NCBI RefSeq assembly: GCF_027925155.1
Contig: NZ_BSDY01000002.1
Location: 186,001 to 250,000 of the forward strand
Length of the DNA stretch: 64,000 nt
Origin: Propionigenium maris DSM 9537
Lineage (GTDB): Bacteria; Fusobacteriota; Fusobacteriia; Fusobacteriales; Fusobacteriaceae
Direction: 5' to 3'
Shown: piece after piece, positions 1 to 64,000 of the stretch
Layout: the number at the start of each line of letters is the position of its first letter
How positions within the stretch are numbered: position 1 is the first letter of the stretch
The notes under the pieces: generated by a model
The model's input: only the letters and a program-made list of their open reading frames with translations
What the model was told of the DNA's origin: nothing
The model's database searches: none
Program-made: the position numbers and the translations under genes

Positions 1-1363
1 CCACTTCACTTTCAACATCTATCTTGGCCTTATGAAACTCCACTATATTCTTTACAATGGACATCCCCAGACCATAACTCTTAGCAGACCTGTTTCTTAC
101 CTTGTCACTCTTATAGAATCGTTTAAAGATATTCTCAAGATCCTCCTTTTCTATACCTACTCCCTCATCCTCTACCACCATATAGATATTGCTCTCATCC
201 CCTGTAAGGCTCAGAATGATATTCTTCCCCTCAGGTGTGTACTTGGATGCATTTTTTAGAAGTTCCCTTACCAGCATACTAAAGAGGTCCTCCACAGTGT
301 GCATCACAATACCTCTTTGAATGTTAGCTGTATAGAGGTGAACCTTATCTATGAGCTCCTGCTTCTCCATAAGGCCGCTCAGCAGGTCGGAGATATTTAT
401 AGCCTTAGCTTCCCCCTTGAGAGCCATATTTTCCTTTCTGGCTATAAAGAGCAGGGTGGAGATAAGGTTATTCATATGAAGACTTTCATGCTTTATCTCA
501 GCCACTGCCTTATCCACTATCTCAGGACTTCCCTTGGCTCCTGCGTCTAAGAGATCCACATAACCCTTTATCACCGTAAGGGGGGTCCGGAGCTCATGGG
601 ATGCATTGGATATAAAGGTTTCCTGGTTTTTAAAGGCCATCTCCAGCCGCTCCACCATATTGTTTATAGTTACAGAGAGCTTTCCCAGTTCATCTTTATC
701 GTTAATCACCTTTATCCTCTGATTTAGGGCATACCTGTTTATCTTCTGAGTTGTCTTGGTTATCTCATTTATAGGCACAATAATAGAGGAGTGCAGAATC
801 TTGCCTGAATAGTAAGCCAGAATAAGAGCCAGAATATTAGCTCCAAAAAGGGACTTCAGGAGGGTGAAGAGGTCTGTTATTACAAACTTCATACTCCCTA
901 TTATCTGAATAACAAATGAACTTCCCCTTATCTTAAAGTCGTTGTTGTAGACTATATAGGTTTCCTTGTCATACCTCTTTATCTGAAAGTCTCCAAGCTC
1001 CTCATCGTGGGCGATATTGTACTTTACCTCCCTGTGGGAGAGTATCTTCTTCTCATCCTTCCAAACCTTTATAGAAAGCTTCCCCAGATCTGCAGAGATA
1101 TCCCTTATTATATTCCCGTTAAAGTTTCTTCCAAAATCCTCCAGCTGCTTCATATCGTCTAGATCCTCTATCTGAGCAATCTGCTTCTGAATATGATTTT
1201 CTATCCCTAGTATAACATTCATACTTCTGTTTCTTTCCCAGCTATAGAAAAATATAGACGCCGAAGTGTTGAGGGTAAAAAGTATAATAAAAACCGATAC
1301 CCCATAGGAAAAGTATATCTTCTTTCCCAGGGTATTTATATGGGAATTTATAAATTTTTTCAA
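1..1363 (-). CDS. Sensor histidine kinase, C-terminus cut by window edge
   Basis: Membrane sensor kinase paired with the response regulator immediately upstream in transcription (1372-2037). The reverse frame stays open from a TTG at 1361-1363 to the window edge, about 454 residues. In order it shows a first membrane segment near residues 13-31, an extracytoplasmic region, a second membrane segment (FGANILALILAYYSG), a HAMP-like linker, the phosphoacceptor motif SHELRTPLTVIKGY, an N-box ELLKNASKYTPEG, a G1 box DEGVGIE, an F-box FKRFYK and the start of the G2 box YGLGMSIVK. Only the last part of the ATPase domain is missing. The TTG start is chosen because it lies 8 bases past the regulator's stop and a GGTGGAAGG sequence precedes it. 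The ligand cannot be read from the sequence. Confidence 0.88.
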   Translation of the reverse strand, partial: MKKFINSHINTLGKKIYFSYGVSVFIILFTLNTSASIFFYSWERNRSMNVILGIENHIQKQIAQIEDLDDMKQLEDFGRNFNGNIIRDISADLGKLSIKVWKDEKKILSHREVKYNIAHDEELGDFQIKRYDKETYIVYNNDFKIRGSSFVIQIIGSMKFVITDLFTLLKSLFGANILALILAYYSGKILHSSIIVPINEITKTTQKINRYALNQRIKVINDKDELGKLSVTINNMVERLEMAFKNQETFISNASHELRTPLTVIKGYVDLLDAGAKGSPEIVDKAVAEIKHESLHMNNLISTLLFIARKENMALKGEAKAINISDLLSGLMEKQELIDKVHLYTANIQRGIVMHTVEDLFSMLVRELLKNASKYTPEGKNIILSLTGDESNIYMVVEDEGVGIEKEDLENIFKRFYKSDKVRNRSAKSYGLGMSIVKNIVEFHKAKIDVESEV

Positions 1364-1371
1364 CCTTCCAC

Positions 1372-2037
1372 CTACCTAATAATATATCCTACACCACGGA
1401 TATTCTCTATAAGCTTCTCATCAAAGTTCTTATCCACCTTAGCTCTCAGATAGTTTATATATACAAAGACAATGTTGTTGTCCTCCTCATAAAAACCTTC
1501 CCAAATCTCTGTAATTATCTCCTCCTTGGTAACCACCTTTCCCTTATTTTCCAGTAGAAGTCTTAAGATCTTAAACTCATTTTTAGTAAGATTCAGATCC
1601 TGTCCGTCTCTCTCCGCCTTATAGGTATCCAGATAGATCCTAACTCCCTTATGCTCGATGGTATTTTTATTCTCATATGTCTTACTTCTTGTGTTTGCCT
1701 TTATCCTCATAAGAAGTTCTGCAAACTCAAAGGGCTTTGTCATATAGTCGTCTACTCCGCTCTCAAAGCCTATTAACTTATCATTAAGGCTGTCTTTAGC
1801 TGTAAGCATAATAATAGGTATATCTGAAAATTCTCTGATAGCCTTTGCTACCTCTACTCCGTCCATTCCGTATATCATTACATCAAGTAAAATAAGGACA
1901 TAGTCATTTTTTCTTACCATGCTAACTGCAGTTTCCCCGTTGTCAGTTATATCTGAATCATAGCCTGAATACTTAAGTTGCAGGTTAAGTAATTGCGATA
2001 AACTATTATCATCTTCTACAATCAATATTTTTTTCAT
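1372..2037 (-). CDS. OmpR-family two-component response regulator
   Basis: DNA-binding response regulator, 221 aa. The N-terminal receiver domain has the acidic pair at residues 9-10, the phosphoacceptor Asp52 in LLDVMI, the conserved Thr in MLTAK and the Lys in MTKPFE. The C-terminal winged helix covers roughly residues 125-221 (NLTKNEFKILRLLLENKG, then YINYLRAKVD and the final RGVGYIIR), typical of OmpR/PhoB proteins. The ATG has a good AGGAGG ribosome site. It is transcribed first, with the kinase starting 8 bases after its stop, so the two form a standard operon. Targets are unknown. Confidence 0.93.
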   Translation of the reverse strand: MKKILIVEDDNSLSQLLNLQLKYSGYDSDITDNGETAVSMVRKNDYVLILLDVMIYGMDGVEVAKAIREFSDIPIIMLTAKDSLNDKLIGFESGVDDYMTKPFEFAELLMRIKANTRSKTYENKNTIEHKGVRIYLDTYKAERDGQDLNLTKNEFKILRLLLENKGKVVTKEEIITEIWEGFYEEDNNIVFVYINYLRAKVDKNFDEKLIENIRGVGYIIR

Positions 2038-2212
2038 CCTATTTCCTCCTAGTGCTATACCTTATTCTTTACCTATAATATACCCTAAAAGGCCCATAAG
2101 TAAAGGAAAATTTAATTAAGTGATATTTAAGTAATAGTTAGTTTAATTTTAGTTGTCTATATCAAGCTAAAGGAGTAAACTTCTATTATTACAATTTAAA
2201 AGGAGATGTTAA

Positions 2213-2575
2213 ATGTATCTTAGGACAGTTTACTTGTTTTCCTTTTCTCTGTTTATTTCTTTTTACATTATAGTGTGCCTCAAGAAGCTCATAATCAGAC
2301 CTGAGAGTGCTCTGGAAAATACCCTCTATGAACTATGCTCTCCCCTTACAATAGATTCTAAAAGACTCCTGCTAGATTTTGAAGTAAAGATACATAAGAA
2401 AAATATATACATATATGTACTGGGAATAACTGAAGACTCTCTCTTTAAAAGATCTGCCGATGAGATACATAAAAAGATAAAAAGAAAGACCATCGGAAGG
2501 AACATCATCGTATCATTTATAAACAACCACAGTGAATACCTCTATACACAAAATTATAGCAAAGAGATACTCTAG
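2213..2575 (+). CDS. Small membrane-anchored protein of unknown function
   Basis: A 120-aa protein not recognised as any family. It begins with a hydrophobic segment (residues 5-22) that could be a signal anchor, followed by a soluble basic domain of about 95 residues with alternating hydrophobic strands (NIYIYVLGI, RNIIVSFI). AAAAGGAGATG precedes the ATG at good spacing, which supports real translation. It is divergent from the two-component operon, with about 175 nt of shared upstream DNA, so it might be a target of that regulator; this is inference. A hairpin follows the stop directly. Confidence 0.6.
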   Translation: MYLRTVYLFSFSLFISFYIIVCLKKLIIRPESALENTLYELCSPLTIDSKRLLLDFEVKIHKKNIYIYVLGITEDSLFKRSADEIHKKIKRKTIGRNIIVSFINNHSEYLYTQNYSKEIL

Positions 2576-2598
2576 GAACCCCTTAAAGCAAGGGGTTC
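2576..2598. terminator. Hairpin between converging genes
   Basis: GAACCCCTT and AAGGGGTTC form a 9-bp perfect stem with a 5-nt loop directly after the stop of the + gene and 12 nt beyond the stop of the - gene. There is no clean U-run on either strand, so it is a plausible but not textbook bidirectional terminator. Confidence 0.5.
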
Positions 2599-2609
2599 TC
2601 TAGTACTAT

Positions 2610-4268
2610 CTACCGAACTACCTCTGCATTTCCAAAGTACCACGTATCCAATACGCTTTTATTCCATCCCTTGAGGTATGGCTTTACCATTACCTGATCC
2701 ACGTAGTAGTAGATCGGCGCTACTATAGCCTCCTCCATAATTATTTTTTCCATCTCATAGAGCTTCCCATCTCTCTTAGCTCCAGAAACTCTCTTGGATT
2801 CCTCTACAAGTTCATCATACCTCTTATTTTCCGGGAACCTTCCGTCCTCGGTCCACCTCCATTGAGCTCCGTTTTTACCTGAATAGGAGGTCCACAGCTC
2901 CAAAAATGTCATGGGATCCACATAGTCCCCTATCCAGCTAGCTCTTCCTACCTGAAAGTTACCCAGTTTTACACTATCCTGAAACACTGCCCACTCCTGG
3001 TTCATGAGCTCCACCTGAATTCCAAGACCTTCCTTCCACATTGCCTGAACTGCTTCTGCTATGGCCCTGTGGGAGTCCGATGTATTATAGAGGAGAGTCA
3101 TCTTAGGAAATCCTGCTCCACCTGGGTATCCCGCTTTAGCCAGCAGAGCTCTTGCTTTTTCTATATCAGCCCCTCCAGAACTTATGTAGTAATCTCCTGC
3201 CCTCTCTCTAAACTCATTCCCCTCTGAATCATAGAGGCCCACAGGTATAAATCCCCTTGCTGGAATCTCTCCTCCCCTCTTGACTCCTTGGGCTATAGCT
3301 CCTCTGTCTATTGCCAGAGAGAGAGCTTTTCTTACATCTACATTATTTGTAGGCTCCCTGTCTGCATTAAATATATAGTAGTAGGTCCCCAGCATAGGAA
3401 GTATCCGGAAGGTAGGATCCTCCAGCTGGAGCCTCATGACCTCCTGGGAGGGCATGGTATCCAGAATAAAGATCTCATCCTGCTCATATGCCGTAAGGGC
3501 AGTCATGGAATCCCCTATGATCATAGTCACTATCTTATCGAGTTTTACATCCTCTGCATTCCAGTACTCAGTATTTTTTTCCAAAACAATCTCATCGCTG
3601 ATAGCATACTTTGCGAGTTTAAAGGGGCCATTGGATACAGCCAGCTCAGGATCGACAGCCCACTTGTCCGGATTCCTTTCCACCATATCTCTTCTCACAG
3701 GAAAGTAGGTATAGAATGCCGTGAGGTTAAGAAAGTATGGTGTAGGAGTCTCAAGCTCCACCTCCAGAGTCCTCTCGTCTGCTGCCCTTATTGCAACTTC
3801 CTCTGCCGCTCCCCTTCCCTCATAGTAATCCCTGGCTCCCCTTATATAAAACATCTGAAAAGCATACTCCGAAGCCACTTTGGGATCCAACGCTCTCAGC
3901 CAGGCATACTTAAAGTCATGTGCTGTTACCAGCTTTCCGTCGGACCACCTGCTCTCCCTCAGGTGAAACCTATACTTTAAGCCGTCCTCAGATATCTCAT
4001 AGGACTCAGCCATAGCAGGAAGCAGCTTAGAGTCCACCTCCCTCATGAGTCCCTCATACATATTGTTGATGACAGAACCTGCTCCAGTAGCTGAGTTGAG
4101 CTGGGGATCTAGGGTCTTGGGATCACTGTCCAGACTCCACTTCATAGTCCTTCCCCCACTTACCTCTATCTTCTCTCTCTCCTCTTCCGTCTTCCCGCTA
4201 TTGCCGTTGCATGCTGCCAGAAGAAATATCGCTGTTATAAGTAGTAGTATCTTCATTAATTTTTTCAT
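2610..4268 (-). CDS. oppA: Oligopeptide-binding lipoprotein (SBP_bac_5 family), second copy in the opp operon
   Basis: Extracytoplasmic peptide-binding protein, 552 aa, family 5 of solute-binding proteins. The signal peptide ends in the lipobox LLAAC, followed by a flexible Ser/Gly/Glu linker. Family marks include DPKTLDPQLNSATG near the N-terminus, YEGLMRE, YRFHLRESRWSDGKLVTAHDF and RKALSLAIDR. It is closely similar along its length to the OppA encoded at 5469-7124, so the pair arose by duplication. Here it is the last gene of the operon, 9 nt after an M42 peptidase. Its arginine- and charge-rich drift from the other copy suggests different peptide preference. Confidence 0.92.
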   Translation of the reverse strand: MKKLMKILLLITAIFLLAACNGNSGKTEEEREKIEVSGGRTMKWSLDSDPKTLDPQLNSATGAGSVINNMYEGLMREVDSKLLPAMAESYEISEDGLKYRFHLRESRWSDGKLVTAHDFKYAWLRALDPKVASEYAFQMFYIRGARDYYEGRGAAEEVAIRAADERTLEVELETPTPYFLNLTAFYTYFPVRRDMVERNPDKWAVDPELAVSNGPFKLAKYAISDEIVLEKNTEYWNAEDVKLDKIVTMIIGDSMTALTAYEQDEIFILDTMPSQEVMRLQLEDPTFRILPMLGTYYYIFNADREPTNNVDVRKALSLAIDRGAIAQGVKRGGEIPARGFIPVGLYDSEGNEFRERAGDYYISSGGADIEKARALLAKAGYPGGAGFPKMTLLYNTSDSHRAIAEAVQAMWKEGLGIQVELMNQEWAVFQDSVKLGNFQVGRASWIGDYVDPMTFLELWTSYSGKNGAQWRWTEDGRFPENKRYDELVEESKRVSGAKRDGKLYEMEKIIMEEAIVAPIYYYVDQVMVKPYLKGWNKSVLDTWYFGNAEVVR

Positions 4269-4277
4269 AGCCCCCCC

Positions 4278-5339
4278 TTAAAAGTTATTGACAGTTTCCC
4301 AGTTCAGTCTCTTGATTATCTCCACAGCCAGTCTCACTGTATCCCTGTAGTCCTTAAAGGATGCATATCCATAGTGGGTATGGGCATATCTGGTAGGAAC
4401 TCCCAGTACAATTGTTGGTATACCATAGTTGGATATGTGGATCCTTCCTCCGTTTGTTCCCCCTGCTACCCTCACTGCATCCTGAAACTCCATCCCCATC
4501 TCCCTGGCTGTTTCCCTGGCAAACTTTGTAAATCTGGGATTGGATATCATAGAGCTGTCCCTGTGCCTTATCTGCGGCCCCTTCCCCAGAGCTCCCTGGG
4601 CTCTGTAACCGTCTCTGTAGATATCATCTGCAGGGGTCCCCTCAAAAACTATGGCTGCATGGGGTTTTACCCTTCTTGCAGTTATAACTGATCCCCTTGT
4701 TCCAACCTCCTCCTGGCTGGAAAGGGTCCCCACTATATTTACACCTACCCCCTCGGCTTCAAGTGCCTTCATGGTATCCACCACAGCTGCACACCCTAGC
4801 CTGTTATCAAAGGCCTTTCCGCACATCACCTCATTCTTCTCATTGTAGGAAAACTCCACATGGGGAACCACAGGTGCTCCCGGTTCTATGCCAAACTCCT
4901 CCACTACCTCCTCGTAGCTACTTGCTCCAAGATCTATATAGATATCCTCCACTGCAAGCTTCTTATCCCTCTCCTGGGCACTCATAAAGTGGGGCGGCTT
5001 AGAGGTAGTCACCCCTATATGGTATCTGCCATCCTTATCTCTTACCCTCACCTGATGTGCAGGTATATTGGTGGCTATCCACCCTCCAAGGGGGACAAAC
5101 TGAAGGAGACCATTGGGCAGGATACTCTGTACCATAAATCCTACCTCATCTGTATGACCATCCAGCATTATTGTTGGCAGCCCCTCATCCTTTCTGCCTA
5201 TTATATAGAGGTTTCTCATGCTATCCTCAGCCACTGTAAAGCCTCCGTCGACCTCACCTCTGACTACTTCTAAAACCTCCTCCTCAAATCCAGATACTCC
5301 GTTGGCATTTGACATCCTTTCAATAAACTTTATATCCAT
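4278..5339 (-). CDS. M42-family metallo-aminopeptidase
   Basis: Cytoplasmic dinuclear-metal aminopeptidase (glutamyl aminopeptidase/FrvX type), 353 aa. Metal-site motifs are visible: GHTDEVGFMV (His, Asp), KAFDNRLGCAAVVD (Asp), SSQEEVGTRGS (catalytic and metal Glu pair), VFEGTPADD and a C-terminal RYAHTHYGY (His ligand). Length is normal for the family. It sits between two oligopeptide-binding proteins in the opp operon, which fits hydrolysis of imported peptides. Specific residue preference is not predictable. It could equally be annotated as an endoglucanase-M homologue, an old misnomer of the same family. Confidence 0.92.
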   Translation of the reverse strand: MDIKFIERMSNANGVSGFEEEVLEVVRGEVDGGFTVAEDSMRNLYIIGRKDEGLPTIMLDGHTDEVGFMVQSILPNGLLQFVPLGGWIATNIPAHQVRVRDKDGRYHIGVTTSKPPHFMSAQERDKKLAVEDIYIDLGASSYEEVVEEFGIEPGAPVVPHVEFSYNEKNEVMCGKAFDNRLGCAAVVDTMKALEAEGVGVNIVGTLSSQEEVGTRGSVITARRVKPHAAIVFEGTPADDIYRDGYRAQGALGKGPQIRHRDSSMISNPRFTKFARETAREMGMEFQDAVRVAGGTNGGRIHISNYGIPTIVLGVPTRYAHTHYGYASFKDYRDTVRLAVEIIKRLNWETVNNF

Positions 5340-5433
5340 CCATTCATCCCCCCACTTCTTTTCTTCCCTAAGTTTTTACTGCCTTTCTTCCCTCTTCCTT
5401 TATGCCCGGCAATTTTTCTATCCCTTCCACAAT

Positions 5434-5466
5434 AAAAAGACTGCTGGATCTCTCCAGCAGTCTTTC
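5434..5466 (-). terminator. Strong stem-loop after oppA (5469-7124)
   Basis: AAAGACTGCTGG and CCAGCAGTCTTT pair perfectly around a 6-nt loop and are followed on the reverse strand by a T-run. It directly follows the stop of the upstream oppA, so the M42 peptidase and second oppA are probably expressed at a lower level by read-through or from their own promoter. Confidence 0.85.
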
Positions 5467-5468
5467 AA

Positions 5469-7124
5469 TTATTCCTCTTCAATGGTTACATTTCCAAGAT
5501 ACCAAGTTCCAAGGATGTCTCTCTCCCATCCCTTGATATCTTCCTTAACCATAACTGTTCCAGTATAGTAGTAGATAGGCATTGTAATCATATTATCCAT
5601 GATTAGCTTCTCTGCCTCATACATATTTTTATCTCTCTCTGCTCCTCCAGTTACCTTTGAAGCCTCGATAAGCTCGTCAAACTTCTTATTATCAGCAAAC
5701 TTCTTCTCATCTGTAGTCCACTTCCACTGAGCGTCGTTGTTTCCAGAGTATGATGTCCATAGATCCAGGAATGTCATAGGGTCAGCATAGTCCCCGATCC
5801 ATCCTGCTCTTGCAATATCAAAGTTTCCAACATGTCTTGTATCCTGGAATACTGCCCACTCCTGGTTTGTCAGGTTAACATTGATTCCTAGGTTCTCCTT
5901 CCACATTGCCTGAATTGCTTCTGCAATAGCCTTGTGGTTTTCATTTGTATTATACATAAGAGTCAGGTCTGGGAATCCCTCACCATTTGGATATCCAGCC
6001 TTTGCCAGGTACTCCTTAGCTTTTTCAATATCTGCTCTAGGAGATATTCCAAAGTCACCTGCTACCTCTCTGAAATCATTTCCTTCAGAGTCTGTAAGTC
6101 CAGTAGGAACAAATCCATTTGCAGGCTGCTGCCCCGCTTTAGTTACCTGCTCTACAATCTTAGTTCTGTCTATTGCATAGGAAAGAGCCTTTCTTACATC
6201 TACATTATCTGTAGGCTCTCTGTCCACATTAAAGATATAGTAGTAAGTTCCAAGGTATGGCTCAATGGAGAATGTAGGATCCTCCAGCTGAAGCTTTGGA
6301 ATATCCTGAGTAGGTACCGAAGTAAGGATATCAACTTCATCACTGTTATATGCAGTCAGTGCTGTACTCTGGTCTACAATCTCGATAAAGTCTACTCCGT
6401 CGATCTTTACACTTGAAGCATTCCAGTAGTTTTCATTTCTTCTAACTATGATCTTGTCACTAGATTTATACTCAGTAACAACAAATGGACCATTGGATAC
6501 TGTAAGCTCAGGATCCTTTGCCCATCCCTCTGTTTTCTTAGCTACGACATCCTCTCTTACAGGCATAAGAGTATAGAAGGTAGTCAGAGCCAGGAAATAT
6601 GGAGTAGGTGAAGTTAGCCTTACCTCCAGTGTCCTATCATCCAGTGCATTTACTCCCACATCGGAAGCCTCAGCCTTTCCGTTAAAGTACTCCTGTCCAT
6701 TCTCAAGATAGAATAACTGGAAGGAATACTCTGAAGCTACTGCAGGATCAAGAGCTCTCTTCCATGCATACTCAAAATCAGATGCCTTTACAGGCTGACC
6801 ATCCGACCACTTAGCTCCCTCTCTGATTGTAAAGGTATAGGTCTTACCATCCTCAGATACCTGATAGGATTCTGCAGTTGCTGGAACTGGAATACCCTCC
6901 TTATTCATCCTCATAAGCCCCTCGAAGGTATTGTTTACAACGATTCCACCATCTGTTGCTGAGTTTAGCTGAGGATCAATGGATTTTGGCTCAGATATCA
7001 GGTTAAATGTTACTATCTTAGCCTCCTCCTTGGTCTCCTCCTTAGCCGCGTCCTTTGAACCTCCACCACAGGCTGTAAGAGCAACCAATGATGCCACTGT
7101 TAACGTCTTCCAAATCTTCTTCAT
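5469..7124 (-). CDS. oppA: Oligopeptide-binding lipoprotein OppA
   Basis: Peptide-binding lipoprotein of the opp importer, 551 aa. A short signal peptide ends in the lipobox LTAC followed by GGGSKD. The SBP_bac_5 signature runs from ISEPKSIDPQLNSATDGG through YTFTIREGAKWSDGQPVKASDF to RKALSYAIDRTKIVE. The gene follows oppF by 16 nt and is followed by a strong terminator, the usual layout for a highly expressed binding protein. It is the closest relative of the protein at 2610-4268. Confidence 0.93.
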   Translation of the reverse strand: MKKIWKTLTVASLVALTACGGGSKDAAKEETKEEAKIVTFNLISEPKSIDPQLNSATDGGIVVNNTFEGLMRMNKEGIPVPATAESYQVSEDGKTYTFTIREGAKWSDGQPVKASDFEYAWKRALDPAVASEYSFQLFYLENGQEYFNGKAEASDVGVNALDDRTLEVRLTSPTPYFLALTTFYTLMPVREDVVAKKTEGWAKDPELTVSNGPFVVTEYKSSDKIIVRRNENYWNASSVKIDGVDFIEIVDQSTALTAYNSDEVDILTSVPTQDIPKLQLEDPTFSIEPYLGTYYYIFNVDREPTDNVDVRKALSYAIDRTKIVEQVTKAGQQPANGFVPTGLTDSEGNDFREVAGDFGISPRADIEKAKEYLAKAGYPNGEGFPDLTLMYNTNENHKAIAEAIQAMWKENLGINVNLTNQEWAVFQDTRHVGNFDIARAGWIGDYADPMTFLDLWTSYSGNNDAQWKWTTDEKKFADNKKFDELIEASKVTGGAERDKNMYEAEKLIMDNMITMPIYYYTGTVMVKEDIKGWERDILGTWYLGNVTIEEE

Positions 7125-7140
7125 AATCCCTCCCTGTTTT

Positions 7141-8157
7141 TTACTTCTTATTTCGTAAACTTTTTTCTATATCTTCAGCAAAGTGGCAGGCCACAGAGTG
7201 CCCCTCCCTTAATTCCCTGAAGGCAGGCTCCTCCTTGCTGCAAAGATCCTTAACGTATTTACATCTCGTTCTAAATCTGCATCCGCTTGGAGGATTAAGA
7301 GGACTTGGTACATCCCCCTCTAAGATCTCCCTCTCTATACTGGCGTTGATATCCGGATCTGGTATAGGTATTGATGTAAGTAGTGCCTGAGTATATGGGT
7401 GCATAGGAGCATCGTGCAGGGCATCACTTGAAGCCAGCTCCACCATCTTCCCCAGATACATTACTCCTATCCTGTCGGATATGTGCTTTACCATGGAAAG
7501 ATCGTGAGCTATAAAGAGATAGGTCAGCCCGAACTCTTTTTGAAGATCCTCAAGCATATTTATTACCTGAGCCTGAATGGATACATCCAGAGCTGAGATA
7601 GGCTCATCACATATTATGAACTCCGGTTTTACTGCCAGCGCCCTTGCTATTCCTATTCTCTGCCTCTGACCTCCACTGAACTCATGGGGATATCTTCCTG
7701 CATGGTCCTTGGATAGTCCCACCCTTTCTAGAAGCTCATATATCCTTGCCTGTCTTTCATCTCCCTTGGCCAGCCCATGGATATCCAAAGGCTCCCCTAT
7801 TATATCTCCCACAGTCATCCTTGTATTCAGAGAAGCATAGGGATCCTGGAAGATCATCTGCATCTCCTTTCTAAAGGAACCCAATTCCTTTTCCTTTAGT
7901 CTACTAACATTTCTTCCCTTGAATATAACCTCTCCTCCAGTTACATCGTAGAGTCTAATAAGGGTTCTTCCAGTTGTGGACTTACCACATCCCGATTCCC
8001 CCACCAAACCAAAGGTTTCACCCTTCTTTATCTGAAAGCTTACATTGTCCACCGCTTTTACGTCCTGTCTGTCTCCTCCGAAAAAGCCCTTTTTTAAGTG
8101 GAAGTATTTCTTTAGTTCCTTTACCTCTAAAATTACTTCATCCTTCTCCTCTAGCAT
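7141..8157 (-). CDS. oppF: Oligopeptide ABC transporter ATPase OppF
   Basis: ATP-hydrolysing subunit, 338 aa. Walker A is GESGCGKSTTGRT, the Q-loop region is MIFQDPYASLN, the ABC signature is FSGGQRQRIGIARAL and Walker B is FIICDEPISALD, with the H-loop in LFIAHDLSMV. The C-terminal oligopeptide-transporter extension carries the cysteine cluster RFRTRCKYVKDLC and VACH, which in OppF/DppF enzymes is associated with an iron-sulfur site. It works as a heterodimer with OppD, whose gene lies 12 nt upstream. Confidence 0.94.
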   Translation of the reverse strand: MLEEKDEVILEVKELKKYFHLKKGFFGGDRQDVKAVDNVSFQIKKGETFGLVGESGCGKSTTGRTLIRLYDVTGGEVIFKGRNVSRLKEKELGSFRKEMQMIFQDPYASLNTRMTVGDIIGEPLDIHGLAKGDERQARIYELLERVGLSKDHAGRYPHEFSGGQRQRIGIARALAVKPEFIICDEPISALDVSIQAQVINMLEDLQKEFGLTYLFIAHDLSMVKHISDRIGVMYLGKMVELASSDALHDAPMHPYTQALLTSIPIPDPDINASIEREILEGDVPSPLNPPSGCRFRTRCKYVKDLCSKEEPAFRELREGHSVACHFAEDIEKSLRNKK

Positions 8158-8169
8158 ACCTCTCCCCCT

Positions 8170-9165
8170 TTATCCCGTCACTTTAGGTGCCTCTTCATCC
8201 ATGAGCCAGCACATAGCTCTGTGCCCCTCCCTTGCAGAGTAGTAGGGCGGCTGCTCCTCTAGGCAGATATTCATTGTATGTTCACACCTGGCTGCAAATG
8301 GGCATCCCTTTGGTGGATGCAGAAGATCTGGTGGAGTTCCGTCGATGGGAACCAGTCTTTCCTTTACCTCCAGATTAGGTACCGATTTTAGAAGTCCCAC
8401 TGTATATGGGTGCTTGGGATTGTAGAAGATATCCTTTACATCCCCCTCCTCCATAATAAGTCCTCCATACATCACTATTACCCTGGAACAGACATCTGCC
8501 ACTACACCCAGGTCGTGGGTGATAAGGATTATAGAAGTATTTATCTTCTCCTTTAGATCCTTCATCAGTTTCAGTATCTGTGCCTGGATAGTTACATCCA
8601 GTGCTGTTGTAGGCTCATCAGCTATAAGAAGATCTGGTTCACAGGCTAGAGCTATAGCTATCATGGCTCTCTGCCTCATCCCTCCACTAAACTCGTGGGG
8701 ATAGTTGTCTATCCTGCTCTCTGGAGCAGGGATCCCTACCATCTTCAGCATCTCGATAGCCCTTGCCCTCGCTTCCTTCTTACTTAGCTTCTGATGCTTT
8801 CTTATTACCTCAATTATCTGATCCCCTACAGTATATACTGGGTTTAGGGATGTCATGGGATCCTGAAATATCATAGCTATCTCATTTCCCCTTATATCCA
8901 TCATCTCTCTTACATTTTTGTTCAGAAGATTTTCACCCTTGAAGTGAACCTCTCCCTCCTTTACCTTTCCCGGATGCTGAAGGAGACCCATGATAGACAT
9001 GGAACTTACACTCTTTCCGCTTCCCGATTCTCCCACTATCCCCAGAGCTTCCCCTCTGTCCAGGTGATAGTCGATTCCCCTCACCGCCTGTACCTCTCCC
9101 AGGTGAGTATAAAATGAAGTTTTTAATGTTTTTAACTCAAGTAATCTTTCAGCCAAAATAAGCAC
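8170..9165 (-). CDS. oppD: Oligopeptide ABC transporter ATPase OppD
   Basis: Second ATPase of the importer, 331 aa. Walker [15 protein letters not shown]-loop [12 protein letters not shown], signature [15 protein letters not shown], Walker [13 protein letters not shown] and the C-terminal extension [14 protein letters not shown] are all present. The longest frame begins with GTG at 9165, but a GAGGGG ribosome site lies about 8 nt before an in-frame TTG at 9154-9156 (protein beginning [11 protein letters not shown]), so the true start may be 3 codons later. It follows oppC by 6 nt. Confidence 0.93.
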
Positions 9166-9171
9166 CCCTCT

Positions 9172-10347
9172 TTATTTACGTAGTCTCGGATCCAGAGCGT
9201 CACGCAGTCCGTCACCTAAGAAGTTAAATGCAAGCATTGTAATACTGATTGCCATTGCTGGAAATAAAAGCTGGTATGGATAGGTTCTCAGCCCCCCAAG
9301 AGCATCACTTGCTAAGGTTCCCCAGGAAGCCTGAGGAGCCGATACTCCAAGACCTATAAAGCTCAAAAATGATTCTGTGAATATAGCACTTGGGATCATC
9401 ATAGTAAGAGAGACAATGATTGGTCCCATGGCATTTGGAATTATATGTCTCATTATAATCCTACGGCTGCTGGCCCCTATGGTCTTTGCAGCCAGAACAT
9501 ATTCATGCTCCTTTATAGATAAAGACTGTCCTCTTACTATTCTAGCCATCCTTACCCAGAAGGTAAGACCCATAGCCAGGATTATCGTCTTCAGCCCAGG
9601 CTCTATTATTACCATAAGAAGTATTACATAGAGAAGCAGCGGTATAGTACTGATAAGGTCTATCAGCCTCATCATTATTGTATCTGCTCTTCCCCCTAGA
9701 TATCCTGAAACTCCCCCGTAGATTACTCCTACAAAGAAGTTTACTATTGTAGCCATAAGTGCCACAAGAAGGGAGATCCTTGCCCCATAGAGCACCCTTA
9801 TGAACATATCTCTTCCGTGGGCATCTGTACCGAAGATATTGGTTTTATTCCACACCTTTTTGTAGATATCCCTCGTCTCTCCGTCAACGATCACTTCAAA
9901 CCTCTTAAGCTCTGGGTTCTTCTTCAGCTTCTTTACATTGCTGAAATCCAGAACTACTTCCCTGCCGTCTATATTGTAAACCCTCTGACCCTTAGCCAGG
10001 TCTGTCTTTAAAGGCTCCAGGAGCTCCTGCAGCTCACCCTTTTCACTTACCAGTATAGCCTTATACTCTGCATGAATATAAAGGTAGTCGGAATCTGTCA
10101 CCTTATATATCTCCATCCTTGGCGGGATATTTCCAAAATCCAGATTCTGATCCTCATAGCTGAACTTTGAAAACATAGGTCCAAATACTGCTGTCATAAA
10201 GATGAGTATTATTGTAACCAGCCCCAACATAGAAAGTTTATTGTGCTTCAACCTACGCCATGCATCTTCCCAATATGTCAGGCTCCTTCTCATTACCTTG
10301 TCCTTTTCCAGAGCCTCCTTAGGTACCTTCTCCCACTTGTTTACCAT
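9172..10347 (-). CDS. oppC: Oligopeptide ABC permease OppC with an enlarged N-terminal loop
   Basis: Inner-membrane permease, 391 aa. The C-terminal 230 residues are a normal DppC/OppC core with the EAA loop (AAKTIGASSRRIIMRHIIPN). The first membrane helix (KLSMLGLVTIILIFMTAVFG) is followed by about 110 residues of charged extracytoplasmic sequence before GTDAHGRDMFIRVLYGARIS. Typical OppC proteins of about 300 aa have a much shorter stretch here. Similar enlarged loops occur in some Firmicute and Fusobacterial OppC proteins and may contact the binding protein; this is inference. Confidence 0.92.
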   Translation of the reverse strand: MVNKWEKVPKEALEKDKVMRRSLTYWEDAWRRLKHNKLSMLGLVTIILIFMTAVFGPMFSKFSYEDQNLDFGNIPPRMEIYKVTDSDYLYIHAEYKAILVSEKGELQELLEPLKTDLAKGQRVYNIDGREVVLDFSNVKKLKKNPELKRFEVIVDGETRDIYKKVWNKTNIFGTDAHGRDMFIRVLYGARISLLVALMATIVNFFVGVIYGGVSGYLGGRADTIMMRLIDLISTIPLLLYVILLMVIIEPGLKTIILAMGLTFWVRMARIVRGQSLSIKEHEYVLAAKTIGASSRRIIMRHIIPNAMGPIIVSLTMMIPSAIFTESFLSFIGLGVSAPQASWGTLASDALGGLRTYPYQLLFPAMAISITMLAFNFLGDGLRDALDPRLRK

Positions 10348-10356
10348 AGTCTCCCC

Positions 10357-11277
10357 CTAATCTTTTAGTTTAATCCTTGGATCTATTAAGCCATAGATGA
10401 TATCTACTAAAAATACCATTATGATGTAGAAAGCTGCATAGAATACCGTTACCCCAATTATTACAGTGTAATCTCTGTTACCAACACTCTCTACAAAGTA
10501 TTTTCCCATTCCAGGTATTGCAAATATCTTCTCAATTACAAAGGATCCAGTAAGTATACTTGCTATCATAGGTCCCACATAGGTTACCACTGGAATCAGA
10601 GCATTTTTCAAAGCGTGCTTCCCTATTACCACAAACTCCGATATCCCCTTTGCCCTTGCTGTCCTTATGTAATCCTGCTGTAGAACCTCCAGCATACTAG
10701 ACCTTGTAAGTCTTGCTACAAAGGCCAGTGAGAATCCTCCCAGAGCAAGAACGGGCCCTACATAGTGCTTCCATGTCTTTAGTCCAAAGGCAGGAAGTAT
10801 CCCGTACTTTGCACTGAATATATAGATTATTAAAGTTGCCACCACGAAGCTTGGAATAGTTACTCCAAGGGTTGCAATAAAGGTCACAATATAATCCTGC
10901 CACTTGTTTCTTTTTAGAGCTGAGATCATCCCGAGGGGTATCCCCACAACAAGCACAAGAATAACAGCTGCTCCCCCGATCTTAGCTGATGCCGGCAGTC
11001 CCTCCATTATCAGATCAGTTACATCCAGCCCAACCTTCTGAAAGGATGGACCAAAATCAAAGGTAAAAACCCCCTTCATATAGTCTAGATACTGCACATA
11101 GAGCGGCTGATCCAGCTTAAACTTAGCTTCCAGAGCTGCTATTACTGCAGGCGGCAGCGGCTTCTCCCTTGTAAAAGGCCCTCCTGGAATAGCATGCATC
11201 AGGAAAAACGTTGCTGTCACTACCAGGTACAGAGTAACAAACATCTGAATAAACCTCTTGATTATAAACTTCCCCAT
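10357..11277 (-). CDS. oppB: Oligopeptide ABC permease OppB
   Basis: Inner-membrane permease, 306 aa, about six membrane helices. The N-terminus IKRFIQMFVTLYLVVTATFF is the family's first helix, and the EAA motif is RTARAKGISEFVVIGKHALKN. The C-terminus DIIYGLIDPRIKLKD is diagnostic of DppB/OppB. It is the first gene of the reverse operon oppB-C-D-F-A, with 9 nt to oppC. Downstream order and spacing are conserved with the other two importers in this window. Confidence 0.94.
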   Translation of the reverse strand: MGKFIIKRFIQMFVTLYLVVTATFFLMHAIPGGPFTREKPLPPAVIAALEAKFKLDQPLYVQYLDYMKGVFTFDFGPSFQKVGLDVTDLIMEGLPASAKIGGAAVILVLVVGIPLGMISALKRNKWQDYIVTFIATLGVTIPSFVVATLIIYIFSAKYGILPAFGLKTWKHYVGPVLALGGFSLAFVARLTRSSMLEVLQQDYIRTARAKGISEFVVIGKHALKNALIPVVTYVGPMIASILTGSFVIEKIFAIPGMGKYFVESVGNRDYTVIIGVTVFYAAFYIIMVFLVDIIYGLIDPRIKLKD

Positions 11278-11642
11278 CTTCCCTCCCCCTCCCCCTTCCT
11301 TTGAAAGAGGAAATATATTTAAAATAAATTGTAGCTGCTTTTTTCATTTGTTTTTTGCATAACTGTTATTAACTTTAATACCCCTATTTCCTTGTTTTTT
11401 AAATTAATTTTTTTTAATCCCCCTTTAAAAAACCCAAACCTTTCGAACAACAATAGCTCTATAAAAAATCAAACTGTTCACATAAAAAATATAAAAGTTC
11501 TATAAAAACCCAATAATAATTTTAAATTCTTTTTTATATTTGTTTAATTTTTTTTTCTGATTTTAAGGATTTTTTATAATTGTCAGTGGTTTCTTCTTCT
11601 TCGACATTGATCCATCATGTTCATATTCCAATCTTTTTTCAA
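11278..11642. other. AT-rich intergenic region upstream of oppB
   Basis: No gene is visible in these 365 bases. The region is strongly A/T-rich, with T-runs on both strands, and must hold the promoter of the oppB operon. I could not single out a convincing -35/-10 pair among many A/T matches. Confidence 0.5.
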
Positions 11643-11684
11643 CAAAAAAAGAGACTACTTTAATCACTAAAGTAGTCTCTTTTA
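11643..11684. terminator. Terminator of the second peptide-importer operon
   Basis: GAGACTACTTTA and TAAAGTAGTCTC form a perfect 12-bp stem with a 5-nt loop, flanked by A7 and T4, so it can act in both directions. It lies 9 nt past the stop of the ATPase gene at 11693. Confidence 0.88.
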
Positions 11685-11692
11685 TCTAAATT

Positions 11693-12655
11693 TTAGTCCA
11701 TCATTCCCTCAATAAGGTGACAGGCCACAAAGTGGTCTTCAGCTATCTCGAGAAGTCTTGGATCTCCATGTCCACACTCTGGTGTTGCATAGGTGCATCT
11801 CTTAGCAAATCTACACCCTGGCTCTGGATTGATTGGAGATGTAATCTCCCCCTCTAGTCTTACTCTCTCCATCTTGTGGGAAAGACTCGCTACCGGAATA
11901 GCCGACAGAAGTGCCTTTGTATATGGGTGGCTTGGATTCTTAAAGAGCTTGCTTGCAGGTGCCTTCTCCACCAGCTGTCCAAGGTACATAACAGCAATAT
12001 CATCTGAGAAATGCTTTACTACAGACAGATCGTGGGTAATGAAGATATATGTCAGCCCTAGCTTTGCCTGAAGATCCTGCATCAGGTTCAGTACCTGCGC
12101 CTGGATAGATACATCCAGAGCTGAAACAGGTTCATCACATACTATAAACTTAGGATTCAGAGCAAGAGCTCTTGCAATTCCTATTCTCTGTCTTCTTCCT
12201 CCGTCCAGCTCGTGAGGGTAGGTATTCAGTAGTCTCTGACTCAGTCCTACTGTATCCATAAGCTCCCTTACTCTTGCTGCAATCTCATCCTTGTTCTTAC
12301 ACATCTTGTGGATGATAAGAGGCTCTCCTATGATCTCACTTACAGTCATTCTTGGGTTCAGAGATGCAAATGGATCCTGGAAGATGATCTGCATCTCCTC
12401 TCTTAACCTTCTCATCTCCTCCTTGGAAAAGTCTCTGATGTTCTTTCCCTCAAATAGTATCTCTCCATCGGTAGCTTCAAGGAGTCTCAGGATTACCCTT
12501 CCAGTTGTAGATTTTCCACATCCAGATTCTCCTACCACTCCAAGAGTTTTACCTCTTTCTATACTAAAGTTTACACCGTCCACAGCGTGAAGTAATCCCT
12601 TTGGTGTACTAAAGTGCTTTTTCAGGTTTCTTACCTCTAATATCTTATCTGCCAT
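11693..12655 (-). CDS. dppF: Peptide ABC transporter ATPase, DppF/OppF type
   Basis: ATPase, 320 aa, last gene of the second importer operon. Walker A GESGCGKSTTGRV, Q-loop IIFQDPFASLNP, Walker B FIVCDEPVSALD and the C-terminal cysteine-bearing extension (CRFAKRCTYATPEC) are intact. The signature motif reads LDGGRRQRIGIARAL rather than LSGGQRQR. Asp for Ser at the second position and Arg for Gln are unusual and could lower or bias hydrolysis at that site. The start abuts the stop of the DppD gene. Confidence 0.92.
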   Translation of the reverse strand: MADKILEVRNLKKHFSTPKGLLHAVDGVNFSIERGKTLGVVGESGCGKSTTGRVILRLLEATDGEILFEGKNIRDFSKEEMRRLREEMQIIFQDPFASLNPRMTVSEIIGEPLIIHKMCKNKDEIAARVRELMDTVGLSQRLLNTYPHELDGGRRQRIGIARALALNPKFIVCDEPVSALDVSIQAQVLNLMQDLQAKLGLTYIFITHDLSVVKHFSDDIAVMYLGQLVEKAPASKLFKNPSHPYTKALLSAIPVASLSHKMERVRLEGEITSPINPEPGCRFAKRCTYATPECGHGDPRLLEIAEDHFVACHLIEGMMD

Positions 12656-13663
12656 CTACACTACCTCCTTCTGTCCTGTAAGAGCTGGTACATTTATAAG
12701 CCCCTCATATGCCAGACATCTTACTCTGTGTCCATTGTTTAACACAGTAGTCTTAGGTTCCCTCTCCTTACATAGTCCCTGTGCATGTGGACATCTAGGG
12801 TGGAACTTACATCCTGTAGGTAGATTGGTAGGATCAGGCATAAGACCCTTTATAGGGTTTAGTCTGTCTGTATCCTCGTCTAGATTTGGTATAGATCCAA
12901 ATAACCCGTGGGTATATGGATGACTTGTTCTCTCATATATATCCTCAAGGCTACCTGCCTCAACTATCTCTCCAGCATACATGATAGCAACCTTGTCACA
13001 GACCTGTGCCACTACTCCAAGGTCGTGGGTAATCATTACCATTGCTGTCTTAAACTTTTCCTTAAGATCATTCATAAGATCCAGTACCTGTGCCTGAATA
13101 GTTACATCCAGCGCTGTCGTAGGCTCATCTGCAATAAGAAGTCTTGGGTTACATGCAAGAGAGATTGCAATTATTACTCTCTGCTTCATTCCACCAGAGA
13201 ACTGGTGTGGGTAGTCCTGTACCCTTGGACCAGGTATTCCAACAAGCTCCAGCATCTCCTTGGCCTTTTCCCAGGCCTGAGCTCTTGTTACATTCTGGTG
13301 CAGCTCTATTACCTCAGCGATCTGCTCTCCTACAGTCATTACAGGATTTAGAGATGTCATAGGATCCTGGAAGATCATAGATATCAGGTTTCCTCTGATA
13401 GCTCTCATATCAGATTCTGATTCCTGAAGAAGGTTCTTCCCCTCAAAGATTATCTCTCCGTTTACTACCTTCCCTGGAGGATTTGGTACTAGTCTCATAA
13501 TTCCTAGAGCGGTAGTAGTCTTTCCTGCTCCTGTCTCCCCTACAAGACCAAGAGTTTCTCCCTCTTTCAGATCAAAGTCTATTCCATTTACAGCATTCAC
13601 CACTCCATCTTCAGTAGTGTAGTTTATAGTAAGGTTTTTTATATCAAGTAGTTTATCACTCAT
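12656..13663 (-). CDS. dppD: Peptide ABC transporter ATPase, DppD/OppD type
   Basis: ATPase, 335 aa. Walker A is [14 protein letters not shown]-loop [12 protein letters not shown], signature [15 protein letters not shown], Walker [13 protein letters not shown], and the C-terminal extension has [14 protein letters not shown]. It lies between the permease gene at 13682 and the partner ATPase, with a one-base junction to the latter, indicating tight translational coupling. Confidence 0.93.
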
Positions 13664-13681
13664 TTTCTCCCCCTCAATTCA

Positions 13682-14593
13682 CTATTGTTTTAATCTTGGA
13701 TCTAGAGCATCTCTAAGACCGTCACCTAGCAGGTTAAGTGCTAAAATAGTTATCATAATAGCCAGCCCTGGGAATGTTGTTACATGCCATGCATATCTAA
13801 GGTATTGTCTTCCTCCAGATAGCATAGATCCCCACTCAGGCGCCGGTGGCTGGATTCCCATTCCGATGAAGCTAAGACCTGCTGTAGAAAGGATTGCTCC
13901 TGCTACTCCCAGTGTACCCTGTACAATTACAGGTGCCAGTGAGTTAGGTATTATATGTCTTAAAATTATTCTTGCGTCACTTGCCCCTATAGCTCTTGCT
14001 GCCTCTATAAATTCCTGATCTTTTATGGTAAGTACAGAAGATCTCACGATTCTTGCATAGCTCGGCACAGAAGACACACTTATGGCAAGCATCAGGTTTG
14101 TAAGGCTTGGTCCCAGTGCTGATACAATAGCGATTGCCAGTAGTATACTTGGTACTGCAAGGAAGATATCCATAATTCTCATAATCACGTTATCCAGCTT
14201 ACCACCATAGTACCCAGCTATGGAACCTAAACTTCCACCAATTACTACAGCGATACCCACTGCAAGTATACCTACCTTTAGGGATACTCTTGCCCCGTGT
14301 ACCATTCTGGCAAAGATATCTCTTCCAAACTCATCTGTTCCCAGCCAATACTTAGCACTTGGTCCCTGAAGTCTCTCTCCCAGGTTCTGCTTGATTACCA
14401 CAGTATCATAGTCTGCTATAAAGTCTGCAAATATTGCTGCAAGCACTATTACAGATATAATTCCCAGTCCAAACATTGCCATCTTATTTTTCTTAAGTCT
14501 TCTCCAGATCTCTGCCCATTGGCTTCTCTTTTTATTTTCAGTTTCAACAGCCTTTGCTGTACTTTTACTCTTCATTGCTACGGCCTCCGACAT
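13682..14593 (-). CDS. dppC: Peptide ABC permease, DppC type
   Basis: Inner-membrane permease, 303 aa, of normal family length. The first helix is MAMFGLGIISVIVLAAIFAD, followed by the conserved LGTDEFGRDIFARMVHGARVS. The EAA loop is AARAIGASDARIILRHIIPN, and the C-terminus NLLGDGLRDALDPRLKQ is characteristic. It follows the DppB gene by 15 nt. Confidence 0.93.
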   Translation of the reverse strand: MSEAVAMKSKSTAKAVETENKKRSQWAEIWRRLKKNKMAMFGLGIISVIVLAAIFADFIADYDTVVIKQNLGERLQGPSAKYWLGTDEFGRDIFARMVHGARVSLKVGILAVGIAVVIGGSLGSIAGYYGGKLDNVIMRIMDIFLAVPSILLAIAIVSALGPSLTNLMLAISVSSVPSYARIVRSSVLTIKDQEFIEAARAIGASDARIILRHIIPNSLAPVIVQGTLGVAGAILSTAGLSFIGMGIQPPAPEWGSMLSGGRQYLRYAWHVTTFPGLAIMITILALNLLGDGLRDALDPRLKQ

Positions 14594-14608
14594 AATTTAG
14601 TCCCCTCC

Positions 14609-15535
14609 CTACTTGTATTGTGACTTAATTCTAGGATCTACAAAGGCATAGAGAATATCTACCAGTAGATTTACCACACTGAACGCAGCTGCTAGGAACA
14701 CTACTGCTGCCAGAACTGTTGGTGTATCTTTTTGTCTTATAGCCTCTACCATCAATCTTCCTACTCCTGGCCACGAGTAAACTGTTTCAGTCAGAACAGC
14801 TCCACCAAGAAGGTAACCAAATTGGAGTCCAACTACTGTAATTACAGGAATAAGAGCATTTTTAAGAGCGTGCTTGTTTATTACCTTCTTCTCTCCAAGT
14901 CCCTTAGCTCTTGCTGTTCTTATATAGTCCTGTCTGATTACTTCGAGCATAGATGAACGTGTCATCCTTGTTATAATAGCTGCCGCACCAGTCCCCAGTG
15001 TAATAGCCGGCAGAATAATACTTTTTATGCCGTTGAATCCTCCTGAAGGAAGTACTCCAAGTCCTACAGCGAAAGTAAGAATAAGCATTAATCCAAGCCA
15101 GAAGTTAGGCATAGATACCCCGAGTAGCGCTAAAATCATACTTGTACTGTCAAGCAGTGAATATTGCTTGGTAGCTGAGATAATTCCAACTGGTATTCCA
15201 ATAAGTACTGCTATTATTACTCCCACTACTGCTAATATAAGTGTATTTGGAAATCTTGCAAATATCTCTCCAAATACCTCTCTTCCAGAAGTATACGATC
15301 TTCCAAAGTCTCCAGTAATACCCTTACCTACAAAACGTGCATATTGCAGGAAAAAGTTATCGTTAAGGCCCATCTCCTCTCTAAGCGCTGCTATTGCCGA
15401 TGCCGGTGCGTTCTCACCTAAGATTAGCTGTGCCGGGTCTCCTGGAGTGAAAGACATTATTGTAAAAACAAGAAAAGATACACCGAGCAGTACTGGAACC
15501 AATAAAAGCAATCTTTTCAAAATATATTTATGCAT
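14609..15535 (-). CDS. dppB: Peptide ABC permease, DppB type
   Basis: Inner-membrane permease, 308 aa, with the N-terminal LKRLLLLVPVLLGVSFLVF helix, the EAA loop RTARAKGLGEKKVINKHALKN and the C-terminal DILYAFVDPRIKSQ. It is separated from the binding-protein gene upstream by a stem-loop, the classical way to make more binding protein than permease. Confidence 0.93.
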   Translation of the reverse strand: MHKYILKRLLLLVPVLLGVSFLVFTIMSFTPGDPAQLILGENAPASAIAALREEMGLNDNFFLQYARFVGKGITGDFGRSYTSGREVFGEIFARFPNTLILAVVGVIIAVLIGIPVGIISATKQYSLLDSTSMILALLGVSMPNFWLGLMLILTFAVGLGVLPSGGFNGIKSIILPAITLGTGAAAIITRMTRSSMLEVIRQDYIRTARAKGLGEKKVINKHALKNALIPVITVVGLQFGYLLGGAVLTETVYSWPGVGRLMVEAIRQKDTPTVLAAVVFLAAAFSVVNLLVDILYAFVDPRIKSQYK

Positions 15536-15560
15536 ATTCTCCTCCCTCTCTTTATAAAGT

Positions 15561-15584
15561 ATCCCCTCTAATTAAAGAGGGGAT
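15561..15584 (-). terminator. Intercistronic stem-loop between SBP and permease genes
   Basis: ATCCCCTCT and AGAGGGGAT pair perfectly around AATTAA, just downstream of the binding-protein stop and upstream of dppB. There is no strong U-run on the reverse strand, so it probably attenuates or protects the upstream message rather than ending it fully. Confidence 0.7.
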
Positions 15585-15590
15585 ATCAGA

Positions 15591-17123
15591 TTATTTTTTA
15601 AAACTTACTCCATAGATCTTGTGGTGTCCAGCTGGGTGAAGGTGGAATCCTTCTACATTGTTCTGCATTCCAGCATTGTGTGTCTGATAGTAAAGTGTTC
15701 TTACAGGAAGCTCTTCCTGAAGAATAACCTGGATCTCACCATATAGTGCTCTTCTAGCCTCAGGATCTGTAGAAGATTTAGCCTGGTCTAGAAGCTCATC
15801 TACCTTGTCGTTAGAGTAGAAAGATCTGTTTCCTGCTCCACCGTGAGTTGATGAGTGGAATAGTGCATATAGACCGTAGTCTGCATCTCCAGTTACAGTT
15901 ACCCATCCAAGGATAAACATGTCGTGATCTCCTCTTGAAGTTCCATCTAGATACGCTCCCCATTCAACGATCTCGATAGACATATCAATTCCGATCTCCT
16001 TAAGCTGAGCCTGAACGATCTGACAGATCTGTACTCTTACAGGGTTGTCATTTGTCCAGATGCTTGTTTTAAATCCATTTGGATATCCAGCTTCAGCAAG
16101 TAGCTGCTTAGCAAGCTCTACATCATATGCAGGTGCCTTTACATCTGGGTTGTGCCCAAATACTTTAGGACCGATAGGTGAGTTTGCAGGGCTTCCTGCT
16201 CCCATAAGTACTGCTTCGATAATGTCGTCAACCTTGATTGCGTGGCTGATTGCTTCTCTTACCTTTGCGTTCTTGAACTCTTCCTTCTTCATGTTGAATC
16301 CAATGTATGCCATAGATAGAGATGGCTCCTCAGTTAGTGTTAGGTCAGGGTTGTCTATTACTGCTCCCTTGTCGATTGGCTCGATGTCGTAAGCAATGTC
16401 AACTTCCTTAGTCTCAAGACCGATAGTTCTGTTAGTTCCCTCAGTGATGTTTCTGAAGATTACATTTTTGATCTCAGGTGCTCCTCTGAAGTAGTCATCA
16501 TTGGCTTTAAGTACTACCTTATCACCAGCATCCCACTTAACAAATGCATATGGTCCAGTTCCCACAGGAGTCTGTCCATAGTTGTCTCCCATCTCAGTTA
16601 CAGCTTTTTCATTTAAGATTGAAGCTGCTGTGTGTGAAAGGTGGTTAAGAAGTGCTCCAAATGGTTGCTTAGTAGAGATCTTTACAGTATAGTCATCTAC
16701 AACCTCTACGCTGTCCACAGCTTGAATGATGTGGTGTACAGTAGGTGATGCTACCATTCTGTCGATAGTAAACTTAACATCCGATGCCTTAAGCTCCTCT
16801 CCATTGTGGAACTTAACTCCCTCTCTTAATTTGAAGATAGTTGTCAGGTCATCTGGCTGCTCCCAAGATTCAGCAAGACCTGGTACTATATTCATGTCTA
16901 GATCAGCCTCTACCAGTCTGTCGTATATCTGTGCAGATACTCTCGAAGACGGCTGGTCATTTGTAGCGTGCGGATCAAGTGACTTTGCATCTGCTCCCTG
17001 TCCCACTACTAGAGTGTCCTTTACAGGTGCAGCTTCCCCTCCATCTTTAGAACCGCCACCACAGGCTGCAAGCAACATAATGGCTACTAGAGATAGAAGT
17101 AATACTCTCATTTTTTGAAACAT
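15591..17123 (-). CDS. dppA: Peptide-binding lipoprotein, DppA/GsiB type
   Basis: Extracytoplasmic binding protein, 510 aa, SBP_bac_5 family. The signal peptide ends in LLAAC followed by GGGSKDGG. Family marks are VGQGADAKSLDPHATNDQPS, FKLREGVKFHNGEELKASDV, VGTGPYAFVKWDAGD and the C-terminal half LLAEAGYPNG. It opens the second importer operon, about 190 nt downstream of a good promoter. It is much closer to the SBP at 34638-36173 than to the OppA pair. Dipeptide, glutathione or other small peptide specificity cannot be decided. Confidence 0.92.
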   Translation of the reverse strand: MFQKMRVLLLSLVAIMLLAACGGGSKDGGEAAPVKDTLVVGQGADAKSLDPHATNDQPSSRVSAQIYDRLVEADLDMNIVPGLAESWEQPDDLTTIFKLREGVKFHNGEELKASDVKFTIDRMVASPTVHHIIQAVDSVEVVDDYTVKISTKQPFGALLNHLSHTAASILNEKAVTEMGDNYGQTPVGTGPYAFVKWDAGDKVVLKANDDYFRGAPEIKNVIFRNITEGTNRTIGLETKEVDIAYDIEPIDKGAVIDNPDLTLTEEPSLSMAYIGFNMKKEEFKNAKVREAISHAIKVDDIIEAVLMGAGSPANSPIGPKVFGHNPDVKAPAYDVELAKQLLAEAGYPNGFKTSIWTNDNPVRVQICQIVQAQLKEIGIDMSIEIVEWGAYLDGTSRGDHDMFILGWVTVTGDADYGLYALFHSSTHGGAGNRSFYSNDKVDELLDQAKSSTDPEARRALYGEIQVILQEELPVRTLYYQTHNAGMQNNVEGFHLHPAGHHKIYGVSFKK

Positions 17124-17310
17124 AGTTTCTCCCCCTTATATATTTAGTTTTGTTTAACAGCATTTTGTTTGTTTTTCGGTAATAGGATATTACCTCATTT
17201 TTATTCTTTGTCAATGGTCCCTCTTAAAAAAAGATTAAAATAATGAATAATTTTTCATAATTATGTACCTTATTTTTAGTAACCTTTTCACAAAATTTAA
17301 GTACAAATAT

Positions 17311-17338
17311 AGTATACCCCTGATTTTTACAAAGTCAA
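17311..17338 (-). promoter_or_regulatory. Sigma-70-type promoter of the second peptide-importer operon
   Basis: On the reverse strand TTGACT and TATACT are separated by 16 nt, an excellent match to a housekeeping promoter. It points at the SBP gene and predicts a 5' leader of about 180 nt. Confidence 0.65.
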
Positions 17339-17451
17339 AATTTATTATAATTTTTTTCTGAAAAATAAATAATTTTTTCCCTTCTTTTAATCATTTTTAA
17401 ATAATTGATATATGATATATCAGGAAAAAACTCACTCCTTTCATCATTATT

Positions 17452-17480
17452 TTGAACAAGTGTGCTAAAAAAAGCATACT
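17452..17480 (+). promoter_or_regulatory. Candidate promoter of the secreted TIM-barrel gene
   Basis: TTGAAC and CATACT with 17-nt spacing lie about 100 nt before the + strand ATG at 17581. The match is reasonable for -35 and moderate for -10, in an A/T-rich stretch where chance matches are common. Confidence 0.4.
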
Positions 17481-17580
17481 TATTCTCTATTAACATAAGT
17501 TTTATTAAAAAACATTTATCTCGTTTATGGAATAAAAGGATTTCCTTACTTTTTCCGAAGATTTTTTAGGAGGTGATGAG

Positions 17581-18846
17581 ATGAAAAAAATTTTTATAAT
17601 ATATTTTTTTACTTCCCTCTGTGCTTTGGGTAATACATACAGCATGGCAGGGATAGATAGCAAAAAAAACATGAAGTTCCTTATGGAGGAAACTGGAGTT
17701 GAGGTATTTCAGATAGATATTCCCTGGAGGGATTATCATTTGGGAACTGTTATATCTGAGGCTGGGGTTGAGAACACCTTTGCAGAACTGGAGAAGCTGG
17801 ACAAAACACTGGAGGAGATAAGAGAAATCGGCGGAAGGGTTATCATCCAGCTGTCCATCCACTATATCCCCCAGTGGTTTCTGGATAGTCACAGGGATAA
17901 GCTTCTGAGAAATTACAGGGGAAGTTTTGAGATACAGTCGGAGGACCTGGAGAAGCACCTTATTCCCTCCCCCTACTCGGACCTTGTTAAGTATGAGATC
18001 ATAGGAGCCTGGTATGACTATATGGGAAGGCATCTCAGGGAAAACTATAACGACATCATCGAATATATAAACCCTGGAATACTGGAGGAGGGGCAGATGT
18101 CCTATCCCTGGTCTGGCTACGACGGAGAGGAACTGGTTTTCTGGGCATTTGACAGAGCTGCCCTGGAGGGCTACCGCACCTATTTGGAGAGGATATTTTC
18201 CCTGAATACAGAGGATACAGGAAGGACTCCTGAGAAATTGGAGAGGATCAATGAAAAGTATGGAACTCACTTCCTCCAATGGAGCGAGGTAAGGCCTCCC
18301 CAGACCTTCCATGAGGCAGGCTACTACAACTTGGACGACAGGGGAAAGTCTGCCTACCTCATGGACTTTATGGAGTTTTATGCTGAGGGGCCCCTTTCAG
18401 CGGCTAAACTCTACAGCGATATCCTTCTGCAGTACTTCCCGAGAGAAAAGTTAGCCATTAAGATCCCCCACTGGCACAGGGGGATTCAGAATAAAAGGAC
18501 CTTCGCTGAGGGAAGGTTTATAAACTACTATATGCAGGATCTTAAGAGTCACTACGGAGCCCTCATTTTTCTCCCTATACAGGACCTGGACTCCCTCACA
18601 AGATATATTAAGAGGGCTAAAACTATGGGATACAAGGTTCTTCTGGAGCCTACCATCAAGGTGGGGGACTGGAGGGAGATGGAGAGGGTTCTTGAGGTTG
18701 TGGAGATAGACGGAGTCAATGCTGTAAATACAGAGGATTTTCTGGGAGAAAATGGCAGGGAATACAGAAGAGCATACAGGGAGTGGATCAACAAGATGGA
18801 GGAGGGTACCACAGGCAGCCAAAGGAAAGAAAGTTCCCTCTATTAA
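17581..18846 (+). CDS. Secreted TIM-barrel protein resembling glycoside hydrolases
   Basis: 421 aa with an N-terminal signal sequence (basic residues then IFIIYFFTSLCAL) and a strong AGGAGG ribosome site. The body reads like a beta/alpha barrel: GVEVFQIDIPWRDYH, a strand RVIIQLSIHYIPQWFLDSH, a loop LIPSPYSD, EYINPGILEEGQMSYPW, a helix-rich middle and later strands KLAIKIPHWHRG, YGALIFLPIQD and KVLLEPTI. This resembles GH14/GH42-type glycosidases, and EEGQMSYPW could carry a catalytic acid. I cannot assign the family or substrate with certainty. It is a single-gene unit between a peptide importer and a disulfide reductase, with a bidirectional terminator after it. Confidence 0.75.
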   Translation: MKKIFIIYFFTSLCALGNTYSMAGIDSKKNMKFLMEETGVEVFQIDIPWRDYHLGTVISEAGVENTFAELEKLDKTLEEIREIGGRVIIQLSIHYIPQWFLDSHRDKLLRNYRGSFEIQSEDLEKHLIPSPYSDLVKYEIIGAWYDYMGRHLRENYNDIIEYINPGILEEGQMSYPWSGYDGEELVFWAFDRAALEGYRTYLERIFSLNTEDTGRTPEKLERINEKYGTHFLQWSEVRPPQTFHEAGYYNLDDRGKSAYLMDFMEFYAEGPLSAAKLYSDILLQYFPREKLAIKIPHWHRGIQNKRTFAEGRFINYYMQDLKSHYGALIFLPIQDLDSLTRYIKRAKTMGYKVLLEPTIKVGDWREMERVLEVVEIDGVNAVNTEDFLGENGREYRRAYREWINKMEEGTTGSQRKESSLY

Positions 18847-18858
18847 AATCAAAAAATT

Positions 18859-18885
18859 AAAAAGTCCCCTAAGGGGACTTTTATT
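18859..18885. terminator. Bidirectional terminator between converging genes
   Basis: AAAAGTCCCCT and AGGGGACTTTT are nearly perfectly complementary with A-rich and T-rich flanks, located between the + gene ending at 18846 and the - gene ending at 18881, whose stop codon overlaps the T-run. Confidence 0.85.
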
Positions 18886-20275
18886 TTTTGATATTTTGAA
18901 TAAAGTGTACTACAGGATTAGCCAGAAGTTTATCTACATAGGCTTTCTTTCCTGCCTTATTAAATATCTCTCCATAGCTTGGATAGGGATGGATTACTCC
19001 TGCAAGCTTATCCAGGCTCACTCCATTAACCTTCATTGCCTGGACCTCTGAGATAAGCTCTCCTGCCCTGTCTGCAAGTATCTGGCACCCCAGGATATGC
19101 TTCTTAGAGTCACATATTATCTTAACCTCAAAGATATCCCCGGCCTTGGTCTTGGCTCTGTCCAGGTCCTCTGCTGTATACCTATATACCTGTATATCGC
19201 TGTGCTCCCTTCTGGCAGTTTCTTCATCCATTCCTGCACTGGCCAGCTCTGGTTCTGTGAATGTACACCAGGTTACATGGGTATAGTCCACAGATTTTCT
19301 CAGAGGAGTCAGAGCATTCTGGACAGCTACTATCCCCTGGTAGTTCGCCATATGGGAGAACTGGTATGGCCCTACTACATCTCCCACAGCATATACCTTA
19401 CTATTGGTTGTCTGAAGGTGTTTGTCCACAACTATTCCCTTGGGAGTGTACTCTATTCCTGCCTCTTCAAGGTTTAATCCCTCTACATTGGCCTTCCTTC
19501 CCACAGCCACCAGTATGGAGTCCCCTGTGATTACTCCCGGTTCTCCATCCTTCTCAGTGGTAAGTCTTATCTTTGGTGACAGATCCTCCACCTTCACAGC
19601 CTTGGTTCCTATATGAAGGTTTACCCCCTCCTCTATAAGCCTTTTCCTCAGTATCGTTGCCAGCTCCTGGTCCTCTCTGAATAGGATATTCTCCATCATC
19701 TCAACTAAGTGTACCTCTACCCCCAGCCTGTTTAGAGCCTGAGCCATCTCCACTCCTATGGCTCCTCCTCCCAGGATTATCATGGATTTCGGCAGCTCCT
19801 CCAAGGTAAAGAGATTCTCATTGGTAAGATAGGGTACCTTATCCAGTCCTTCAATGGGAGGTATAAAGGGGCTTGAACCTGTGGCTATAATTACACTCTT
19901 TCCTTTAAATGTATTCTCCCCTACACTCAGGGTATTTTTATCCACAAACTTTGCCTCTCCCTGGATATAGTTTATCCCTTGCTCCTCCAGAACCTCTGGT
20001 GTTTCATGGGCATATACTCTGGCCACTACATCCCTTACCCCCTCAAGAGCCTTCCTCGTATCTGGGGTAAAGTCAGCATACTTTCTCGCACAGTGAACTT
20101 CCTTTGCAATATTTATAAGCCCCTTACTTGGGACACAGCCCGACCAGGTACACTCACCCCCGGGCTTATCCTTCTCTATAAGCAGCACCGATTTTCCAAA
20201 TCCTCTGGCAGATATGGAAGCCGTCAGACCTCCGGCACCTGCTCCCACTACAATTAAATCATAGTTAAAATCCAT
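18881..20275 (-). CDS. Pyridine-nucleotide-disulfide oxidoreductase, mercuric-reductase/lipoamide-dehydrogenase class
   Basis: Class I FAD-dependent disulfide reductase, 464 aa. FAD motif VVGAGAGGLTASISARGFG, redox-active disulfide GGECTWSGCVPSKG (two Cys four residues apart), second Rossmann motif ILGGGAIGVEMAQALNRLG, the FAD site VYAVGDV and the C-terminal catalytic HPYPSYGE. This is the layout of dihydrolipoamide dehydrogenase and MerA. The extra N-terminal metal-binding domain and the C-terminal Cys-Cys pair of classical MerA are absent, so mercury reduction is not supported. It is monocistronic or followed only by the terminator. The natural disulfide or other substrate is unknown. Confidence 0.88.
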   Translation of the reverse strand: MDFNYDLIVVGAGAGGLTASISARGFGKSVLLIEKDKPGGECTWSGCVPSKGLINIAKEVHCARKYADFTPDTRKALEGVRDVVARVYAHETPEVLEEQGINYIQGEAKFVDKNTLSVGENTFKGKSVIIATGSSPFIPPIEGLDKVPYLTNENLFTLEELPKSMIILGGGAIGVEMAQALNRLGVEVHLVEMMENILFREDQELATILRKRLIEEGVNLHIGTKAVKVEDLSPKIRLTTEKDGEPGVITGDSILVAVGRKANVEGLNLEEAGIEYTPKGIVVDKHLQTTNSKVYAVGDVVGPYQFSHMANYQGIVAVQNALTPLRKSVDYTHVTWCTFTEPELASAGMDEETARREHSDIQVYRYTAEDLDRAKTKAGDIFEVKIICDSKKHILGCQILADRAGELISEVQAMKVNGVSLDKLAGVIHPYPSYGEIFNKAGKKAYVDKLLANPVVHFIQNIKK

Positions 20276-20399
20276 AGCTCCCCTCCTGAGGTAGTTTTTT
20301 AGGAGTGGATTTCAAGAAAATTCACTTTCCTCCCTGGGTCGTTCTCTCGTAAAATATTCTCTCAACATCACCTATCTCCTAATCTTCATATTCTATAGA

Positions 20400-21416
20400 C
20401 TATTTTAATTCCTTTAATTTCTCTATGAACTGGTCTATATCCTCCCTCTCTATATCGTAGGACATTACAAACCTCACCTCGGATTTCATCTCATCCCACA
20501 CATAGAAGTAGCAGAACTCCTGCATCTTCTCAGTGGTCTCTTCATCCAGTATTGCAAATACCGTATTCCCCTTTACATCGTTGACTACCTCTACTCCCAT
20601 CTCTACCAGCCTGTCCCTGAGGTAGGCTGCCATCTCATTGCCCTTCTTGGCATTTTCCAGCCATAGGTCGCCTTCAAGTATAGCCAGATACTGGGCTGCT
20701 ATATACCTCATCTTAGAGTGGAGCTGGAGGTTTTGCTTACGAAGCCTTAGGAAATCCCTTGCAAGGTCCTTATTGAAGAAGACTATGGCCTCTCCAAACA
20801 TAAGTCCATTCTTGGTCCCCCCAAAGGAGAGTGCGTCTACTCCGCACCCAGCTGTCATCTCCTTTAGAGTACACCCCAGACTTGCACAGGCATTGGCAAG
20901 CCTTGCCCCATCCATGTGAAGATACATATTGTTTTCCACAGCAAACTTGGAGATCTCCCTTACTTCATCCAGAGTATAGATCGTTCCATTCTCTGTGGCC
21001 TGGGTTATGGATATGACGTTGGGGCTAGCCCTGTGGTAGGTCCCCTTAAAGCTCAGATACTCCCTTGCCTTCTCCAGATCCAGTTTTCCGTCGCTGCTTG
21101 GCACAGGAAGAAGCTGCATCCCCGTTATCTTTGAGGGAGCTCCCGCCTCATCTGTAAATATGTGGGCTGTACTGGGACAGATTACCGTTGTAGCCCTCCC
21201 CTTCATAGCTTCTAGGGCCAGAACATTGGCTCCCGTTCCATTATACACAAAGTAGGTTTTTACATCTCCAAAGACCTCTTTAAACTTCTCCAGAGCCTCC
21301 CTTGTTACCGGGTCCTCTCCATAAGCAAAAGCATGTCCTGAGTTTACCTCCATGAGCTTCTCCATTACCCTGCTGTGTACACCACTGTAGTTATCACTTG
21401 CAAATGTTTTATCCAT
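20400..21416 (-). CDS. ltaE: Low-specificity L-threonine aldolase
   Basis: PLP-dependent enzyme of fold type I, 338 aa, splitting threonine or allo-threonine to glycine and acetaldehyde. The N-terminus has SDNYSGVHSRVMEKL and GHAFAYGEDPVTREAL, then NGTGANVLALEAM, the cofactor Asp region LHMDGARLANACASLG and the Schiff-base lysine in SFGGTKNGLMFGE. Length fits the beta-eliminating lyase/threonine aldolase family. It is consistent with an amino-acid-fermenting lifestyle. Other members of the family act on phenylserine or related beta-hydroxy amino acids. Confidence 0.9.
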   Translation of the reverse strand: MDKTFASDNYSGVHSRVMEKLMEVNSGHAFAYGEDPVTREALEKFKEVFGDVKTYFVYNGTGANVLALEAMKGRATTVICPSTAHIFTDEAGAPSKITGMQLLPVPSSDGKLDLEKAREYLSFKGTYHRASPNVISITQATENGTIYTLDEVREISKFAVENNMYLHMDGARLANACASLGCTLKEMTAGCGVDALSFGGTKNGLMFGEAIVFFNKDLARDFLRLRKQNLQLHSKMRYIAAQYLAILEGDLWLENAKKGNEMAAYLRDRLVEMGVEVVNDVKGNTVFAILDEETTEKMQEFCYFYVWDEMKSEVRFVMSYDIEREDIDQFIEKLKELK

Positions 21417-21508
21417 GAACTTCCCCCTTTAATAATTTTATGTAACGGGACTAATCCCTTTTCATTCCTAGCTGCACCCCTGCTCTCTTCCTCTTTATAA
21501 ATTAATCT

Positions 21509-21724
21509 CTATTTCCTTTTCTCATAGCTGCTGCATATCTTGCTTTCAGGTGTTAGCAGGAGGTTGCTTCTAGTGCACCTTACCCTTGGTATAGCCCTCT
21601 CCTGAAACATATTATAGCTGATGCTTAGGAGAGCCTCCACATGGATGCACTCCCTCTCTACACACTCATAGTATTTTTCTATCTCTCTTCTCTCCTCTTC
21701 ACGAGGTATTCTAAGTTCCGCCAT
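21509..21724 (-). CDS. Small cysteine-containing protein of unknown function
   Basis: A 71-aa ORF. A longer frame opens at 21766, but the ATG at 21722-21724 (protein beginning MAELRIPREEE) has an AGGAAGGGAGTGGAAG ribosome site and is preferred. The protein is very charged in its first third and holds four cysteines (ECVERECIHVEA, RCTRSN, ICSSYEK). No family is recognised. It precedes threonine aldolase on the same strand with a gap of about 90 nt. Coding status rests on codon style and the ribosome site only. Confidence 0.45.
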   Translation of the reverse strand: MAELRIPREEERREIEKYYECVERECIHVEALLSISYNMFQERAIPRVRCTRSNLLLTPESKICSSYEKRK

Positions 21725-21950
21725 CTTCCACTCCCTTCCTAACTTTCCTTCCAATAAATTTAACATACTTTTTGAAAACTAGCCACAAAATTCATTGAAT
21801 TTTCCACAAATATAACCCAGCCTCTTACTTTTTTAACACCTTTAAGCCTTCAATAACAGTGGTATCCAGAGATCTTTTCCTCGTTTTTTCATACATTTTT
21901 AACACTTTTGTCCGCCAGTGGTTTTTTTTGGTTTTTTTTGTATTTTTTTC

Positions 21951-21979
21951 TTTACAAACCCCTATCTCTATGATATCAT
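21951..21979 (+). promoter_or_regulatory. Promoter of tRNA-Leu
   Basis: TTTACA and TATCAT with exactly 17 nt between them, ending 10 nt before the mature 5' end of the tRNA. Position and match make this a strong assignment. Confidence 0.75.
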
Positions 21980-21989
21980 TATCCTTGTC

Positions 21990-22076
21990 GCGTGGGTGGC
22001 GGAATGGTAGACGCGCAAGGTTGAGGGCCTTGTCGGGGTTTTCCCGGTGGGGGTTCAAGTCCCCCTCCACGCACCA
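21990..22076 (+). tRNA. tRNA-Leu (anticodon GAG)
   Basis: An 87-nt class II tRNA. The acceptor stem pairs GCGTGGG with TCCACGC (last pair G-U), followed by discriminator A and an encoded CCA. The anticodon arm CAAGG-TTGAGGG-CCTTG gives anticodon GAG, reading CUC/CUU leucine codons. A long variable arm (TCGGGG..CCCGG) and the T arm GGGGGTTCAAGTCCCCC are present. Confidence 0.95.
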
Positions 22077-22088
22077 GACTAGAATTAC

Positions 22089-22117
22089 AAAGAGAGACTA
22101 TTCTCTCTTTTTTTATT
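22089..22117 (+). terminator. Terminator after tRNA-Leu
   Basis: AAAGAGAGA and TCTCTCTTT pair around CTAT and run into a T-rich tract, 12 nt past the tRNA 3' end. Confidence 0.85.
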
Positions 22118-22195
22118 TTTTGAAAGTTAACTATATCAAAGTAAAAAGCTTTCATGAAATATATATAGCTGCATCTATACCCTATATTTTAATTG

Positions 22196-22224
22196 CACAA
22201 AAAGACACTCCTAAGAGTGTCTAA
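22196..22224 (-). terminator. Terminator of the triple-rhodanese gene
   Basis: On the reverse strand AGACACTC-TTAG-GAGTGTCT is followed by a T-run, 20 nt past the stop at 22244. Nearly the same hairpin sequence ends two other transcripts in this window (29210-29229 and 33654-33673). Confidence 0.85.
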
Positions 22225-22243
22225 ATTTAATAAGAATTATATT

Positions 22244-23554
22244 TTATTCCCCAACTTCAAAAGGGTTTTCTGGATTTGCTGACCAGCCCATCCACCCATC
22301 TGAATATAAGCTTGTATTCTCAAATCCCATTACCTGAGAATAGATTAATACCTCCGCCGCTCTCCAACCAGAACCACAGAAGAAAGCAACTTCTTTATCT
22401 GCATCTAAATCTAGGTTGAGATTTTTCCACATCTCCACTATAAGATAGCCATTTTTCATAGTATCATCTGGATTCCGATAGTCCTCTAGTGTCACTGAAC
22501 TTGTACCTGCTCTCCCCCAAATAGCTCCCTTAGGTCTACCTTTTTTATGAAAATAAGTGTAACCTGATTCCAGTCCATTATGTTCATTCCACGATCTGAT
22601 ATCTACAAGTTGAAAGTTGTTATTGTTCTCAACATTTTCTAAAGCTTCCTCCACTGTTAAAACCATTGAATTATTTACAACAGTTTCTATCCCTATATCT
22701 GTTAAGTGAACTTTTTTATTGATTCCCTTTTCAGTGGGATATCTTTCTCTTTTCCAGGCTTTAAACCCACCATTTAGAACTCTTACATCTTTTATCCCGA
22801 TATATTTTAATATAGCAGCTATCCTATAAGAAGCCATAACATTATCACCATAAAGAACTATAGTTACATCTCTATGAATGCCATTGTTTTTAGAAAATTC
22901 TATTAATTCTTCATCTGAATTTAACGTCCATTCTGGTGCTGATTCTACCTCATCAGTATTTATATGAACTGAAGTAGGGATATGATTTGCTATATAGAAC
23001 GCTGAATCTTTTAAGTTTCCCCAAGAAGTTTCAAAAATTTTAAACCTTCCACCACTATAGGTTTCTGGACTATTACCGTCAATTAAATCCTTAACCCACC
23101 ATGCAGGAACTAAAAGCTGATAATTAGGATATGAGTTCATCTCTAAGCTTTCTATTACCTTATTATTTAAATTATAATAATATATTTTTTTAAACCCTTT
23201 ATTCTTGAGATATTTTGCAACCTCCATATAATCTTTTTGATTTGAGTCATATAAAATGATATTTTTTTCCTTGCTAATTCCTCTCTCGTTCATATTACTT
23301 TTTATAAGGGTTTCTTTTTCAGAAGTCCAAGTATAGGAAAAATCTTTCGCTCCCTTTATATGTCCTCCTTTTTTTAATCCATCCATCTTCCAACCATTAT
23401 ATGCATCACTTAGTCTTGCATCTAAGACAATCCATTCTTTAGATTTTAATTTTGATAAAACAAAGTCAGTATCTACTTGATTTAAATTACCATCTGAAAA
23501 ACTTGAAACTTTCTTAATAAAAAACATAGATATCAAAAATAATTTTTTTATCAT
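22244..23554 (-). CDS. Exported triple-domain rhodanese, YnjE-like sulfurtransferase
   Basis: 436 aa with a hydrophobic N-terminal export signal (LFLISMFFIKK) and three tandem rhodanese domains (about residues 25-140, 165-285 and 295-430). The active-site loops of the first two are DSNQKDYM and YGDNVMAS, without cysteine. The third has FFCGSGWRAAE, a catalytic loop with Cys. This three-domain layout with one active C-terminal domain matches E. coli YnjE. It is the last gene of the group led by the ULU-leader element at 28.7-29.0 kb, but a terminator separates it from the MFS gene, so it may also have its own promoter. It likely carries sulfane sulfur or a related chalcogen outside the cytoplasm. 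Confidence 0.87.
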   Translation of the reverse strand: MIKKLFLISMFFIKKVSSFSDGNLNQVDTDFVLSKLKSKEWIVLDARLSDAYNGWKMDGLKKGGHIKGAKDFSYTWTSEKETLIKSNMNERGISKEKNIILYDSNQKDYMEVAKYLKNKGFKKIYYYNLNNKVIESLEMNSYPNYQLLVPAWWVKDLIDGNSPETYSGGRFKIFETSWGNLKDSAFYIANHIPTSVHINTDEVESAPEWTLNSDEELIEFSKNNGIHRDVTIVLYGDNVMASYRIAAILKYIGIKDVRVLNGGFKAWKRERYPTEKGINKKVHLTDIGIETVVNNSMVLTVEEALENVENNNNFQLVDIRSWNEHNGLESGYTYFHKKGRPKGAIWGRAGTSSVTLEDYRNPDDTMKNGYLIVEMWKNLNLDLDADKEVAFFCGSGWRAAEVLIYSQVMGFENTSLYSDGWMGWSANPENPFEVGE

Positions 23555-23599
23555 TCTGCTCTCCTTTTAAGTATTTGTTGCTGTTAACAAAGAAAGACA

Positions 23600-23655
23600 A
23601 AAAACTTCCCTCGATTACTGAAAGATACTAAAGTCTTAAAGAAATCGAGGGAAAG
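23600..23655 (-). terminator. Stem-loop between MFS and rhodanese genes
   Basis: TTTCCCTCGATT and AATCGAGGGAA pair across a loop with a small internal hairpin (TTTAAGACTTTA region). T6 follows on the reverse strand. It lies downstream of the MFS gene stop and about 50 nt before the rhodanese start. Confidence 0.65.
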
Positions 23656-23691
23656 ATCAAAACATACTCAAAAATATTTTTACCACTTCTA

Positions 23692-24939
23692 TTAAGAAGG
23701 TGATTGCACCAGAATTTCTGCCTTCTTTTCCTTGCTGACAATTTTTAATAGAGAATAAGCTGATACAATCCCTAAGAGACTACAGGCCAAAGATAAAGAG
23801 AAAACATACTTATATGCTAGGTTTCCATAAGTATCCAACCAACCTCCTACTAATGTATAATAAAATGCGTCTGGAAGAAATCCAATTACAGAAACAAAAC
23901 CAACAACTATTCCTGTCATATTCATAGGGATATTAGATTCATCTACCGTTGCAAAGTATATTCCTCTAAATGCAAACATAAGAATTGTCATCACCAGCAT
24001 ATTTACAAGAGCTACATATACTAAAGAGGGATTTCCAGGGGTAACTAGGAAAACAGCTTGAGTTATAGCTACTAATATAAATCCTACAAATATACATCTA
24101 GTAGATGAGCCAATCTTATCTGCTAAAACACCTGCCACAGGAGAGGCTATAAATTTTATAATGTATGTTCTAAAGATAGCCGTAATGGAAACTAAAGACA
24201 TCGACATTTTAAACACTTCAGTCATGTATGGATTTAAGTATGTCAAACTGGAAAAAACCATGTATGTTGAAAAAATGATTCCACCAATCAGCCACGCTTT
24301 TGGCATCTTTAAAGCTTTTAACAAGCTTGAAAATTTAACTTGATCCTTTGATTCTACCTCTCTTTCTTCAATTACCATGTAAAGAATTACACCAATTATC
24401 ATTGAGGTAACAGAGTACATCACTGTAGCTGCTTTAAACCCTTTTACTACATCTGGAAAGCTTGAGAAGAAGTACAGTCCTAAAAATGAAAGCACTGTAC
24501 CTGCTGCTCCTCCAGCTCCCTCATAAAGACCAAATACTCTACCTTGCTCGGAGCTATCTCCTAGCATTCTTACTAACTTAATGATAGAAGCCCAGTAAGT
24601 TAGTATCGTTGTTATTCCAAATAAGAAGAATATTAAACAAAGAGTCGTGTAACTTGGAGCCATCGACATCCATATTCCTAAAGCTCCACTTGAGACAAGG
24701 GAAAAAAGTACAAGCTTTTTTGCAGAGTACTTATCTGCTATCAATCCTCCAGGAAAATATGACAGTGTTGCAACTATTCCATATATACTCAATGTATTCC
24801 CCAGCTGTTTATGGGAGAGGTTTAAAGCCTCTCTCATAGGATCATAGAATACAGACTTCATATATGGCAAACTATACATAGCAGTCGTTCCAAACCCAAT
24901 TAAAAATATAATTAAAATCTTCTTTAATCTCTCATTCAC
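23692..24939 (-). CDS. Major facilitator superfamily transporter
   Basis: Twelve-helix MFS carrier, 415 aa. The loop 2-3 motif is present as GGLIADKYSAKKLVLFS, and a related motif occurs in the second half (AGVLADKIGSSTRCIFVG). It starts 2 nt after the stop of the PLP-lyase gene, so the two are translationally linked. The context of PLP lyase and sulfurtransferase suggests transport of an amino acid or organic acid product, but no substrate can be read from the sequence. Confidence 0.88.
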   Translation of the reverse strand: MNERLKKILIIFLIGFGTTAMYSLPYMKSVFYDPMREALNLSHKQLGNTLSIYGIVATLSYFPGGLIADKYSAKKLVLFSLVSSGALGIWMSMAPSYTTLCLIFFLFGITTILTYWASIIKLVRMLGDSSEQGRVFGLYEGAGGAAGTVLSFLGLYFFSSFPDVVKGFKAATVMYSVTSMIIGVILYMVIEEREVESKDQVKFSSLLKALKMPKAWLIGGIIFSTYMVFSSLTYLNPYMTEVFKMSMSLVSITAIFRTYIIKFIASPVAGVLADKIGSSTRCIFVGFILVAITQAVFLVTPGNPSLVYVALVNMLVMTILMFAFRGIYFATVDESNIPMNMTGIVVGFVSVIGFLPDAFYYTLVGGWLDTYGNLAYKYVFSLSLACSLLGIVSAYSLLKIVSKEKKAEILVQSPS

Positions 24940-24941
24940 TC

Positions 24942-26105
24942 CTATTTCACCTCTTCACTTGTTTTATCTAAAGCATTTTTTAAATCTTCAATCAAATCTT
25001 CTGAATTCTCTAATCCAGCTGCTATCCTTACGAGTCCATTATCATATAATGAAATTAATGTATGTCCTTCTCCAAGGCTAGTGGCTATTGTTATAAGTTT
25101 TAAGTTGTTCATAATTTTTTTGGTCTTAACTACTCTATCCTCGTCACTGGTTAATTTCTTTAAGGTAAATGAGAGCACCCCACCCCCAAGTCCATTCATT
25201 TGTTTCTGACATAACTCATAATCTGGACTTGATTTTATCCCGGGATAATTAACGGTTTCTATTAAAGGATTATTTTCTAAAAATTCAGCTATTGCCAAGG
25301 CATTTTTACAATGTCTTTCAACCCTCATATCTAGAGTTCTTAATCCTCTTAAAATCAACCAAGCATTCATCGGGGTTAAACAAGCTCCTGTGAAACAAGG
25401 CATCGATGGCCACTTTATTTTATTGATTAATTCTCTGCTACCTAAAACAGCCCCTCCAATTGCATCACCATGTCCATTCATAAATTTAGTCAAACTTTGA
25501 ATAACTAAATCTGCCCCAAGTTTTGTCGGGTATTGAATAGGAGTTGGTGCAAAGGTAGAATCAACAACAAAAATAAAATCCTTTATCTCTTTTAATTTTG
25601 ATATTTTTTCTATATCAACTACCCTTAATGATGGATTTAGAGGAGACTCTACATAGACTATTTTTGTATTGTGTTTTAAATTCTTTTCTACATTTTTATA
25701 GTCGGTAGCATCTACAAATGTAACTTCAACTCCAAAGTTCATTAGACATTCTTTTAGAAATAAAGTGGTATGCGAGAATATCCCATTGGCACAAATTATA
25801 TGGTCTCCACTTTTTAATTGACTAAAAAACATCGATGTAACCGCTCCCATACCAGAAGATGTAACTAATCCTGCTTCACACCCCTCTATGAGAGCAAGAG
25901 TTGCTGCAAGTTCATCTGTTGTTGGATTTGATTCTCTGGCATAAACATGTCCCCAGTTATAGCATAAATCTTCAAAATGCTCTTGAGATGTGGCTCCATA
26001 GGTTGCCGTCTGATAGATAGGTGAAGCTAAAGATCTTGTCTCACTATCTGGTTTGTGACAACCATGAGCGAGTCTTGTTTCCAGGTTCGCTTCCTTAATA
26101 AACAT
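24942..26105 (-). CDS. Cys/Met-metabolism PLP enzyme, methionine gamma-lyase type
   Basis: Fold type I PLP enzyme, about 387 aa. PLP-phosphate motif TSSGMGAVTSMF, YARESNPTTDEL near the N-terminus, cofactor Asp in FVVDSTFAPTPIQYP and Schiff-base lysine in VIQSLTKFMNGHGDAIGG. This set belongs to cystathionine/methionine gamma-lyases. The long frame begins with a TTG at 26120, but the ribosome site AAAGGTGA lies 5 nt before the ATG at 26103-26105, which I take as the start. Substrates could be methionine, homocysteine, cystathionine or their selenium analogues. Neighbouring rhodanese and regulator genes place it in sulfur or selenium handling. Confidence 0.9.
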   Translation of the reverse strand: MFIKEANLETRLAHGCHKPDSETRSLASPIYQTATYGATSQEHFEDLCYNWGHVYARESNPTTDELAATLALIEGCEAGLVTSSGMGAVTSMFFSQLKSGDHIICANGIFSHTTLFLKECLMNFGVEVTFVDATDYKNVEKNLKHNTKIVYVESPLNPSLRVVDIEKISKLKEIKDFIFVVDSTFAPTPIQYPTKLGADLVIQSLTKFMNGHGDAIGGAVLGSRELINKIKWPSMPCFTGACLTPMNAWLILRGLRTLDMRVERHCKNALAIAEFLENNPLIETVNYPGIKSSPDYELCQKQMNGLGGGVLSFTLKKLTSDEDRVVKTKKIMNNLKLITIATSLGEGHTLISLYDNGLVRIAAGLENSEDLIEDLKNALDKTSEEVK

Positions 26106-26233
26106 ATAATCACCTTTCAAATTTTATTTTTATTACATAAGATGATTATATTTTATTTATAGATTTTCGGTTCTACTTTGGATCACAAAGCTCTTTTTTT
26201 ACATCAAAAAGTAAAGATTATTCCTCAAAACCT

Positions 26234-26893
26234 TTATAGTCTATATAAGTGCTCAAAATGGTTTTCAGATATTTTTTTTAAAATATTCTTTCCCAAATAT
26301 ACTTTTTGACCACTATTAGTTTCCACATACTCTTCCTTATAATTAATTTCTTTTATTTTTTGGATGTTCAGTATGATCCCTCTTTCCACTCTTATAAAGT
26401 GGAAATTTTTGATAAAATTCTCTATCTCTGTAAGAGATCTTCTAAGAAAATATGACTTTCCACAAACAGTAGCAGAGGACTTTTTTAGTGTTCTATTATA
26501 TGAAAAATATTCTATATCTTCTAAAGGAGTTACTACTTCTTTAAAGCTGTCGGATAAAACGATCTTATCTCTATAGTTTAATTTGTTTTTTTCTGTAAAT
26601 TCATCTATAAAGTTATCTAAAAATACATACTCTTCCCTCATATGAAAAGATAACTTTTTTATATCTCCTTCACACTTTTTGTAGAATTTTGTGTCTATTC
26701 TATCTGAAAATATATAGATTTTTTTTATCTTTTTTAAGTTTATGCATTCAGCAGAAAATATGCTGTTATCTGTTATTAAAAAACTACCTTCCAACACCTC
26801 GTCGCTCAAATCTGATATTTGCTCAATATTCAAAGAAAGAGTTTTCTTTAAAAGATAGAAAAATAAATCATCTCCATAAAATAAGCTTTTCAT
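26234..26893 (-). CDS. LytTR-type DNA-binding regulator with a degenerate receiver
   Basis: 219 aa. The C-terminal about 95 residues form a LytTR domain (DIEYFSYNRTLKKSSATV, FLRRSLTEIENFI, FIRVERGIILNIQKIKEI, YVETNSGQKVYLGKN). The N-terminal part has the hydrophobic pattern of a receiver (SLFYGDDLFFYLLKK, GSFLITDN, IYIFSD) but lacks a clear phosphoacceptor aspartate and the usual Lys, so it is probably not controlled by ordinary phosphorylation. Its start overlaps the stop of the membrane-sensor gene by one base, implying a signalling pair. The PLP-lyase gene follows after about 130 nt. Confidence 0.82.
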   Translation of the reverse strand: MKSLFYGDDLFFYLLKKTLSLNIEQISDLSDEVLEGSFLITDNSIFSAECINLKKIKKIYIFSDRIDTKFYKKCEGDIKKLSFHMREEYVFLDNFIDEFTEKNKLNYRDKIVLSDSFKEVVTPLEDIEYFSYNRTLKKSSATVCGKSYFLRRSLTEIENFIKNFHFIRVERGIILNIQKIKEINYKEEYVETNSGQKVYLGKNILKKISENHFEHLYRL

Positions 26894-28476
26894 TATTTTT
26901 CTCCCCCTTCCTCAGTATTTATTTTTTTTCTTATCATTCTTGCTACTTCCATTTTTTTATCAAAAGCATCTGTTTTCTCCATAATATTTAGCAGTTCTCT
27001 TGTATAAAAAATATCTTTTTCTAATTTCTCTATTTTTTCAGTTAATTTCTTTTCTACATTCTTATAATGATTAATCTGAAGGTTTTTTAGAATGACATTC
27101 TCTAAAATTGGAGCAATATTTAAAATCAGCTTCTTAAAATTTCTTAATTTTTTTCTATACATGAGCAAACAGGGATCTTTAACGTACATATAACCTAAAA
27201 GATTATCTTTATTTTGAATTTTTATGCCTATATCATATTTTTTTCCTTGATATATAGGTGAAAACGTAATGAAAGGATGTTCTTCATATATCCTAGTATC
27301 ATAATCTAGATCAAAAATTTCCATTTTAAACTCAATAAATCTGAATATTCTTGTAAATTCATCCTCTAAAAACAAACAAAAATTACTTAATGTTTCTATG
27401 CCTTTTAATCTTTTTAGAAATTTATCAAAATTTACTTCCTCTTGTTCTGAAAAAAATAAAATGATAAATGAAACTACTTCAACAAATATTATAATAGCTA
27501 GAAGTCCTGTAACATATCCTGTAAGAGTATTCTTTTTCACAAAATAACTTATAGTTAGAAACATTATAAAAACTCTTATTACATTAAAATTTGTTGTTTT
27601 AAAAAATTGATTATCTTCTGATAATTTAATATCTTCTAATTTCACATGAACAAACAGAATATTAATGATGAAATGTGCCATAAATTCAAAGTTCCCGTAA
27701 AGATTTAACTTATCATATACATATATATTAAATAAAAGTTGAATAAAGAACAGGAAACAATAATAGATTGATTCTATTTTTTTAATTTTATTTCTATTAT
27801 AGAAAATTGAGGCAAAATTAAAGGTGAGTATCAAGCCTATAAAGCCATTTCTCAAATAATCAAAACATATGTGTAGTCCCCATCCTGAGAATATTAAGTT
27901 TTTATCAAAAAATATATTATAAAAATCTCTTATGGATAGTGAAAGTAGTATGGCTATACCTAATATTAAAACAAATATTACTACTTCTATTACTTTAGAT
28001 TTTTTATTAAATGAATTTTCCCAAAAATATTTTATAAAACTAATACAACCGCACAAAGCAAAGACCCAGCTAAAAATTGTAAAAAGGATCTTACAACTAT
28101 CAAAAGGTAAAATATAACTGAGAGTTTCTGAACCAACAGCCAGAGAAAAATATAATGAACCAACATATAAGCCCGCTTCTTTAAAGGTCCTGCGGAATAA
28201 TATAGTCAGAAGAATAAGAAAGGCAAGATATCCACAACCTAAAAATAAGATGATATACCTTTTATAAACAAAGCTAAGTAAAATACTTGAATTTTCAGGA
28301 GCCACATCTACCTTTAGAAGATGAACTAAATCTAAAATTCTTGCGGTATCGGCATCCCCTGGTTTCACTGATAGATCCCCCATAAACTCCAATCCTACAA
28401 GAATAGTAACTACTAATGTTACTATCAGAGTAAAATCGTAGACATTATTTTTTTTTAATATTTCCATTAACTTCAT
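26893..28476 (-). CDS. Multi-spanning membrane sensor-like protein without a kinase domain
   Basis: 527 aa. Roughly the first 350 residues contain a large extracytoplasmic loop after helix 1 (residues about 33-68) and some nine membrane helices. The cytoplasmic tail (about residues 355-527) begins with a GAF-like region (ETLSNFCLFLEDEFTRIF, FSPIYQGKKYDIGIKI, NLLGYMYVKD) and ends in a coiled coil (KNVEKKLTEKIEKLEKDIF). No HisKA or HATPase motifs are present. It is translationally coupled to the LytTR regulator and is the first gene after ULU-leader copy 1. It may sense a signal and pass it to the regulator by contact. Not recognised as a named family. Confidence 0.75.
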   Translation of the reverse strand: MKLMEILKKNNVYDFTLIVTLVVTILVGLEFMGDLSVKPGDADTARILDLVHLLKVDVAPENSSILLSFVYKRYIILFLGCGYLAFLILLTILFRRTFKEAGLYVGSLYFSLAVGSETLSYILPFDSCKILFTIFSWVFALCGCISFIKYFWENSFNKKSKVIEVVIFVLILGIAILLSLSIRDFYNIFFDKNLIFSGWGLHICFDYLRNGFIGLILTFNFASIFYNRNKIKKIESIYYCFLFFIQLLFNIYVYDKLNLYGNFEFMAHFIINILFVHVKLEDIKLSEDNQFFKTTNFNVIRVFIMFLTISYFVKKNTLTGYVTGLLAIIIFVEVVSFIILFFSEQEEVNFDKFLKRLKGIETLSNFCLFLEDEFTRIFRFIEFKMEIFDLDYDTRIYEEHPFITFSPIYQGKKYDIGIKIQNKDNLLGYMYVKDPCLLMYRKKLRNFKKLILNIAPILENVILKNLQINHYKNVEKKLTEKIEKLEKDIFYTRELLNIMEKTDAFDKKMEVARMIRKKINTEEGGEK

Positions 28477-28578
28477 TTAACAACCGCCCTTAAAAAATTT
28501 ATTATCGTTATTTTTAATGTAATGTGTCTTTATACCTATCTTCATTTTAGATCCTAACCGAACTGTACTTTCTTAGTC

Positions 28579-28607
28579 GCACTTTTGAGTTTCTCCGTCA
28601 AAAGTAC
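28579..28607. repeat. 10-bp inverted repeat in the leader of the sensor gene
   Basis: GCACTTTTGA and TCAAAAGTAC can form a 10-bp stem (one G-U pair) around a 9-nt loop, about 100 nt upstream of the start at 28476 and downstream of ULU copy 1. No U-run follows. It could be an operator or mRNA structure. The rest of 28477-28688 shows no other gene I can support. Confidence 0.4.
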
Positions 28608-28688
28608 ATCGCCTCTCCCACCTGCACTCTCTATATTTTTGCATAATAAAAATAACCCCAGTCGTCTACACTTTAAAACTAAATTGTG

Positions 28689-29027
28689 GTACGACAAAAA
28701 GCCATATAGACTATGGATATCACGATGCCATTAGCATCCTATTTTAAATTGATTAATTAAAGAATTTAATAAAATTAGAATTTAGAATTGAAAATGAAAT
28801 TAAAATGGAATTTCTACTTAGAAGGGATAAAAGCACTTATTTATCGGGAATTCTTCTAAATCTATAATTCTAATGGGTATTTACTTCTTCCAGAAGTAAG
28901 ATTTACAGATCAAAGTCATACTCTAAAAAACATGGTGTCTCCTCTCAGTTTAAATTTTATACATTACGATTAATAAATTAACACAAACCCATAATAGACG
29001 TCAATATATTTTTAAGGTTGATTTTTA
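28689..29027 (-). promoter_or_regulatory. ULU-leader element, copy 1 (upstream of sensor/LytTR operon)
   Basis: First of three near-identical elements of about 335 nt, all upstream of reverse operons. Reading the reverse strand: TTGACG, 18 nt, TAATTT (preceded by TG) as promoter; ribosome site GAGAGGAG; the 23-codon ORF at 28862-28933 with two in-frame UGA codons; a SECIS-like hairpin; a nested stem TTAGAAG...CTTCTAA; an A/T-rich stretch; hairpin GATGC-TAATG-GCATC (28724-28738); and CCATA...TATGG followed by CTTTTTG (28695-28716), a weak terminator-like structure. It ends about 215 nt before the sensor start. Conservation with the other two copies is high across the whole element, while flanks differ. 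Confidence 0.8.
28862..28933 (-). CDS. ULU leader peptide 1 (two in-frame UGA codons, putative Sec)
   Basis: 23-codon ORF. Reading UGA as selenocysteine (U), the peptide begins MFFRVULUSVN, continues LTSGRS and ends KYPLEL before TAG. The UGA codons are at 28916-28918 and 28910-28912. GAGAGGAG lies 6 nt before the ATG. From the second UGA, a perfect 8-bp hairpin (TTACTTCT / AGAAGTAA, loop GGA) begins at nt 14 and places the loop at nt 22-24, like the SECIS hairpins of saoB and saoL in this window. With ordinary termination it would be only MFFRV. Differences between the three copies of this ORF are all synonymous. Confidence 0.7.
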
Positions 29028-29363
29028 AATTGCCTATAGGAAGCCTGGGATATTTGATAAAATTTAACACCCTGCCTCCCCTTTTATATTAACTATTCTA
29101 TTTGAAAGTAAAAGCATGAAGCTTTGGTGGTCCATATAAAACTCTATCCACTCACCACACTTAGCTTCCACTAATGAAAGATAACAATTTTATTTTCTCC
29201 ACCCCCAAAAGGCACTCCTAGGAGCGCCTAAAACCTATGAAATCTATATTGATTTTGCTATTTTTTAAATCTTTTATCTACCTTAACAATCCAGTTCGCA
29301 AGAATCCGTACTAAAGTCACCCAGGAATAAATTCCATATCTTCATTGCCTTTATTACCTCACA
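29028..29363. other. Intergenic region between the ABC operon end and ULU copy 1
   Basis: No gene is visible. It holds a hairpin terminator for the ABC operon (29210-29229) and otherwise A/T-rich sequence. Faint similarity to the segment upstream of ULU copy 3 (around 45500-45540, sharing a stretch like CTTTGGTG...ATAAAACT) may be part of a shared upstream control region, but the match is weak. Confidence 0.4.
29206..29229 (-). terminator. Terminator downstream of the iron-type ABC operon
   Basis: On the reverse strand AGGCGCTCC-TAGGAGTGCCT is followed by TTTT. It is about 135 nt beyond the permease stop and is the same hairpin family as those ending the two rhodanese genes. Confidence 0.7.
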
Positions 29364-31028
29364 CTAATATCTCCTCTTTAGAATATTTACAATAAAGCTT
29401 AAAACAAGGATAAAGCATATTGCCAACACCCCGTAAGCCATGGCCAACCCTATCTCGTATTCAAATACAGCATTTACCATAGCCACAGAAATTGGCTTAT
29501 TGGATACTGTATAAAGATAGGCTGAACTTGTGTAATCTCCTATACACCTGACAAACCCCAGAAGAAACCCTGAAATGATTCCTGGCATAATAATGGGAAG
29601 GGTTATTTTTCTGAAGGTATAGACCCAGGAAGCTCCCAAGCTTTTAGAGGCTTCTTCATAGGTTGTATTCAAGCTGTACATGGAGATATTAACACTTCTG
29701 AGGATGAGGGGTAATATCCCTATAAAGTAGGAGAGGGGCAATAAAATATAGGACCCCACAAGAACCTTATTAAAGGAAAGAACACTTGGTTTATTAAATA
29801 TATTGATGAGGTTAATGGCTATGGCACTTGCCGGAAGTGCCCACGGTAACATGGTTAAAACTTCAATGAGAACTCTCAATTTATTTTTTGTCTTAACAAT
29901 TATATAGGAGCATGGAACAGCTAAAACAACACCCATAGCTCCAGCAAGAGCAGACATATTTACGCTGTTTATAATTGGTTTTAGTAAACTTGGCCTTGTA
30001 AATATCTTAATATAGTTGTCCAGAGAAAAATCCCTGGGAAAGATTTCAACCATCCATGTTCCAGGTTTAACAAATGACAGTATAAAAATAGTTATTACTG
30101 GAAGTAGTATAAATAAAATTAGAATACTTGTAAATGTTATAAAAATAAACTTTAACAGTGGGATTTCTATAGAAACCTCCTTCATTGAAGTTCCCTTTAC
30201 CTGCGATGGAAAGCTGCTTTTTTTCTCATAATATCTGCATACTAAAAGAAAGGTGAGGGCTGCCAGCATTAAAAGAACAACCTGAACAGATGCCCCTTCC
30301 AGGTTATTGTTTGATTTGGCAAAGAGTATTTGAGTTGTCAGAACTCTGAATCTGTCTCCGATCAAGCTCGGTGCTGAGAAGGATCCAATACCAGTTATAA
30401 ATGTTATTATGCTGGATGCAATCAGTGCCGGCTTAATAAACGGAAAAATAATAGAGGCAAAGATCTGATAGTTTTTAGCCCCTAAATTTTTAGCTGCTTC
30501 TATGGTGGAATAGTCTATGTGTTTAATAGCTATGGAAACATTCATATAAAAATAAATATACTGTGTATAAGCATGAACAAATAAAATCCCCCAAAACCCG
30601 GTAAATCTAAAGGGTATATCGGTAAGATTAAAAAATTTTTCAATGGATTTGGTTATAATACCGCTTTCACCATATAGCTGTATAAAGGCGATAACTATAA
30701 TAACTCCTGGAACCATAACTGGAATTAGCAGGAGTTTATTGACCATACCCTTATAGGGAAAATCAAAGTAACCTATTAAAAAAGCCAGCAAGGTGCCAAT
30801 AACTCCGCAGGTAATAACAGTGGAAAACCCAAGTAAAATTGTATTTGCAAGAGTGGCAACACTTGCCTTAACTGAAAAAAAGTTTTTATAGTGCAAAAGA
30901 GTACGTTTGCCCCCCTCTGAAAAACTCAGATTAAATGTTTTTAGAGCAGGGATCAGTATATATCCTGTTAGAAGTATTAAAAGAACAAATCCCGTTAAAT
31001 TTTCATATCTTTTCTTTGAATCAACCAT
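29364..31028 (-). CDS. Fused double-domain ABC permease, iron/FbpB type
   Basis: 554 aa, two MetI-like permease halves in one chain. The first half carries the EAA loop EAAKNLGAKNYQIFASIIFP and the second EASKSLGASWVYTFRKITLPI. About twelve membrane helices are visible. This architecture is that of FbpB/SfuB-type permeases for ferric iron and of related thiamine, phosphonate or putrescine importers (also E. coli YnjC). It follows the ATPase gene by 4 nt. No substrate is shown by the sequence. Control by ULU copy 2 and nearby rhodanese genes suggest a sulfur-, selenium- or metal-related solute; this is inference. Confidence 0.88.
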   Translation of the reverse strand: MVDSKKRYENLTGFVLLILLTGYILIPALKTFNLSFSEGGKRTLLHYKNFFSVKASVATLANTILLGFSTVITCGVIGTLLAFLIGYFDFPYKGMVNKLLLIPVMVPGVIIVIAFIQLYGESGIITKSIEKFFNLTDIPFRFTGFWGILFVHAYTQYIYFYMNVSIAIKHIDYSTIEAAKNLGAKNYQIFASIIFPFIKPALIASSIITFITGIGSFSAPSLIGDRFRVLTTQILFAKSNNNLEGASVQVVLLMLAALTFLLVCRYYEKKSSFPSQVKGTSMKEVSIEIPLLKFIFITFTSILILFILLPVITIFILSFVKPGTWMVEIFPRDFSLDNYIKIFTRPSLLKPIINSVNMSALAGAMGVVLAVPCSYIIVKTKNKLRVLIEVLTMLPWALPASAIAINLINIFNKPSVLSFNKVLVGSYILLPLSYFIGILPLILRSVNISMYSLNTTYEEASKSLGASWVYTFRKITLPIIMPGIISGFLLGFVRCIGDYTSSAYLYTVSNKPISVAMVNAVFEYEIGLAMAYGVLAICFILVLSFIVNILKRRY

Positions 31029-31032
31029 ACAC

Positions 31033-32088
31033 CTACTCCTTTAAAAGCCTTACAGAGTTTTTTGGAATTTCAATATAGACTTCTTGAAGGGGAAAAAACT
31101 TATCATTTTCCTCTAAACTATTAACTGAAGTCACCGTTACTTCAATATTTTTGACCTTAACAAGGTAATTGATAATATTCCCATTAAACTGAACCCTTTC
31201 AATGATCCCCTTAAACTCATTTACTCTTCCCGATGATCTTGCCTTTATCCCTATATGTTCAGGCCGTATTGAAGCAAACAATTTATTGGAGGGATCCTGC
31301 TCCGTATCTAGTTTAGTCTCCTCATCTATATATATACACCTAGGAGCATCGGATACACTATCTATCTTAAAAAGGTTGGTTTCTCCTATAAAATTAGCAA
31401 CAAAGGAGTTTTTGGGGTTTGAATAAATTTCACTGGGGGTCCCCACCTGAACGCAGCTTCCTCTGTTAAAGACAGCTATTTTATGGGACATGGTGAGAGC
31501 TTCCTCCTGGTCGTGGGTAACAAATATAGTTGTTATTCCAAGTTTTTGTTGCAGCAACTTGATGTCGTTTCTCATCTTTATTCTGAGTTTAGCATCTAGA
31601 TTACATAGGGGTTCATCCAGAAGCAGAATTTTAGGTTCAGTTACCAACGACCTGGCAAGAGCAACCCTCTGCTGTTCTCCCCCCGATAATTCAGATATTT
31701 TTCTGTCCTCATAGCCATTTAAGCTAACTAGCTCCAGATATTTTTCCACCCTTTTATCGATATCTTGCTTAGAAAACCTTTTAATTTTCAGGCCGTAAGC
31801 AACATTTTCATAGACAGTCATATGGGGAAATAGAGCATAGTTTTGAAATACCATTCCTATATCTCTCTTTTCAGGACTTACATTGGTTATATCTCTCTCC
31901 CCTAAAAAGATTTTTCCCTCATCCACTTTTAAAAATCCAGAGATAGCTCTGAGGATAGTGGTTTTACCGCAGCCAGAAGGCCCTAAAAATGTAAACAAAC
32001 TCCCCTTCTCTATATTTAGGTTTATATCTTCAACAGCGGTATTCCCACCGAATTTTTTTGTCAATTTTTTTATTATTACATCTTCCAT
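31033..32088 (-). CDS. ABC transporter ATPase, PotA/FbpC class
   Basis: 351 aa. Walker A GPSGCGKTTILRA, Q-loop MVFQNYALFPHMTVYENV, signature LSGGEQQRVALARSL, Walker B ILLLDEPLCNLDAKLR and the H-loop FVTHDQEEALTMS. The C-terminal 110 residues form the TOBE-type regulatory region (SIRPEHIGIKARSSG...). It forms one importer with the fused permease and the binding protein encoded upstream, separated from the latter by a terminator-like hairpin. Confidence 0.92.
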   Translation of the reverse strand: MEDVIIKKLTKKFGGNTAVEDINLNIEKGSLFTFLGPSGCGKTTILRAISGFLKVDEGKIFLGERDITNVSPEKRDIGMVFQNYALFPHMTVYENVAYGLKIKRFSKQDIDKRVEKYLELVSLNGYEDRKISELSGGEQQRVALARSLVTEPKILLLDEPLCNLDAKLRIKMRNDIKLLQQKLGITTIFVTHDQEEALTMSHKIAVFNRGSCVQVGTPSEIYSNPKNSFVANFIGETNLFKIDSVSDAPRCIYIDEETKLDTEQDPSNKLFASIRPEHIGIKARSSGRVNEFKGIIERVQFNGNIINYLVKVKNIEVTVTSVNSLEENDKFFPLQEVYIEIPKNSVRLLKE

Positions 32089-32116
32089 CCTCTGCTCCTT
32101 TATACAGCTTTATACA

Positions 32117-32138
32117 AAAAAAGGGCTGCAGCCCTTTA
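32117..32138 (-). terminator. Intercistronic hairpin after the binding-protein gene
   Basis: AAAGGGCTGCAGCCCTTT is a perfect palindromic stem running into a T-run on the reverse strand and starts within the stop codon of the binding-protein gene. It should favour binding-protein expression over ATPase and permease. Confidence 0.75.
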
Positions 32139-33173
32139 ATTGTAACCTTTAATCTCAGAATCCCATTTTCGCATCCACTGAGATTGCTTTTCCGATAACA
32201 CCTTCCAGTCAACATCCATAACCTTATACTCAATCTCCTTCATCCACTGAGGCGATTCTTCAATTGCACTATTTAAAGTCGGCATACGGTTAAATTCAGT
32301 TGCAAGTTTAGACTGGATTTTTTTGCTTCCAGCAAACTCCAGGAATTTTTTTGCAGCATTTGGGTGTTTTGAGTTTTTTATCACTCCAATGGCATCTGTA
32401 ATTACAGGGGATCCGCTTTCAGCATCTATTATCTCAAGGGGCAGACCATTATCCCTATTGGCAATAACAGAGCTTAAAACAGCAAAACTTATAGAAGCTT
32501 CCTTTCTTCCAACAGCCTGAAATTGTAGCGATCCGCTTCCATAGTATTTTTTAGTGTTCCTATCTAAGGATTTCATAAACTCCCAACCATCAGATATTCT
32601 ACCTTCCTTATCATATTGGTATAGCAGGCTTGAGTATGTGGCTTTGGCAGAAGATGATCCTGCATCTCTAAATACCAGTTTATCTTCATATTCAGGCTTT
32701 ATCAGTTCATACCAGTCCTTTGGAGCTTCCTCCTCACTGAGCATCTCACTGTTATAAAACATTACCACTGGTGTTTGGATTGTACCATACCACAGACCAC
32801 CTTCATCCTTGAATAGAGGATTAAGCTCCTCCGACCACTCTGGATGTGTTTCTTCAAAAACACCCTTCTCAGCTAGGTCAATAAATAGTGATGAAGCACC
32901 ACCATACATTACATCTGCCTGGGGAGCATCCTTTTCAGCCAGCACCCTGTCCGCCAATGCCCCCTTTAAGTTTATATACTCCACCTTTATTCCTGTTTCC
33001 CTTTCAAACTCCGAAACCACAACCTCCAATAAACTTTCTGCATGGGTAGAGTAAACAACCACTTTATCTTCCACTACCTTCTCCTTTGGTTTTTCTTCAG
33101 ACTCCTTTGAACCACAAGCAGTTAAAGCTAATACCAGACCTGCAGCTAGCAATACACTTAACAGTTTTTTCAT
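32136..33173 (-). CDS. Extracellular solute-binding lipoprotein, iron (AfuA/FbpA) type
   Basis: 345 aa. Signal peptide with lipobox ALTAC then GSKESEEK. The mature domain starts KVVVYSTHAESLLEVVVSEFERETG, typical of family 1 (iron-type) binding proteins, followed by APQADVMYGGASSLFIDLAEKG and a C-terminal lobe with SPVITDAIGVIKNSKHPNAAKKFLEF. It is the first gene of the importer operon and lies 83 nt downstream of ULU-leader copy 2. Iron, thiamine and phosphonate binders share this fold, so the ligand is open. Confidence 0.9.
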   Translation of the reverse strand: MKKLLSVLLAAGLVLALTACGSKESEEKPKEKVVEDKVVVYSTHAESLLEVVVSEFERETGIKVEYINLKGALADRVLAEKDAPQADVMYGGASSLFIDLAEKGVFEETHPEWSEELNPLFKDEGGLWYGTIQTPVVMFYNSEMLSEEEAPKDWYELIKPEYEDKLVFRDAGSSSAKATYSSLLYQYDKEGRISDGWEFMKSLDRNTKKYYGSGSLQFQAVGRKEASISFAVLSSVIANRDNGLPLEIIDAESGSPVITDAIGVIKNSKHPNAAKKFLEFAGSKKIQSKLATEFNRMPTLNSAIEESPQWMKEIEYKVMDVDWKVLSEKQSQWMRKWDSEIKGYN

Positions 33174-33249
33174 CTGTATCCTCCCCTTATTTTTTTATAT
33201 TATAAAAACAATCATATAAACCTAAAATTCAAAGAATTTTTTAATCACT

Positions 33250-33588
33250 GTACGACAAAAAGCCATATATGGACTATGGATATCACGATGCCATTAGCAT
33301 CCTATTTGAAATTTAATAACTAAAGAATTTTAAAAAATTAGAATTTAGAATTGAAAATGAAATTAAAATGGAATTTCTACTTAGAAGGGATAAAAACACT
33401 TATTTATCGGGAATTCTTCTAAATCTATAATTCTAACGGGTATTTACTTCTTCCAGAAGTAAGATTTACAGATCAAAGTCATACTCTAAAAAACATGGTC
33501 TCTCCTTTCAGTTTAAATTTTATACATTACGATTAATAATTTAACATAAATCCATAATAAACGTCAATATATTTTTAAGGTTAGTTTT
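33250..33588 (-). promoter_or_regulatory. ULU-leader element, copy 2 (upstream of the iron-type ABC operon)
   Basis: Same layout as copy 1. The promoter is TTGACG, 18 nt, TAAATT; the ribosome site AAAGGAG precedes the UGA-containing ORF at 33425-33496. The SECIS-like hairpin and the nested stem TTAGAAG...CTTCTAA are retained, as are GATGC-TAATG-GCATC and CCATA...TATGG with CTTTTTG (33256-33279, loop 2 nt longer than in copy 3). It ends 76 nt before the SBP start codon. Homology with copy 3 continues a further 30 nt or so towards the gene (CAAAGAA...TTTTAATCACT). Confidence 0.8.
33425..33496 (-). CDS. ULU leader peptide 2 (two in-frame UGA codons, putative Sec)
   Basis: Same 23-codon peptide as copy 1 (MFFRVULUSVN..., ending KYPLEL). 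UGA codons are at 33479-33481 and 33473-33475. Relative to copy 1 the only codon difference is CCG for CCA (Pro). The ribosome site is AAAGGAG, 6 nt before the ATG. The 8-bp hairpin with GGA loop after the second UGA is unchanged. Whether ribosomes insert Sec or stop here is not shown by the sequence, but conservation continues past both UGAs. Confidence 0.7.
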
Positions 33589-33650
33589 AGATACCTCTAA
33601 AGACCTTAATGTCTAAGTGAAGTGCTGTCACCTATATCTTTACAACGCAA

Positions 33651-33675
33651 AAAAGACACTCCTAAGAGTGCCTAA
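33651..33675 (-). terminator. Terminator after the two-domain rhodanese gene
   Basis: On the reverse strand AGGCACTC-TTAG-GAGTGTCT is followed by T6, 13 nt past the stop at 33688. Confidence 0.85.
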
Positions 33676-33687
33676 TTTTATCGAAGG

Positions 33688-34554
33688 TTACTTTTCTACA
33701 GAAAGCTCCTCTCTTCCTGCCCATTCTGCAAATCCTGCATCGTAATTCATAACTTTATAACCTGCATTTCCTATAACATAAGCTGCCATTGCTGCTCTAA
33801 CTCCTGCTGTACAATATGTCACAACTGTATCATTCTTTGTTATGCCATTTTCTGAAAGCAGTTTTTTAGTTTCTTCAGGTGATAAAAATATCCCATCCTC
33901 ATCTCTAAATTTCAAGTAATCTATGTTAATACTCCCTGGAACATGTCCATCTCTCACCTCACCATAAATAGATTTTTTACTATATTCCTTGGAAGACCTG
34001 GTATCGATCACCTTATAGCTTTTTAAGTTCTCTACAAGATTATCTGTATCTATGACAATATCCCTGTTGATGGATTCAACTGTAAAATCTCCTCTTTTAA
34101 CTTTCATCTTTTCCCTTGTGAGAGGGAGATTCTTTTCCTTCCATTGGTTTATACCTCCAGACAGGACATAAACTTCAGGAACTTTAGCAAGCTTTAAAGT
34201 CCACCAAATTCTGGTATCCTCTCCCCAACCTTTTGCATCACCATACACAACAACTGGTTTATCCTTCATAATTCCTAGATTCTGAAGTTTTTCAGTTAAA
34301 GAGTGAGCATCTAGATTTACAACACCCCAGCCCTTATCCCCATTTTTCCCAACCATGTTTGAAAGAGCTGTCCATGAAGTAAAAGTACTTCCAGGTATGT
34401 GCCCCTGTAGGTAAGATTTTTCTCCCCTTGCATCAATAACCGTATATTTATCTAAATTACTTTTCAACTCCTCGGAAGAGATTGTCTTTCCAAAAACAAC
34501 TGTAAAGTTAATCACTAGTATTAAAAAAATCAATAAAACTTTATTTTTTTGCAT
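33688..34554 (-). CDS. Exported two-domain rhodanese (thiosulfate sulfurtransferase type)
   Basis: 288 aa with an N-terminal signal sequence (LLIFLILVINFTVVFG). Domain 1 (about residues 25-140) has VVYGDAKGWGEDTRIWW in its active loop and no Cys. Domain 2 (about 155-285) has VVTYCTAGVRAAMAAYV, the active loop with catalytic Cys. This is the normal arrangement of tandem rhodaneses. It is the last gene of the group 37949-33688 and is followed by a strong terminator. It is the second exported sulfurtransferase in the region, close to ULU copy 2 but upstream of it, so not obviously controlled by it. Confidence 0.88.
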   Translation of the reverse strand: MQKNKVLLIFLILVINFTVVFGKTISSEELKSNLDKYTVIDARGEKSYLQGHIPGSTFTSWTALSNMVGKNGDKGWGVVNLDAHSLTEKLQNLGIMKDKPVVVYGDAKGWGEDTRIWWTLKLAKVPEVYVLSGGINQWKEKNLPLTREKMKVKRGDFTVESINRDIVIDTDNLVENLKSYKVIDTRSSKEYSKKSIYGEVRDGHVPGSINIDYLKFRDEDGIFLSPEETKKLLSENGITKNDTVVTYCTAGVRAAMAAYVIGNAGYKVMNYDAGFAEWAGREELSVEK

Positions 34555-34637
34555 CTATCTTCCCCCATATAATATTTATTTCATAAAAACTATAGTCTGT
34601 CTTACAGACAAATACATCTCAGTTTTTCTGTTTCTCT

Positions 34638-36173
34638 CTATTTTAGCTTCACCGGATAGAAGTCATGAAGAGTAACTGGATGAAGCTCAAGGCCTGTAAG
34701 GTCGCTCTGCATCCCCACTCCAAGAACTCTGTTATACAGCATAACATCTGGAGCATCCTCTACAATAAGCTTCTGTACCTCTTCATATATCTCCCCTCTC
34801 CTTGCTGGATCTATAGTTTCCTTACCCAGATCTAGGAGCTCATCAACTTTAGGATTTCCATAAAAAGATCTGTTACCAGGAGCTCCCTTGGCACTTGAAT
34901 GATACATAGCATATAGTCCGTAATCTGCATCCCCAGTAACACATCCCCATGAACCCAGGAACATATCGTGCTTTCCATTGGCTGTATACTGCCAGAAGGT
35001 CCCTACCTCAAGGGATTCAATCTCTACCTCTATTCCTATCTCCCTCAGCTGAGCCTGAACGATCTCCGCTACCTGGGTATTGCTGTTCCCCTCAAAAATT
35101 GTAAGCTTTATCTTTGTTCCAGGAGCAACACCAGACCTTTCCATATATTCCCTGGCCTTTTTCAGGTCATACTCATAGGGAACTGTTTTATCTGTGAAAC
35201 CAAATACTCCAGGAGCAATAGGTGAAGTGGCTACTTTTCCAGCACCATTCAGCACAACATCAATTAAAGCTTCCTTGTCTATGGCATAGTTGATAGCAAG
35301 CCTCAAATCCTTATTCTTAAAAAGCTCCTTATCATTGTTAAAACCAATATAGTTGTATGATATCGATGGCTTCTCCAGGAGGGTAAGATCCTCATTTTTA
35401 GCTACTGTCTCCTTATCCAATGCTCCGATTCCAAGGGCTATATCAGCTTCCTTAGTCTCAAGGGCTATAGTACGGCTAGATTCCTCTACAATACTTCTAA
35501 ATATTAACCTTTTAAACTGCGCCCTGTCCTGAAAATAGTCATCATTTCTTTCTAAAGTGATCTTGTCCCCTGCATCCCAAGATGAGAATTTATATGGGCC
35601 AGTCCCCACAGGGTGGCTACCATAGTCTTCCCCCCACTTCTCTACAGCCTTTTTATTTACTATGGCAAGAGCAGGATGGGAAAGATGAGCCATAAGGGGA
35701 CCGAAGGAATTGGTAGTAACTATCCTTACAGTATAATCATCTACAACCTCAACTTCCTTGATTGGAGGAAGAACAAAGGAGATCCTGGGAGACTTCATCA
35801 TCCTCTCAAAGGAAAACCTTACATCCTCAGCTTTTAGCTCCTCTCCATTATGGAATTTAACTCCCTCCCTTAATTTAAACTCTACAGTTTTCGAGTCAAT
35901 TTGCTTCCATGATTCAGCCAAACCTGGAACTATCTCCATCCTTCCATTGGCTTCTACAAGTCTTGAGTAGATCTGCTTATTGATTCTCAGTGAAAAACCA
36001 TCATTTCCCTTATGGGGGTCCAAAGACTTCGCCTCTCCAGATTGGGCTACAATAAGGGTATCTCTTACTGGTTCAGTAGCAGCTACATCCTCTGTAGTCG
36101 TCTTTTTTCCTCCACATGCTGCAAGTATAAATAGTGTCAGTAATAAAATAACATTTTTCAGTAGTGTTTTCAT
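34638..36173 (-). CDS. Peptide/GsiB-type solute-binding lipoprotein without its own permease genes
   Basis: 511 aa, SBP_bac_5 family. Lipobox LAAC followed by GGKKTTTEDV, then VAQSGEAKSLDPHKGNDGFS, FKLREGVKFHNGEELKAEDV and VGTGPYKFSSWDAGDK. It closely resembles the SBP at 15591-17123, including the SLDPH and GDADYGLY segments. It has no adjacent permease or ATPase genes, so it may share the second importer's membrane parts. It lies between a CMD protein and a rhodanese, which could mean a sulfur-containing peptide such as a glutathione derivative; this is inference. Confidence 0.9.
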   Translation of the reverse strand: MKTLLKNVILLLTLFILAACGGKKTTTEDVAATEPVRDTLIVAQSGEAKSLDPHKGNDGFSLRINKQIYSRLVEANGRMEIVPGLAESWKQIDSKTVEFKLREGVKFHNGEELKAEDVRFSFERMMKSPRISFVLPPIKEVEVVDDYTVRIVTTNSFGPLMAHLSHPALAIVNKKAVEKWGEDYGSHPVGTGPYKFSSWDAGDKITLERNDDYFQDRAQFKRLIFRSIVEESSRTIALETKEADIALGIGALDKETVAKNEDLTLLEKPSISYNYIGFNNDKELFKNKDLRLAINYAIDKEALIDVVLNGAGKVATSPIAPGVFGFTDKTVPYEYDLKKAREYMERSGVAPGTKIKLTIFEGNSNTQVAEIVQAQLREIGIEVEIESLEVGTFWQYTANGKHDMFLGSWGCVTGDADYGLYAMYHSSAKGAPGNRSFYGNPKVDELLDLGKETIDPARRGEIYEEVQKLIVEDAPDVMLYNRVLGVGMQSDLTGLELHPVTLHDFYPVKLK

Positions 36174-36218
36174 TTTACTCCTCCCTATAGTTAATGCTCT
36201 CTCAGTTAACTACAATAA

Positions 36219-36569
36219 TTATTGAAAATCTTTTTCAAATTCATCTATGGAATCTTTCAACAGTGTTACGCTATATGCAAATGTTCCTCCCCCTCCAAAT
36301 GCCGTAGCAACCATTGCAGTTTCCATAAGCTCTTCCCTTGTAGCTCCTGCTTCCATAGCCTTATATGTATGAAAAACGATACAGTAGTCACACCTGCTGT
36401 ATATCCCAATTGCCACACTGATCAACTCTTTAAACTTAACATCCAGCTCCTCTGCAGCATAGGATGTCCCTAGAAAGTTCATAAATGCCCCTACATGCTT
36501 CCCATTAGTTTTAGATACTTCCTTCATTCCTCCCATAAAAGAGTTAAGAATATTTCTTGGATTTTTCAT
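36219..36569 (-). CDS. Carboxymuconolactone decarboxylase/AhpD-like protein
   Basis: 116 aa, normal for the CMD family. The redox motif is SRCDYCIVFHTYKAMEAGATREE, a CxxC with the downstream His typical of AhpD-like proteins, followed by the conserved ELMETAMVATAFGGG. Such proteins act as disulfide or peroxide-linked reductants and form oligomers. It starts 24 nt after the NhaC-family antiporter stop and is followed by the SBP gene. Confidence 0.88.
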   Translation of the reverse strand: MKNPRNILNSFMGGMKEVSKTNGKHVGAFMNFLGTSYAAEELDVKFKELISVAIGIYSRCDYCIVFHTYKAMEAGATREELMETAMVATAFGGGGTFAYSVTLLKDSIDEFEKDFQ

Positions 36570-36593
36570 TGTTATCCCCCTTTTCTTTATTAT

Positions 36594-37949
36594 TTATTTT
36601 GTTCCTTCTGTTTCCCATACCCAAGGCTTTTCCCTTATAAGCTTGTCTGCAAAAGGTATAAAGATGGATATGATGGCAAAGATAGCCAGAAGCTGCTGAT
36701 ACCACAGAAGAGGCATCAACTGAAGTGGTGACACAGCTCCCTGGGTAAACCCAAGAAGGATAAGCATCTGGGCTCCATATGGTATCATCCCCTGTCCCAC
36801 ACATGAGAAGATATCCAGTAGTGCAGCACTTTTTCTCGGGTCTACCTTATATTTTTGACACATCTTCTTAGCTATCGGGCCGTTGATGATAATAGCCACT
36901 GTGTTGTTTGCCACTGCTGCATCTGTAAGGGCCACTAGAGCACTTATACCTATCTGAGCCGACTTCTTCCCCTTTACATTCTTCTGTATCTTTTCCAGAA
37001 GCCACTGTACTCCTCCAGCCTCAGTTACCATAGCTGCCAGTCCCCCAGTTAGAAGGGATAGAAGGAAGATCTCATTCATGTTTGTGAACCCTCCATATAT
37101 CTCACCACAGAGACCAAGTGTAGTGAAATCTCCATAGAACATTCCAATTGCTCCAGAAAGAATAATCCCTCCTGTAAGCACCACAAATACATTTACTCCA
37201 ACTAAGGAAAGTCCAAGCACAAAGATGTAAGGTATAACCTTTATAAAGTTATAGTCATAAACCTGAAGCTCAGGAACTATCTCTGGTTTCCCCATAACCA
37301 GAAGTAGTAAAAGGGTTAGAGCTGCGGCTGGAGCGGCTATAAAGACATTCACTTTAAACTTATCCCTCATCTCAACACCCTGAGTTCTTGTAGCTGCTAT
37401 TGTAGTATCCGATATAACCGATAGGTTGTCCCCAAACATGGATCCCCCCATTACTGCTGCAAGTACCAGCGGCAGTGAAAGTCCCCCCTTATCAGCAAGC
37501 CCCACTGCAATTGGAGCAACTGCTACTATTGAACCTACAGATGTTCCCGTAGCTGTAGCGATAAATGCCGATATCATAAATAGTCCCGGTGCGATATAAT
37601 GTGCCGGTATATAGGTAAGACCAAGGTTAACTGTAGAATCTACTCCACCCATGGACTTGGATACCCCTGCAAAGGCTCCTGCCAGTAGGTAGATAATACA
37701 CATTATTATTATGTCCTGGTTACCGCATCCCTTTACAAAGGTGTTGAATTTCTCTCCTATGCTCCCCTTGAATAAAAGAAAAGCCGCTATTATCCCTGCA
37801 AAAACTGCTACTGGTGCTGGTAACTGATAGAATGCCAGCTCCACTCCCTTAGACTGAAGAATTAATCCACTTCCCAGGTAAAGCCCTATAAATATCAGGA
37901 ATGGTATCAATCCTTTAAAACTCCCCTTAATGTTTTTTCCGTATTCCAC
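36594..37949 (-). CDS. NhaC-superfamily sodium-coupled antiporter
   Basis: 451 aa, about twelve membrane helices, with GTSVGSIVAVAPIAVGLADKGG and GGSMFGDNLSVISDTTIAATRTQG, the conserved core of the Na+/H+ antiporter (NhaC/YuiF-like) superfamily. The start is GTG with AAAGGGGG upstream. It directly follows the SAO operon terminator and begins the group antiporter-CMD-SBP-rhodanese. The transported organic solute, if any, is unknown. Several members exchange amino acids or organic acids rather than protons alone. Confidence 0.87.
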   Translation of the reverse strand: MEYGKNIKGSFKGLIPFLIFIGLYLGSGLILQSKGVELAFYQLPAPVAVFAGIIAAFLLFKGSIGEKFNTFVKGCGNQDIIIMCIIYLLAGAFAGVSKSMGGVDSTVNLGLTYIPAHYIAPGLFMISAFIATATGTSVGSIVAVAPIAVGLADKGGLSLPLVLAAVMGGSMFGDNLSVISDTTIAATRTQGVEMRDKFKVNVFIAAPAAALTLLLLLVMGKPEIVPELQVYDYNFIKVIPYIFVLGLSLVGVNVFVVLTGGIILSGAIGMFYGDFTTLGLCGEIYGGFTNMNEIFLLSLLTGGLAAMVTEAGGVQWLLEKIQKNVKGKKSAQIGISALVALTDAAVANNTVAIIINGPIAKKMCQKYKVDPRKSAALLDIFSCVGQGMIPYGAQMLILLGFTQGAVSPLQLMPLLWYQQLLAIFAIISIFIPFADKLIREKPWVWETEGTK

Positions 37950-37963
37950 TTCTATTCCCCCTT

Positions 37964-37993
37964 TAAAAAGTCTCCCTGCCTATACAGGGAGAC
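37964..37993 (-). terminator. Terminator of the SAO operon
   Basis: GTCTCCCTG and CAGGGAGAC form a perfect 9-bp stem with a 6-nt loop, followed by T5 on the reverse strand. It lies about 50 nt beyond the true SaoL stop at 38045 and just before the antiporter start, so some read-through could serve the next group. Confidence 0.88.
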
Positions 37994-38044
37994 AATAAAA
38001 TTAAACCAGTTTAGCTAATCCCTGAGTTAACTCCTCTATCATCT

Positions 38045-38698
38045 TTAAATTTCAAACAACAATTTACTCACCTTAAATGCATCCTTTACCGGAAGGGAGT
38101 ATATCCCCTCTTGGATACCATTTCTCTCAATCCAGTTTTTTATTTCTTTCTTCCCCCGGAAGAAATTCATTATATTTCAGCAATCTCCAGCCCAGTTGGT
38201 ATGATTGTTTAGGTCCACATGAAGGATGTGCAGATCCTCGGGAAAATATGAAACCAAATTTCCATTGGATAACTTTAAATTGATATCTTCTCCCGTTTCA
38301 CAGCATCTGGAATTAATCTCAACATCCTGATGAAAAGTAAAGTGGGTTCCTATTGAATCTATTGCACACATGGAATAAAATTCTTTTCCGTCCCTTCTTT
38401 TTACCCTATGGGGTGTAGGCAAGGCTGAAACAGGATATATAAATTTAACATCATCATCAGCTACAAATACTCCTCTTTTCTGCATCTCTATTAAAATATC
38501 ATCTATATCTGGGTATTTATTTATTAATTTACTTTTTATATCCTTTAAAGAAGTTTTAGAAGCAATTACAGACTCCATAATAAAAAGCCTGATATTCTGA
38601 TACCTGCTCTCTAAGTCCTTATATCTCCCCTCTAAATACAGCTCCTCGCTGGTATAATCTTCAAATTCCAGCTCTAAAAATTCTTGTTTTGTATACAT
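38045..38698 (-). CDS. saoL: SaoL, MerB-like organometal lyase selenoprotein (UGA at 38177-38179 read as Sec)
   Basis: 217 aa when the UGA at 38177-38179 is read as selenocysteine; otherwise it would stop at residue 173. After Cys173-Sec174 the frame continues NIMNFFRGKKEIKNWIE and ends at TAA 38045. FYSMCAIDSIGT (Cys111, Asp114) resembles the MerB active site, and the FFRGKKEIKNWIE tail resembles the MerB sequence after its second Cys. From Cys111 to Sec174 is 63 residues, equal to Cys96 to Cys159 in MerB. This predicts cleavage of a carbon-metal bond with Sec replacing a catalytic Cys. It follows saoA with stop and start codons adjacent. The target metal is inferred, mercury or another soft metal. 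Confidence 0.88.
38147..38179 (-). promoter_or_regulatory. SECIS element of saoL
   Basis: From the UGA (38177-38179), 11 nt lead to a perfect 8-bp stem TTTCTTCC / GGAAGAAA with loop GGG (loop at nt 23-25 counted from the U of UGA). Stem position and G in the loop fit bacterial SECIS elements recognised by SelB. Confidence 0.82.
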
Positions 38699-39448
38699 CT
38701 ATACTCCTTTTAATGCTATTTCCAGCAGATTTTCAAGTTCTCTTTTATAATCTTTATACTCGTCAAATTCTCTGTTACGAGGCCTCTCCATCTCAACTTT
38801 AAAGTCTTTTATGATCTTCCCTCTGTTTTTAGACATTACTATTATCCTGTCGCTGAGGTAGAGGGCTTCCTCCACATCATGGGTGACCATTACAGTTGTA
38901 ATTTTGGTTTCCTGCCATAGTTTTTCCAGCTGTACCTGTATAGACTTTCTCATCTGAAAATCTATTGCTCCCAGTGGTTCATCCAGGAGTAAAATTTTAG
39001 GATTCCCTGCCAAGGCCCTTACAAAAGCTGTCCTCTGCTTCATTCCCCCAGATAGTTCCTTGGGATACAGGTCTTCCTTCCCTTGAAGGTGGGCAATTTT
39101 AATTAATTTTTTCAGTCGCTTTTCCATCTCATCCCTTGCTAATTTTTGTTGCTTCATGGGGTAGAGTATATTTTCCTTAACTGTCATCCATGGGAAAAGT
39201 GCATAGTTTTGAAAAACAAATCCCTTTTTTGGAGATGGCTTGGTAACTATCTCATCATCTAACCTTATCTCACCAGAGGTGGGTTTTTGAAACCCTGCCA
39301 TCATAGTCAGTAGGGTTGTTTTCCCGCACCCAGATGGTCCCAGTAAAGTTATAAATTCCCCCTTATTAAAGGAGATGTTTACATTTTGAAGTACTATATT
39401 TTCTTCACCCTTTGAAGAAAATATTTTAGATATATTTCTTATTTCCAT
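38699..39448 (-). CDS. saoA: SaoA, ABC transporter ATPase of the SAO system
   Basis: 249 aa, nitrate/sulfonate/taurine-class ATPase. Walker A GPSGCGKTTLLTM, Q-loop FVFQNYALFPWMTVKENI, signature ELSGGMKQRTAFVRAL, Walker B ILLLDEPLGAIDFQMR and H-loop MVTHDVEEALYLS. The start overlaps the true stop of saoP by one base (TAATG), which only becomes visible once the saoP UGA is read through. Together with SaoP and the two binding proteins it makes a complete importer. It contains no Sec itself. Confidence 0.9.
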   Translation of the reverse strand: MEIRNISKIFSSKGEENIVLQNVNISFNKGEFITLLGPSGCGKTTLLTMMAGFQKPTSGEIRLDDEIVTKPSPKKGFVFQNYALFPWMTVKENILYPMKQQKLARDEMEKRLKKLIKIAHLQGKEDLYPKELSGGMKQRTAFVRALAGNPKILLLDEPLGAIDFQMRKSIQVQLEKLWQETKITTVMVTHDVEEALYLSDRIIVMSKNRGKIIKDFKVEMERPRNREFDEYKDYKRELENLLEIALKGV

Positions 39449-40251
39449 TATATTTCCCTCCAGGAGGTTAGATGCTTATTTATCTGTAGAAGTCCTCTGT
39501 CTATTGTATAACCTACAACAGCAGCTAACATCATAAGAGCAATCAATCTCTCCGTCTGCATGTAAGCTTGAGCTTCTACCATTGAGTGACCGAACCCGGC
39601 ACTTGTCGCTATGAACTCCGCTCAGATAACAGACATCCACCCTGTACTGATAGAGATCCTGGCTCCAGTCAGTATATCTGGAACAACAGCTGGAAGAGTG
39701 ACATCTTTAAAGAGACTAAATCTGCTGGCACCCATACTTCTGGCTGCATTATAATAATCAGATGAAATTCCCTTTACTCCCTCTAATGTATTTAAGATAA
39801 TTGGAAATACTCCTGAAAATGCTATTAAAAATAATGTCGGTCCATCTCCAATACCAAACCAGACGATAGTCAGGGGAACCCATGCCATAACTGGGATTTG
39901 ACGTACTGCATCAATAATCCCTCCCATAGCCTTTTCAACTGCCCTGAAATATCCCATTAAAAAACCCAGGGGTAGGCCGAATAGGAGAGATAATAAAAAA
40001 CCCTTCAATACACGGCCCATTGTAATTCCCATATTTTCCAATACTTCCAAATCCACTATGCACTTAAAAAATTCTTTAATTGTAATAACTGGCGAGGGAA
40101 GCAGTAGTTCATTGTGGTAGTATATAGACATTATCTGCCATACAGTTAAGATGCCAATAAATGCTATTGATCTATTGCATATATTTTTCATCTTACCTTT
40201 TATAGGATTTTGATCCTTTGAAACCTTGGTGTAGACACATGTTTCGGCCAT
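39448..40251 (-). CDS. saoP: SaoP, ABC permease selenoprotein (UGA at 39622-39624 read as Sec)
   Basis: 267 aa after read-through. The first 209 residues carry a TauC/SsuC-type permease with about five helices and the EAA loop AARSMGASRFSLFKDVTLPA, ending GWMSVI at the UGA. The frame then continues AEFIATSAGFGHSM, exactly the conserved segment after GWxxxxAAE in this family, through two more helices to TAA at 39448-39450. A permease cut at residue 209 would lack the last helices. Sec210 faces the transport core if it follows the family topology. The start at 40251 has AAAGGAGGG upstream and overlaps saoB by 52 nt. An ATG at 40191, after the saoB stop, is an alternative. Confidence 0.9.
39585..39624 (-). 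promoter_or_regulatory. SECIS element of saoP
   Basis: Starting 21 nt after the first base of UGA: AGTG and CACT pair (39603-39600 with 39588-39585), then a single bulged T, then CCG with CGG, with loop GGTT. A bulged U and a GGU loop on a short stem closely recall the E. coli fdhF SECIS, although there the bulge is on the other side. Confidence 0.85.
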
Positions 40252-40934
40252 TTTCCCTCCTTTAAATAAATTTTAACTTCTTTTTGGTATAATTTTTCAT
40301 CATTTAATTCCTCAGCCACTTCATTATATTTTTCAATAAATTCTTTAAATTCTCTGGTTCCCATTACAGCTTTTCTCACTACCATATTATATGTAGTATA
40401 GTTCTCCCCGGCCTCTTCATAATCTCCCCTTATTGTAATTGCCTTAATGCCATCTAGTATAGCTGCATCGACTACACCTCTTTCTAGCAATACAGGAATA
40501 GAGTTAGCCTTTACAGGGTATTTTACGCTGTAATCTTTGATTAATTTTTTTTGATACTCCTTCCTTCCCTCATATGCAATGGTATCTAGATCCTTTTTAT
40601 TTTTTACAACTATATCTGAATTTTTTATTACACTTCCCAAATTTTCAAATTCCTTATTTCCTCCAAATGAGTTCACAGCATCATCGCATAAAAATGCTAT
40701 ATCCAGTACATCGCTACTCAGTGCCCACTGAGTTGTGGAACTTCAGCAATCCTGCAGTTCATACTCTCCAACTACTGTTTGAAGTTCAATATTTTTATGG
40801 AGAAGCCTGCTGACCAGAAGGCCAGTTGTATCTTTACCACTGGCGATCCTTAGTGGTTTTTCCATTCTTTTTTCCCTAGGCAGGATAAAGGCTACCATAA
40901 GCAATATGATGAGAAAGACACTAAGGTTTTTCAT
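40200..40934 (-). CDS. saoB: SaoB, ABC substrate-binding selenoprotein (UGA at 40743-40745 read as Sec)
   Basis: 244 aa after read-through, joining a 63-residue start (signal sequence LSVFLIILLMVAFILP, then LRIASGKDTTGLLVSRLLH) through Cys63-Sec64 (ELQDC-U-SSTQWALSSDVLDIAF) to a C-terminal part including VPVLLERGVVDAAILDGIKAI. The whole is a compact NMT1/SsuA-like binding protein. The Cys-Sec pair lies where ligand contacts are expected, well suited to grip a soft metal or organometal. Its start is 2 nt after the stop of the second binding-protein gene. The C-terminal half starts inside one continuous frame, so this is not a pseudogene. Confidence 0.9.
40716..40745 (-). promoter_or_regulatory. 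SECIS element of saoB
   Basis: Nine nt after the UGA (40743-40745), ACTCAGTG and CACTGAGT form a perfect stem with a GG core loop (effectively GGGC with a 7-bp stem). The loop lies at nt 20-23 from the U of UGA. It is the strongest hairpin of the four SECIS elements here. Confidence 0.87.
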
Positions 40935-40936
40935 CT

Positions 40937-41989
40937 TTATCTATCTAATTCCTGAGCTTTTGCATACCATGAATCATAGCTCATTCCCAATGGGAAAGCT
41001 TTCTCAATTTTTTCAGCTATAAACTTATCAAAATCAGGCACATTAGCTTCAGCATAGATCGATTCATCTACAATGTTTTCATACTTGACTTCCTTTGAAA
41101 TAAAGTCGTTTTCCTGTACCCACTCCAATTCATTTCTGATCTCTTGTGGATCCAGTTTCCATGTTAGGGTCCTTCCCTCTCCTACAGTTTTTTTATAGAT
41201 TGTACTTACAGCAACCTCCAATGGAACATTGTAGTTATCGGCAAAGATCTCAGCTGATTTTAAGGGGTGCTCATAGATATACTGAATTGCTTTAGCATGG
41301 GCTAATATCATTTTTTTAGCCAGCTCTCTGTGTTCTTCAATAAACTTTTTATTCAAAGTGTATGTACAGCATACTCCCCATTTACCGTTTAATAACTTAT
41401 TTTCAGTTTCCATAATCTTTCCGATGCCTTGATACTCTGCCATGGATGCCCATGGATCACATGCTGTAAACCCCTTGATCTCTCCCATTCTAAGAGCAGT
41501 CAGTGCATCTGTTGATGACCCTATATCGATTCCCTGATAATTTTCTCCCTCTACTGGCAGGTTTAGATTTTTTGCAATTTGAGTCCAGCCAGTTGATCTT
41601 TCAGGATGGGTACCGATGGCAAGCTTTTCACCGATTAAATCCTCAGGTTTCTCAACATCGTTAGCAACAACCAGATAATATGATCCTCCTTTATGGTTAT
41701 TTGCACCAATTACAAGGGGGGCACCCTTGAGCTGGGATCTGAATACATTGTTAACCCCGATATATCCCACATCCATTTGTCCTGCAGCCATTGCCTGGGG
41801 AACCTTTCCATTCCCGCTGATATCTACTGAAAGTCCCATATTCTCAAATATCCCGGCATCTTTAGCAATAACCGATGCAGTCATATGGTCACAGTTGTAG
41901 TATCCCAGTTTTACTGTATAATCCTCTGCCTTTTCTTCACCACACCCTAAAAATGCCAGTAGGGACAACCCAAGTATAAATTTTTTCAT
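40937..41989 (-). CDS. NMT1/SsuA-like substrate-binding lipoprotein of the SAO operon
   Basis: 350 aa. Lipobox FLGC followed by GEEKAEDY. The mature protein starts VKLGYYNCDHMTASVIAKDAGIFENMG, the opening of nitrate/sulfonate/taurine binding proteins, then AMAAGQMDVGYIGVNNVF and ACDPWASMAE. Cys and His in NCDHM and the Cys pair in WGVCCTYTLNKKFIEE are unusual for this family and could bind a thiophilic metal. It belongs to the importer SaoA/SaoP, probably alongside SaoB. I recall a family label SaoX for a companion binding protein but am not certain, so no symbol is given. No in-frame UGA occurs. Confidence 0.88.
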   Translation of the reverse strand: MKKFILGLSLLAFLGCGEEKAEDYTVKLGYYNCDHMTASVIAKDAGIFENMGLSVDISGNGKVPQAMAAGQMDVGYIGVNNVFRSQLKGAPLVIGANNHKGGSYYLVVANDVEKPEDLIGEKLAIGTHPERSTGWTQIAKNLNLPVEGENYQGIDIGSSTDALTALRMGEIKGFTACDPWASMAEYQGIGKIMETENKLLNGKWGVCCTYTLNKKFIEEHRELAKKMILAHAKAIQYIYEHPLKSAEIFADNYNVPLEVAVSTIYKKTVGEGRTLTWKLDPQEIRNELEWVQENDFISKEVKYENIVDESIYAEANVPDFDKFIAEKIEKAFPLGMSYDSWYAKAQELDR

Positions 41990-42017
41990 TCTTTTTCTCC
42001 TTTATTGATTAATTTAT

Positions 42018-42452
42018 TTAACAACATTCATCCATCCCCTCTCCAAAGAGGTCTATGATCCTGTTATCTTCTATTCTGTATATTGCATACCCCAACTTGC
42101 TTCCCTTATAACCTGAAACTATAAACTCCATTTGAGCTTTTTCATCGATATTTTTTAACTTAATACTCTGTCTTTCAACAGGGGCTTTCACACTGCTGGT
42201 CAATCTCTCTGAGCCTCCCAGAACGACAACCATTCTTTTTTCAGACTTGGAGACTTCATAGATAATTATCAGATCACCAATTCCGTCATCTGTAATATCT
42301 CCCTCCTTGGTGAGAATAACCCTATTTGAGTATTCATCTTGAAATATTTTTAATAGTGGATTTTTTTGGTCTATATCTTCCTGGAAGATTTCCTGTGAAG
42401 AATAGGTATAGAAGATAAACCCGATAAAAAAGATAAAAATAACTTTTCTCAT
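42018..42452 (-). CDS. saoC: SaoC, exported protein ending in Cys-Cys
   Basis: 144 aa with an N-terminal hydrophobic segment (VIFIFFIGFIFYTYS), a beta-rich domain (ILTKEGDITDDGIGDLIIIYEV, MVVVLGGS) and the extreme C-terminus DECC. The two terminal codons are TGT TGT before TAA. As I recall, SaoC is defined as a protein ending in Cys-Cys or Cys-Sec, so this is the all-cysteine form. A C-terminal vicinal Cys pair resembles the metal-handling tail of MerA. Its start overlaps the saoE stop by 4 bases (ATGA). The DGIGD segment recalls calcium-binding FG-GAP-like loops. Confidence 0.85.
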   Translation of the reverse strand: MRKVIFIFFIGFIFYTYSSQEIFQEDIDQKNPLLKIFQDEYSNRVILTKEGDITDDGIGDLIIIYEVSKSEKRMVVVLGGSERLTSSVKAPVERQSIKLKNIDEKAQMEFIVSGYKGSKLGYAIYRIEDNRIIDLFGEGMDECC

Positions 42453-43510
42453 GCCATCACTCTCCTCCTTACCACAGGTAAAACAGATTTTACTGCAAGT
42501 AAGATAATCATCATGGAGGATATATATTTAATATATTCCGGTGGCTGAATAAGCAGGGCATTGGCAGCTTCAATAGAACCTAAGTTCTTATTAAAGTCAA
42601 TGACTGGTTTAAAATCCACCAATAAAATATTTGTTAGATATCCTACTCCCAGAGATGATATAACCATTGTTGTGGAGTAGATGACAACCGTTCTCTTTCC
42701 CATAAGTTTATACATACTGAGTAATTCTGGCAGATTCGTTGCAGTACCTGCCATTAAAAATGTTACGGCTACACCGGGAGCAGCTCCACTGGCAACAAGA
42801 GCAGCAATAAAGGGAATATGCCCCACTGCACATACATACATTATAGCCGCCAGGATAGTTATACTTCCCAGGGAGAGTACGCTAGGATCCCCCAGATATC
42901 TTTCAATATAACCCTTTGGAAAAACAGTGAATAAAAATCCAGCCATAAGGATACCTAAAACCACATATTTACTTACAACAAGTGCCAGATCATTAAATGC
43001 CCAGTTAAACCCATCTATTATTTTTTCCTTAAAACTTCTGTCATCATCGTAATCAGACTGGATAAACTCATCCATACCAGGAGCATGAAGCTCATCCCCT
43101 CCAAATTTATTTCCGATTACTCCGATTAAAAATGGCAGACAGAAACCAGTCAAAACATAGATACTGGCTATCTCAGGTCCAAGGAGTCCAAAAGCAAGCA
43201 AAACTGCCACAGGATTAATCATAGGAGCTGATGTCATAAAGGCCAAAACAGGACCCAGGTAGGCTCCTGAAAAGTACATGCTCATGCCAAGAGGTATAAC
43301 TCCGCAACTGCATATGGGAAGGAGCATTCCAGATAGTGTGCTTTTAAAGACTGAAGATAGTTTCGTATTCCCAAGCATCCTCTGAAACTTTAAGGGATTC
43401 AGTATATTTCTTAAGAATCCAGCCAGTAAAAAACTAAATACCAGCCATATAGAGGCTGAATTTAAAATCTCAAATGAACTCTTCAATATTTCTTCTAAAA
43501 ACTTTATCAT
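42449..43510 (-). CDS. saoE: SaoE, ArsP-like organometal permease
   Basis: About 353 aa, DUF318/ArsP-type membrane permease with some ten helices. The hallmark PICSCGVIPLG lies in the first half, followed by FMTSAPMINPVAVLLAFGLLG. In the second half VCAVGHIPFIAALVASGAAPGVAVTFLMAGTATN splits the repeat. ArsP proteins export organoarsenicals using cysteines in the CSCG motif, so SaoE is probably the efflux arm of this system. The frame opens at 43525, but only the ATG at 43508-43510 has a ribosome site (GAGG), so I prefer that start. It follows saoT by 1 nt. Confidence 0.87.
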   Translation of the reverse strand: MIKFLEEILKSSFEILNSASIWLVFSFLLAGFLRNILNPLKFQRMLGNTKLSSVFKSTLSGMLLPICSCGVIPLGMSMYFSGAYLGPVLAFMTSAPMINPVAVLLAFGLLGPEIASIYVLTGFCLPFLIGVIGNKFGGDELHAPGMDEFIQSDYDDDRSFKEKIIDGFNWAFNDLALVVSKYVVLGILMAGFLFTVFPKGYIERYLGDPSVLSLGSITILAAIMYVCAVGHIPFIAALVASGAAPGVAVTFLMAGTATNLPELLSMYKLMGKRTVVIYSTTMVISSLGVGYLTNILLVDFKPVIDFNKNLGSIEAANALLIQPPEYIKYISSMMIILLAVKSVLPVVRRRVMA

Positions 43511-43511
43511 C

Positions 43512-43751
43512 TTAAACCGCCTCATCGATTGCTTTTTTTATTATCTCTTCGGAAAGGGTCTGGTATTTTTTTGTTTCGTTAATAATAAGAGTGGATTTCA
43601 TCACTGCTCCATATTTTTTTAAGTAGCCAAAATCCTTTCCTGCTTTATAGATCTTTGCTGTTAATCCCTTTTTTCTAGCATAATCTTCCACGAAGACTTC
43701 AAATTTAGTGCATCATGGACATGCATTGATAAACTCTATTTTTTCTTTCAT
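43512..43751 (-). CDS. saoT: SaoT, small thioredoxin-like selenoprotein with CPUC motif (UGA at 43713-43715)
   Basis: 79 aa when UGA is read as Sec. The N-terminus is MKEKIEFINACPUCTKFEVF, a beta strand followed by a CxxC-like motif with Sec at residue 13 between Cys11-Pro12 and Cys14. The remainder (GLTAKIYKAGKDFGYLKKYG, MKSTLIINETKKYQTLSEE) fits a compact thioredoxin-like domain with a missing cis-Pro region or short version. Without read-through only 12 residues would be made, so conventional ORF calling misses the gene. It lies 36 nt after the double-cubane protein gene. A redox or metal-transfer role is inferred. Confidence 0.88.
43680..43715 (-). promoter_or_regulatory. SECIS element of saoT
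   Basis: TCTTC and GAAGA (43696-43692 with 43688-43684) form a 5-bp stem with loop GTG. The loop lies at nt 25-27 from the U of UGA. It is the smallest of the four but has the required loop position and G. Confidence 0.7.
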
Positions 43752-43787
43752 AATTCTTTTTCTCCTCTATTTCCAGTTACATATAGA

Positions 43788-44936
43788 TTATAGTAACTCT
43801 AAAAATGCCTCTATTCTCGTCTTTATCTGTCCAAGGTCGGATGGAGAGTATCCAGTTTCAATACTCATATAGCTCTTCTTTCCCTCCTTGGTCACCACAT
43901 TCTTCATCTGATGGGTCTCTACATTGTATGTATGACATGCCTGAAGAATTACATCTATCACTCCGTCAGCCCTATACTCCTCTACCATCTTTTTCAGCAG
44001 CTCTCCCCTACCATTATTTGGAGTCATTACAGAGCAGGGAATGTTGAGATACTTTTTGGCAATAGCATCTACAGGGTCTGTTGATTCATCGATAAGTTCC
44101 TCTAGATTCTTTGCACCACTGCAGTTTTCATTGGCCACAACTACAGCTCCGGCATCCTCTATGGTCTTTATGATCTTGTCGGCAACTCCTCCTATGGGAC
44201 ATCCTGTAATAATAATTCTTGGAGCATCTACAGATACTTGTGACTCTCCATCTTCGTGCTTTCTCTTCAGATCATCGATTATAGTTCTTAACCTTGCATT
44301 CTGCTGTGCCTTATCAAAGGTATAGTTGGCACCATTTAATACCTGAAACATCTCATAGCCGGTTACAGGGGGCGGGGTTAGCTTTCCAAGACCATAAAAC
44401 TCCTTTAGAAGAATCCTTTCCTCGTTGGTTAACTTTATTGCTTCCTTTAAATTGTCCTCGGTAACCTTTACACCAAACTTCTTTTCTAGCTTTTCAATGA
44501 AAAACTCCACCTCACTCCTCCATACCTTCATAGCATGATCCTTATCTTGAGTTTGAGGGAGCTGCATTACATGGGTATCCTTTATCTCCCCCAGTAACTC
44601 ATACATCTTCTTCTTACCATCACAAGTGGTCTCTCCCACCACCATATCGGAAAAATACATATATGGACACTTATCTGTAAGGGCATAACCATAGCTGGCC
44701 TTGATTAAAGGACACAGATTTTTTGGCAGGTGCTTCTCTGCATCTGGTATAGTCTCCTCGCTTGTAGCACAAAGGGATACAGGATAGGCTCCCGCCGCAT
44801 AGATAACCTCCTTTGGAGTATATGCACAAAACATTCCCACTATATTTTTTCCGTCATCCTTTAGATTTTTTACAGTTAAGAAGCCATTTCTTCTGGCATC
44901 TTCGAATTCTTCAAATTTCTCTGGTAAATCATTCAT
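43788..44936 (-). CDS. Double-cubane-cluster-type protein of the 2-hydroxyacyl-CoA dehydratase family
   Basis: 382 aa, HgdB/YjiM-like. Cysteines sit at the expected places: [62 protein letters not shown], then [14 protein letters not shown] and [18 protein letters not shown]. Stand-alone members carry a double-cubane [8Fe9S] cluster and perform low-potential reductions, normally driven by a separate ATPase activator, which is not encoded in this window. It is the first gene of the SAO operon, 36 nt before saoT and about 200 nt after ULU copy 3. It could supply strong reducing power for a Se- or metal-linked step; this is inference. Confidence 0.87.
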
Positions 44937-45139
44937 CTTTCTTCCCCCGTATAGTCAGTTATTTTTTATCTTTTTTGTCCACTTAGCAGCACAAGTTCAA
45001 ATAATCTTAGATTTTTTAATAACAAAATTTTTGCTGTTGCTAAACCTGGATTTATTCCTGCATAAAGTATCCTTCTTAATTTTTGCACAACAAAAATAGC
45101 CCTGCAGATCTTAAAATTTCAAAGAAAATTTTAATCACT

Positions 45140-45477
45140 GTACGACAAAAAGCCATATGGACTATGGATATCACGATGCCATTAGCATCCTATTTTAAGT
45201 TGGTTAATTAAAGAATTTAAAAAAATTAGAATTTAGAATTGAAAATGAAATTAAAATGGAATTTCTACTTAGAAGGGATAAAAACACTTATTTATCGGTA
45301 ATTCTTCTAATCTATAATTCTAATGGGTATTTACTTCTTCCAGAAGTAAGGTTCACAGATCAAAGTCATACTCTAAAAAACATGGTATCTCCTTTCAGTT
45401 TAAATTTTATACATTACGATTAATAAATTAACATAAATCCATAATAAACGTCAATATATTTTTAAAGTTAATTTTTA
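45140..45477 (-). promoter_or_regulatory. ULU-leader element, copy 3 (upstream of the SAO operon)
   Basis: Third copy, same order of parts. The promoter is TTGACG (45449-45454), 18 nt, TAATTT (45425-45430) with TG just upstream; ribosome site AAAGGAG; UGA-containing ORF 45312-45383; SECIS-like hairpin; stem TTAGAAG...CTTCTAA; GATGC-TAATG-GCATC; and CCATA...TATGG with CTTTTTG (45146-45167). It ends about 200 nt before the first gene of the selenoprotein-rich SAO operon, which makes a selenium-linked control role attractive. Confidence 0.82.
45312..45383 (-). CDS. ULU leader peptide 3 (two in-frame UGA codons, putative Sec)
   Basis: Same peptide as copies 1 and 2 (MFFRVULUSVN..., ending KYPLEL). 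UGA codons are at 45366-45368 and 45360-45362. Against copy 1 it differs at GTG for GTA (Val10) and AAC for AAT (Asn11), both synonymous. The hairpin TTACTTCT-GGA-AGAAGTAA after the second UGA is unchanged. Synonymous drift downstream of the UGAs is what selection on a translated Sec-containing product would leave. Confidence 0.7.
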
Positions 45478-45690
45478 TCTTCCCCTAGACAGTCAACACT
45501 TTGGTGTCATACATAAAACTGGATCCATCTATCAAATATTGACTACGATCACCTTAAGTAGCTGGGATTTTTTTATCCTCTAAATTAAATATAAATTCTA
45601 TAAAAAAGAACGTGAAGCCTATCCCCCTCTAACCTTATACAATGAATTTCATGGTGGCAATAATTTATATCTTTATACTTCCTTAACAAA
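45478..45690. other. Intergenic region between OmpA terminator and ULU copy 3
   Basis: No gene is visible. The sequence is A/T-rich with short inverted segments and carries whatever upstream activator sites serve ULU copy 3. Confidence 0.4.
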
Positions 45691-45691
45691 A

Positions 45692-45719
45692 AAAACAGGA
45701 GCACTAGTGCTCCTGTTCC
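45692..45719 (-). terminator. Terminator of the OmpA-family gene
   Basis: AACAGGAGCAC and GTGCTCCTGTT form a perfect stem (loop TA), followed by T8 on the reverse strand, 14 nt past the stop at 45734. Confidence 0.92.
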
Positions 45720-45733
45720 TATAAGTTATAGAA

Positions 45734-46792
45734 TTATTCCGCTATAAACTTTATCTCTACTCTTCTGTTAGCTCTTCTAAGCTCAGCAGTTGAGTTATCA
45801 TTTAAGAAGTTAGTTTCTCCAAGGCCCTCAGCCTTAACCTCTATATTCTCATTGGTTAACTTTTCTCTTATAGCATCAGCCACCTTGTCAGCTCTATCCT
45901 GAGAAAGCTTCTTATTGTAGCTCTCAGACCCCTTGCTATCTGTATAAGCTTTAACCTCTATAACTCCTGCCTCATCTGCTAGGTCTGTATTTATTTTATC
46001 CATTAACCCACTGTCAAGCTCTGAAGTTGTCAGCTCATTCACTCCATAGCTTGCACTTAGAGTTATTGAAGAATACTTTTCTAGCATCTCCTCTCTCGCT
46101 GCTGCTCTTGCAGTCTCCTCAGCTCTTAAAGCCTCTTCCTCTGCTAAAAGCCTGGCTGCCTCCTCTTTTTCCTTTGCCTCCTTCTCAGCAGCTAATCTAG
46201 CCTCCTCTGCCTGGTATCTCTCCTGCTCAAGTCTAGCAGTTTCTTCCTTCTCTCTTGCTATAACATCTCTCCTATTCTCTCCAAATCTGTAACCTACTTT
46301 AAGGGAGAATACTCCTGCCTGGTCCGCTGAGTAAAACTTTGAAGAGGTATTAACATCAAAGTGCTCATACATTCCCTCTAGAGTAATGTTTCCGTATTGC
46401 TTACCTATCCCAAGTCCCGCATATAGTCCATCTTCAGCTCCTGAGTTCTCATACATAGCCCACCCCAATCTACCTACAACATAGAAAAGGTCATCGGATA
46501 CAAAGGACTTACCTGTCAGGTATATTGGGTAGGCATTAGCACCACTTAAATCATTGGAAGATCTGCTGTCTCCCTTGAAGTGCGATTTCCTCTCTATACC
46601 AAATCCATAATCAAAGGGCTTATCTTCACAGTTAAATAAAGCCTCTGCCCCTATACTTGCTCCCCTATCAAAGTCAGCATAACCATTTTTTCCCTCTCTG
46701 AAAGGCTCAAATCCTCCTTTAAGTTCAAGCTGTGCTGCATTAGCTGCTGTGCATATAGTAAGTGCAGCTAAAAGAATCTGTAATTTTTTCAT
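45734..46792 (-). CDS. OmpA-family outer-membrane protein
   Basis: 352 aa. A Sec signal peptide (LQILLAALTICTAANA) precedes an N-terminal beta-barrel-like domain (residues about 20-170, alternating strands and aromatic ends). A highly charged Glu/Ala/Arg coiled coil (about 175-240, with repeated EEAARL-type segments) follows, and then a C-terminal OmpA peptidoglycan-binding domain (IEVKAYTDSKGSESYNKKLSQDRADKVA, LRRANRRVEIKFIAE). This layout is common in Fusobacteria and shows the cell has an outer membrane. It is monocistronic with a strong terminator. Confidence 0.92.
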   Translation of the reverse strand: MKKLQILLAALTICTAANAAQLELKGGFEPFREGKNGYADFDRGASIGAEALFNCEDKPFDYGFGIERKSHFKGDSRSSNDLSGANAYPIYLTGKSFVSDDLFYVVGRLGWAMYENSGAEDGLYAGLGIGKQYGNITLEGMYEHFDVNTSSKFYSADQAGVFSLKVGYRFGENRRDVIAREKEETARLEQERYQAEEARLAAEKEAKEKEEAARLLAEEEALRAEETARAAAREEMLEKYSSITLSASYGVNELTTSELDSGLMDKINTDLADEAGVIEVKAYTDSKGSESYNKKLSQDRADKVADAIREKLTNENIEVKAEGLGETNFLNDNSTAELRRANRRVEIKFIAE

Positions 46793-46911
46793 CTGTATCT
46801 CTCCCTTGTGTATAATCTATTTTTCAACTTTACTCATAATCAAGTAAAAATTGTTGATATCTTAATTTTCATCCCATCCAAAAGCGTATCTTACAATACC
46901 TATAAAAAATT

Positions 46912-47160
46912 CTAACACTCTTCAGACATCTGTCTTTCCTTCTCTCTCTTCCTTTTATAGATAAGGTATCCTATTGATAAAAGCTGGACTAACGGAGTCA
47001 ACAGGAATCCTACTACCTTCCCCAACCCTACACTATGCTTTCTTGTTAGATCTTCGGTGGACATAAAAAATATAAGCGCTAAGAATACCATTCCTATCCT
47101 CGTTAAAGCCTCATAAATTTCAGACATCTTTTCCACCTTCCATAAATTCTCTAATGACAT
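46912..47160 (-). CDS. Small two-helix membrane protein of unknown function
   Basis: Up to 82 aa with two membrane segments (GMVFLALIFFM and VGFLLTPLVQLLSIGYLIY) and a basic tail KRKREKERQ, ending EEC. Two starts are possible: ATG at 47160 with GAGGAAG upstream, or ATG at 47127 (MSEIYEALTRIG) with GGAAGGTGG upstream. No family is recognised. It is unlinked to neighbours by spacing (about 120 nt upstream of the OmpA gene on the same strand). Confidence 0.55.
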   Translation of the reverse strand: MSLENLWKVEKMSEIYEALTRIGMVFLALIFFMSTEDLTRKHSVGLGKVVGFLLTPLVQLLSIGYLIYKRKREKERQMSEEC

Positions 47161-47777
47161 TTTTCTTCCTCAAATGAAAACATAACATCATAGCATGGTA
47201 AACAGTTTCATGAAATGGTTAAAAAAGTTAACTACTCATCTGACTTATTATATTTATTTTTATTTGAGTTAAGCATTTTTTTCAGGTTGCTCCTTAAATT
47301 AATAAGAAGTATCAAAGTGTAAAGGAAGCCAGAGAGAATATCCCTCAGATGGAAGCCAAAAAAGAGACCCTTGAACCATTCCAAAAGAGGAAAGAACGCT
47401 AGCGGAAGTTGCTGAACTAAATGAAATTAGATATATGCTATGCTTCCTGCAAGTTGGAAAGTAATATAGAGTTTATTTAAAGGAGAGAGATCGTTGATGG
47501 TCTCTTTCTTTATTTCCGATTACACTTAAAAGACCTTTAAAATGATAAGGTAAACCTTAGAACCTCTAGTCCAATGACCGAAGGTTTTTTATCTGACTCT
47601 TCAGGAAATAAAGAACAAATAAGAGGGGGCTATTATAAATAATTGTGGTGCACATTTTAAAAGTGTTATAATTAAACCTTAATATAATATATTTATTTTG
47701 AAATTTTACTTAATCTTAACTTTTTTAATATAAAATATAGGGACAGGTGAGAGTAGTAATCTAGGAGGAAAGTAAAG
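47161..47777. other. Intergenic region with a possible decayed coding fragment
   Basis: No intact gene. Around 47310-47460 on the + strand two adjacent frames look coding-like when joined by a frameshift (VKEARENIPQMEAKKETLEP in one frame, then TLAEVAELNEIRYMLCFLQV in another), suggesting a relic. Two hairpins with T-runs follow (about 47482-47513 and 47560-47592). The last about 70 nt carry the promoter of the next gene. Confidence 0.3.
47706..47734 (+). promoter_or_regulatory. Candidate promoter of the prenyl-synthase-like gene
   Basis: TTACTT and TATAAA with 17-nt spacing end about 43 nt before the ATG at 47778. Sequence context is very A/T-rich. Confidence 0.45.
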
Positions 47778-48716
47778 ATGATATTATCTAATATTAATAT
47801 AAAATTATTCAAGGAGGCTTATCACGTCTACAATAAAACAAATAGCTCCTTAGAGGAGGATTTTCAGGGATTTGAATTTTATAACGACATAGATTTCAAA
47901 TGGAGGAGGGAAAACTTCTTAAAGAGCTTTAAAAATAACTTTTTCAGCCTCTTAATGACGTCACTCCTTATAAAGGGATGTGGGAGGGAGAATATTGTAA
48001 TCTACTCCAAAGTAATAAGCTGTATAAGGCAGATCATTACATCAACAGACAATATAATAGATAAAGAGAATAAGGGGATAATATTTATTCCTAAAATAAA
48101 AAATAACGTTGTTAAAAATGTTCTTCTTACAATGGCATCGCAAAACCTATTGGAAGATTATTCAGTTAAGCTCTGTGGGGGTAATAGCATCTCAAGGGAG
48201 ATAATAAACAGGATTCACAGGATAGCCCTGGCAGAGTCTAAAAGGGATGAGAATCAGTATATCCTCTACCCCACTCCAGAGTATATAAGAGATACTATCC
48301 ACAGGGGGATAGGGGGAGAGCTCCTTGAAATCTCCATGATAGCTCCTAAGATGATGGAGAACTCAGAAGTTTTAGGGGGCTTCTCAAAGGGGCTGTTTAA
48401 GATAGGAATGGGGCTTCAGGCTCTGGATGATCTGTGCGATATAGAGGAGGATCTTCTGGATAATAAGGTAAACTATGCTGTTTCAAAGTTGATCCTTGCA
48501 GGAGATTCCTTGGAGGAATTAAAAAAGAACCCCGGCATAGTCCCCGATGACTCCTTTATTACAGCTTATACTAAAGAGGTATTAGAGGACACCCTGGAAG
48601 GATTTAAGTACCTGAGAGAAAATGGGTTCCCCCTGACCAAGGGAGATGTAGATATCCTTTTAAAACACCTCTTTAAGATAAGGGGACTGGATAAGTTTTA
48701 CAGGCTGGCATCTTAA
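47778..48716 (+). CDS. Isoprenoid (polyprenyl) synthase-like protein
   Basis: 312 aa. Two motifs place it in the trans-isoprenyl diphosphate synthase fold: STDNIIDKENKG in the position of the first Asp-rich motif and GLQALDDLCDIEEDLLDNKVNY for the second (DDxxD intact), with GGELLEIS between them. The first motif reads DNxxD rather than DDxxD, and the N-terminal region lacks the usual GKRxRP, so activity may differ or be lost. AGGAGG precedes the ATG. It is followed after about 50 nt by a DUF2147 gene, possibly in the same transcript. Confidence 0.72.
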   Translation: MILSNINIKLFKEAYHVYNKTNSSLEEDFQGFEFYNDIDFKWRRENFLKSFKNNFFSLLMTSLLIKGCGRENIVIYSKVISCIRQIITSTDNIIDKENKGIIFIPKIKNNVVKNVLLTMASQNLLEDYSVKLCGGNSISREIINRIHRIALAESKRDENQYILYPTPEYIRDTIHRGIGGELLEISMIAPKMMENSEVLGGFSKGLFKIGMGLQALDDLCDIEEDLLDNKVNYAVSKLILAGDSLEELKKNPGIVPDDSFITAYTKEVLEDTLEGFKYLRENGFPLTKGDVDILLKHLFKIRGLDKFYRLAS

Positions 48717-48763
48717 TTTTACTGAAAACGTATTTAGAATTTAAAAAGGAGATAATGATTTAA

Positions 48764-49255
48764 ATGTTAAAAAGATTACTGGTAGTATTAATGCTTGCCC
48801 TAGTGAGTGGAGTGGCATATGGAGTGGACAGCCCTACAGACCCCTTTGAAGGATATTGGAAAACAAAGGATGGCAACTTTATCCTAAAGATAGAAAAGAA
48901 TAGCACCGCCATCTATAGTGGACGGGTAGTCTGGCTGAAAAATCCTAATTTTCCTAAAGGAGACAGGGATGAAGGAAAAGTTCAGACAGACAGAAATAAC
49001 CCCGATCCAAACTTAAGGAATAGAGGTGTCTTAGGACTTCAAATCGTTGGAGATCTAAAGCTAGACAATAGGAAGTTAAGGAGGGGATGGGTATATGACT
49101 CATGGCATGGTAAGAAGTACTATGGGAGTGCCAGGGTAAAGAATGAGAACCTTTTAAAGCTTAGAGGTTCCCTGGATAAATTCGGAGTACTGGGATATAC
49201 CATGAAAGCATACAGAGTCCCAAGGGAAGAGTATGGCAGGTATGGATTAAAGTAG
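48764..49255 (+). CDS. Exported DUF2147-family protein
   Basis: 163 aa with a signal peptide (LLVVLMLALVSGVAYG). The body begins DPFEGYWKTKDGNFILKIEKNS, the family's W-containing opening, and continues YSGRVVWLKNPN, LGLQIVGDLK, WVYDSWHGKKYYGSARVKN and LKLRGSLDKFGVLGYTMKAYR, the lipocalin-like beta pattern of DUF2147. Function is unknown. A strong terminator follows, so it ends the transcript begun at 47778. Confidence 0.85.
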   Translation: MLKRLLVVLMLALVSGVAYGVDSPTDPFEGYWKTKDGNFILKIEKNSTAIYSGRVVWLKNPNFPKGDRDEGKVQTDRNNPDPNLRNRGVLGLQIVGDLKLDNRKLRRGWVYDSWHGKKYYGSARVKNENLLKLRGSLDKFGVLGYTMKAYRVPREEYGRYGLK

Positions 49256-49322
49256 TAAGATGATTTTGAAAGGATAGATTTTAATCCGGTTAGTGAGGTA
49301 AGGTGGAGGATAGGAGTAAGGA

Positions 49323-49349
49323 GAGGGCTGAAATCAGCCCTCTTTTTTT
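49323..49349 (+). terminator. Terminator after the DUF2147 gene
   Basis: GAGGGCTGA and TCAGCCCTC form a perfect stem with a 2-nt loop followed by T7. Confidence 0.9.
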
Positions 49350-49447
49350 ATAAAAAATTCAATTAAAGTTGCATAGAACCTCAAAAGTATGTAATCTATA
49401 GTTTGACCCTACTACACACTTTAATAATTATGGAGGCTCCCCCGACA

Positions 49448-50782
49448 ATGAAAGATTTACACAGATACCTAGAAAAAACTACCTTCTTTTTAGAGGATAC
49501 ATTTGACCGGCTCAAATTAAACATAGGTTATTCCTTTAATTTTGTTAAGGTCTCTGAGGCAAATACTTCTCTGGAGTTTTACAGAGAGGTGGAATCCCCT
49601 CACCAGAACTTTGATTTTTTTGATTTTACAAGAAGATATAGATCGCTGAATAATATTTCCTCTAAAACAGAGGCATATATCTTTTCCCTGAATAAGATCT
49701 TTTCTCAAAATAAAAATAAAGTATTCATCTTTAATGTAGAGGATAGGGAGAGCTTGGAAACCTCCTTTTTCATACTTCAGGTGGACCTTGAAGCATATAA
49801 ACGCCATATAAACCGTGACTTTAACTGTAATTTCCTGGATTTTCTATTTGACCAGATATTTTATAAGATAACCCACGATTTCATAACAAGAAAGGGCGGT
49901 ACCCTTATCTCAACTTTAGGTCCAAGGGAGATAATTACCCTTGCTACCAAGAGCTTCATAGATTCCTTAAAGATAAGGGATAGGGATATTGATATCCTTG
50001 AAACGATAAATTCTGTCTCCAGGATGAAGTATGAGAACAATGAAGCGATAGTGGAGATAGTTATTTCAAATTTAGACAGTTTAATTATTAACAATATATT
50101 GAGAATCGAGGGAGATGTTAGTATCAGAGAAACACGAAAGATCAGAAAGCTACTAGAGGGGACTAAGGGTAATTTTTCCCTGGTATCGGACCTGGAAAAG
50201 GTCTACGGATTTGCCAATAAGATTTTTTTGAAGACTTTAAAGGGAATTTTCAGAGTAAAGATCCTGGCAAGCGAGCACTGGGAGTTATATTATGGGGAAA
50301 GGAAGCTCCTTAAAATAGTGAACGGGATACCTGTATTTGATAAGTTATTGCTGGAAAAACAAGATTTTATTAAAAAGCTTGAAGTTACCTTTAACAGCCT
50401 TTTGATCTGGGAGAGGGAAAAGTTATGGAACCTGGTTGAAAAAGTAATTGAATCAGGGCAGGGGGCGCTCCTTGTGATAACTGAAGGATATTTAGAGGAA
50501 GCCAGACGTCTCTCCATCCACTCCACAGTTTTTAAGCCCTTTGAAATGAAAAGCGATTTAATACTGGACCTTTCAAGAATTGACGGGGCTATACTGATGT
50601 CCCCCCAGCGGATGTGCAGTGCCATCGGCGTCATCTTGGATGGTGTTCTTTCAGAGAATGGTGACTCCTCTAGGGGAGCCCGGTTTAATTCTGCATTGAA
50701 GTACTATGACACTCAAAAAGATAAAAATAAGATGATTATTATAGTGGTTTCTGAGGATGGAGCAGTTGATATTTTAGGATAG
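49448..50782 (+). CDS. DisA_N (diadenylate-cyclase-like) domain protein
   Basis: About 444 aa. The long N-terminal region (residues 1 to about 310) is not recognised and holds charged helices and strands. The C-terminal about 130 residues resemble the DisA_N nucleotidyltransferase: GALLVITEG, then LSRIDGAILMSPQ (the DGA motif), IGVILDGVLSENG, RGARFNSALKYYD in place of the usual GxRHRA, and MIIIVVSEDGAVDIL. The His-Arg of the RHR motif is replaced by Phe-Asn, so c-di-AMP synthesis is uncertain. A frame opens at 49403, but GGAGG precedes the ATG at 49448. Neighbours give no clear role. Confidence 0.75.
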   Translation: MKDLHRYLEKTTFFLEDTFDRLKLNIGYSFNFVKVSEANTSLEFYREVESPHQNFDFFDFTRRYRSLNNISSKTEAYIFSLNKIFSQNKNKVFIFNVEDRESLETSFFILQVDLEAYKRHINRDFNCNFLDFLFDQIFYKITHDFITRKGGTLISTLGPREIITLATKSFIDSLKIRDRDIDILETINSVSRMKYENNEAIVEIVISNLDSLIINNILRIEGDVSIRETRKIRKLLEGTKGNFSLVSDLEKVYGFANKIFLKTLKGIFRVKILASEHWELYYGERKLLKIVNGIPVFDKLLLEKQDFIKKLEVTFNSLLIWEREKLWNLVEKVIESGQGALLVITEGYLEEARRLSIHSTVFKPFEMKSDLILDLSRIDGAILMSPQRMCSAIGVILDGVLSENGDSSRGARFNSALKYYDTQKDKNKMIIIVVSEDGAVDILG

Positions 50783-50857
50783 GATACTTAATAGCATCCT
50801 TCTAGAGAAGCATGTTAGAAGGAAGGAAAGTTCAGTTTAATAATAGGGAGGTGAAAT

Positions 50858-51238
50858 ATGAAAAGAGTTTTATACTTAATGCTGCTTTTATCTGCAGTGT
50901 CCCTTGGTAAGGGTAACTTTGAAGCCAGCGAGGCTATCCTTGAAACACACTTTGAGATTGAATACCCCTCCATTACCGACGGGAATACAAAGCTTGAAGA
51001 TATTGACTACGATCTGACTATCTCTCAAAATAAAGCTTTACTAGAGCTTGAAATTGAGTCGGTACTTGGAGATGAGAATTGGTCAAAGTTAGATAAGCAG
51101 GTATTTGAAGAGGTTGTCCTTAAGCTTGTGAGAAGTATAAGAGCAGAAATGGACAACCCAGACCTTGAGGTCAGTGTTTTTGTTAAGCTTGATCAGGATT
51201 TTAAGGATTATCACCTTTTATTTAATAAGACTTACTAG
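50858..51238 (+). CDS. Small exported protein of unknown function
   Basis: 126 aa with a signal peptide (VLYLMLLLSAVSLGKG) and an acidic mature part with alternating strands (ALLELEIESVLG, VSVFVKLDQDFKDYHLLF). AGGGAGGTGA lies before the ATG. No family is recognised. It follows the DisA_N gene by about 75 nt and ends in a terminator. Confidence 0.65.
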   Translation: MKRVLYLMLLLSAVSLGKGNFEASEAILETHFEIEYPSITDGNTKLEDIDYDLTISQNKALLELEIESVLGDENWSKLDKQVFEEVVLKLVRSIRAEMDNPDLEVSVFVKLDQDFKDYHLLFNKTY

Positions 51239-51244
51239 AGGTAG

Positions 51245-51271
51245 GAGGGCTTTAAGCAGCCCTCTTTTTTT
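51245..51271 (+). terminator. Terminator after the small exported protein
   Basis: GAGGGC and GCCCTC (extended by T/A pairs) form a stem with T7 after it, 6 nt past the stop. Confidence 0.85.
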
Positions 51272-51279
51272 ATAAAAGG

Positions 51280-51309
51280 ATCGGGGTGAGCTCTGTGCTC
51301 ACCCCGATA
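51280..51309 (-). terminator. Terminator of the lysine-transporter gene
   Basis: ATCGGGGTGAGC and GCTCACCCCGAT form a perfect 12-bp stem with a 5-nt loop, followed by CCTTTTAT on the reverse strand. Confidence 0.82.
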
Positions 51310-51333
51310 GGTAGATAATTATTAAAAACATTA

Positions 51334-53064
51334 TTATGCAGCTGCCTGTGGTGAAACTCTTTCTTCACCTTCAACGGGCTTACCAATAAACCTGACCATA
51401 GCAACAACAGATATTATAGACAGGGGTAAAACTACAGTTGCAGGAAGACCCATCCCTACTGGCAGATATCCGAATACTACAGATAATCCTGCCACAGACA
51501 AAGCATACACCAGCTGAGTTCTCACGTGGGACAGGTGATCACATCCTGCTCCCATAGATGACATGATAGTGGTGTCTGAAATAGGTGAGCAGTGGTCTCC
51601 AAATATCGCTCCAGTAAGTACAGCCCCGATACATGCAACAGTATAGGTATGAAGAGCCTCAGGAGCAACACCTGCATTCAACCCCACAGCATTGGCCAGT
51701 GGAATTGCCAGAGGCATTAAGATACCCATAGTTCCATAGGATGTACCAGTGGCAAAGGCTATAAATGAAGCCAGGATAAATATTATAGATGGCATAACAG
51801 CCTTTGGTATTCTAGATGACAGCATGGAGATCAGATATGTAGATGTTCCTAACTCCTTTATTACCGAGCTCAGAGACCAAGCCATTAGGAGAATAACACA
51901 AGTTATTATAAGGGGCTTCATACCGTGGATCCAGGTCTCTATAGCTTCCCCCACTGAAAGGATCCTCTGGGAAACTCCCATAAAGAGAGCCACTATGGAT
52001 GCAAATACTGCTGCCTGGAATAGCACAACAGAGGCATCTGAAGCTCCAAAGGTTTCCCTTATGGCAAAGGCAGAGAGAGGGCTCTCATTGACCCTTGCTA
52101 GTACCTCTCCATCCAGTGAAGATAAGCCGTTGTAGTAGAAACCGATAAATGAAAATAAGATCAGGATCCCAATAGGGATCAGGGCATTTCTCATCCTAGG
52201 AGTAACCCCCTCCTTAGGCATTGTAGATGTGGCTTCCCCCTCTAGATCCTCTGAATTAACAGGTGATGCTACCCCATTTAAACGGGCATTCCTTTCAGCT
52301 TTAAGCATAGGCCCAAAATCTCTAGACATATAGGAAGATATAGCTACAAAGGCCAGCATAAGGATGTTGTAGAATCTGTATGGAATAGTCTCAACAAAGA
52401 TCCCATAGGCATTGATATTCTCCATTCCAATGATAGCATAACCATCCTTGATAACGGAGATCTCATAACCAATCCATGTGGAGATAAGAGCAAGGCCTGC
52501 AATAGGTGCTGCTGTTGCATCTATGATAAAAGCCAGTCTCTCTCTGGATATTCTCATCTTATCTGAGATAGGTCTCATTATAGGACCGACGATCAGTGCG
52601 TTGGCATAATCATCAAAGAAGATAAAGAGACCCAGGATCCAGGTAATAATCTGTGCTGAGACAGGTGAATTTGCCCTTTTAGCCAGGGATTCAGCTACAG
52701 CTCTTGCCCCGCCCATCTTTGAGATAAGAGCAATAAGACCACCAATTGCAAGAACCTGTAAGATTATCCCGGCGTTCCAGGAATCAGCCATGGAATTAAT
52801 TATTCTGGTAATGATATCTGTGAATCCTCCCACAAGACCACCAAAGAATCCGCCTCCTTCCATTCCAAGTAAAAATGTTCCAGAGTACACTCCGATAAAG
52901 AGCGAAAGTATTACATTTTTAGTTACAAAGGCCAAGATAATCGCTATTGCCGGCGGCAGGAGTGTCAGGAGACCAAAGTACTCAGCGTTGGTAGCCACAT
53001 CTCCCGCAAAACTAAAAACAGATAAACTAATAAACATCGATAATACTAAACCTAAACTTCTCAT
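51334..53064 (-). CDS. lysW: NhaC-superfamily lysine transporter under lysine riboswitch control
   Basis: 576 aa, about twelve helices. The N-terminus has a signal-like helix. Core motifs are FIFFDDYANALIVGPIMRPISDK, DATAAPIAGLALISTWIGYE, FATGTSYGTMGILMPLAIPLAN and GAIFGDHCSPISDTTIMSSMGAGCDHLSHV, all typical of NhaC-superfamily amino-acid carriers. Two lysine riboswitches precede it on the same transcript, so lysine is the probable substrate and excess lysine shuts the gene off. Rodionov and colleagues used the name LysW for NhaC-type lysine transporters behind LYS elements, as I recall. Uptake rather than export fits repression by lysine. Confidence 0.88.
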   Translation of the reverse strand: MRSLGLVLSMFISLSVFSFAGDVATNAEYFGLLTLLPPAIAIILAFVTKNVILSLFIGVYSGTFLLGMEGGGFFGGLVGGFTDIITRIINSMADSWNAGIILQVLAIGGLIALISKMGGARAVAESLAKRANSPVSAQIITWILGLFIFFDDYANALIVGPIMRPISDKMRISRERLAFIIDATAAPIAGLALISTWIGYEISVIKDGYAIIGMENINAYGIFVETIPYRFYNILMLAFVAISSYMSRDFGPMLKAERNARLNGVASPVNSEDLEGEATSTMPKEGVTPRMRNALIPIGILILFSFIGFYYNGLSSLDGEVLARVNESPLSAFAIRETFGASDASVVLFQAAVFASIVALFMGVSQRILSVGEAIETWIHGMKPLIITCVILLMAWSLSSVIKELGTSTYLISMLSSRIPKAVMPSIIFILASFIAFATGTSYGTMGILMPLAIPLANAVGLNAGVAPEALHTYTVACIGAVLTGAIFGDHCSPISDTTIMSSMGAGCDHLSHVRTQLVYALSVAGLSVVFGYLPVGMGLPATVVLPLSIISVVAMVRFIGKPVEGEERVSPQAAA

Positions 53065-53097
53065 AGTTCCCCCTTTATGTAGATAAAATTATTTGTT

Positions 53098-53148
53098 AAA
53101 TAAAATGACTACCAAAATGGAAATCTGGTAGTCAAAGTAAAACCAGAT
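53098..53148 (-). promoter_or_regulatory. Terminator/antiterminator switch of the second lysine riboswitch
   Basis: Terminator stem GACTACCA / TGGTAGTC (53107-53133) with a T-rich but interrupted tail. The alternative stem ATCTGGT / ACCAGAT (53123-53148) shares both the terminator's 5' side and the 3' strand of aptamer helix P1. Ligand-stabilised P1 therefore frees the terminator: a repression switch. Confidence 0.75.
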
Positions 53149-53304
53149 AGCTCCCCATCATTCGATGACAGTGTTATAGCTGTTAACTAATAACCCCAGA
53201 AAAAGACCTTGTGGAGATCCTCTCTTCGGCAAATCATCCTTTCCCTCTCTTCACAGCCTTCCACTAGCTCCAGGAGTTACTCATAATCATCGCGACCTCT
53301 ATCC
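53145..53304 (-). promoter_or_regulatory. Lysine riboswitch aptamer 2 (gene-proximal)
   Basis: On the reverse strand: GGATAGAGGTCGCGATG, AGTAACTCCTGGAG, GGAAGGCTGTGAAG, GATTTGCCGAAGAG, TTTCTGGGGTTA, ACACTGTCATCGAATGATGGGGAGCTATC. This is the ordered consensus of the LYS element (AGAGGtGCG, AGTAA, GCCGAAG, CTGG, ACTGTCA). GATAG and CTATC close helix P1. Confidence 0.9.
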
Positions 53305-53324
53305 ATCTATTTAGTTTTGGCAAT

Positions 53325-53354
53325 AAAAAAGACTGTTTAGAATACTAAACAGTC
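53325..53354 (-). terminator. Terminator of the first lysine riboswitch
   Basis: GACTGTTTAG and CTAAACAGTC form a perfect 10-bp stem with a 4-nt loop and T6 on the reverse strand, between the two aptamers. Each aptamer thus has its own terminator. Confidence 0.88.
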
Positions 53355-53379
53355 AAATAATCATAAGTAATAATCAACT

Positions 53380-53539
53380 GATAGTACTCCACACCACGTG
53401 TGACAGTTGTATAGATATTATCTATACCCCCAGAATGCCTCCTTTAGCCTGGATCATCCTTCGGCAACCTCACCTTTTATCCATCTTCACAGCCTGCTAA
53501 GCTCCAAGGGATTACTCTTTGATAGTTGCGACCTCTATC
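53380..53539 (-). promoter_or_regulatory. Lysine riboswitch aptamer 1 (promoter-proximal)
   Basis: On the reverse strand: GATAGAGGTCGCAACTATC, AGAGTAATCCCTTGGAG, GCAGGCTGTGAAG, GGTTGCCGAAGGATG, TTCTGGGGG, CAACTGTCACACG and closing CTATC. It has the same consensus order as aptamer 2 but differs in stem sequences and variable loops, so the tandem is not a recent exact duplication. Confidence 0.88.
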
Positions 53540-53567
53540 TTCAACAAGTCATTTTATTTGTAATGAG

Positions 53568-53594
53568 TTTATAATTTTTTTTTAGATCTGTCAA
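53568..53594 (-). promoter_or_regulatory. Candidate promoter for the tandem-riboswitch transcript
   Basis: Reverse-strand TTGACA (perfect -35) and TATAAA separated by 15 nt (or TAAACT at 17 nt), about 30 nt before aptamer 1. Confidence 0.6.
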
Positions 53595-53820
53595 CATTTT
53601 TTTCACAGCTGCTGCCTTCCCCCTAAACTATAGGGACCTATGATATATCCGTGTCTTGCGCCTGTCCCTTAGCTTAAAATCACAGGAAATACAAGGTCAG
53701 AAGAAAGACGCCTGTACCGAAATCTGATATTTTCTAAGAACATCTTAAAGATATGGAAAGGGGAAAAAAGCCTAAAAGGGTAGCTTTGGGAAGCTTCATA
53801 GGAGGTTCTACTTTTTATAA
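53595..53820. other. Intergenic region
   Basis: No convincing gene. A 63-codon reverse frame here lacks a ribosome site and family features and was not accepted. Confidence 0.45.
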
Positions 53821-53821
53821 A

Positions 53822-53852
53822 AAACAACTCCCGGAAATACCGGGAGTTGCTT
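53822..53852 (-). terminator. Terminator of the small lipoprotein gene
   Basis: CAACTCCCGG and CCGGGAGTTG form a perfect 10-bp stem with a 5-nt loop, followed by T5 on the reverse strand, 22 nt past the stop. Confidence 0.9.
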
Positions 53853-53871
53853 ATCAACATTGCTTCTTCAA

Positions 53872-54252
53872 TTATCTTTCACTTTCTTCGCTGTTGGCAG
53901 CCAGGTAAACCTCGCTCATGAGAGCCATATAGTAAAGGTAGTTCTTTTCCTCTCCATTTACTTCCATACCAGAAAACTTAAAGGAATCTCCCGATACCTT
54001 GTAGCTGATAACTACCTCGTTCTTAGTATCCCTCTCATACTTGATACCCGTAAGATCCACATAGATCTCCTTATCCCTTCCCTTCTCCTTCTTCCAGGAA
54101 GTCTTGTCGAAGTACTTTTCAAAGGCCTCTCCCAGGGTCATCTCATTTAAAAGGCTGTCTTTATGATCTTTAATAAGAAGAACCTCTGGATCCTCCTTCA
54201 TACATCCTGTCATAGTCAGAACTACAATAAGCAGCATTAATAGTTTTTTCAT
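53872..54252 (-). CDS. Small lipoprotein of unknown function
   Basis: 126 aa. Signal peptide LLMLLIVVLTMTGC with lipobox (MTGC), then a charged domain with EAFEKYFDKTSWKKEKGRDKEIYVDLTGIKYE and VVISYKVSGDSFKFSGMEVNGEE. The pattern of a helix with a conserved-looking FDKTSWK followed by strands resembles small outer-membrane lipoproteins seen in several Gram-negatives, but no family name is certain. It is monocistronic with a strong terminator. Confidence 0.72.
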   Translation of the reverse strand: MKKLLMLLIVVLTMTGCMKEDPEVLLIKDHKDSLLNEMTLGEAFEKYFDKTSWKKEKGRDKEIYVDLTGIKYERDTKNEVVISYKVSGDSFKFSGMEVNGEEKNYLYYMALMSEVYLAANSEESER

Positions 54253-54793
54253 CTTTTACCTCCACATCATTAAATTACATGTTTTTATATTCTATAAGCC
54301 CCCCATCATTTTGTCAAGGAAGCTTCCTTCTATCTCTTCTTAATTTATTGACCCTCCAAGAATATCCCTTCATCCAAACCTGTGCCCTTTCTCTGGGGAA
54401 GAATATAAAAAGATCAGCTTTTAAAGGGATTATTATTAAGGCATTGTTATCTCTTTCTTTACTTTACAAAAATACAGATTATTTTCAACAGAGGTCGCTC
54501 CCTTTAAAAATAATATTTTTTATTAAAAAACTTGATTTTAAAACTAGTTAGTAGTATTATAAGAGGACTTCAGAATACAGCCTGAGGACAGCTTTTAAAA
54601 TTATTATTTGTCCCAGAGAACACCTTTCAAAAAACAGAGTGTTATTTTAAGGTTAAAGTTTGAAGACCATCCTAAAAAAATATTGTAAAAGATTGTTGGT
54701 GTGGGAATTAAAGAAGAAATCTTTGGAGATGTGTCTAAGGATTTTTTTATAAAAATAAATTACTAATTAGTACTATATTATTCAGGAGGAATT
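54253..54793. other. Intergenic region upstream of the third peptide importer
   Basis: No gene I can support in these 540 bases. A 90-codon + strand frame at 54279-54551 has no ribosome site and looks like chance. The last about 100 nt are A/T-rich and must hold the importer's promoter, but no clear -35/-10 pair stands out. Confidence 0.5.
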
Positions 54794-56311
54794 ATGAAAA
54801 ATTTAATGGGTTTACTGACAGTATTGATGTTAATTCTCAGCGGATGCGGGGAAGAGAAATCATCCAAGGAGAACACCTTAAAAACCAAGGTAGAGGGGGG
54901 AGAGCTTGTAGTAAGAATTTCCCAGGACATGGATTTCTTAGATCCCCATAAAGCCCTAGCTGCAGGTACTTACGAGGTTATGTTTAATGTTTTTGAAGGT
55001 TTACTGAAACCAACCAGTGAGGGGAAGTTAGTTCCAGCTGTGGCAGAATCCTTTGAAATATCAGAGGATAACCTTACCTATACCTTTAAGTTAAGGGAGG
55101 GAATCAAGTTCCACAATGGTAGAGATGTTCAGGCGGAGGATATTATCTTTTCCCTAACTAGAATCAGCGGAGATTTCCCAGGAAACTCAGTTGTAAGAGA
55201 CCTGGCTAAGAACATTAAATCTGTAAAGAAGATAGATGAAAATACTGTTGCAGTGGAGCTGAAGGAAGTGGATGGAACTATTCTCAGTAAGTTTACCACA
55301 GCTATTATTCCAAGGGATGTAACGGATATTGAAAAGACCCCCATTGGAACGGGGCCATATAAATTTATAGAGTATCTTCCAGGACAAAAACTTGTTATGG
55401 AGAAGTTTTCAGACTACTGGATAGAGGGAGTTCCAACTATAGACAAGGTGGAATTTGCAATCATCAAGGATGAGCAGAGTTCCATACTTTCCCTTCAAAG
55501 GGGAGAGATAGGCCTCTACCCGCGTCTGGGATCTACTCATATTCCTACTGTGGAGGTTACGCAAAATATAATCGTAACTGAGCAAAACCTTATGCAGATC
55601 CTATCTCTGAACAACAAGGTTAAGCCCTTTGACGATCTGAGAGTGAGACAGGCAATAGCCTATGCAATGAATTCCCAGGAGATCATCGATACTCTGGATG
55701 CTGGCCTTGGAAAACCCATCGGAACTAATATGAGTCCGGTTATGAAAAACTACTACAATGAAGAAACAGAGGGAACTTATACACATAATATAGAAAAGGC
55801 CAAGGAACTGTTAAAGGAAGCCGGATATGAAGATGGATTTGAATTTACTCTGAGCCTTCCTACAAACTACAGATTTCATGCTGATACAGGGGTAATTGTA
55901 TCGGAACAACTGAAGAAGGTGGGGATTAAAGCTAATTTAGTTGAGGTCGAGTGGGGAACTTGGTTAAAGGATATCTATGCTGGAAGAAAGTATGAGGGGA
56001 CTATTATTGCTCTAGACGGAAAGATCGAGCCATACGATATCTTAAATCGTTATATCAGCACTCACCGTAGAAACTTTATGAACTATGACTCTGAAAAGTA
56101 CGATGCAGTTATGAATAAAATTACCCAGACTACAGATGAAGAGGCTAAGAGGGAGCTATATAGGGAAGCTCAGATGATACTGGCTCAGGATATTCCAGTT
56201 GTATTTATCATGGCACCAGCAGGAATAGTTGCAACAGATACGGATCTAAGAGGATATACTCCATATCCTATCTATGTACAGGATATCTCCACCCTCTACT
56301 TCGTAAAATAG
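54794..56311 (+). CDS. dppA: Peptide-type solute-binding lipoprotein of the third importer
   Basis: 505 aa, SBP_bac_5 family. Signal peptide with lipobox LSGC then GEEKSSKE. Family marks: VRISQDMDFLDPHKALAAGT, YTFKLREGIKFHNGRDVQAEDI, IGTGPYKFIEYLPGQK and RVRQAIAYAMNSQEIID (read as DDLRVRQAIAYAMN). A strong AGGAGGA ribosome site lies before the ATG. It opens a complete five-gene importer on the + strand, 8 nt before the permease gene. Dipeptide, nickel-chelate or other small ligands are possible. Confidence 0.91.
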   Translation: MKNLMGLLTVLMLILSGCGEEKSSKENTLKTKVEGGELVVRISQDMDFLDPHKALAAGTYEVMFNVFEGLLKPTSEGKLVPAVAESFEISEDNLTYTFKLREGIKFHNGRDVQAEDIIFSLTRISGDFPGNSVVRDLAKNIKSVKKIDENTVAVELKEVDGTILSKFTTAIIPRDVTDIEKTPIGTGPYKFIEYLPGQKLVMEKFSDYWIEGVPTIDKVEFAIIKDEQSSILSLQRGEIGLYPRLGSTHIPTVEVTQNIIVTEQNLMQILSLNNKVKPFDDLRVRQAIAYAMNSQEIIDTLDAGLGKPIGTNMSPVMKNYYNEETEGTYTHNIEKAKELLKEAGYEDGFEFTLSLPTNYRFHADTGVIVSEQLKKVGIKANLVEVEWGTWLKDIYAGRKYEGTIIALDGKIEPYDILNRYISTHRRNFMNYDSEKYDAVMNKITQTTDEEAKRELYREAQMILAQDIPVVFIMAPAGIVATDTDLRGYTPYPIYVQDISTLYFVK

Positions 56312-56319
56312 GAGAAGTT

Positions 56320-57255
56320 ATGATTTATTTTATTAAAAGAATCGGCATAATGCTCTTCACACTGTTTCTTGTTTCAGTGATCTCCTTCTCGGTATTCCAG
56401 ATAATCCCTGGAGATCCTGCCCTTTCAAAGTTAGGGATGGAAGCTACCCAGGAACAGGTAGAGATGCTGAGAACAGAGCTTATGCTGGATAAACCACTTT
56501 CCACACAATATATTCACTGGGCAAAAAACATCTTAAGGGGAGATCTGGGGGAATCTATAAGGTTTTCAAGGCCTATAGAGGAACTTATAAAGGAGAGGAT
56601 AGTGGTTACCCTGACCCTGGGGATCTACGCCATCCTCATTGCAGTGGCTATAGGAATCCCCCTTGGTATCTTAAGTGCTAAGTACAACGATACCAAGCTG
56701 GGGGTCTTCCTCTCCGTCTTCTCTCAGGTGGGGCTTGCAATCCCAGAGTTTTGGCTGGGGATAATATTCTTAATTGTATTTGGGATTATATTCAGGCTCT
56801 TTTCCCTGAAGTATATTCCCTTTTCAGAGGACCCCATCTCCCACATAAAGATAATAACTCTTCCTGCCCTTGCCCTTGCTATATCCAGAATTTCAGTTGT
56901 AGCAAGACATATGAAGAATATCGTATTGGAGGAGCAGGAGAAGGACTATGTAAGAACAGCATACAGCAAGGGACTTTCAGCTAATAAGGTCTATATCTGC
57001 CACATCCTTCAAAATGCTCTGATCCCAACAATTACCATCATCGGTATGCTCACAGCAGGGGTATTGGGAGGAGCCATAGTGGTTGAACAGGTGTTTAACC
57101 TGCCGGGGATCGGAACCCTTTTAATTAACGGGGTTACCACAAGGGATATACCGCTGGTTCAGGCCATCATAACCTATATAGCCTCAGTAGTAGTAATCAT
57201 AAATTTTTTAATCGATATCCTCTACAGAGCTGTAGATCCGAGAATATCGATTTAG
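56320..57255 (+). CDS. dppB: Peptide/nickel ABC permease, DppB type
   Basis: 311 aa inner-membrane permease. N-terminal helix IKRIGIMLFTLFLVSVISF followed by QIIPGDPALSKLG, the EAA loop RTAYSKGLSANKVYICHILQN and the C-terminal DILYRAVDPRISI. It has the family's usual length and six-helix pattern and is tightly packed between the SBP gene and dppC. Confidence 0.93.
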   Translation: MIYFIKRIGIMLFTLFLVSVISFSVFQIIPGDPALSKLGMEATQEQVEMLRTELMLDKPLSTQYIHWAKNILRGDLGESIRFSRPIEELIKERIVVTLTLGIYAILIAVAIGIPLGILSAKYNDTKLGVFLSVFSQVGLAIPEFWLGIIFLIVFGIIFRLFSLKYIPFSEDPISHIKIITLPALALAISRISVVARHMKNIVLEEQEKDYVRTAYSKGLSANKVYICHILQNALIPTITIIGMLTAGVLGGAIVVEQVFNLPGIGTLLINGVTTRDIPLVQAIITYIASVVVIINFLIDILYRAVDPRISI

Positions 57256-57264
57256 GAGAATAAA

Positions 57265-58071
57265 ATGAATGTACAAGTCAAAGATCACAACCTGATAATA
57301 GGGGGAGGAATTTTGTCCTTCCTCCTGCTTATTATGGGGATCAGTTTTTTTTATCTGCCCCACTCAGTTACCGAGATACATACAAGCTTAAGACTCTCTC
57401 CACCTAGTTCCTCCTATCTTTTGGGGACGGACAACTTCGGAAGAGATATCCTCAGCCGGCTCATGAAGGGATCCCAGACAGCTTTTCTAGTAGGGGTGAT
57501 CTCTGTGAGTATAGGAAGTAGTATGGGGGTTTTTCTGGGAGCAGTCTCCGGATATTTCGGCGGCAGGACAGATGAGATCATCATGAGGATAATAGATGCC
57601 ATGATGGCTTTTCCAGGTATTCTCTTTGCCCTTATGTTTATCTCTGTATTTGGAGTGGGAATAGAGAATACAATGATAGCCATCGGGATAATGTCTATAC
57701 CTACATTTGCCAGGATAACCAGAAGTGGTTTCCTACGGGAAAAGGAGCTGGAGTATGTGAGAGCTGCCAGGGTAAGGGGAGCTTCCAACCTGAGAATCAT
57801 CTACCACCATATCCTCCCCAATGTTTTATCCCCGGTAATAGTAGCTGCAACTATGAGTTTTTCAAATGCTATCTTAGCGGAAGCAGCCCTTAGTTATCTG
57901 GGGCTTGGAGTACAGGCTCCCAACCCCAGCTGGGGAAGGATGCTAAGTGAATCACAGATGTACTTTATGACAGCTCCATGGTATACACTGGCCCCTGGAA
58001 TAATGATCAGTTTAACTGTACTGGCCCTTAATATGCTGGGGGATTTTTTAAGAGGTTATCAAAAAAGGTAG
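57265..58071 (+). CDS. dppC: Peptide/nickel ABC permease, DppC type
   Basis: 268 aa, slightly short for the family because the N-terminal cytoplasmic part is brief. First helix IIGGGILSFLLLIMGISFFYL, then LLGTDNFGRDILSRLMKGSQTA, EAA loop AARVRGASNLRIIYHHILPN and C-terminal LNMLGDFLRGYQKR, which lacks the usual DPRLR ending. It forms the channel with the DppB-type subunit. Confidence 0.92.
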   Translation: MNVQVKDHNLIIGGGILSFLLLIMGISFFYLPHSVTEIHTSLRLSPPSSSYLLGTDNFGRDILSRLMKGSQTAFLVGVISVSIGSSMGVFLGAVSGYFGGRTDEIIMRIIDAMMAFPGILFALMFISVFGVGIENTMIAIGIMSIPTFARITRSGFLREKELEYVRAARVRGASNLRIIYHHILPNVLSPVIVAATMSFSNAILAEAALSYLGLGVQAPNPSWGRMLSESQMYFMTAPWYTLAPGIMISLTVLALNMLGDFLRGYQKR

Positions 58072-58077
58072 GAAAAG

Positions 58078-59016
58078 ATGATTATTGATATTAAAAATTT
58101 AAATATATATTTTAATGAGAAGACAAAACTCCAGGCTGTTAACAACCTTTCATTCAGTGTTAGGAAGGGGGAGATATTTGGTCTTGTGGGGGAATCTGGA
58201 TGTGGAAAAAGCCTTACATCCCTTGCTATTATGAGGCTCTTAAGAAGAAATGCCTCCCTTTCTGGTGAGATCAATTTTTTAGGGGAAAACATCCTAGATC
58301 TTTCTAAGAAGGAGATGGGGTCTCTGAGAGGTAGGGACATCTCTATGATCTTTCAGGAACCTCTAACAGCCCTAAACCCCCTCCACAGGGTGGGAAAGCA
58401 GATAGATGAAGTTCTGAAGCTCCACACATCCCTGTCCAAAAGGGAGAGGAGGGAAAAAACTCTGAAACTCATGGAGGAGGTAAATTTAAGGGATTTAGAG
58501 GAGACATATAAAAAGTTTCCCCATGAGCTTTCAGGAGGACAGAGGCAGAGGATTGTAATTGCCATGGCTATTGCATGTGAACCCAAACTAATTATAGCCG
58601 ATGAGCCCACAACAGCCCTGGATGTAAGTACCCAGGCTCAGATCATAGATCTGTTGAAGGCAATAAATAAAAAAAGGGATAACTCCCTTCTCTTTATATC
58701 CCACGACTTAGATCTAGTAGATGGACTTTGCCACAGAGTGGCAATTATGTATGCAGGTCATATTGTAGAGATAGTAGAGAAACTAGGGGAGGCAAAACAT
58801 CCCTATACCAGATGTCTTTTAGATGCAATACCAAACCCGGCACACAAGGGAAGGGATCTCTACTCCATCCCAGGAAGGGTTCCCACCCTTGCTGAAAGAG
58901 GAGGGGGATGTCCCTTTGCTCCCAGATGCCCCATGGCAAGGGAAGGATGCCATGAAACCTTACCAGAACTTCTCGAGAGAAAGGATGGACATCTTGTCAG
59001 ATGTCCCTATGTATAG
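58078..59016 (+). CDS. dppD: Peptide/nickel ABC ATPase, DppD type
   Basis: 312 aa. Walker A GESGCGKSLTSLA, Q-loop MIFQEPLTALNPLHRVG, signature LSGGQRQRIVIAMAI, Walker [15 protein letters not shown] and H-loop LFISHDLDLV. The C-terminal extension has GGGCPFAPRCPMAREGCHE, the cysteine-rich oligopeptide-transporter tail. It starts 6 nt after the permease stop. Confidence 0.93.
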   Translation: MIIDIKNLNIYFNEKTKLQAVNNLSFSVRKGEIFGLVGESGCGKSLTSLAIMRLLRRNASLSGEINFLGENILDLSKKEMGSLRGRDISMIFQEPLTALNPLHRVGKQIDEVLKLHTSLSKRERREKTLKLMEEVNLRDLEETYKKFPHELSGGQRQRIVIAMAIACEPKLIIADEPTTALDVSTQAQIIDLLKAINKKRDNSLLFISHDLDLVDGLCHRVAIMYAGHIVEIVEKLGEAKHPYTRCLLDAIPNPAHKGRDLYSIPGRVPTLAERGGGCPFAPRCPMAREGCHETLPELLERKDGHLVRCPYV

Positions 59017-59025
59017 GTGAAGAGG

Positions 59026-59820
59026 ATGGAAAATATACTTGAAATTAGAAATTTAAAGAAGAGCTTCGGAGGTTCTAAATTATTTAAATCCAGAAATCCC
59101 AAGGTAGCTGTGGACAATATCTCCTTTGAGATAAAGAGGGGAGAGGTATTTGGTCTCGTGGGAGAATCGGGATGCGGTAAATCCACTACGGGAAATCTCA
59201 TAAGCAGGCTCCTCACTATCGACAGTGGAGAGATAATCTATAGAGGAAAGAATATCTCAAGCTTAAAGGGACGAGGTCTCAAGAGCATGAGAAAAAATAT
59301 CCAGATGATCTTCCAGGACCCCTACCACTCCTTAAACCCTAAAAAAACTTTAGGGTGGATCTTAATGGAACCCATGATAATTCACAATCTCTATACCAGG
59401 GAGGAGAGAAATAGAAAGATCCTGGAGATGCTGGAGATAGCTGGTTTTGACGAAACCTTTCTAAAGAAGTATCCTCATGAGCTTTCTGGAGGACAGAGGC
59501 AGAGGATAGCAATCCTCGCAGCTCTTATGTGTGAGCCTGATTTTGTCATAGCAGATGAATCTGTATCTGCCCTGGATGTGTCTGTTCAGGCACAGATATT
59601 AAACTTCATGAAAAAACTTCAGAGAAAGATGGGATTGACCTACCTCTTTATATCCCACGACCTAAATGTAGTTTACTATATGTGTGACAGGATAGCAGTG
59701 ATGAAGGATGGAAAGATTGTTGAGATAGATGAGGCGGAGAGGTTGTATACCAACCCAAAGCATCCCTATACAAGGGCTCTTTTAGAGGCGGTTCCAGGTA
59801 GAAATCAAATAGAGGATTAG
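59026..59820 (+). CDS. dppF: Peptide/nickel ABC ATPase, DppF type
   Basis: About 264 aa. Walker A GESGCGKSTTGNL, Q-loop MIFQDPYHSLNPKKT, signature LSGGQRQRIAILAAL, Walker B FVIADESVSALDVS (Ser instead of the usual Pro after DE) and H-loop LFISHDLNVV. It lacks the C-terminal cysteine extension of longer OppF proteins. A GTG at 59017 opens the frame, but AGGTGA lies 6 nt before the ATG at 59026, which is preferred. It is the last gene of the importer. Confidence 0.91.
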   Translation: MENILEIRNLKKSFGGSKLFKSRNPKVAVDNISFEIKRGEVFGLVGESGCGKSTTGNLISRLLTIDSGEIIYRGKNISSLKGRGLKSMRKNIQMIFQDPYHSLNPKKTLGWILMEPMIIHNLYTREERNRKILEMLEIAGFDETFLKKYPHELSGGQRQRIAILAALMCEPDFVIADESVSALDVSVQAQILNFMKKLQRKMGLTYLFISHDLNVVYYMCDRIAVMKDGKIVEIDEAERLYTNPKHPYTRALLEAVPGRNQIED

Positions 59821-59850
59821 CTTACATAAGCTAATCCTCCATTTTTTATT
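59812..59850 (+). terminator. Terminator of the third peptide importer
   Basis: GAGGATTAGCTTA and TAAGCTAATCCTC form a perfect 13-bp stem (loop CA) that overlaps the dppF stop codon and is followed by CATTTTTT. Confidence 0.92.
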
Positions 59851-60037
59851 TTAAGCTATATTACCGCTCCATTTTCTTATCACTTTATTTTAAAGTGCTA
59901 CTTCCTCCACTGTTTATAGTCAAAATTATAGGTGACAGAGTATAGCTTTGAAGGAAGTAGGTATAAAGATTTGAATAGTAACCAAAGAGAAAGATTTATA
60001 TACCACCTAAATAATAATGATGTTTAGAGGAGACCAT

Positions 60038-61396
60038 ATGAATATAGTGATTGCAGGGGGAGGAGATGTAGGGATCAAGATCGCCCAGAAACTTATCTAT
60101 GAAGGCTACAATGTCACCCTCATTGAAAGAGAGGGAAACCTGATAAATATGTTAAAAAACAAGTTAGATGCCATGATAATTAAGGGGGATGCTACAGATG
60201 TGGCTACCCTTCAGAGAGCGGATATTTTAAATGCCACCCTCTTTATAGCTGTCACAAGCACAGATACCGACAACCTGGTAGCCTGCAGCCTTGTAAGAAG
60301 GATGTGCGGAAGCACTATAAGTATCGCCAGCAAGATCAATGAATACAATCAGTTTTTCTCCCACAAGGAAGTTTCCCCAAAGGATTTTGGTATCGATGCT
60401 ACTATCACTCCCTGGGAGCTCACTGTAAAAAAGGTAATCGAACTCATTCATAACCCGGATATCTTTGAAGTTGCCAACTATGCTGGAAGTATGGCTCAGA
60501 TGGTAGGGGTAAAGGTAGGGAAGGACTTTCCATATTCATCCACTCCCCTCTTTGAAGTGGCTCTGAAGGACAGTATGCTTACACGTATAAGGCTCGTTGC
60601 CATCCAGAGAGAGGGGGATATAATTATTCCAAGGGGAGAAAGCAGGATCTACCCCAACGATAAACTGTATTTTGTGGGAAAAACAGATGTGGTGAAGGAG
60701 GTAGTTAAAAAGTACTTCTCCCTAAACATCAGTCTGGATAACATAATAATAACAGGGGGGAACAAGAAGGTTGTTAAACTTGCCAAGCTTCTTGCCAAGC
60801 TCAAGAGGACGGTGACCATTATAGAAGAGGATAAAAGAAGGTGCCGGGAGCTCTCTGCACATCTGGAGGATGCCCTTGTGATAAACGGACTGGCAACGGA
60901 CAGAAACCTCTTAGATGAACTGAAGATGGAAGATTCCTGCGTTGTAAATATGAGCAACGACGATGAGTACAATATCCTTTCATCATTTATGGCCAAGAAG
61001 TATGGGGCATCTAAAACCATATGCATGATAAAGCATAGCTCCATTGTAAGTGTAATAAATAACCTGGCTCCTATAGATACTGTGTTTTCCCCCCATGCTC
61101 TTACTGTGGGGGAAACCCTTAAGCTAACGAGAAAAGATGATTTATTTTCCGTATCTCCCTTTACAGAGATAGAGGCGGAGACTATCGGAATAAATATTAC
61201 AGAAGAACTGTCCATCCTGGGCATTCCCCTTAAAAGTATTCCCCTCCCTCCCAAAACCATAATCGGAGTAATCATAAGGGGGGAAGAGGTTATCATCCCC
61301 ACGGGAGAGGATACAGTAATGCTGGGGGACAGAATAGTTATATTCCTTCTTTCCAGCGAGATCTATGAAGTCAAAAGAATGTTTTCCAAAAGGTAG
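60038..61396 (+). CDS. trkA: TrkA, regulatory subunit of the Trk potassium system
   Basis: About 452 aa, cytoplasmic NAD-binding regulator with two RCK halves. The first Rossmann motif is IAGGGDVGIKIAQKLIYEG with the acidic strand end LIEREGN, and the second half has IITGGNKKVVKLAKLLAKL and IIEEDKRR. Each half ends in a TrkA-C domain (YSSTPLFEVALKDS, then GINITEELSILGIPLKS). The frame opens at 60017, but AGAGGAG precedes the ATG at 60038. It is followed by trkH after 3 nt. Confidence 0.93.
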   Translation: MNIVIAGGGDVGIKIAQKLIYEGYNVTLIEREGNLINMLKNKLDAMIIKGDATDVATLQRADILNATLFIAVTSTDTDNLVACSLVRRMCGSTISIASKINEYNQFFSHKEVSPKDFGIDATITPWELTVKKVIELIHNPDIFEVANYAGSMAQMVGVKVGKDFPYSSTPLFEVALKDSMLTRIRLVAIQREGDIIIPRGESRIYPNDKLYFVGKTDVVKEVVKKYFSLNISLDNIIITGGNKKVVKLAKLLAKLKRTVTIIEEDKRRCRELSAHLEDALVINGLATDRNLLDELKMEDSCVVNMSNDDEYNILSSFMAKKYGASKTICMIKHSSIVSVINNLAPIDTVFSPHALTVGETLKLTRKDDLFSVSPFTEIEAETIGINITEELSILGIPLKSIPLPPKTIIGVIIRGEEVIIPTGEDTVMLGDRIVIFLLSSEIYEVKRMFSKR

Positions 61397-61399
61397 TGA

Positions 61400-62863
61400 G
61401 TGCATATGAACTGGAAACTAATATTAAAGATTCAGGGATTTCTCCTGATTATACTGGCATCCATGATGGTAGCTCCCCTCGCCTTTGCTCTCTACTACAG
61501 GAGTTCCGATATTTGGGCACTATCTATATCGATGTTAATAACCTTAGCCCTGGGTACCTCCTTTATCCTTGCCTTTAAATCTCAGAAAAGGATCGGTACA
61601 AGGGAAAGCTTTGTATCGGTATCCATGGGATGGATTCTGGCATCTGTATTTGGGGCACTGCCCTTCTACCTCCATGGTTCCTTTGGTCCCTATATAGATT
61701 GTGTCTTTGAGGCCATGTCGGGATTTACAACAACAGGAGCTACAATTCTCACAGATATAGAGGCAATCCCCAAGGGACTTCTCTTCTGGAGAAGTCTTAC
61801 CCACTGGCTGGGAGGGATGGGGATAGTCCTTTTGACCATAGCGGTTCTTCCTACTCTGGGTATGTCTCCAGGACTTCTCTACAGGGCAGAAGTGCCAGGT
61901 CCCATAAAGGATCGGCTGAAACCAAAGATCAAGGATACAGCCAAAATACTCTGGCTCATCTACCTCTTCATGACCCTCTTGGAGACCCTTCTTCTTATGG
62001 TAGGGGGAATGAATCTCTACGATGCTCTGTGTCATACCTTCGGTACCCTGGCAACAGGAGGATTTTCCACCTATAGTGAATCTGTAGGTGGTTTTAAAAG
62101 TACCTATATAGAAGTGGTTATTATTATATTTATGTATCTTGCCGGGATCAACTTTACCCTTCACTTCTACCTGGTACAGGGAAGGTTAAAGGATTTTTTT
62201 AAGGATCGTGAGTGGAAGTTTTATACCGGGGTGCTTGTAACTGGAGTAGTCCTTATATCCCTCAATCTATATTTTTCAGAGCTGCCCCTGTACAATGACA
62301 GCTATATGAGGTCTCTGCGGGACTCTGCTTTCCAGGTTGTTTCTATAACCACCACCACAGGTTATACTACTGCAGATTTTAATCTCTGGCCCTCCTTCTC
62401 TTCCCTTCTCTTGGTATTCCTCATGTTTCTGGGGGGATCTGCCGGATCTACAGGAGGAGGAATAAAGCAGATCAGAGTTCTTATTATCTTAAAGCACCTG
62501 TGGCATGAGGTCAAAAAACTTGTATATCCCAGAGCTGTCTTCTCCCTCAAGGTGGGAGATCAGATAATAGATGAAGATATTGTAAAAAATGTTCTGGCAT
62601 TCTTTATGTTTTTCATCCTGTTCTTTGCAGGAATCACACTTTTTCTGGCTTTCCAGGGATACGATATAGTCACATCCTTTTCTGCTTCCATTGCAACCTT
62701 GGGAAATATTGGTCCGGGACTGGCAAGGGTGGGAGCTGTGGAAAACTATAGCTTCTTCGACCCCTACAGCAAACTTCTGCTTATCTTTGCCATGCTTCTG
62801 GGAAGACTGGAGATCTTCTCGGTTCTGATCCTCATGTACTCCCTAGTGACAAGAAAAAGATAG
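61400..62863 (+). CDS. trkH: TrkH, potassium (sodium)-translocating subunit
   Basis: 487 aa membrane protein with four pore repeats: FEAMSGFTTTGATIL, HTFGTLATGGFSTYS, FQVVSITTTTGYTTADF and ASIATLGNIGPGLARVG. LTHWLGGMGIVLLTIAVLP and FLMFLGGSAGSTGGGIKQIRVL are highly conserved in TrkH/TrkG. The likely start is GTG at 61400 with AAAAGG upstream; the ATG at 61406 is the alternative. It forms the ion channel gated by TrkA. Confidence 0.93.
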   Translation: MHMNWKLILKIQGFLLIILASMMVAPLAFALYYRSSDIWALSISMLITLALGTSFILAFKSQKRIGTRESFVSVSMGWILASVFGALPFYLHGSFGPYIDCVFEAMSGFTTTGATILTDIEAIPKGLLFWRSLTHWLGGMGIVLLTIAVLPTLGMSPGLLYRAEVPGPIKDRLKPKIKDTAKILWLIYLFMTLLETLLLMVGGMNLYDALCHTFGTLATGGFSTYSESVGGFKSTYIEVVIIIFMYLAGINFTLHFYLVQGRLKDFFKDREWKFYTGVLVTGVVLISLNLYFSELPLYNDSYMRSLRDSAFQVVSITTTTGYTTADFNLWPSFSSLLLVFLMFLGGSAGSTGGGIKQIRVLIILKHLWHEVKKLVYPRAVFSLKVGDQIIDEDIVKNVLAFFMFFILFFAGITLFLAFQGYDIVTSFSASIATLGNIGPGLARVGAVENYSFFDPYSKLLLIFAMLLGRLEIFSVLILMYSLVTRKR

Positions 62864-62933
62864 GCTTCCAGGTAGCATCTGAGATAAAAAGGCTAAGCTT
62901 CCTTAGAGAATAATAAAGAAAGCTTTTCATAAC

Positions 62934-62965
62934 TAAAAAAGAGCTGACCTAAGTCAGCTCTTTTT
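62934..62965. terminator. Bidirectional terminator between trkH and the alcohol dehydrogenase
   Basis: AAAAAGAGCTGAC and GTCAGCTCTTTTT form a perfect stem with a 4-nt loop, flanked by A- and T-runs, so it serves both converging genes. Confidence 0.9.
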
Positions 62966-62974
62966 CTTAATCTC

Positions 62975-64000
62975 TTAGAAGTTTACCTTCTCACCGTAGT
63001 AAACAGCTTTGAACAGTTCCTTCATCTCCTCCACAGAAATATCTCTTGGATTTGTACCTGTACATGGATCTGCTACTGAAGTTCTAGCGATCTCATCTAA
63101 GTTTGCCAGGAAGAACTCCTCCTCTACTCCAAATTCCTTTAGAGAGTGTGGCATATTCATCTGTGTTCTCAGGTCCTTAACTAGCTTTACTAGTGATTCT
63201 ACCAGTTCCGCCTCTGTAGTACCTGAAAGACCGATGTTCTTAGCTGCATTAGCATACTGTGCTCCTGCTACCTTTGCGTTGAACTCAATTGCGTATGAAA
63301 GGTAGATTGCATTTGCCAGTCCGTGGGCTATATCAAGAACTTTTCCAGTCTTATGAGCCATTGAGTGAACTATTCCAAGAATTGCATTGGAGAATGACAT
63401 TCCTGCAAGGTTCTGTGCAATGTGCATATCCTTTCTAGCCTGATCCTCTCCATTGTATGACTTAACCAGAGTCTCAGCTATCATCTCTATTGATTTCATA
63501 GCAAGGGCATCTGTAAATGGATTTCTTACCTTGGAAACATATGCTTCCAGGGCATGAGTTAGTGCGTCCATTCCTGTGTTTGCTACAAGTCCCTTAGGCA
63601 TCGTCTGTACTAGGTTTGTATCTACAATCGCCACATCTGGAGTGATGTTATAGTCAGCAATTGGATATTTGATGTTAGTTTCATTGTCTGTGATTACAGC
63701 AAATGATGTAACCTCTGTTGCTGTTCCGCTTGTTGTAGGGATTGCAATGAACTTAGCCTTGTTTCTTAGCTCAGGTAGGTTAAATGGCTTTGCAGCCTCC
63801 TCAAATGTAAATGTTGGGTGCTCATAGAAGATCCACATAGCTTTAGCAGCATCTATTGGTGATCCTCCACCGATTCCGATGATTGTATCTGGCTGAAACT
63901 TATTCATAGCCTCTACACCCTTCAGAACTGTAGCTACTGAAGGATCGTTTTCCACCCCTACAAAGAGCTCAGATTCGATTCCAGCTTCCTTTAAGTATTC
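62975..64000 (-). CDS. Iron-dependent alcohol dehydrogenase, N-terminus beyond window edge
   Basis: At least 341 residues; the reverse frame stays open to the window edge (EYLKEAGIESELFVG upstream of the first internal Met). Cofactor motif GIGGGSPIDAAKAMW, IPTTSGTATEVTSFAVI, and the metal ligands in GMDALTHALEAYVS (Asp, His) and GIVHSMAHKTGKVLDIAHGLANA (two His) identify a group III (Fe-type) alcohol dehydrogenase. It most likely reduces a fermentation aldehyde or 1,2-diol-derived aldehyde. It could be the C-terminal half of a bifunctional AdhE, but too little of the N-terminus is visible to say. Confidence 0.9.
   Translation of the reverse strand, partial: EYLKEAGIESELFVGVENDPSVATVLKGVEAMNKFQPDTIIGIGGGSPIDAAKAMWIFYEHPTFTFEEAAKPFNLPELRNKAKFIAIPTTSGTATEVTSFAVITDNETNIKYPIADYNITPDVAIVDTNLVQTMPKGLVANTGMDALTHALEAYVSKVRNPFTDALAMKSIEMIAETLVKSYNGEDQARKDMHIAQNLAGMSFSNAILGIVHSMAHKTGKVLDIAHGLANAIYLSYAIEFNAKVAGAQYANAAKNIGLSGTTEAELVESLVKLVKDLRTQMNMPHSLKEFGVEEEFFLANLDEIARTSVADPCTGTNPRDISVEEMKELFKAVYYGEKVNF

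Follow-up and report, generated by a model that had tools for sequence, protein, structure and literature searches.

Eight operons of Propionigenium maris DSM 9537 are headed by leaders carrying a short open reading frame (ORF) with two in-frame UGA codons, and we propose, with a probability of roughly 70%, that each leader is a ribosome-mediated attenuator that senses the supply of selenocysteine (Sec)-tRNA through these putative tandem Sec codons. In a wider reading, the leaders make up a regulon spanning the genome, and selenium status is gauged by translation through tandem UGAs instead of by a protein regulator or metabolite aptamer, which brings operons for selenium uptake, SAO, and sulfurtransferases under its control; we regard this as probable, if only modestly so. 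Three of the copies (c1 to c3) lie in the window, that is, the whole 64,000-nucleotide stretch analyzed here (contig NZ_BSDY01000002.1, positions 186,001 to 250,000), to which all coordinates refer unless another locus is named.

Both strands of the three stretches were read. The leader ORF lies on the minus strand, and the plus strand is closed by stops in all three. The minus-strand reading is ATG TTT TTT AGA GTR TGA CTT TGA TCT GTR AAY CTT for codons 1 to 12 and ACT TCT GGA AGA AGT AAA TAC CCR TTA GAA TTA TAG for codons 13 to 24, and the peptide common to c1, c2, and c3 is MFFRVULUSVNLTSGRSKYPLEL* (U denotes UGA). Copy c2 (33425-33496, with UGAs at 33479-33481 and 33473-33475) heads an ABC transporter operon, c1 (28862-28933, with UGAs at 28916-28918 and 28910-28912) heads genes for a membrane protein and a LytTR regulator, and c3 (45312-45383, with UGAs at 45366-45368 and 45360-45362) heads the double-cubane-cluster protein (DCCP) and SAO operon. 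A sigma-70-like promoter (TTGACG...TAAATT, 9/12, with TG before the second hexamer) and the Shine-Dalgarno (SD) sequence AAAGGAG occupy 33497-33567 upstream of c2 on the same strand; the number of promoter-like sites was not above that in shuffled sequences.

An earlier note on this DNA, which named no strand, had claimed that the three ORFs differ only at synonymous third positions, all 3' of both UGAs, and that their noncoding flanks carry indels and other substitutions, which was borne out for c1 to c3. The sole difference between the c1 and c2 ORFs is CCA/CCG, and GTA/GTG and AAT/AAC are the sole differences between c1 and c3. The ORF differs by 1.4 to 2.8%, compared with 6 to 8% in the promoter, 17% in the SD spacer, and 5 to 11% in stretch 135-190, and a 1-nt deletion is present directly behind the c3 ORF. 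Three synonymous changes alone are weak evidence of coding; the synonymous count observed would arise by chance with a probability of about 0.18 in one of the two pairs and 0.03 in the second.

Eight leader copies were identified in the genome of P. maris by pattern matching, blastn, and a covariance model. Those outside the window are c4 (contig 32; MHYRVULUSINLTSGRSKHPLEL*), c5 (contig 10; LLRFUVUCEKITSGRSKYPREL*, with a TTG start and UGA as the final stop), c6 (contig 47; MKKYULUYLNLTSGGSDGLIKDK*), c7 (contig 19; MFYUNUSWAKASGGSYKIYCRWIV*), and c8 (contig 25; KKNYUNUQLSKVSGGNCKINCKWIA*, with a GTG start). All eight copies have a Shine-Dalgarno sequence, a start codon, and UGA-NNN-UGA, with no in-frame TAA or TAG ahead of the final stop, and their ORFs span 22 to 26 codons. 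The start codon varies (ATG, TTG, GTG), as does the identity of the final stop (TAG, TGA, TAA), the position of which is kept, and no frame-breaking indels were found among the eight. Weak matches elsewhere in the genome (L269 and L270, on C1 and C2) lacked a UGA-x-UGA ORF and were rejected.

As c1 to c3 are 91 to 95% identical across about 350 to 380 bp (they cannot be aligned past +240) and the family is limited to one genome, the leaders could be a recently spread, functionless repeat, a duplicated cassette whose copies are similar by descent. However, c4 to c8 are strongly diverged and still keep the UGAs, the hairpin, and the spacing, compensatory changes have occurred, and every copy lies upstream of genes in the direction of the operon, mostly chalcogen-related ones, so we find this explanation scarcely credible. 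Because the eight copies are paralogues of one genome and the other genomes searched (97 Fusobacteriota, 391 Clostridia-type, and 395 further ones) yielded no orthologue, the support for the attenuator is that of a paralogue comparison, which may include the effects of gene conversion.

The coding constraint through UGA proposed in the earlier note is only suggestive from three copies but is supported when all eight are considered. After the second UGA and outside the hairpin, c1 and c4 differ by 3 synonymous changes against 0.77 expected (P = 0.03), with 2 nonsynonymous changes, and c1 and c5 by 4 synonymous changes against 0.93 expected (P = 0.007), with 4 nonsynonymous changes. Across all nonhairpin codons, c7 and c8 differ by 3 synonymous changes against 1.0 expected (P = 0.07). 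The baseline of this test is random substitution, hairpin codons were left out, and the counts of changes are modest. The restriction to synonymous change describes c1 to c3 and does not extend to the eight copies, among which nonsynonymous changes are present; none of them shows the outcome that would have spoken against coding, namely, nonsynonymous change at the neutral rate or insertions and deletions past the UGAs.

The final stop ends 13 to 19 nt before the conserved motif GATARATRAGTG in 8/8 copies, despite the differing lengths of the ORFs. In shuffles, such placement was obtained at 0.06 to 0.14 per copy (product 8.5e-5, using one copy per subfamily), although the 13- to 19-nt range was read from the data and chosen after the fact. 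The residues that follow the UGAs are weakly conserved between subfamilies. No homologue with Cys at a UGA position was found: a TGN-allowing pattern applied to 98 Fusobacteriota gave chance matches only, and RICLCSVN matches in Leptotrichia, which lie within a conserved RuvX-like gene, were likewise rejected as chance. The leader peptide matched no NCBIfam profile, which is a weak test for so short a query.

Directly behind the UGAs, all copies have a 6- to 7-bp hairpin with a GGN triloop (GGA, GGG, or GGU in 8/8 copies), the loop G of which follows the second UGA at 21 nt and the first at 27 nt. The hairpin is located at 33444-33462 in c2 (UUACUUCU-GGA-AGAAGUAA), 28881-28899 in c1, and 45331-45349 in c3, in each case on the minus strand. 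Among the seven distinct copies, 4/7 stem pairs are altered on both sides, which is compensatory; the covariation score was matched by 0/500 shuffles, and slid controls were without double changes. The shuffles ignore relatedness, the alignment rests only on sequence, and the signal was weaker on an alignment fitted to the first model with c8 left out. The geometry was met by 8 of 4,077 TGA triplets in ~125 kb, namely, five leaders, SelD, and two others.

According to a bacterial SECIS model (PMC13188914), the UGA-to-loop distance is 16 to 37 nt, the upper stem has 4 to 16 bp, and the minimum free energy is ≤ -7.5 kcal/mol. The leader hairpins meet the published criteria in their distances and stem lengths, and the 54-nt leader stretches fold at -8.0 to -11.4, while the c5 and c8 stretches alone favor other structures. 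Within the same genome, hairpins of 6 bp also follow the in-frame UGAs of selD (GGA loop, +20) and of a grdB-like gene (GGU loop, +21). The leader element thus resembles the SECIS of selenoprotein genes, a hairpin 20 to 27 nt past the UGA with 6 to 7 bp and a GGN loop; it differs in sitting within an ORF of only 22 to 26 codons, in serving two UGAs, and in being followed by further conserved hairpins. By geometry the hairpin is a putative SECIS, and binding of SelB is inferred without binding data.

In Escherichia coli, a SECIS-like SelB-binding element is located upstream of selAB, so that there, too, an RNA belonging to the selenium machinery sits in a 5' leader and controls selenium genes. 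To our knowledge, no UGA-containing leader ORF is associated with that element, whereas translation of the ORF appears central to the P. maris leader. The hairpin might still serve solely as a SelB docking site, repressing or activating in cis with no appreciable read-through of the UGAs, as its geometry is that of true SECIS elements and the genome encodes SelB. We consider this improbable, as it leaves unexplained the two in-frame UGAs, the SD sequence and start codon, the synonymous excess, and the stop kept relative to the downstream hairpin II.

The genome encodes two tRNA-Sec genes with a UCA anticodon, and selD, selA, and selB form one cluster, all above curated cutoffs; both selD and the gene encoding GrdA carry an in-frame UGA. 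The reading of the in-frame UGAs of the leader as Sec is strongly supported, while insertion itself is inferred from sequence. Coding constraint is held to exist on the combined grounds of the synonymous excess, the kept stop position, the covarying hairpin at the SECIS position, and this full Sec machinery. The two tRNA-Sec genes are ~29 kb apart on one contig (contig 7). Two per genome seems unusual. A contamination of 7.64% is listed for the assembly.

The ORF is followed by further conserved structure. Hairpin II lies just 3' of the stop (minus strand; 33380-33423 in c2, 28817-28860 in c1, and about 45268-45311 in c3) and holds GATARATRAGTGYTTTTATC within an AGAAG/CTTCT stem; among the copies the stem varies (AGAAG/CTTCT, GAGAAG/CTTCTC, and AAGAAAG/CTTTCTT), and GATARATRAGTGYTTTTATC is kept. 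As hairpin II begins a few bases past the stop, a ribosome at the final stop would cover its 5' strand. The U-rich stretch behind it is low in G, but its C content is merely 11 to 20%, so that a rut or Rho-loading site there is no more than a possibility. Hairpin III (GATGC-TAAT-GGCATC and variants) is found some 80 to 100 nt past hairpin II. In c2, it reads GGATGC-TAAT-GGCATC...ATCC and, together with an overlapping terminator-like CCATA..TATGG-CTTTTT, forms the 3' end of the element (33256-33303); the corresponding regions are 28696-28740 in c1 and 45146-45191 in c3, all on the minus strand. In c1 to c4, the outer pair of hairpin III (GGAT/ATCC; GGGT/ACCC in c4) shares bases with the terminator-like structure, and conservation stops sharply after its U-run, at about +240.

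A terminator scanner reported one terminator, in the c4 leader. A fold scan for terminator-like hairpins gave candidates in c1 to c5 and c8; c7 showed weak pairing only, and c6 had no candidate. In the absence of a uniform terminator, the output may differ between copies, be Rho-dependent, or be translational, and the putative expression platform is only partly resolved. A second start-like motif, AGGRNNCYAATGG, with its AUG in the loop of hairpin III, is conserved in most leaders (also at ~2075-2095 of locus L103), while the peptides that would start there show no conservation.

Hairpins II and III are strongly conserved, and a stem constrains sequence whether it is coding or not, which could also be reconciled with an ORF of three to five codons that ends at the first UGA, the remainder being a structured RNA such as a riboswitch or protein-binding leader in which the downstream frame is accidental. 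This is difficult to accept given that the second UGA is invariant, that the frame is open to a position-kept stop in 8/8 copies (the 8.5e-5 above, with its post hoc range), that synonymous changes are in excess, and that no Rfam covariance model matched the leaders even at lax E values. We thus attach little weight to this possibility.

The attenuator proposed here would be expected to head genes tied to the residue it senses. Behind c3, on the minus strand, the first gene encodes a double-cubane-cluster anaerobic reductase (NF040772; 43788-44936), and it is followed by genes for the efflux transporter SaoE (NF040736; 42449-43525), the Cys-Cys-COOH protein SaoC (NF040734; 42018-42452), the substrate-binding subunit SaoX (NF040735; 40937-41989), the selenoprotein SaoB (40203-40934; in-frame UGA at 40743-40745, QDCUSST), the selenoprotein permease SaoP (39448-40251; UGA at 39622-39624, GWMSVIUAEF), the ATPase SaoA (NF040729; 38699-39448), and the selenoprotein SaoL, a MerB-like lyase (38045-38698; UGA at 38177-38179, GDCU) with the SECIS UUUCUUCC-GGG-GGAAGAAA. 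SaoE, SaoC, SaoX, SaoB, SaoA, and SaoL scored above curated cutoffs, and SaoP, scored as a UGA-truncated ORF, fell just under. Plain ORF calling in this region (38045-44936) truncates or splits the UGA-containing genes for SaoB, SaoP, and SaoL. The operon behind c3 thus has genes matching those of the described SAO system, the selenocysteine-assisted organometallic gene cluster (Haft & Gwadz 2023, as cited in PMC13188914). The leader is not known to be part of that system.

The transporter behind c2 (29364-33173, minus strand) comprises a substrate-binding protein, an ATPase, and a double permease; by similarity it is of the 2-aminoethylphosphonate type, but under cutoffs, and no substrate was assigned. 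Copy c1 is followed (22244-28476, minus strand) by genes for a 527-amino-acid membrane protein, the LytTR regulator, a Cys/Met-metabolism pyridoxal phosphate lyase, an MFS transporter, and a rhodanese. Elsewhere in the genome, c7 heads the binding protein of a TIGR04553 "putative selenate ABC transporter" (324 bits; cutoff, 250) and its ABC partners, c8 heads a C_GCAxxG_C_C protein and a TehA-like permease, and c5 and c6 each head rhodaneses. The genes behind c4, named from sequence and not by profile, encode a dehydratase activator, a double-cubane-type reductase, a rhodanese, ABC proteins, and corrinoid methyltransferases. At 12030-19834 of locus L065, behind c4, methyltransferases of the uroporphyrinogen-decarboxylase-like type form a long series together with a corrinoid protein and a corrinoid-activation-like protein, likewise identified from sequence; the substrates are possibly methylated chalcogen compounds. 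The expected tie to the sensed residue is seen in the selenate-type substrate-binding protein, the SAO selenoproteins, and the C_GCAxxG_C_C protein, while the rhodaneses are only plausibly tied to Sec supply. Separately from these leaders, two tandem lysine riboswitch aptamers (53140-53545, minus strand) precede an NhaC-type antiporter-like gene (51334-53064).

That all targets look chalcogen-related would also be compatible with genuine small selenopeptides, either UxU redox or metal-binding peptides or precursors, that are cotranscribed with the operons, with any regulation being incidental. Sec decoding would be needed equally, and two-Sec motifs are known in selenoproteins (review table). 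However, no residues beyond UxU and the SECIS-constrained SG[RG] are conserved between subfamilies; what is conserved are hairpins II and III and the distance from stop to hairpin. Furthermore, long structured leaders with terminator-like hairpins come after the ORF, and no maturase was recognized among the nearby ORFs inspected. A selenopeptide function is accordingly unlikely, though it cannot be dismissed.

The earlier note had called for homologues across the Fusobacteriota to be collected, which succeeded only within the genome itself: beside the eight paralogues, no copy of the leader was found in 97 other Fusobacteriota. Likewise, no copy was found in 391 Clostridia-type genomes (the class of a Clostridiales genome) or in 395 genomes sampled from the phylum of a Desulfobulbaceae genome, and blastn gave no match in plasmids or phages. 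Two covariance-model matches in Clostridia (L271 and L272) were attributed to chance, being in or beside ordinary genes without a leader ORF. A pattern scan over 84,980 genomes is not a negative result, as only the matches listed were screened; among these, the screened ones were chance-like (one, for example, lies inside a miaB-like gene), and viral contigs with the leader pattern yielded nothing convincing on the same screen.

A different ORF of 60 to 70 codons with one UGA was found ahead of the TIGR04553 transporter gene in three Leptotrichiaceae-like genomes (L277 in G085, L278 in G086, and L280 in G066), the family of which was assigned by inference. One example reads ...ALCSUELTELKRAGCSLC..., and the motif is U...LKxAGCxLC. 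It is accompanied by a strong SECIS-type hairpin of 8 bp with a GGY loop at +24 or +27, in which one pair has changed from A-U to U-A in a compensatory manner, and selD is in the same gene cluster as the transporter in 2/3 of these genomes. This ORF had no Pfam or NCBIfam match above the cutoff, and no such leader was found ahead of the TIGR04553 transporter in two same-family relatives of P. maris. The presence of a different UGA-containing ORF before the same transporter suggests that Sec sensing of this kind may have evolved on several occasions.

Regulation of amino acid biosynthesis by ribosome-mediated attenuation is well established for the trp, his, and cysteine leaders, in which a leader peptide senses the amino acid. 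The P. maris leaders share with these a short, SD-bearing ORF at the start of the transcript in which codons for the limiting residue stand in tandem, a structured RNA region behind the ORF, and structural genes tied to the supply of that residue. They differ in that the sensed codon would be UGA, which needs SelB and a SECIS-type hairpin, in that shortage should result in release and not in plain stalling, and in that the regulon consists of eight separate operons.

In the proposed mechanism, both UGAs of UGA-NNN-UGA would be decoded as Sec by SelB and Sec-tRNA-Sec, under the direction of the GGN-loop hairpin that immediately follows. With Sec-tRNA plentiful, the ribosome would clear both UGAs and reach the final stop, where its footprint would mask hairpin II on its 5' strand. 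If Sec were in short supply, the ribosome would be released, or paused, at the first UGA, >50 nt upstream, leaving hairpin II free to form. How hairpins II and III fold would then determine whether transcription proceeds into the chalcogen genes (the selenium transporter, the SAO operon, rhodaneses, and others). The sequence itself shows the ORF, its paired UGAs, the SECIS-type hairpin with compensatory changes, the Sec machinery, the placement of the stop, the conserved structures downstream, and the chalcogen-related operon context. Sec insertion, ribosome-dependent refolding, control of termination, and its direction are all inferred, as there are no expression, ribosome-profiling, or peptide data.

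We lean slightly, at odds of about three to two, toward expression being on under Sec shortage, given that a selenate-type transporter is among the targets. The opposite, expression confined to times of sufficient Sec, could suit the SAO selenoprotein operon. That the two directions each fit different targets, and that one hairpin must serve two UGAs, are counterpoints to the attenuator as proposed.

Leader-peptide attenuation and SECIS elements are each known, and their combination in a Sec-sensing leader appears to be new: no described precedent was found in Rfam, NCBIfam, a 2026 review, or the papers found, although a prior mention is not excluded. Selenium sensing in bacteria, and the regulation of selenium uptake, are still largely unexplained. 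If the proposed mechanism is correct, the leader would be the counterpart of the trp leader for the 21st amino acid, with Sec codons serving regulation rather than catalysis. It would also provide a genetic handle for selenium genes, as anything behind such a leader would be a candidate, and would hint at what the orphan transporters, the rhodaneses, and the SAO operon do.

Follow-up and report, generated by a model that had tools for sequence, protein, structure and literature searches.

Selenium sensing in bacteria, and the adjustment of selenium uptake that follows from it, is still largely an open question. A locus near 45 kb of the window (the whole 64,000-nucleotide stretch of DNA analysed here) raises a narrower one: whether a short ORF with two in-frame UGA codons is translated with selenocysteine (Sec) and what it would then do for the genes behind it. 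As judged from the sequence and its relatives, the element is quite probably a cis-acting, Sec-dependent leader peptide that senses selenium supply. If translated, a leader with two such UGAs would report directly on the level of charged tRNA-Sec.

Anatomy of the Leader Element

The components of the leader at 45 kb (w45) are as follows.

45425–45454, minus strand: promoter, TTGACG (45454–45449), 18 nt, TAATTT (45430–45425) (sequence; kept among paralogous leaders)
45312–45383, minus strand: leader ORF of 23 codons, MFFRVULUSVNLTSGRSKYPLEL (sequence; third-position substitutions among paralogues)
45331–45349, minus strand: SECIS-type hairpin of 8 bp, TTACTTCT-GGA-AGAAGTAA (covariation; geometry as in SelD and SaoB)
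45277–45296, minus strand: hairpin 2, GATAAA-UAAGUGUU-UUUAUC (sequence and alignment)
45196–45275, minus strand: G-poor, U-rich stretch with C>G between hairpin 2 and hairpin P3 (composition)
45175–45189, minus strand: hairpin P3, GATGC-TAATG-GCATC (sequence)
45147–45167, minus strand: weak terminator-like hairpin, CCATA..TATGG with CTTTTT after it (sequence)

The promoter, ribosome site and ORF with two in-frame UGAs running for 23 codons to TAG, as given in the preliminary description, are all present on the minus strand. The ribosome site AAAGGAG lies upstream of the ATG at 45383, and the ORF starts ATG-TTT-TTT-AGA-GTA-TGA-CTT-TGA, with UGA as codons 6 (UGA1, 45368–45366) and 8 (UGA2, 45362–45360) and the stop codon TAG at 45314–45312. 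Although the TTGACG–TAATTT pair is absent from the output of a simple consensus promoter scan, the -35/-10 stretch is conserved among homologous leaders; in leaders of the genus g12 the promoter region is conserved as TTGACA...TAAGAT. The 8-bp hairpin with a GGA loop was confirmed at 45349–45331, starting at nt 14 from the first base of UGA2 (~10 nt past UGA2), with the loop beginning after 18 nt.

Further downstream, hairpin 2 has an 8-nt loop, URAGUGYU, in nine of nine leaders of the same genome (G000) and of a second genome (G014), while its stem varies; hairpins with this loop are located at 45277–45296 and 33389–33408 of the window, with copies on contigs C10, C19, C25, C32 and C47 and in G014. 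A by-eye search of the leader for a kissing partner of this loop found no conserved complement. A further helix (P2) can form between AAUUCUAAU in the C>G stretch and AUUAGAAUU, where the leader ORF ends. A second short ORF starting from the YAAUG loop of P3 was considered and rejected, as its ATG is not kept in g12, and a CsrA-type GGA hairpin was rejected because leader loops are also GGU and GGG.

The SECIS-type Hairpin and the Sec Machinery

Bacterial SECIS elements are hairpins with G in the first loop positions, the loop lying ~16–37 nt after the UGA. In an alignment of nine leaders, six of the eight hairpin pairs show compensatory changes, the observed covariation score is reached in none of 500 shuffles, and sliding the pairing partner abolishes the signal. 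In this alignment the loop always begins with GG (GGA, GGG or GGU) and lies 18–20 nt past UGA2; in one class of leaders (type B) it is UGGAU. In loop and distance the leader hairpin resembles the SECIS elements of two selenoprotein genes in the same genome, those of SelD (in-frame UGA in CSVGGU; stem TGGGGCC-GGA-GGCTCTA 17 nt after the UGA) and SaoB (ACTCAGT-GGGC-ACTGAGT, 16 nt after the UGA). The geometry had been likened to SECIS hairpins of saoB and saoL; the likeness holds for saoB (GGGC, 16 nt), whereas the saoL ORF as read has no internal UGA and so needs no SECIS; a terminal UGA follows the C-terminal Cys of SaoL.

G000 encodes a selD-selA-selB-yedF cluster and two tRNA-Sec genes, both over the gathering score (C7:75537–75626 and C7:46259–46348; L193, L194). 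SelB scores over its cut-off in seven of seven leader-bearing genomes compared with 52 of 98 Fusobacteriota overall, a difference whose weight is limited by relatedness. The selD-selA-selB-yedF cluster (L158, G000:C7:1–9000) adjoins a gene for a C_GCAxxG_C_C protein; no Sec-x-Sec leader was seen near the cluster in this stretch. At the sequence level, the leader thus looks like a bacterial selenoprotein gene.

Coding Capacity Past the UGA Codons

In the group closest to the window's leader (w45, two further window leaders w33 and w28, C32 and C10), differences at codon positions 1, 2 and 3 number 16, 16 and 46, and half of the 62 codon differences (31) are synonymous, compared with four in each of the other frames. 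Frameshifts and stops past the UGAs had been named as a check on the coding reading. None was found, and the coding reading stands: the 54 nt past UGA2 are free of stops in all 13 leaders of type A plus C19 and C25 (0/13; other frames, 11/13 and 13/13), and stops past UGA2 are likewise absent from the window's group plus C47 (0/6; other frames, 5/6 and 6/6) and from type B (0/11; other frames, 11/11 and 11/11). Type A leaders lack a third-position excess (346/309/278), suggesting that constraint there is probably mostly at the RNA level. Leader ORFs have ~20–35 codons, of which 3–9 precede UGA1; annotation can miss Sec-coding ORFs as short as these.

Cys variants, a second check, were found in none of the 98 Fusobacteriota genomes as far as searched, the models and patterns themselves carrying UGA; this absence is what a UGA sensor itself predicts.

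As UGA is a stop codon and the ORF up to UGA1 has only 3–9 codons, the leader might instead sense release factor 2 or general UGA readthrough, in the manner of prfB autoregulation, with translation ending at UGA1 and Sec playing no part. This is very improbable, given that the hairpin has compensatory changes with the loop and distance of the genome's own true SECIS elements, that the frame is conserved past both UGAs, that the downstream genes are selenium-related and that leaders occur only in SelB-bearing genomes. Covariation, the open frame and SelB in the host genomes all support the description of a leader ORF that codes for Sec, is equipped with a SECIS-type hairpin and stands before selenium/sulfur genes.

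A Dispersed Family of Leaders

At least 32 leaders were found. Eight are in G000 (a 60-contig draft with 7.64% estimated contamination), three of these within the window; the other 24 come from six further Fusobacteriaceae genomes. Leader-bearing genomes thus number seven of 98 Fusobacteriota, and UGA-NNN-UGA is present in 32 of 32 leaders. The other two leaders in the window are:

33425–33496, minus strand: second leader ORF (w33), with its SECIS-type hairpin at 33444–33462 and hairpin 2 at 33389–33408 (DNA search)
28862–28933, minus strand: third leader ORF (w28) (DNA search)

A DNA search of G000 yielded these two copies (33224–33588 and 28689–29027), one on C32 (79% identical) and a partial one on C10; a match on C5 was discarded as chance. 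The anatomy is kept in the C32 and C10 leader peptides (MHYRVULUSINLTSGRSKHPLEL and MLRFUVUCEKITSGRSKYPREL). A covariance model built from the five leaders found those on C47 and C19 and one in G014; its matches in G055 and G093 resemble coding DNA and were rejected. A pattern search added the C25 leader, the eighth in G000. With a second covariance model, built on nine leaders, eleven leaders of type A were detected in genus g12, and types B and C came to light from there; a model of type B, together with a pattern search, raised type B to eleven leaders. In this second genus, model matches reach E = 2.6e-6 to 5.4e-4 per genome, whereas in 38 unrelated genomes the same model gave nothing better than E = 0.25. 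Low-scoring R2 and R3 matches that lack Sec-x-Sec were rejected.

Outside Fusobacteriota, the scan used a pattern requiring UGA. In the GTDB genome collection, the exact pattern (UGA-NNN-UGA and RAURAGUGUUUUU) matched in 90 stretches; among those examined, only the G014 contig combines UGAs in frame with a ribosome site and a GG-loop hairpin, and the others look like chance. A peptide search in 61 genomes gave convincing matches from G000 only. Rfam 15 has no family at the gathering score for the w45 leader, with only unrelated, chance-level matches at E<=5, and two leader peptides with Cys in place of Sec had no match in Pfam or NCBIfam.

Recurrence, covariation, the open frame and the model matches in a second genus indicate that the w45-type leader is more than chance. 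Orthologous leaders of related species are not independent of one another.

The three cassettes of the window (45114–45476, 33224–33588 and 28689–29027) are 94–95% identical over ~340 bp and stand before unrelated genes within 17 kb, which would represent the recent spread of a regulatory cassette. The same near-identity is what a dispersed, MITE-like repeat devoid of regulatory function would display. Such a repeat is extremely improbable and already runs counter to the tests of covariation and reading frame: diverged copies keep UGA-NNN-UGA, the open frame and the covarying hairpin at low overall identity, and placement before genes is strictly on the same strand.

In the C47 leader (L121, about 1000–1180), the ribosome site lies inside a GAGGTTC..GAACTC hairpin that competes with a GTGAACT..AGTTCAC pairing, and there is a possible second ORF of 34 codons.

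Genes Behind the Leaders

The genes behind the three leaders of the window are:

43788–44936, minus strand: double-cubane-cluster anaerobic reductase, first gene behind w45 (NF040772, 535.8 bits, cut-off 350)
38177–43525, minus strand: SAO operon, saoE, saoC, saoX, saoB, saoP, saoA, saoL (NCBIfam matches and translation)
32136–33173, minus strand: ABC substrate-binding protein gene behind w33 (family match)
26893–28476: gene behind w28 with no family match, then a LytTR-domain protein (neighbourhood)

SaoB and SaoP have internal UGAs (40745–40743 and 39624–39622, respectively); the SaoP score, obtained on the part before its UGA only, is just below the NCBIfam cut-off. The placement of w45 before the SAO operon stands in so far as the reductase gene comes first and the SAO operon follows, but the leader is not specific to SAO, belonging to a dispersed 32-copy family.

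Elsewhere in G000, the C32 leader precedes a double-cubane activase, a reductase and a rhodanese, the C19 leader a putative selenate ABC transporter (TIGR04553, 324 bits, cut-off 250), and the C25 leader a C_GCAxxG_C_C (seleno)protein and a SLAC1-type transporter; the same pair in swapped order is found in G014, and hence in two genera. Multi-rhodanese proteins are behind the C10 and C47 leaders and two leaders of G036. In g12, the genes include a TIGR01977 desulfurase related to the Sec lyase SclA but under the SclA cut-off, a VTT-domain protein with rhodanese, and an ABC transporter of sugar type that is similar to a transporter of the C32 operon. Further g12 leaders precede a Dpp/Nik-type ABC transporter, a PHP protein, a symporter and corrinoid methyltransferases; the PHP protein, Dpp-type ABC transporter and corrinoid methyltransferases are not known selenium genes and count against the selenium-sensor reading. 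The genes behind the leaders are thus mostly selenium/sulfur or transport genes.

The double-cubane reductase and its activase are both found behind a leader (L123; window 43788–44936), and the reductase would be linked by the leader to selenium or the SAO system. Rhodanese (lipo)proteins, several of them multi-domain, occur near or behind leaders (window 22244–23554 and 33688–34554; L121, L123, L124, L180, L181, L195) and are candidates for selenium/sulfur handling. As operons for SAO, the double-cubane reductase, rhodaneses and SLAC1-type transporters carry it, the leader might serve as a marker for unknown selenium genes. The window also contains two tandem lysine riboswitches (53140–53545, minus strand) upstream of a gene at 51334–53064.

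The position of the leaders bears on whether the peptide itself is the functional product, namely a mini-selenoprotein of 20–30 residues whose Sec-x-Sec might bind metal or selenium. It would be produced from a small transcription unit separate from the downstream gene, which would have its own promoter. A conserved promoter before the leader, a terminator-like hairpin after it and peptide motifs shared within types A and B (e.g., SGGSYEIYCKWI and KLLDEVxMELLESEK) would suit such a product. Much of this peptide conservation, however, overlaps the SECIS hairpin or P2, and the lack of any Cys homologue found is unusual for a selenoprotein family. The leader and the next gene are on the same strand in all 29 cases seen, and a genome has up to eight copies, each before a different operon, among which selenium and sulfur functions recur. 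Only ~45 nt separate leader ORF and gene in G014, leaving little room for a promoter of the gene's own, which argues for one transcript. A mini-selenoprotein is improbable on these grounds, and a cis-acting leader is preferred.

Proposed Mechanism and Polarity

In the preferred cis-acting sensor, when selenium is sufficient, SelB and Sec-tRNA-Sec would decode both UGAs, apparently served by one hairpin, and translation would run through to the stop codon; under selenium shortage, release factor 2 would terminate it at UGA1. Depending on where the ribosome stands, the last part of the ORF would or would not form P2 with the downstream strand, and the state of P2 would in turn decide whether transcription is affected by the C>G, U-rich stretch and the terminator. 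For G014, with its gene right behind the leader, control might be exerted at translation instead.

Several features bear on this scheme. In type A, P2 is formed by AUGGAUAG with CUAUUCAU and by GAUCUA with UAGAUC; its covariation is weak to modest. In a folding model, a ribosome footprint on the stop codon causes P2 to be largely lost in most leaders, and a footprint on UGA1 allows it to form. All 19 leaders measured have a G-poor, U-rich stretch with C>G between leader and genes. The terminator-like hairpin and its U-tract vary more: they are clear in C10, C19 and a number of g12 leaders, but weak in w45 and the PHP set and absent in G014. In equilibrium folding, terminator pairing does not change consistently upon loss of P2. 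Equilibrium folding as the whole switch was therefore rejected, and Rho, folding kinetics or a factor binding hairpin 2, whose URAGUGYU loop occurs only in G000 and G014, would have to complete it. An attenuation readout appears plausible.

Within the sensor reading, by analogy it is somewhat favoured that low selenium turns the genes on: Trp scarcity switches genes on via trpL. The same sensor might work with the opposite polarity or a translational readout, UGA readthrough in the presence of selenium opening the downstream gene, such that selenoprotein operons are made only then. The SAO operon, which encodes selenoproteins (SaoB and SaoP having in-frame UGAs), fits this polarity, as does the G014 leader, whose ORF ends just before the ribosome site of the gene, as in translational coupling. 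Genes for uptake and mobilisation (the selenate transporter, the desulfurase related to Sec lyase and the rhodaneses) are, however, expected to be needed under scarcity, and the opposite arrangement is rather unlikely. Under the preferred reading, the decoding of two Sec codons served by one SECIS in a leader would probably govern how strongly an entire regulon for selenium/sulfur acquisition is expressed, the leader having spread through Fusobacteriaceae as a movable cassette.

Comparison with Known Systems

That no system of this kind has been described, as initially stated, agrees with the openly licensed literature searched, in which no Sec-codon leader, selenium riboswitch or selenium-sensing leader was found. 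Like bacterial selenoprotein genes, for which SECIS elements have been reviewed (PMC13188914; PMC12013277), the leaders have a UGA followed by a GG hairpin loop at 16–20 nt and Sec machinery in the genome. They differ in that an ORF of ~20–35 codons serves as a leader, two UGAs apparently depend on one hairpin and no Cys relatives were found.

Ribosome-mediated transcription attenuation (trpL, hisL and Cys-codon leaders; examples in PMC1262725 and PMC11857589) likewise combines a short ORF containing repeated codons for one amino acid with alternative leader-RNA pairings, a terminator-like hairpin and related genes downstream. Here, in contrast, the sensed residue would be Sec, for which UGA is recoded with the help of a SECIS that lies within the leader itself, and a ribosome that fails to decode UGA would terminate there instead of stalling.

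Short ORFs also control other leaders, Rho-dependent ones included, such as tnaC and mgtCBR (for mgtCBR, PMC3641672). In these, as here, the leader ORF is followed by a long, unstructured C>G region, whereas the signal proposed here is selenium.

Functionally, the closest known case is E. coli selAB with its SECIS-like control. Thanbichler and Bock (2002, EMBO J 21:6925; cited in PMC8124441) reportedly described a SelB/SECIS-like element in the 5' region of selAB that exerts selenium-dependent control. In both systems a SECIS-type hairpin close to the 5' end would make control of the mRNA dependent on selenium, as proposed here from sequence. In selAB no UGA-containing leader peptide is translated, whereas in the leaders described here the hairpin would serve a Sec-coding ORF.
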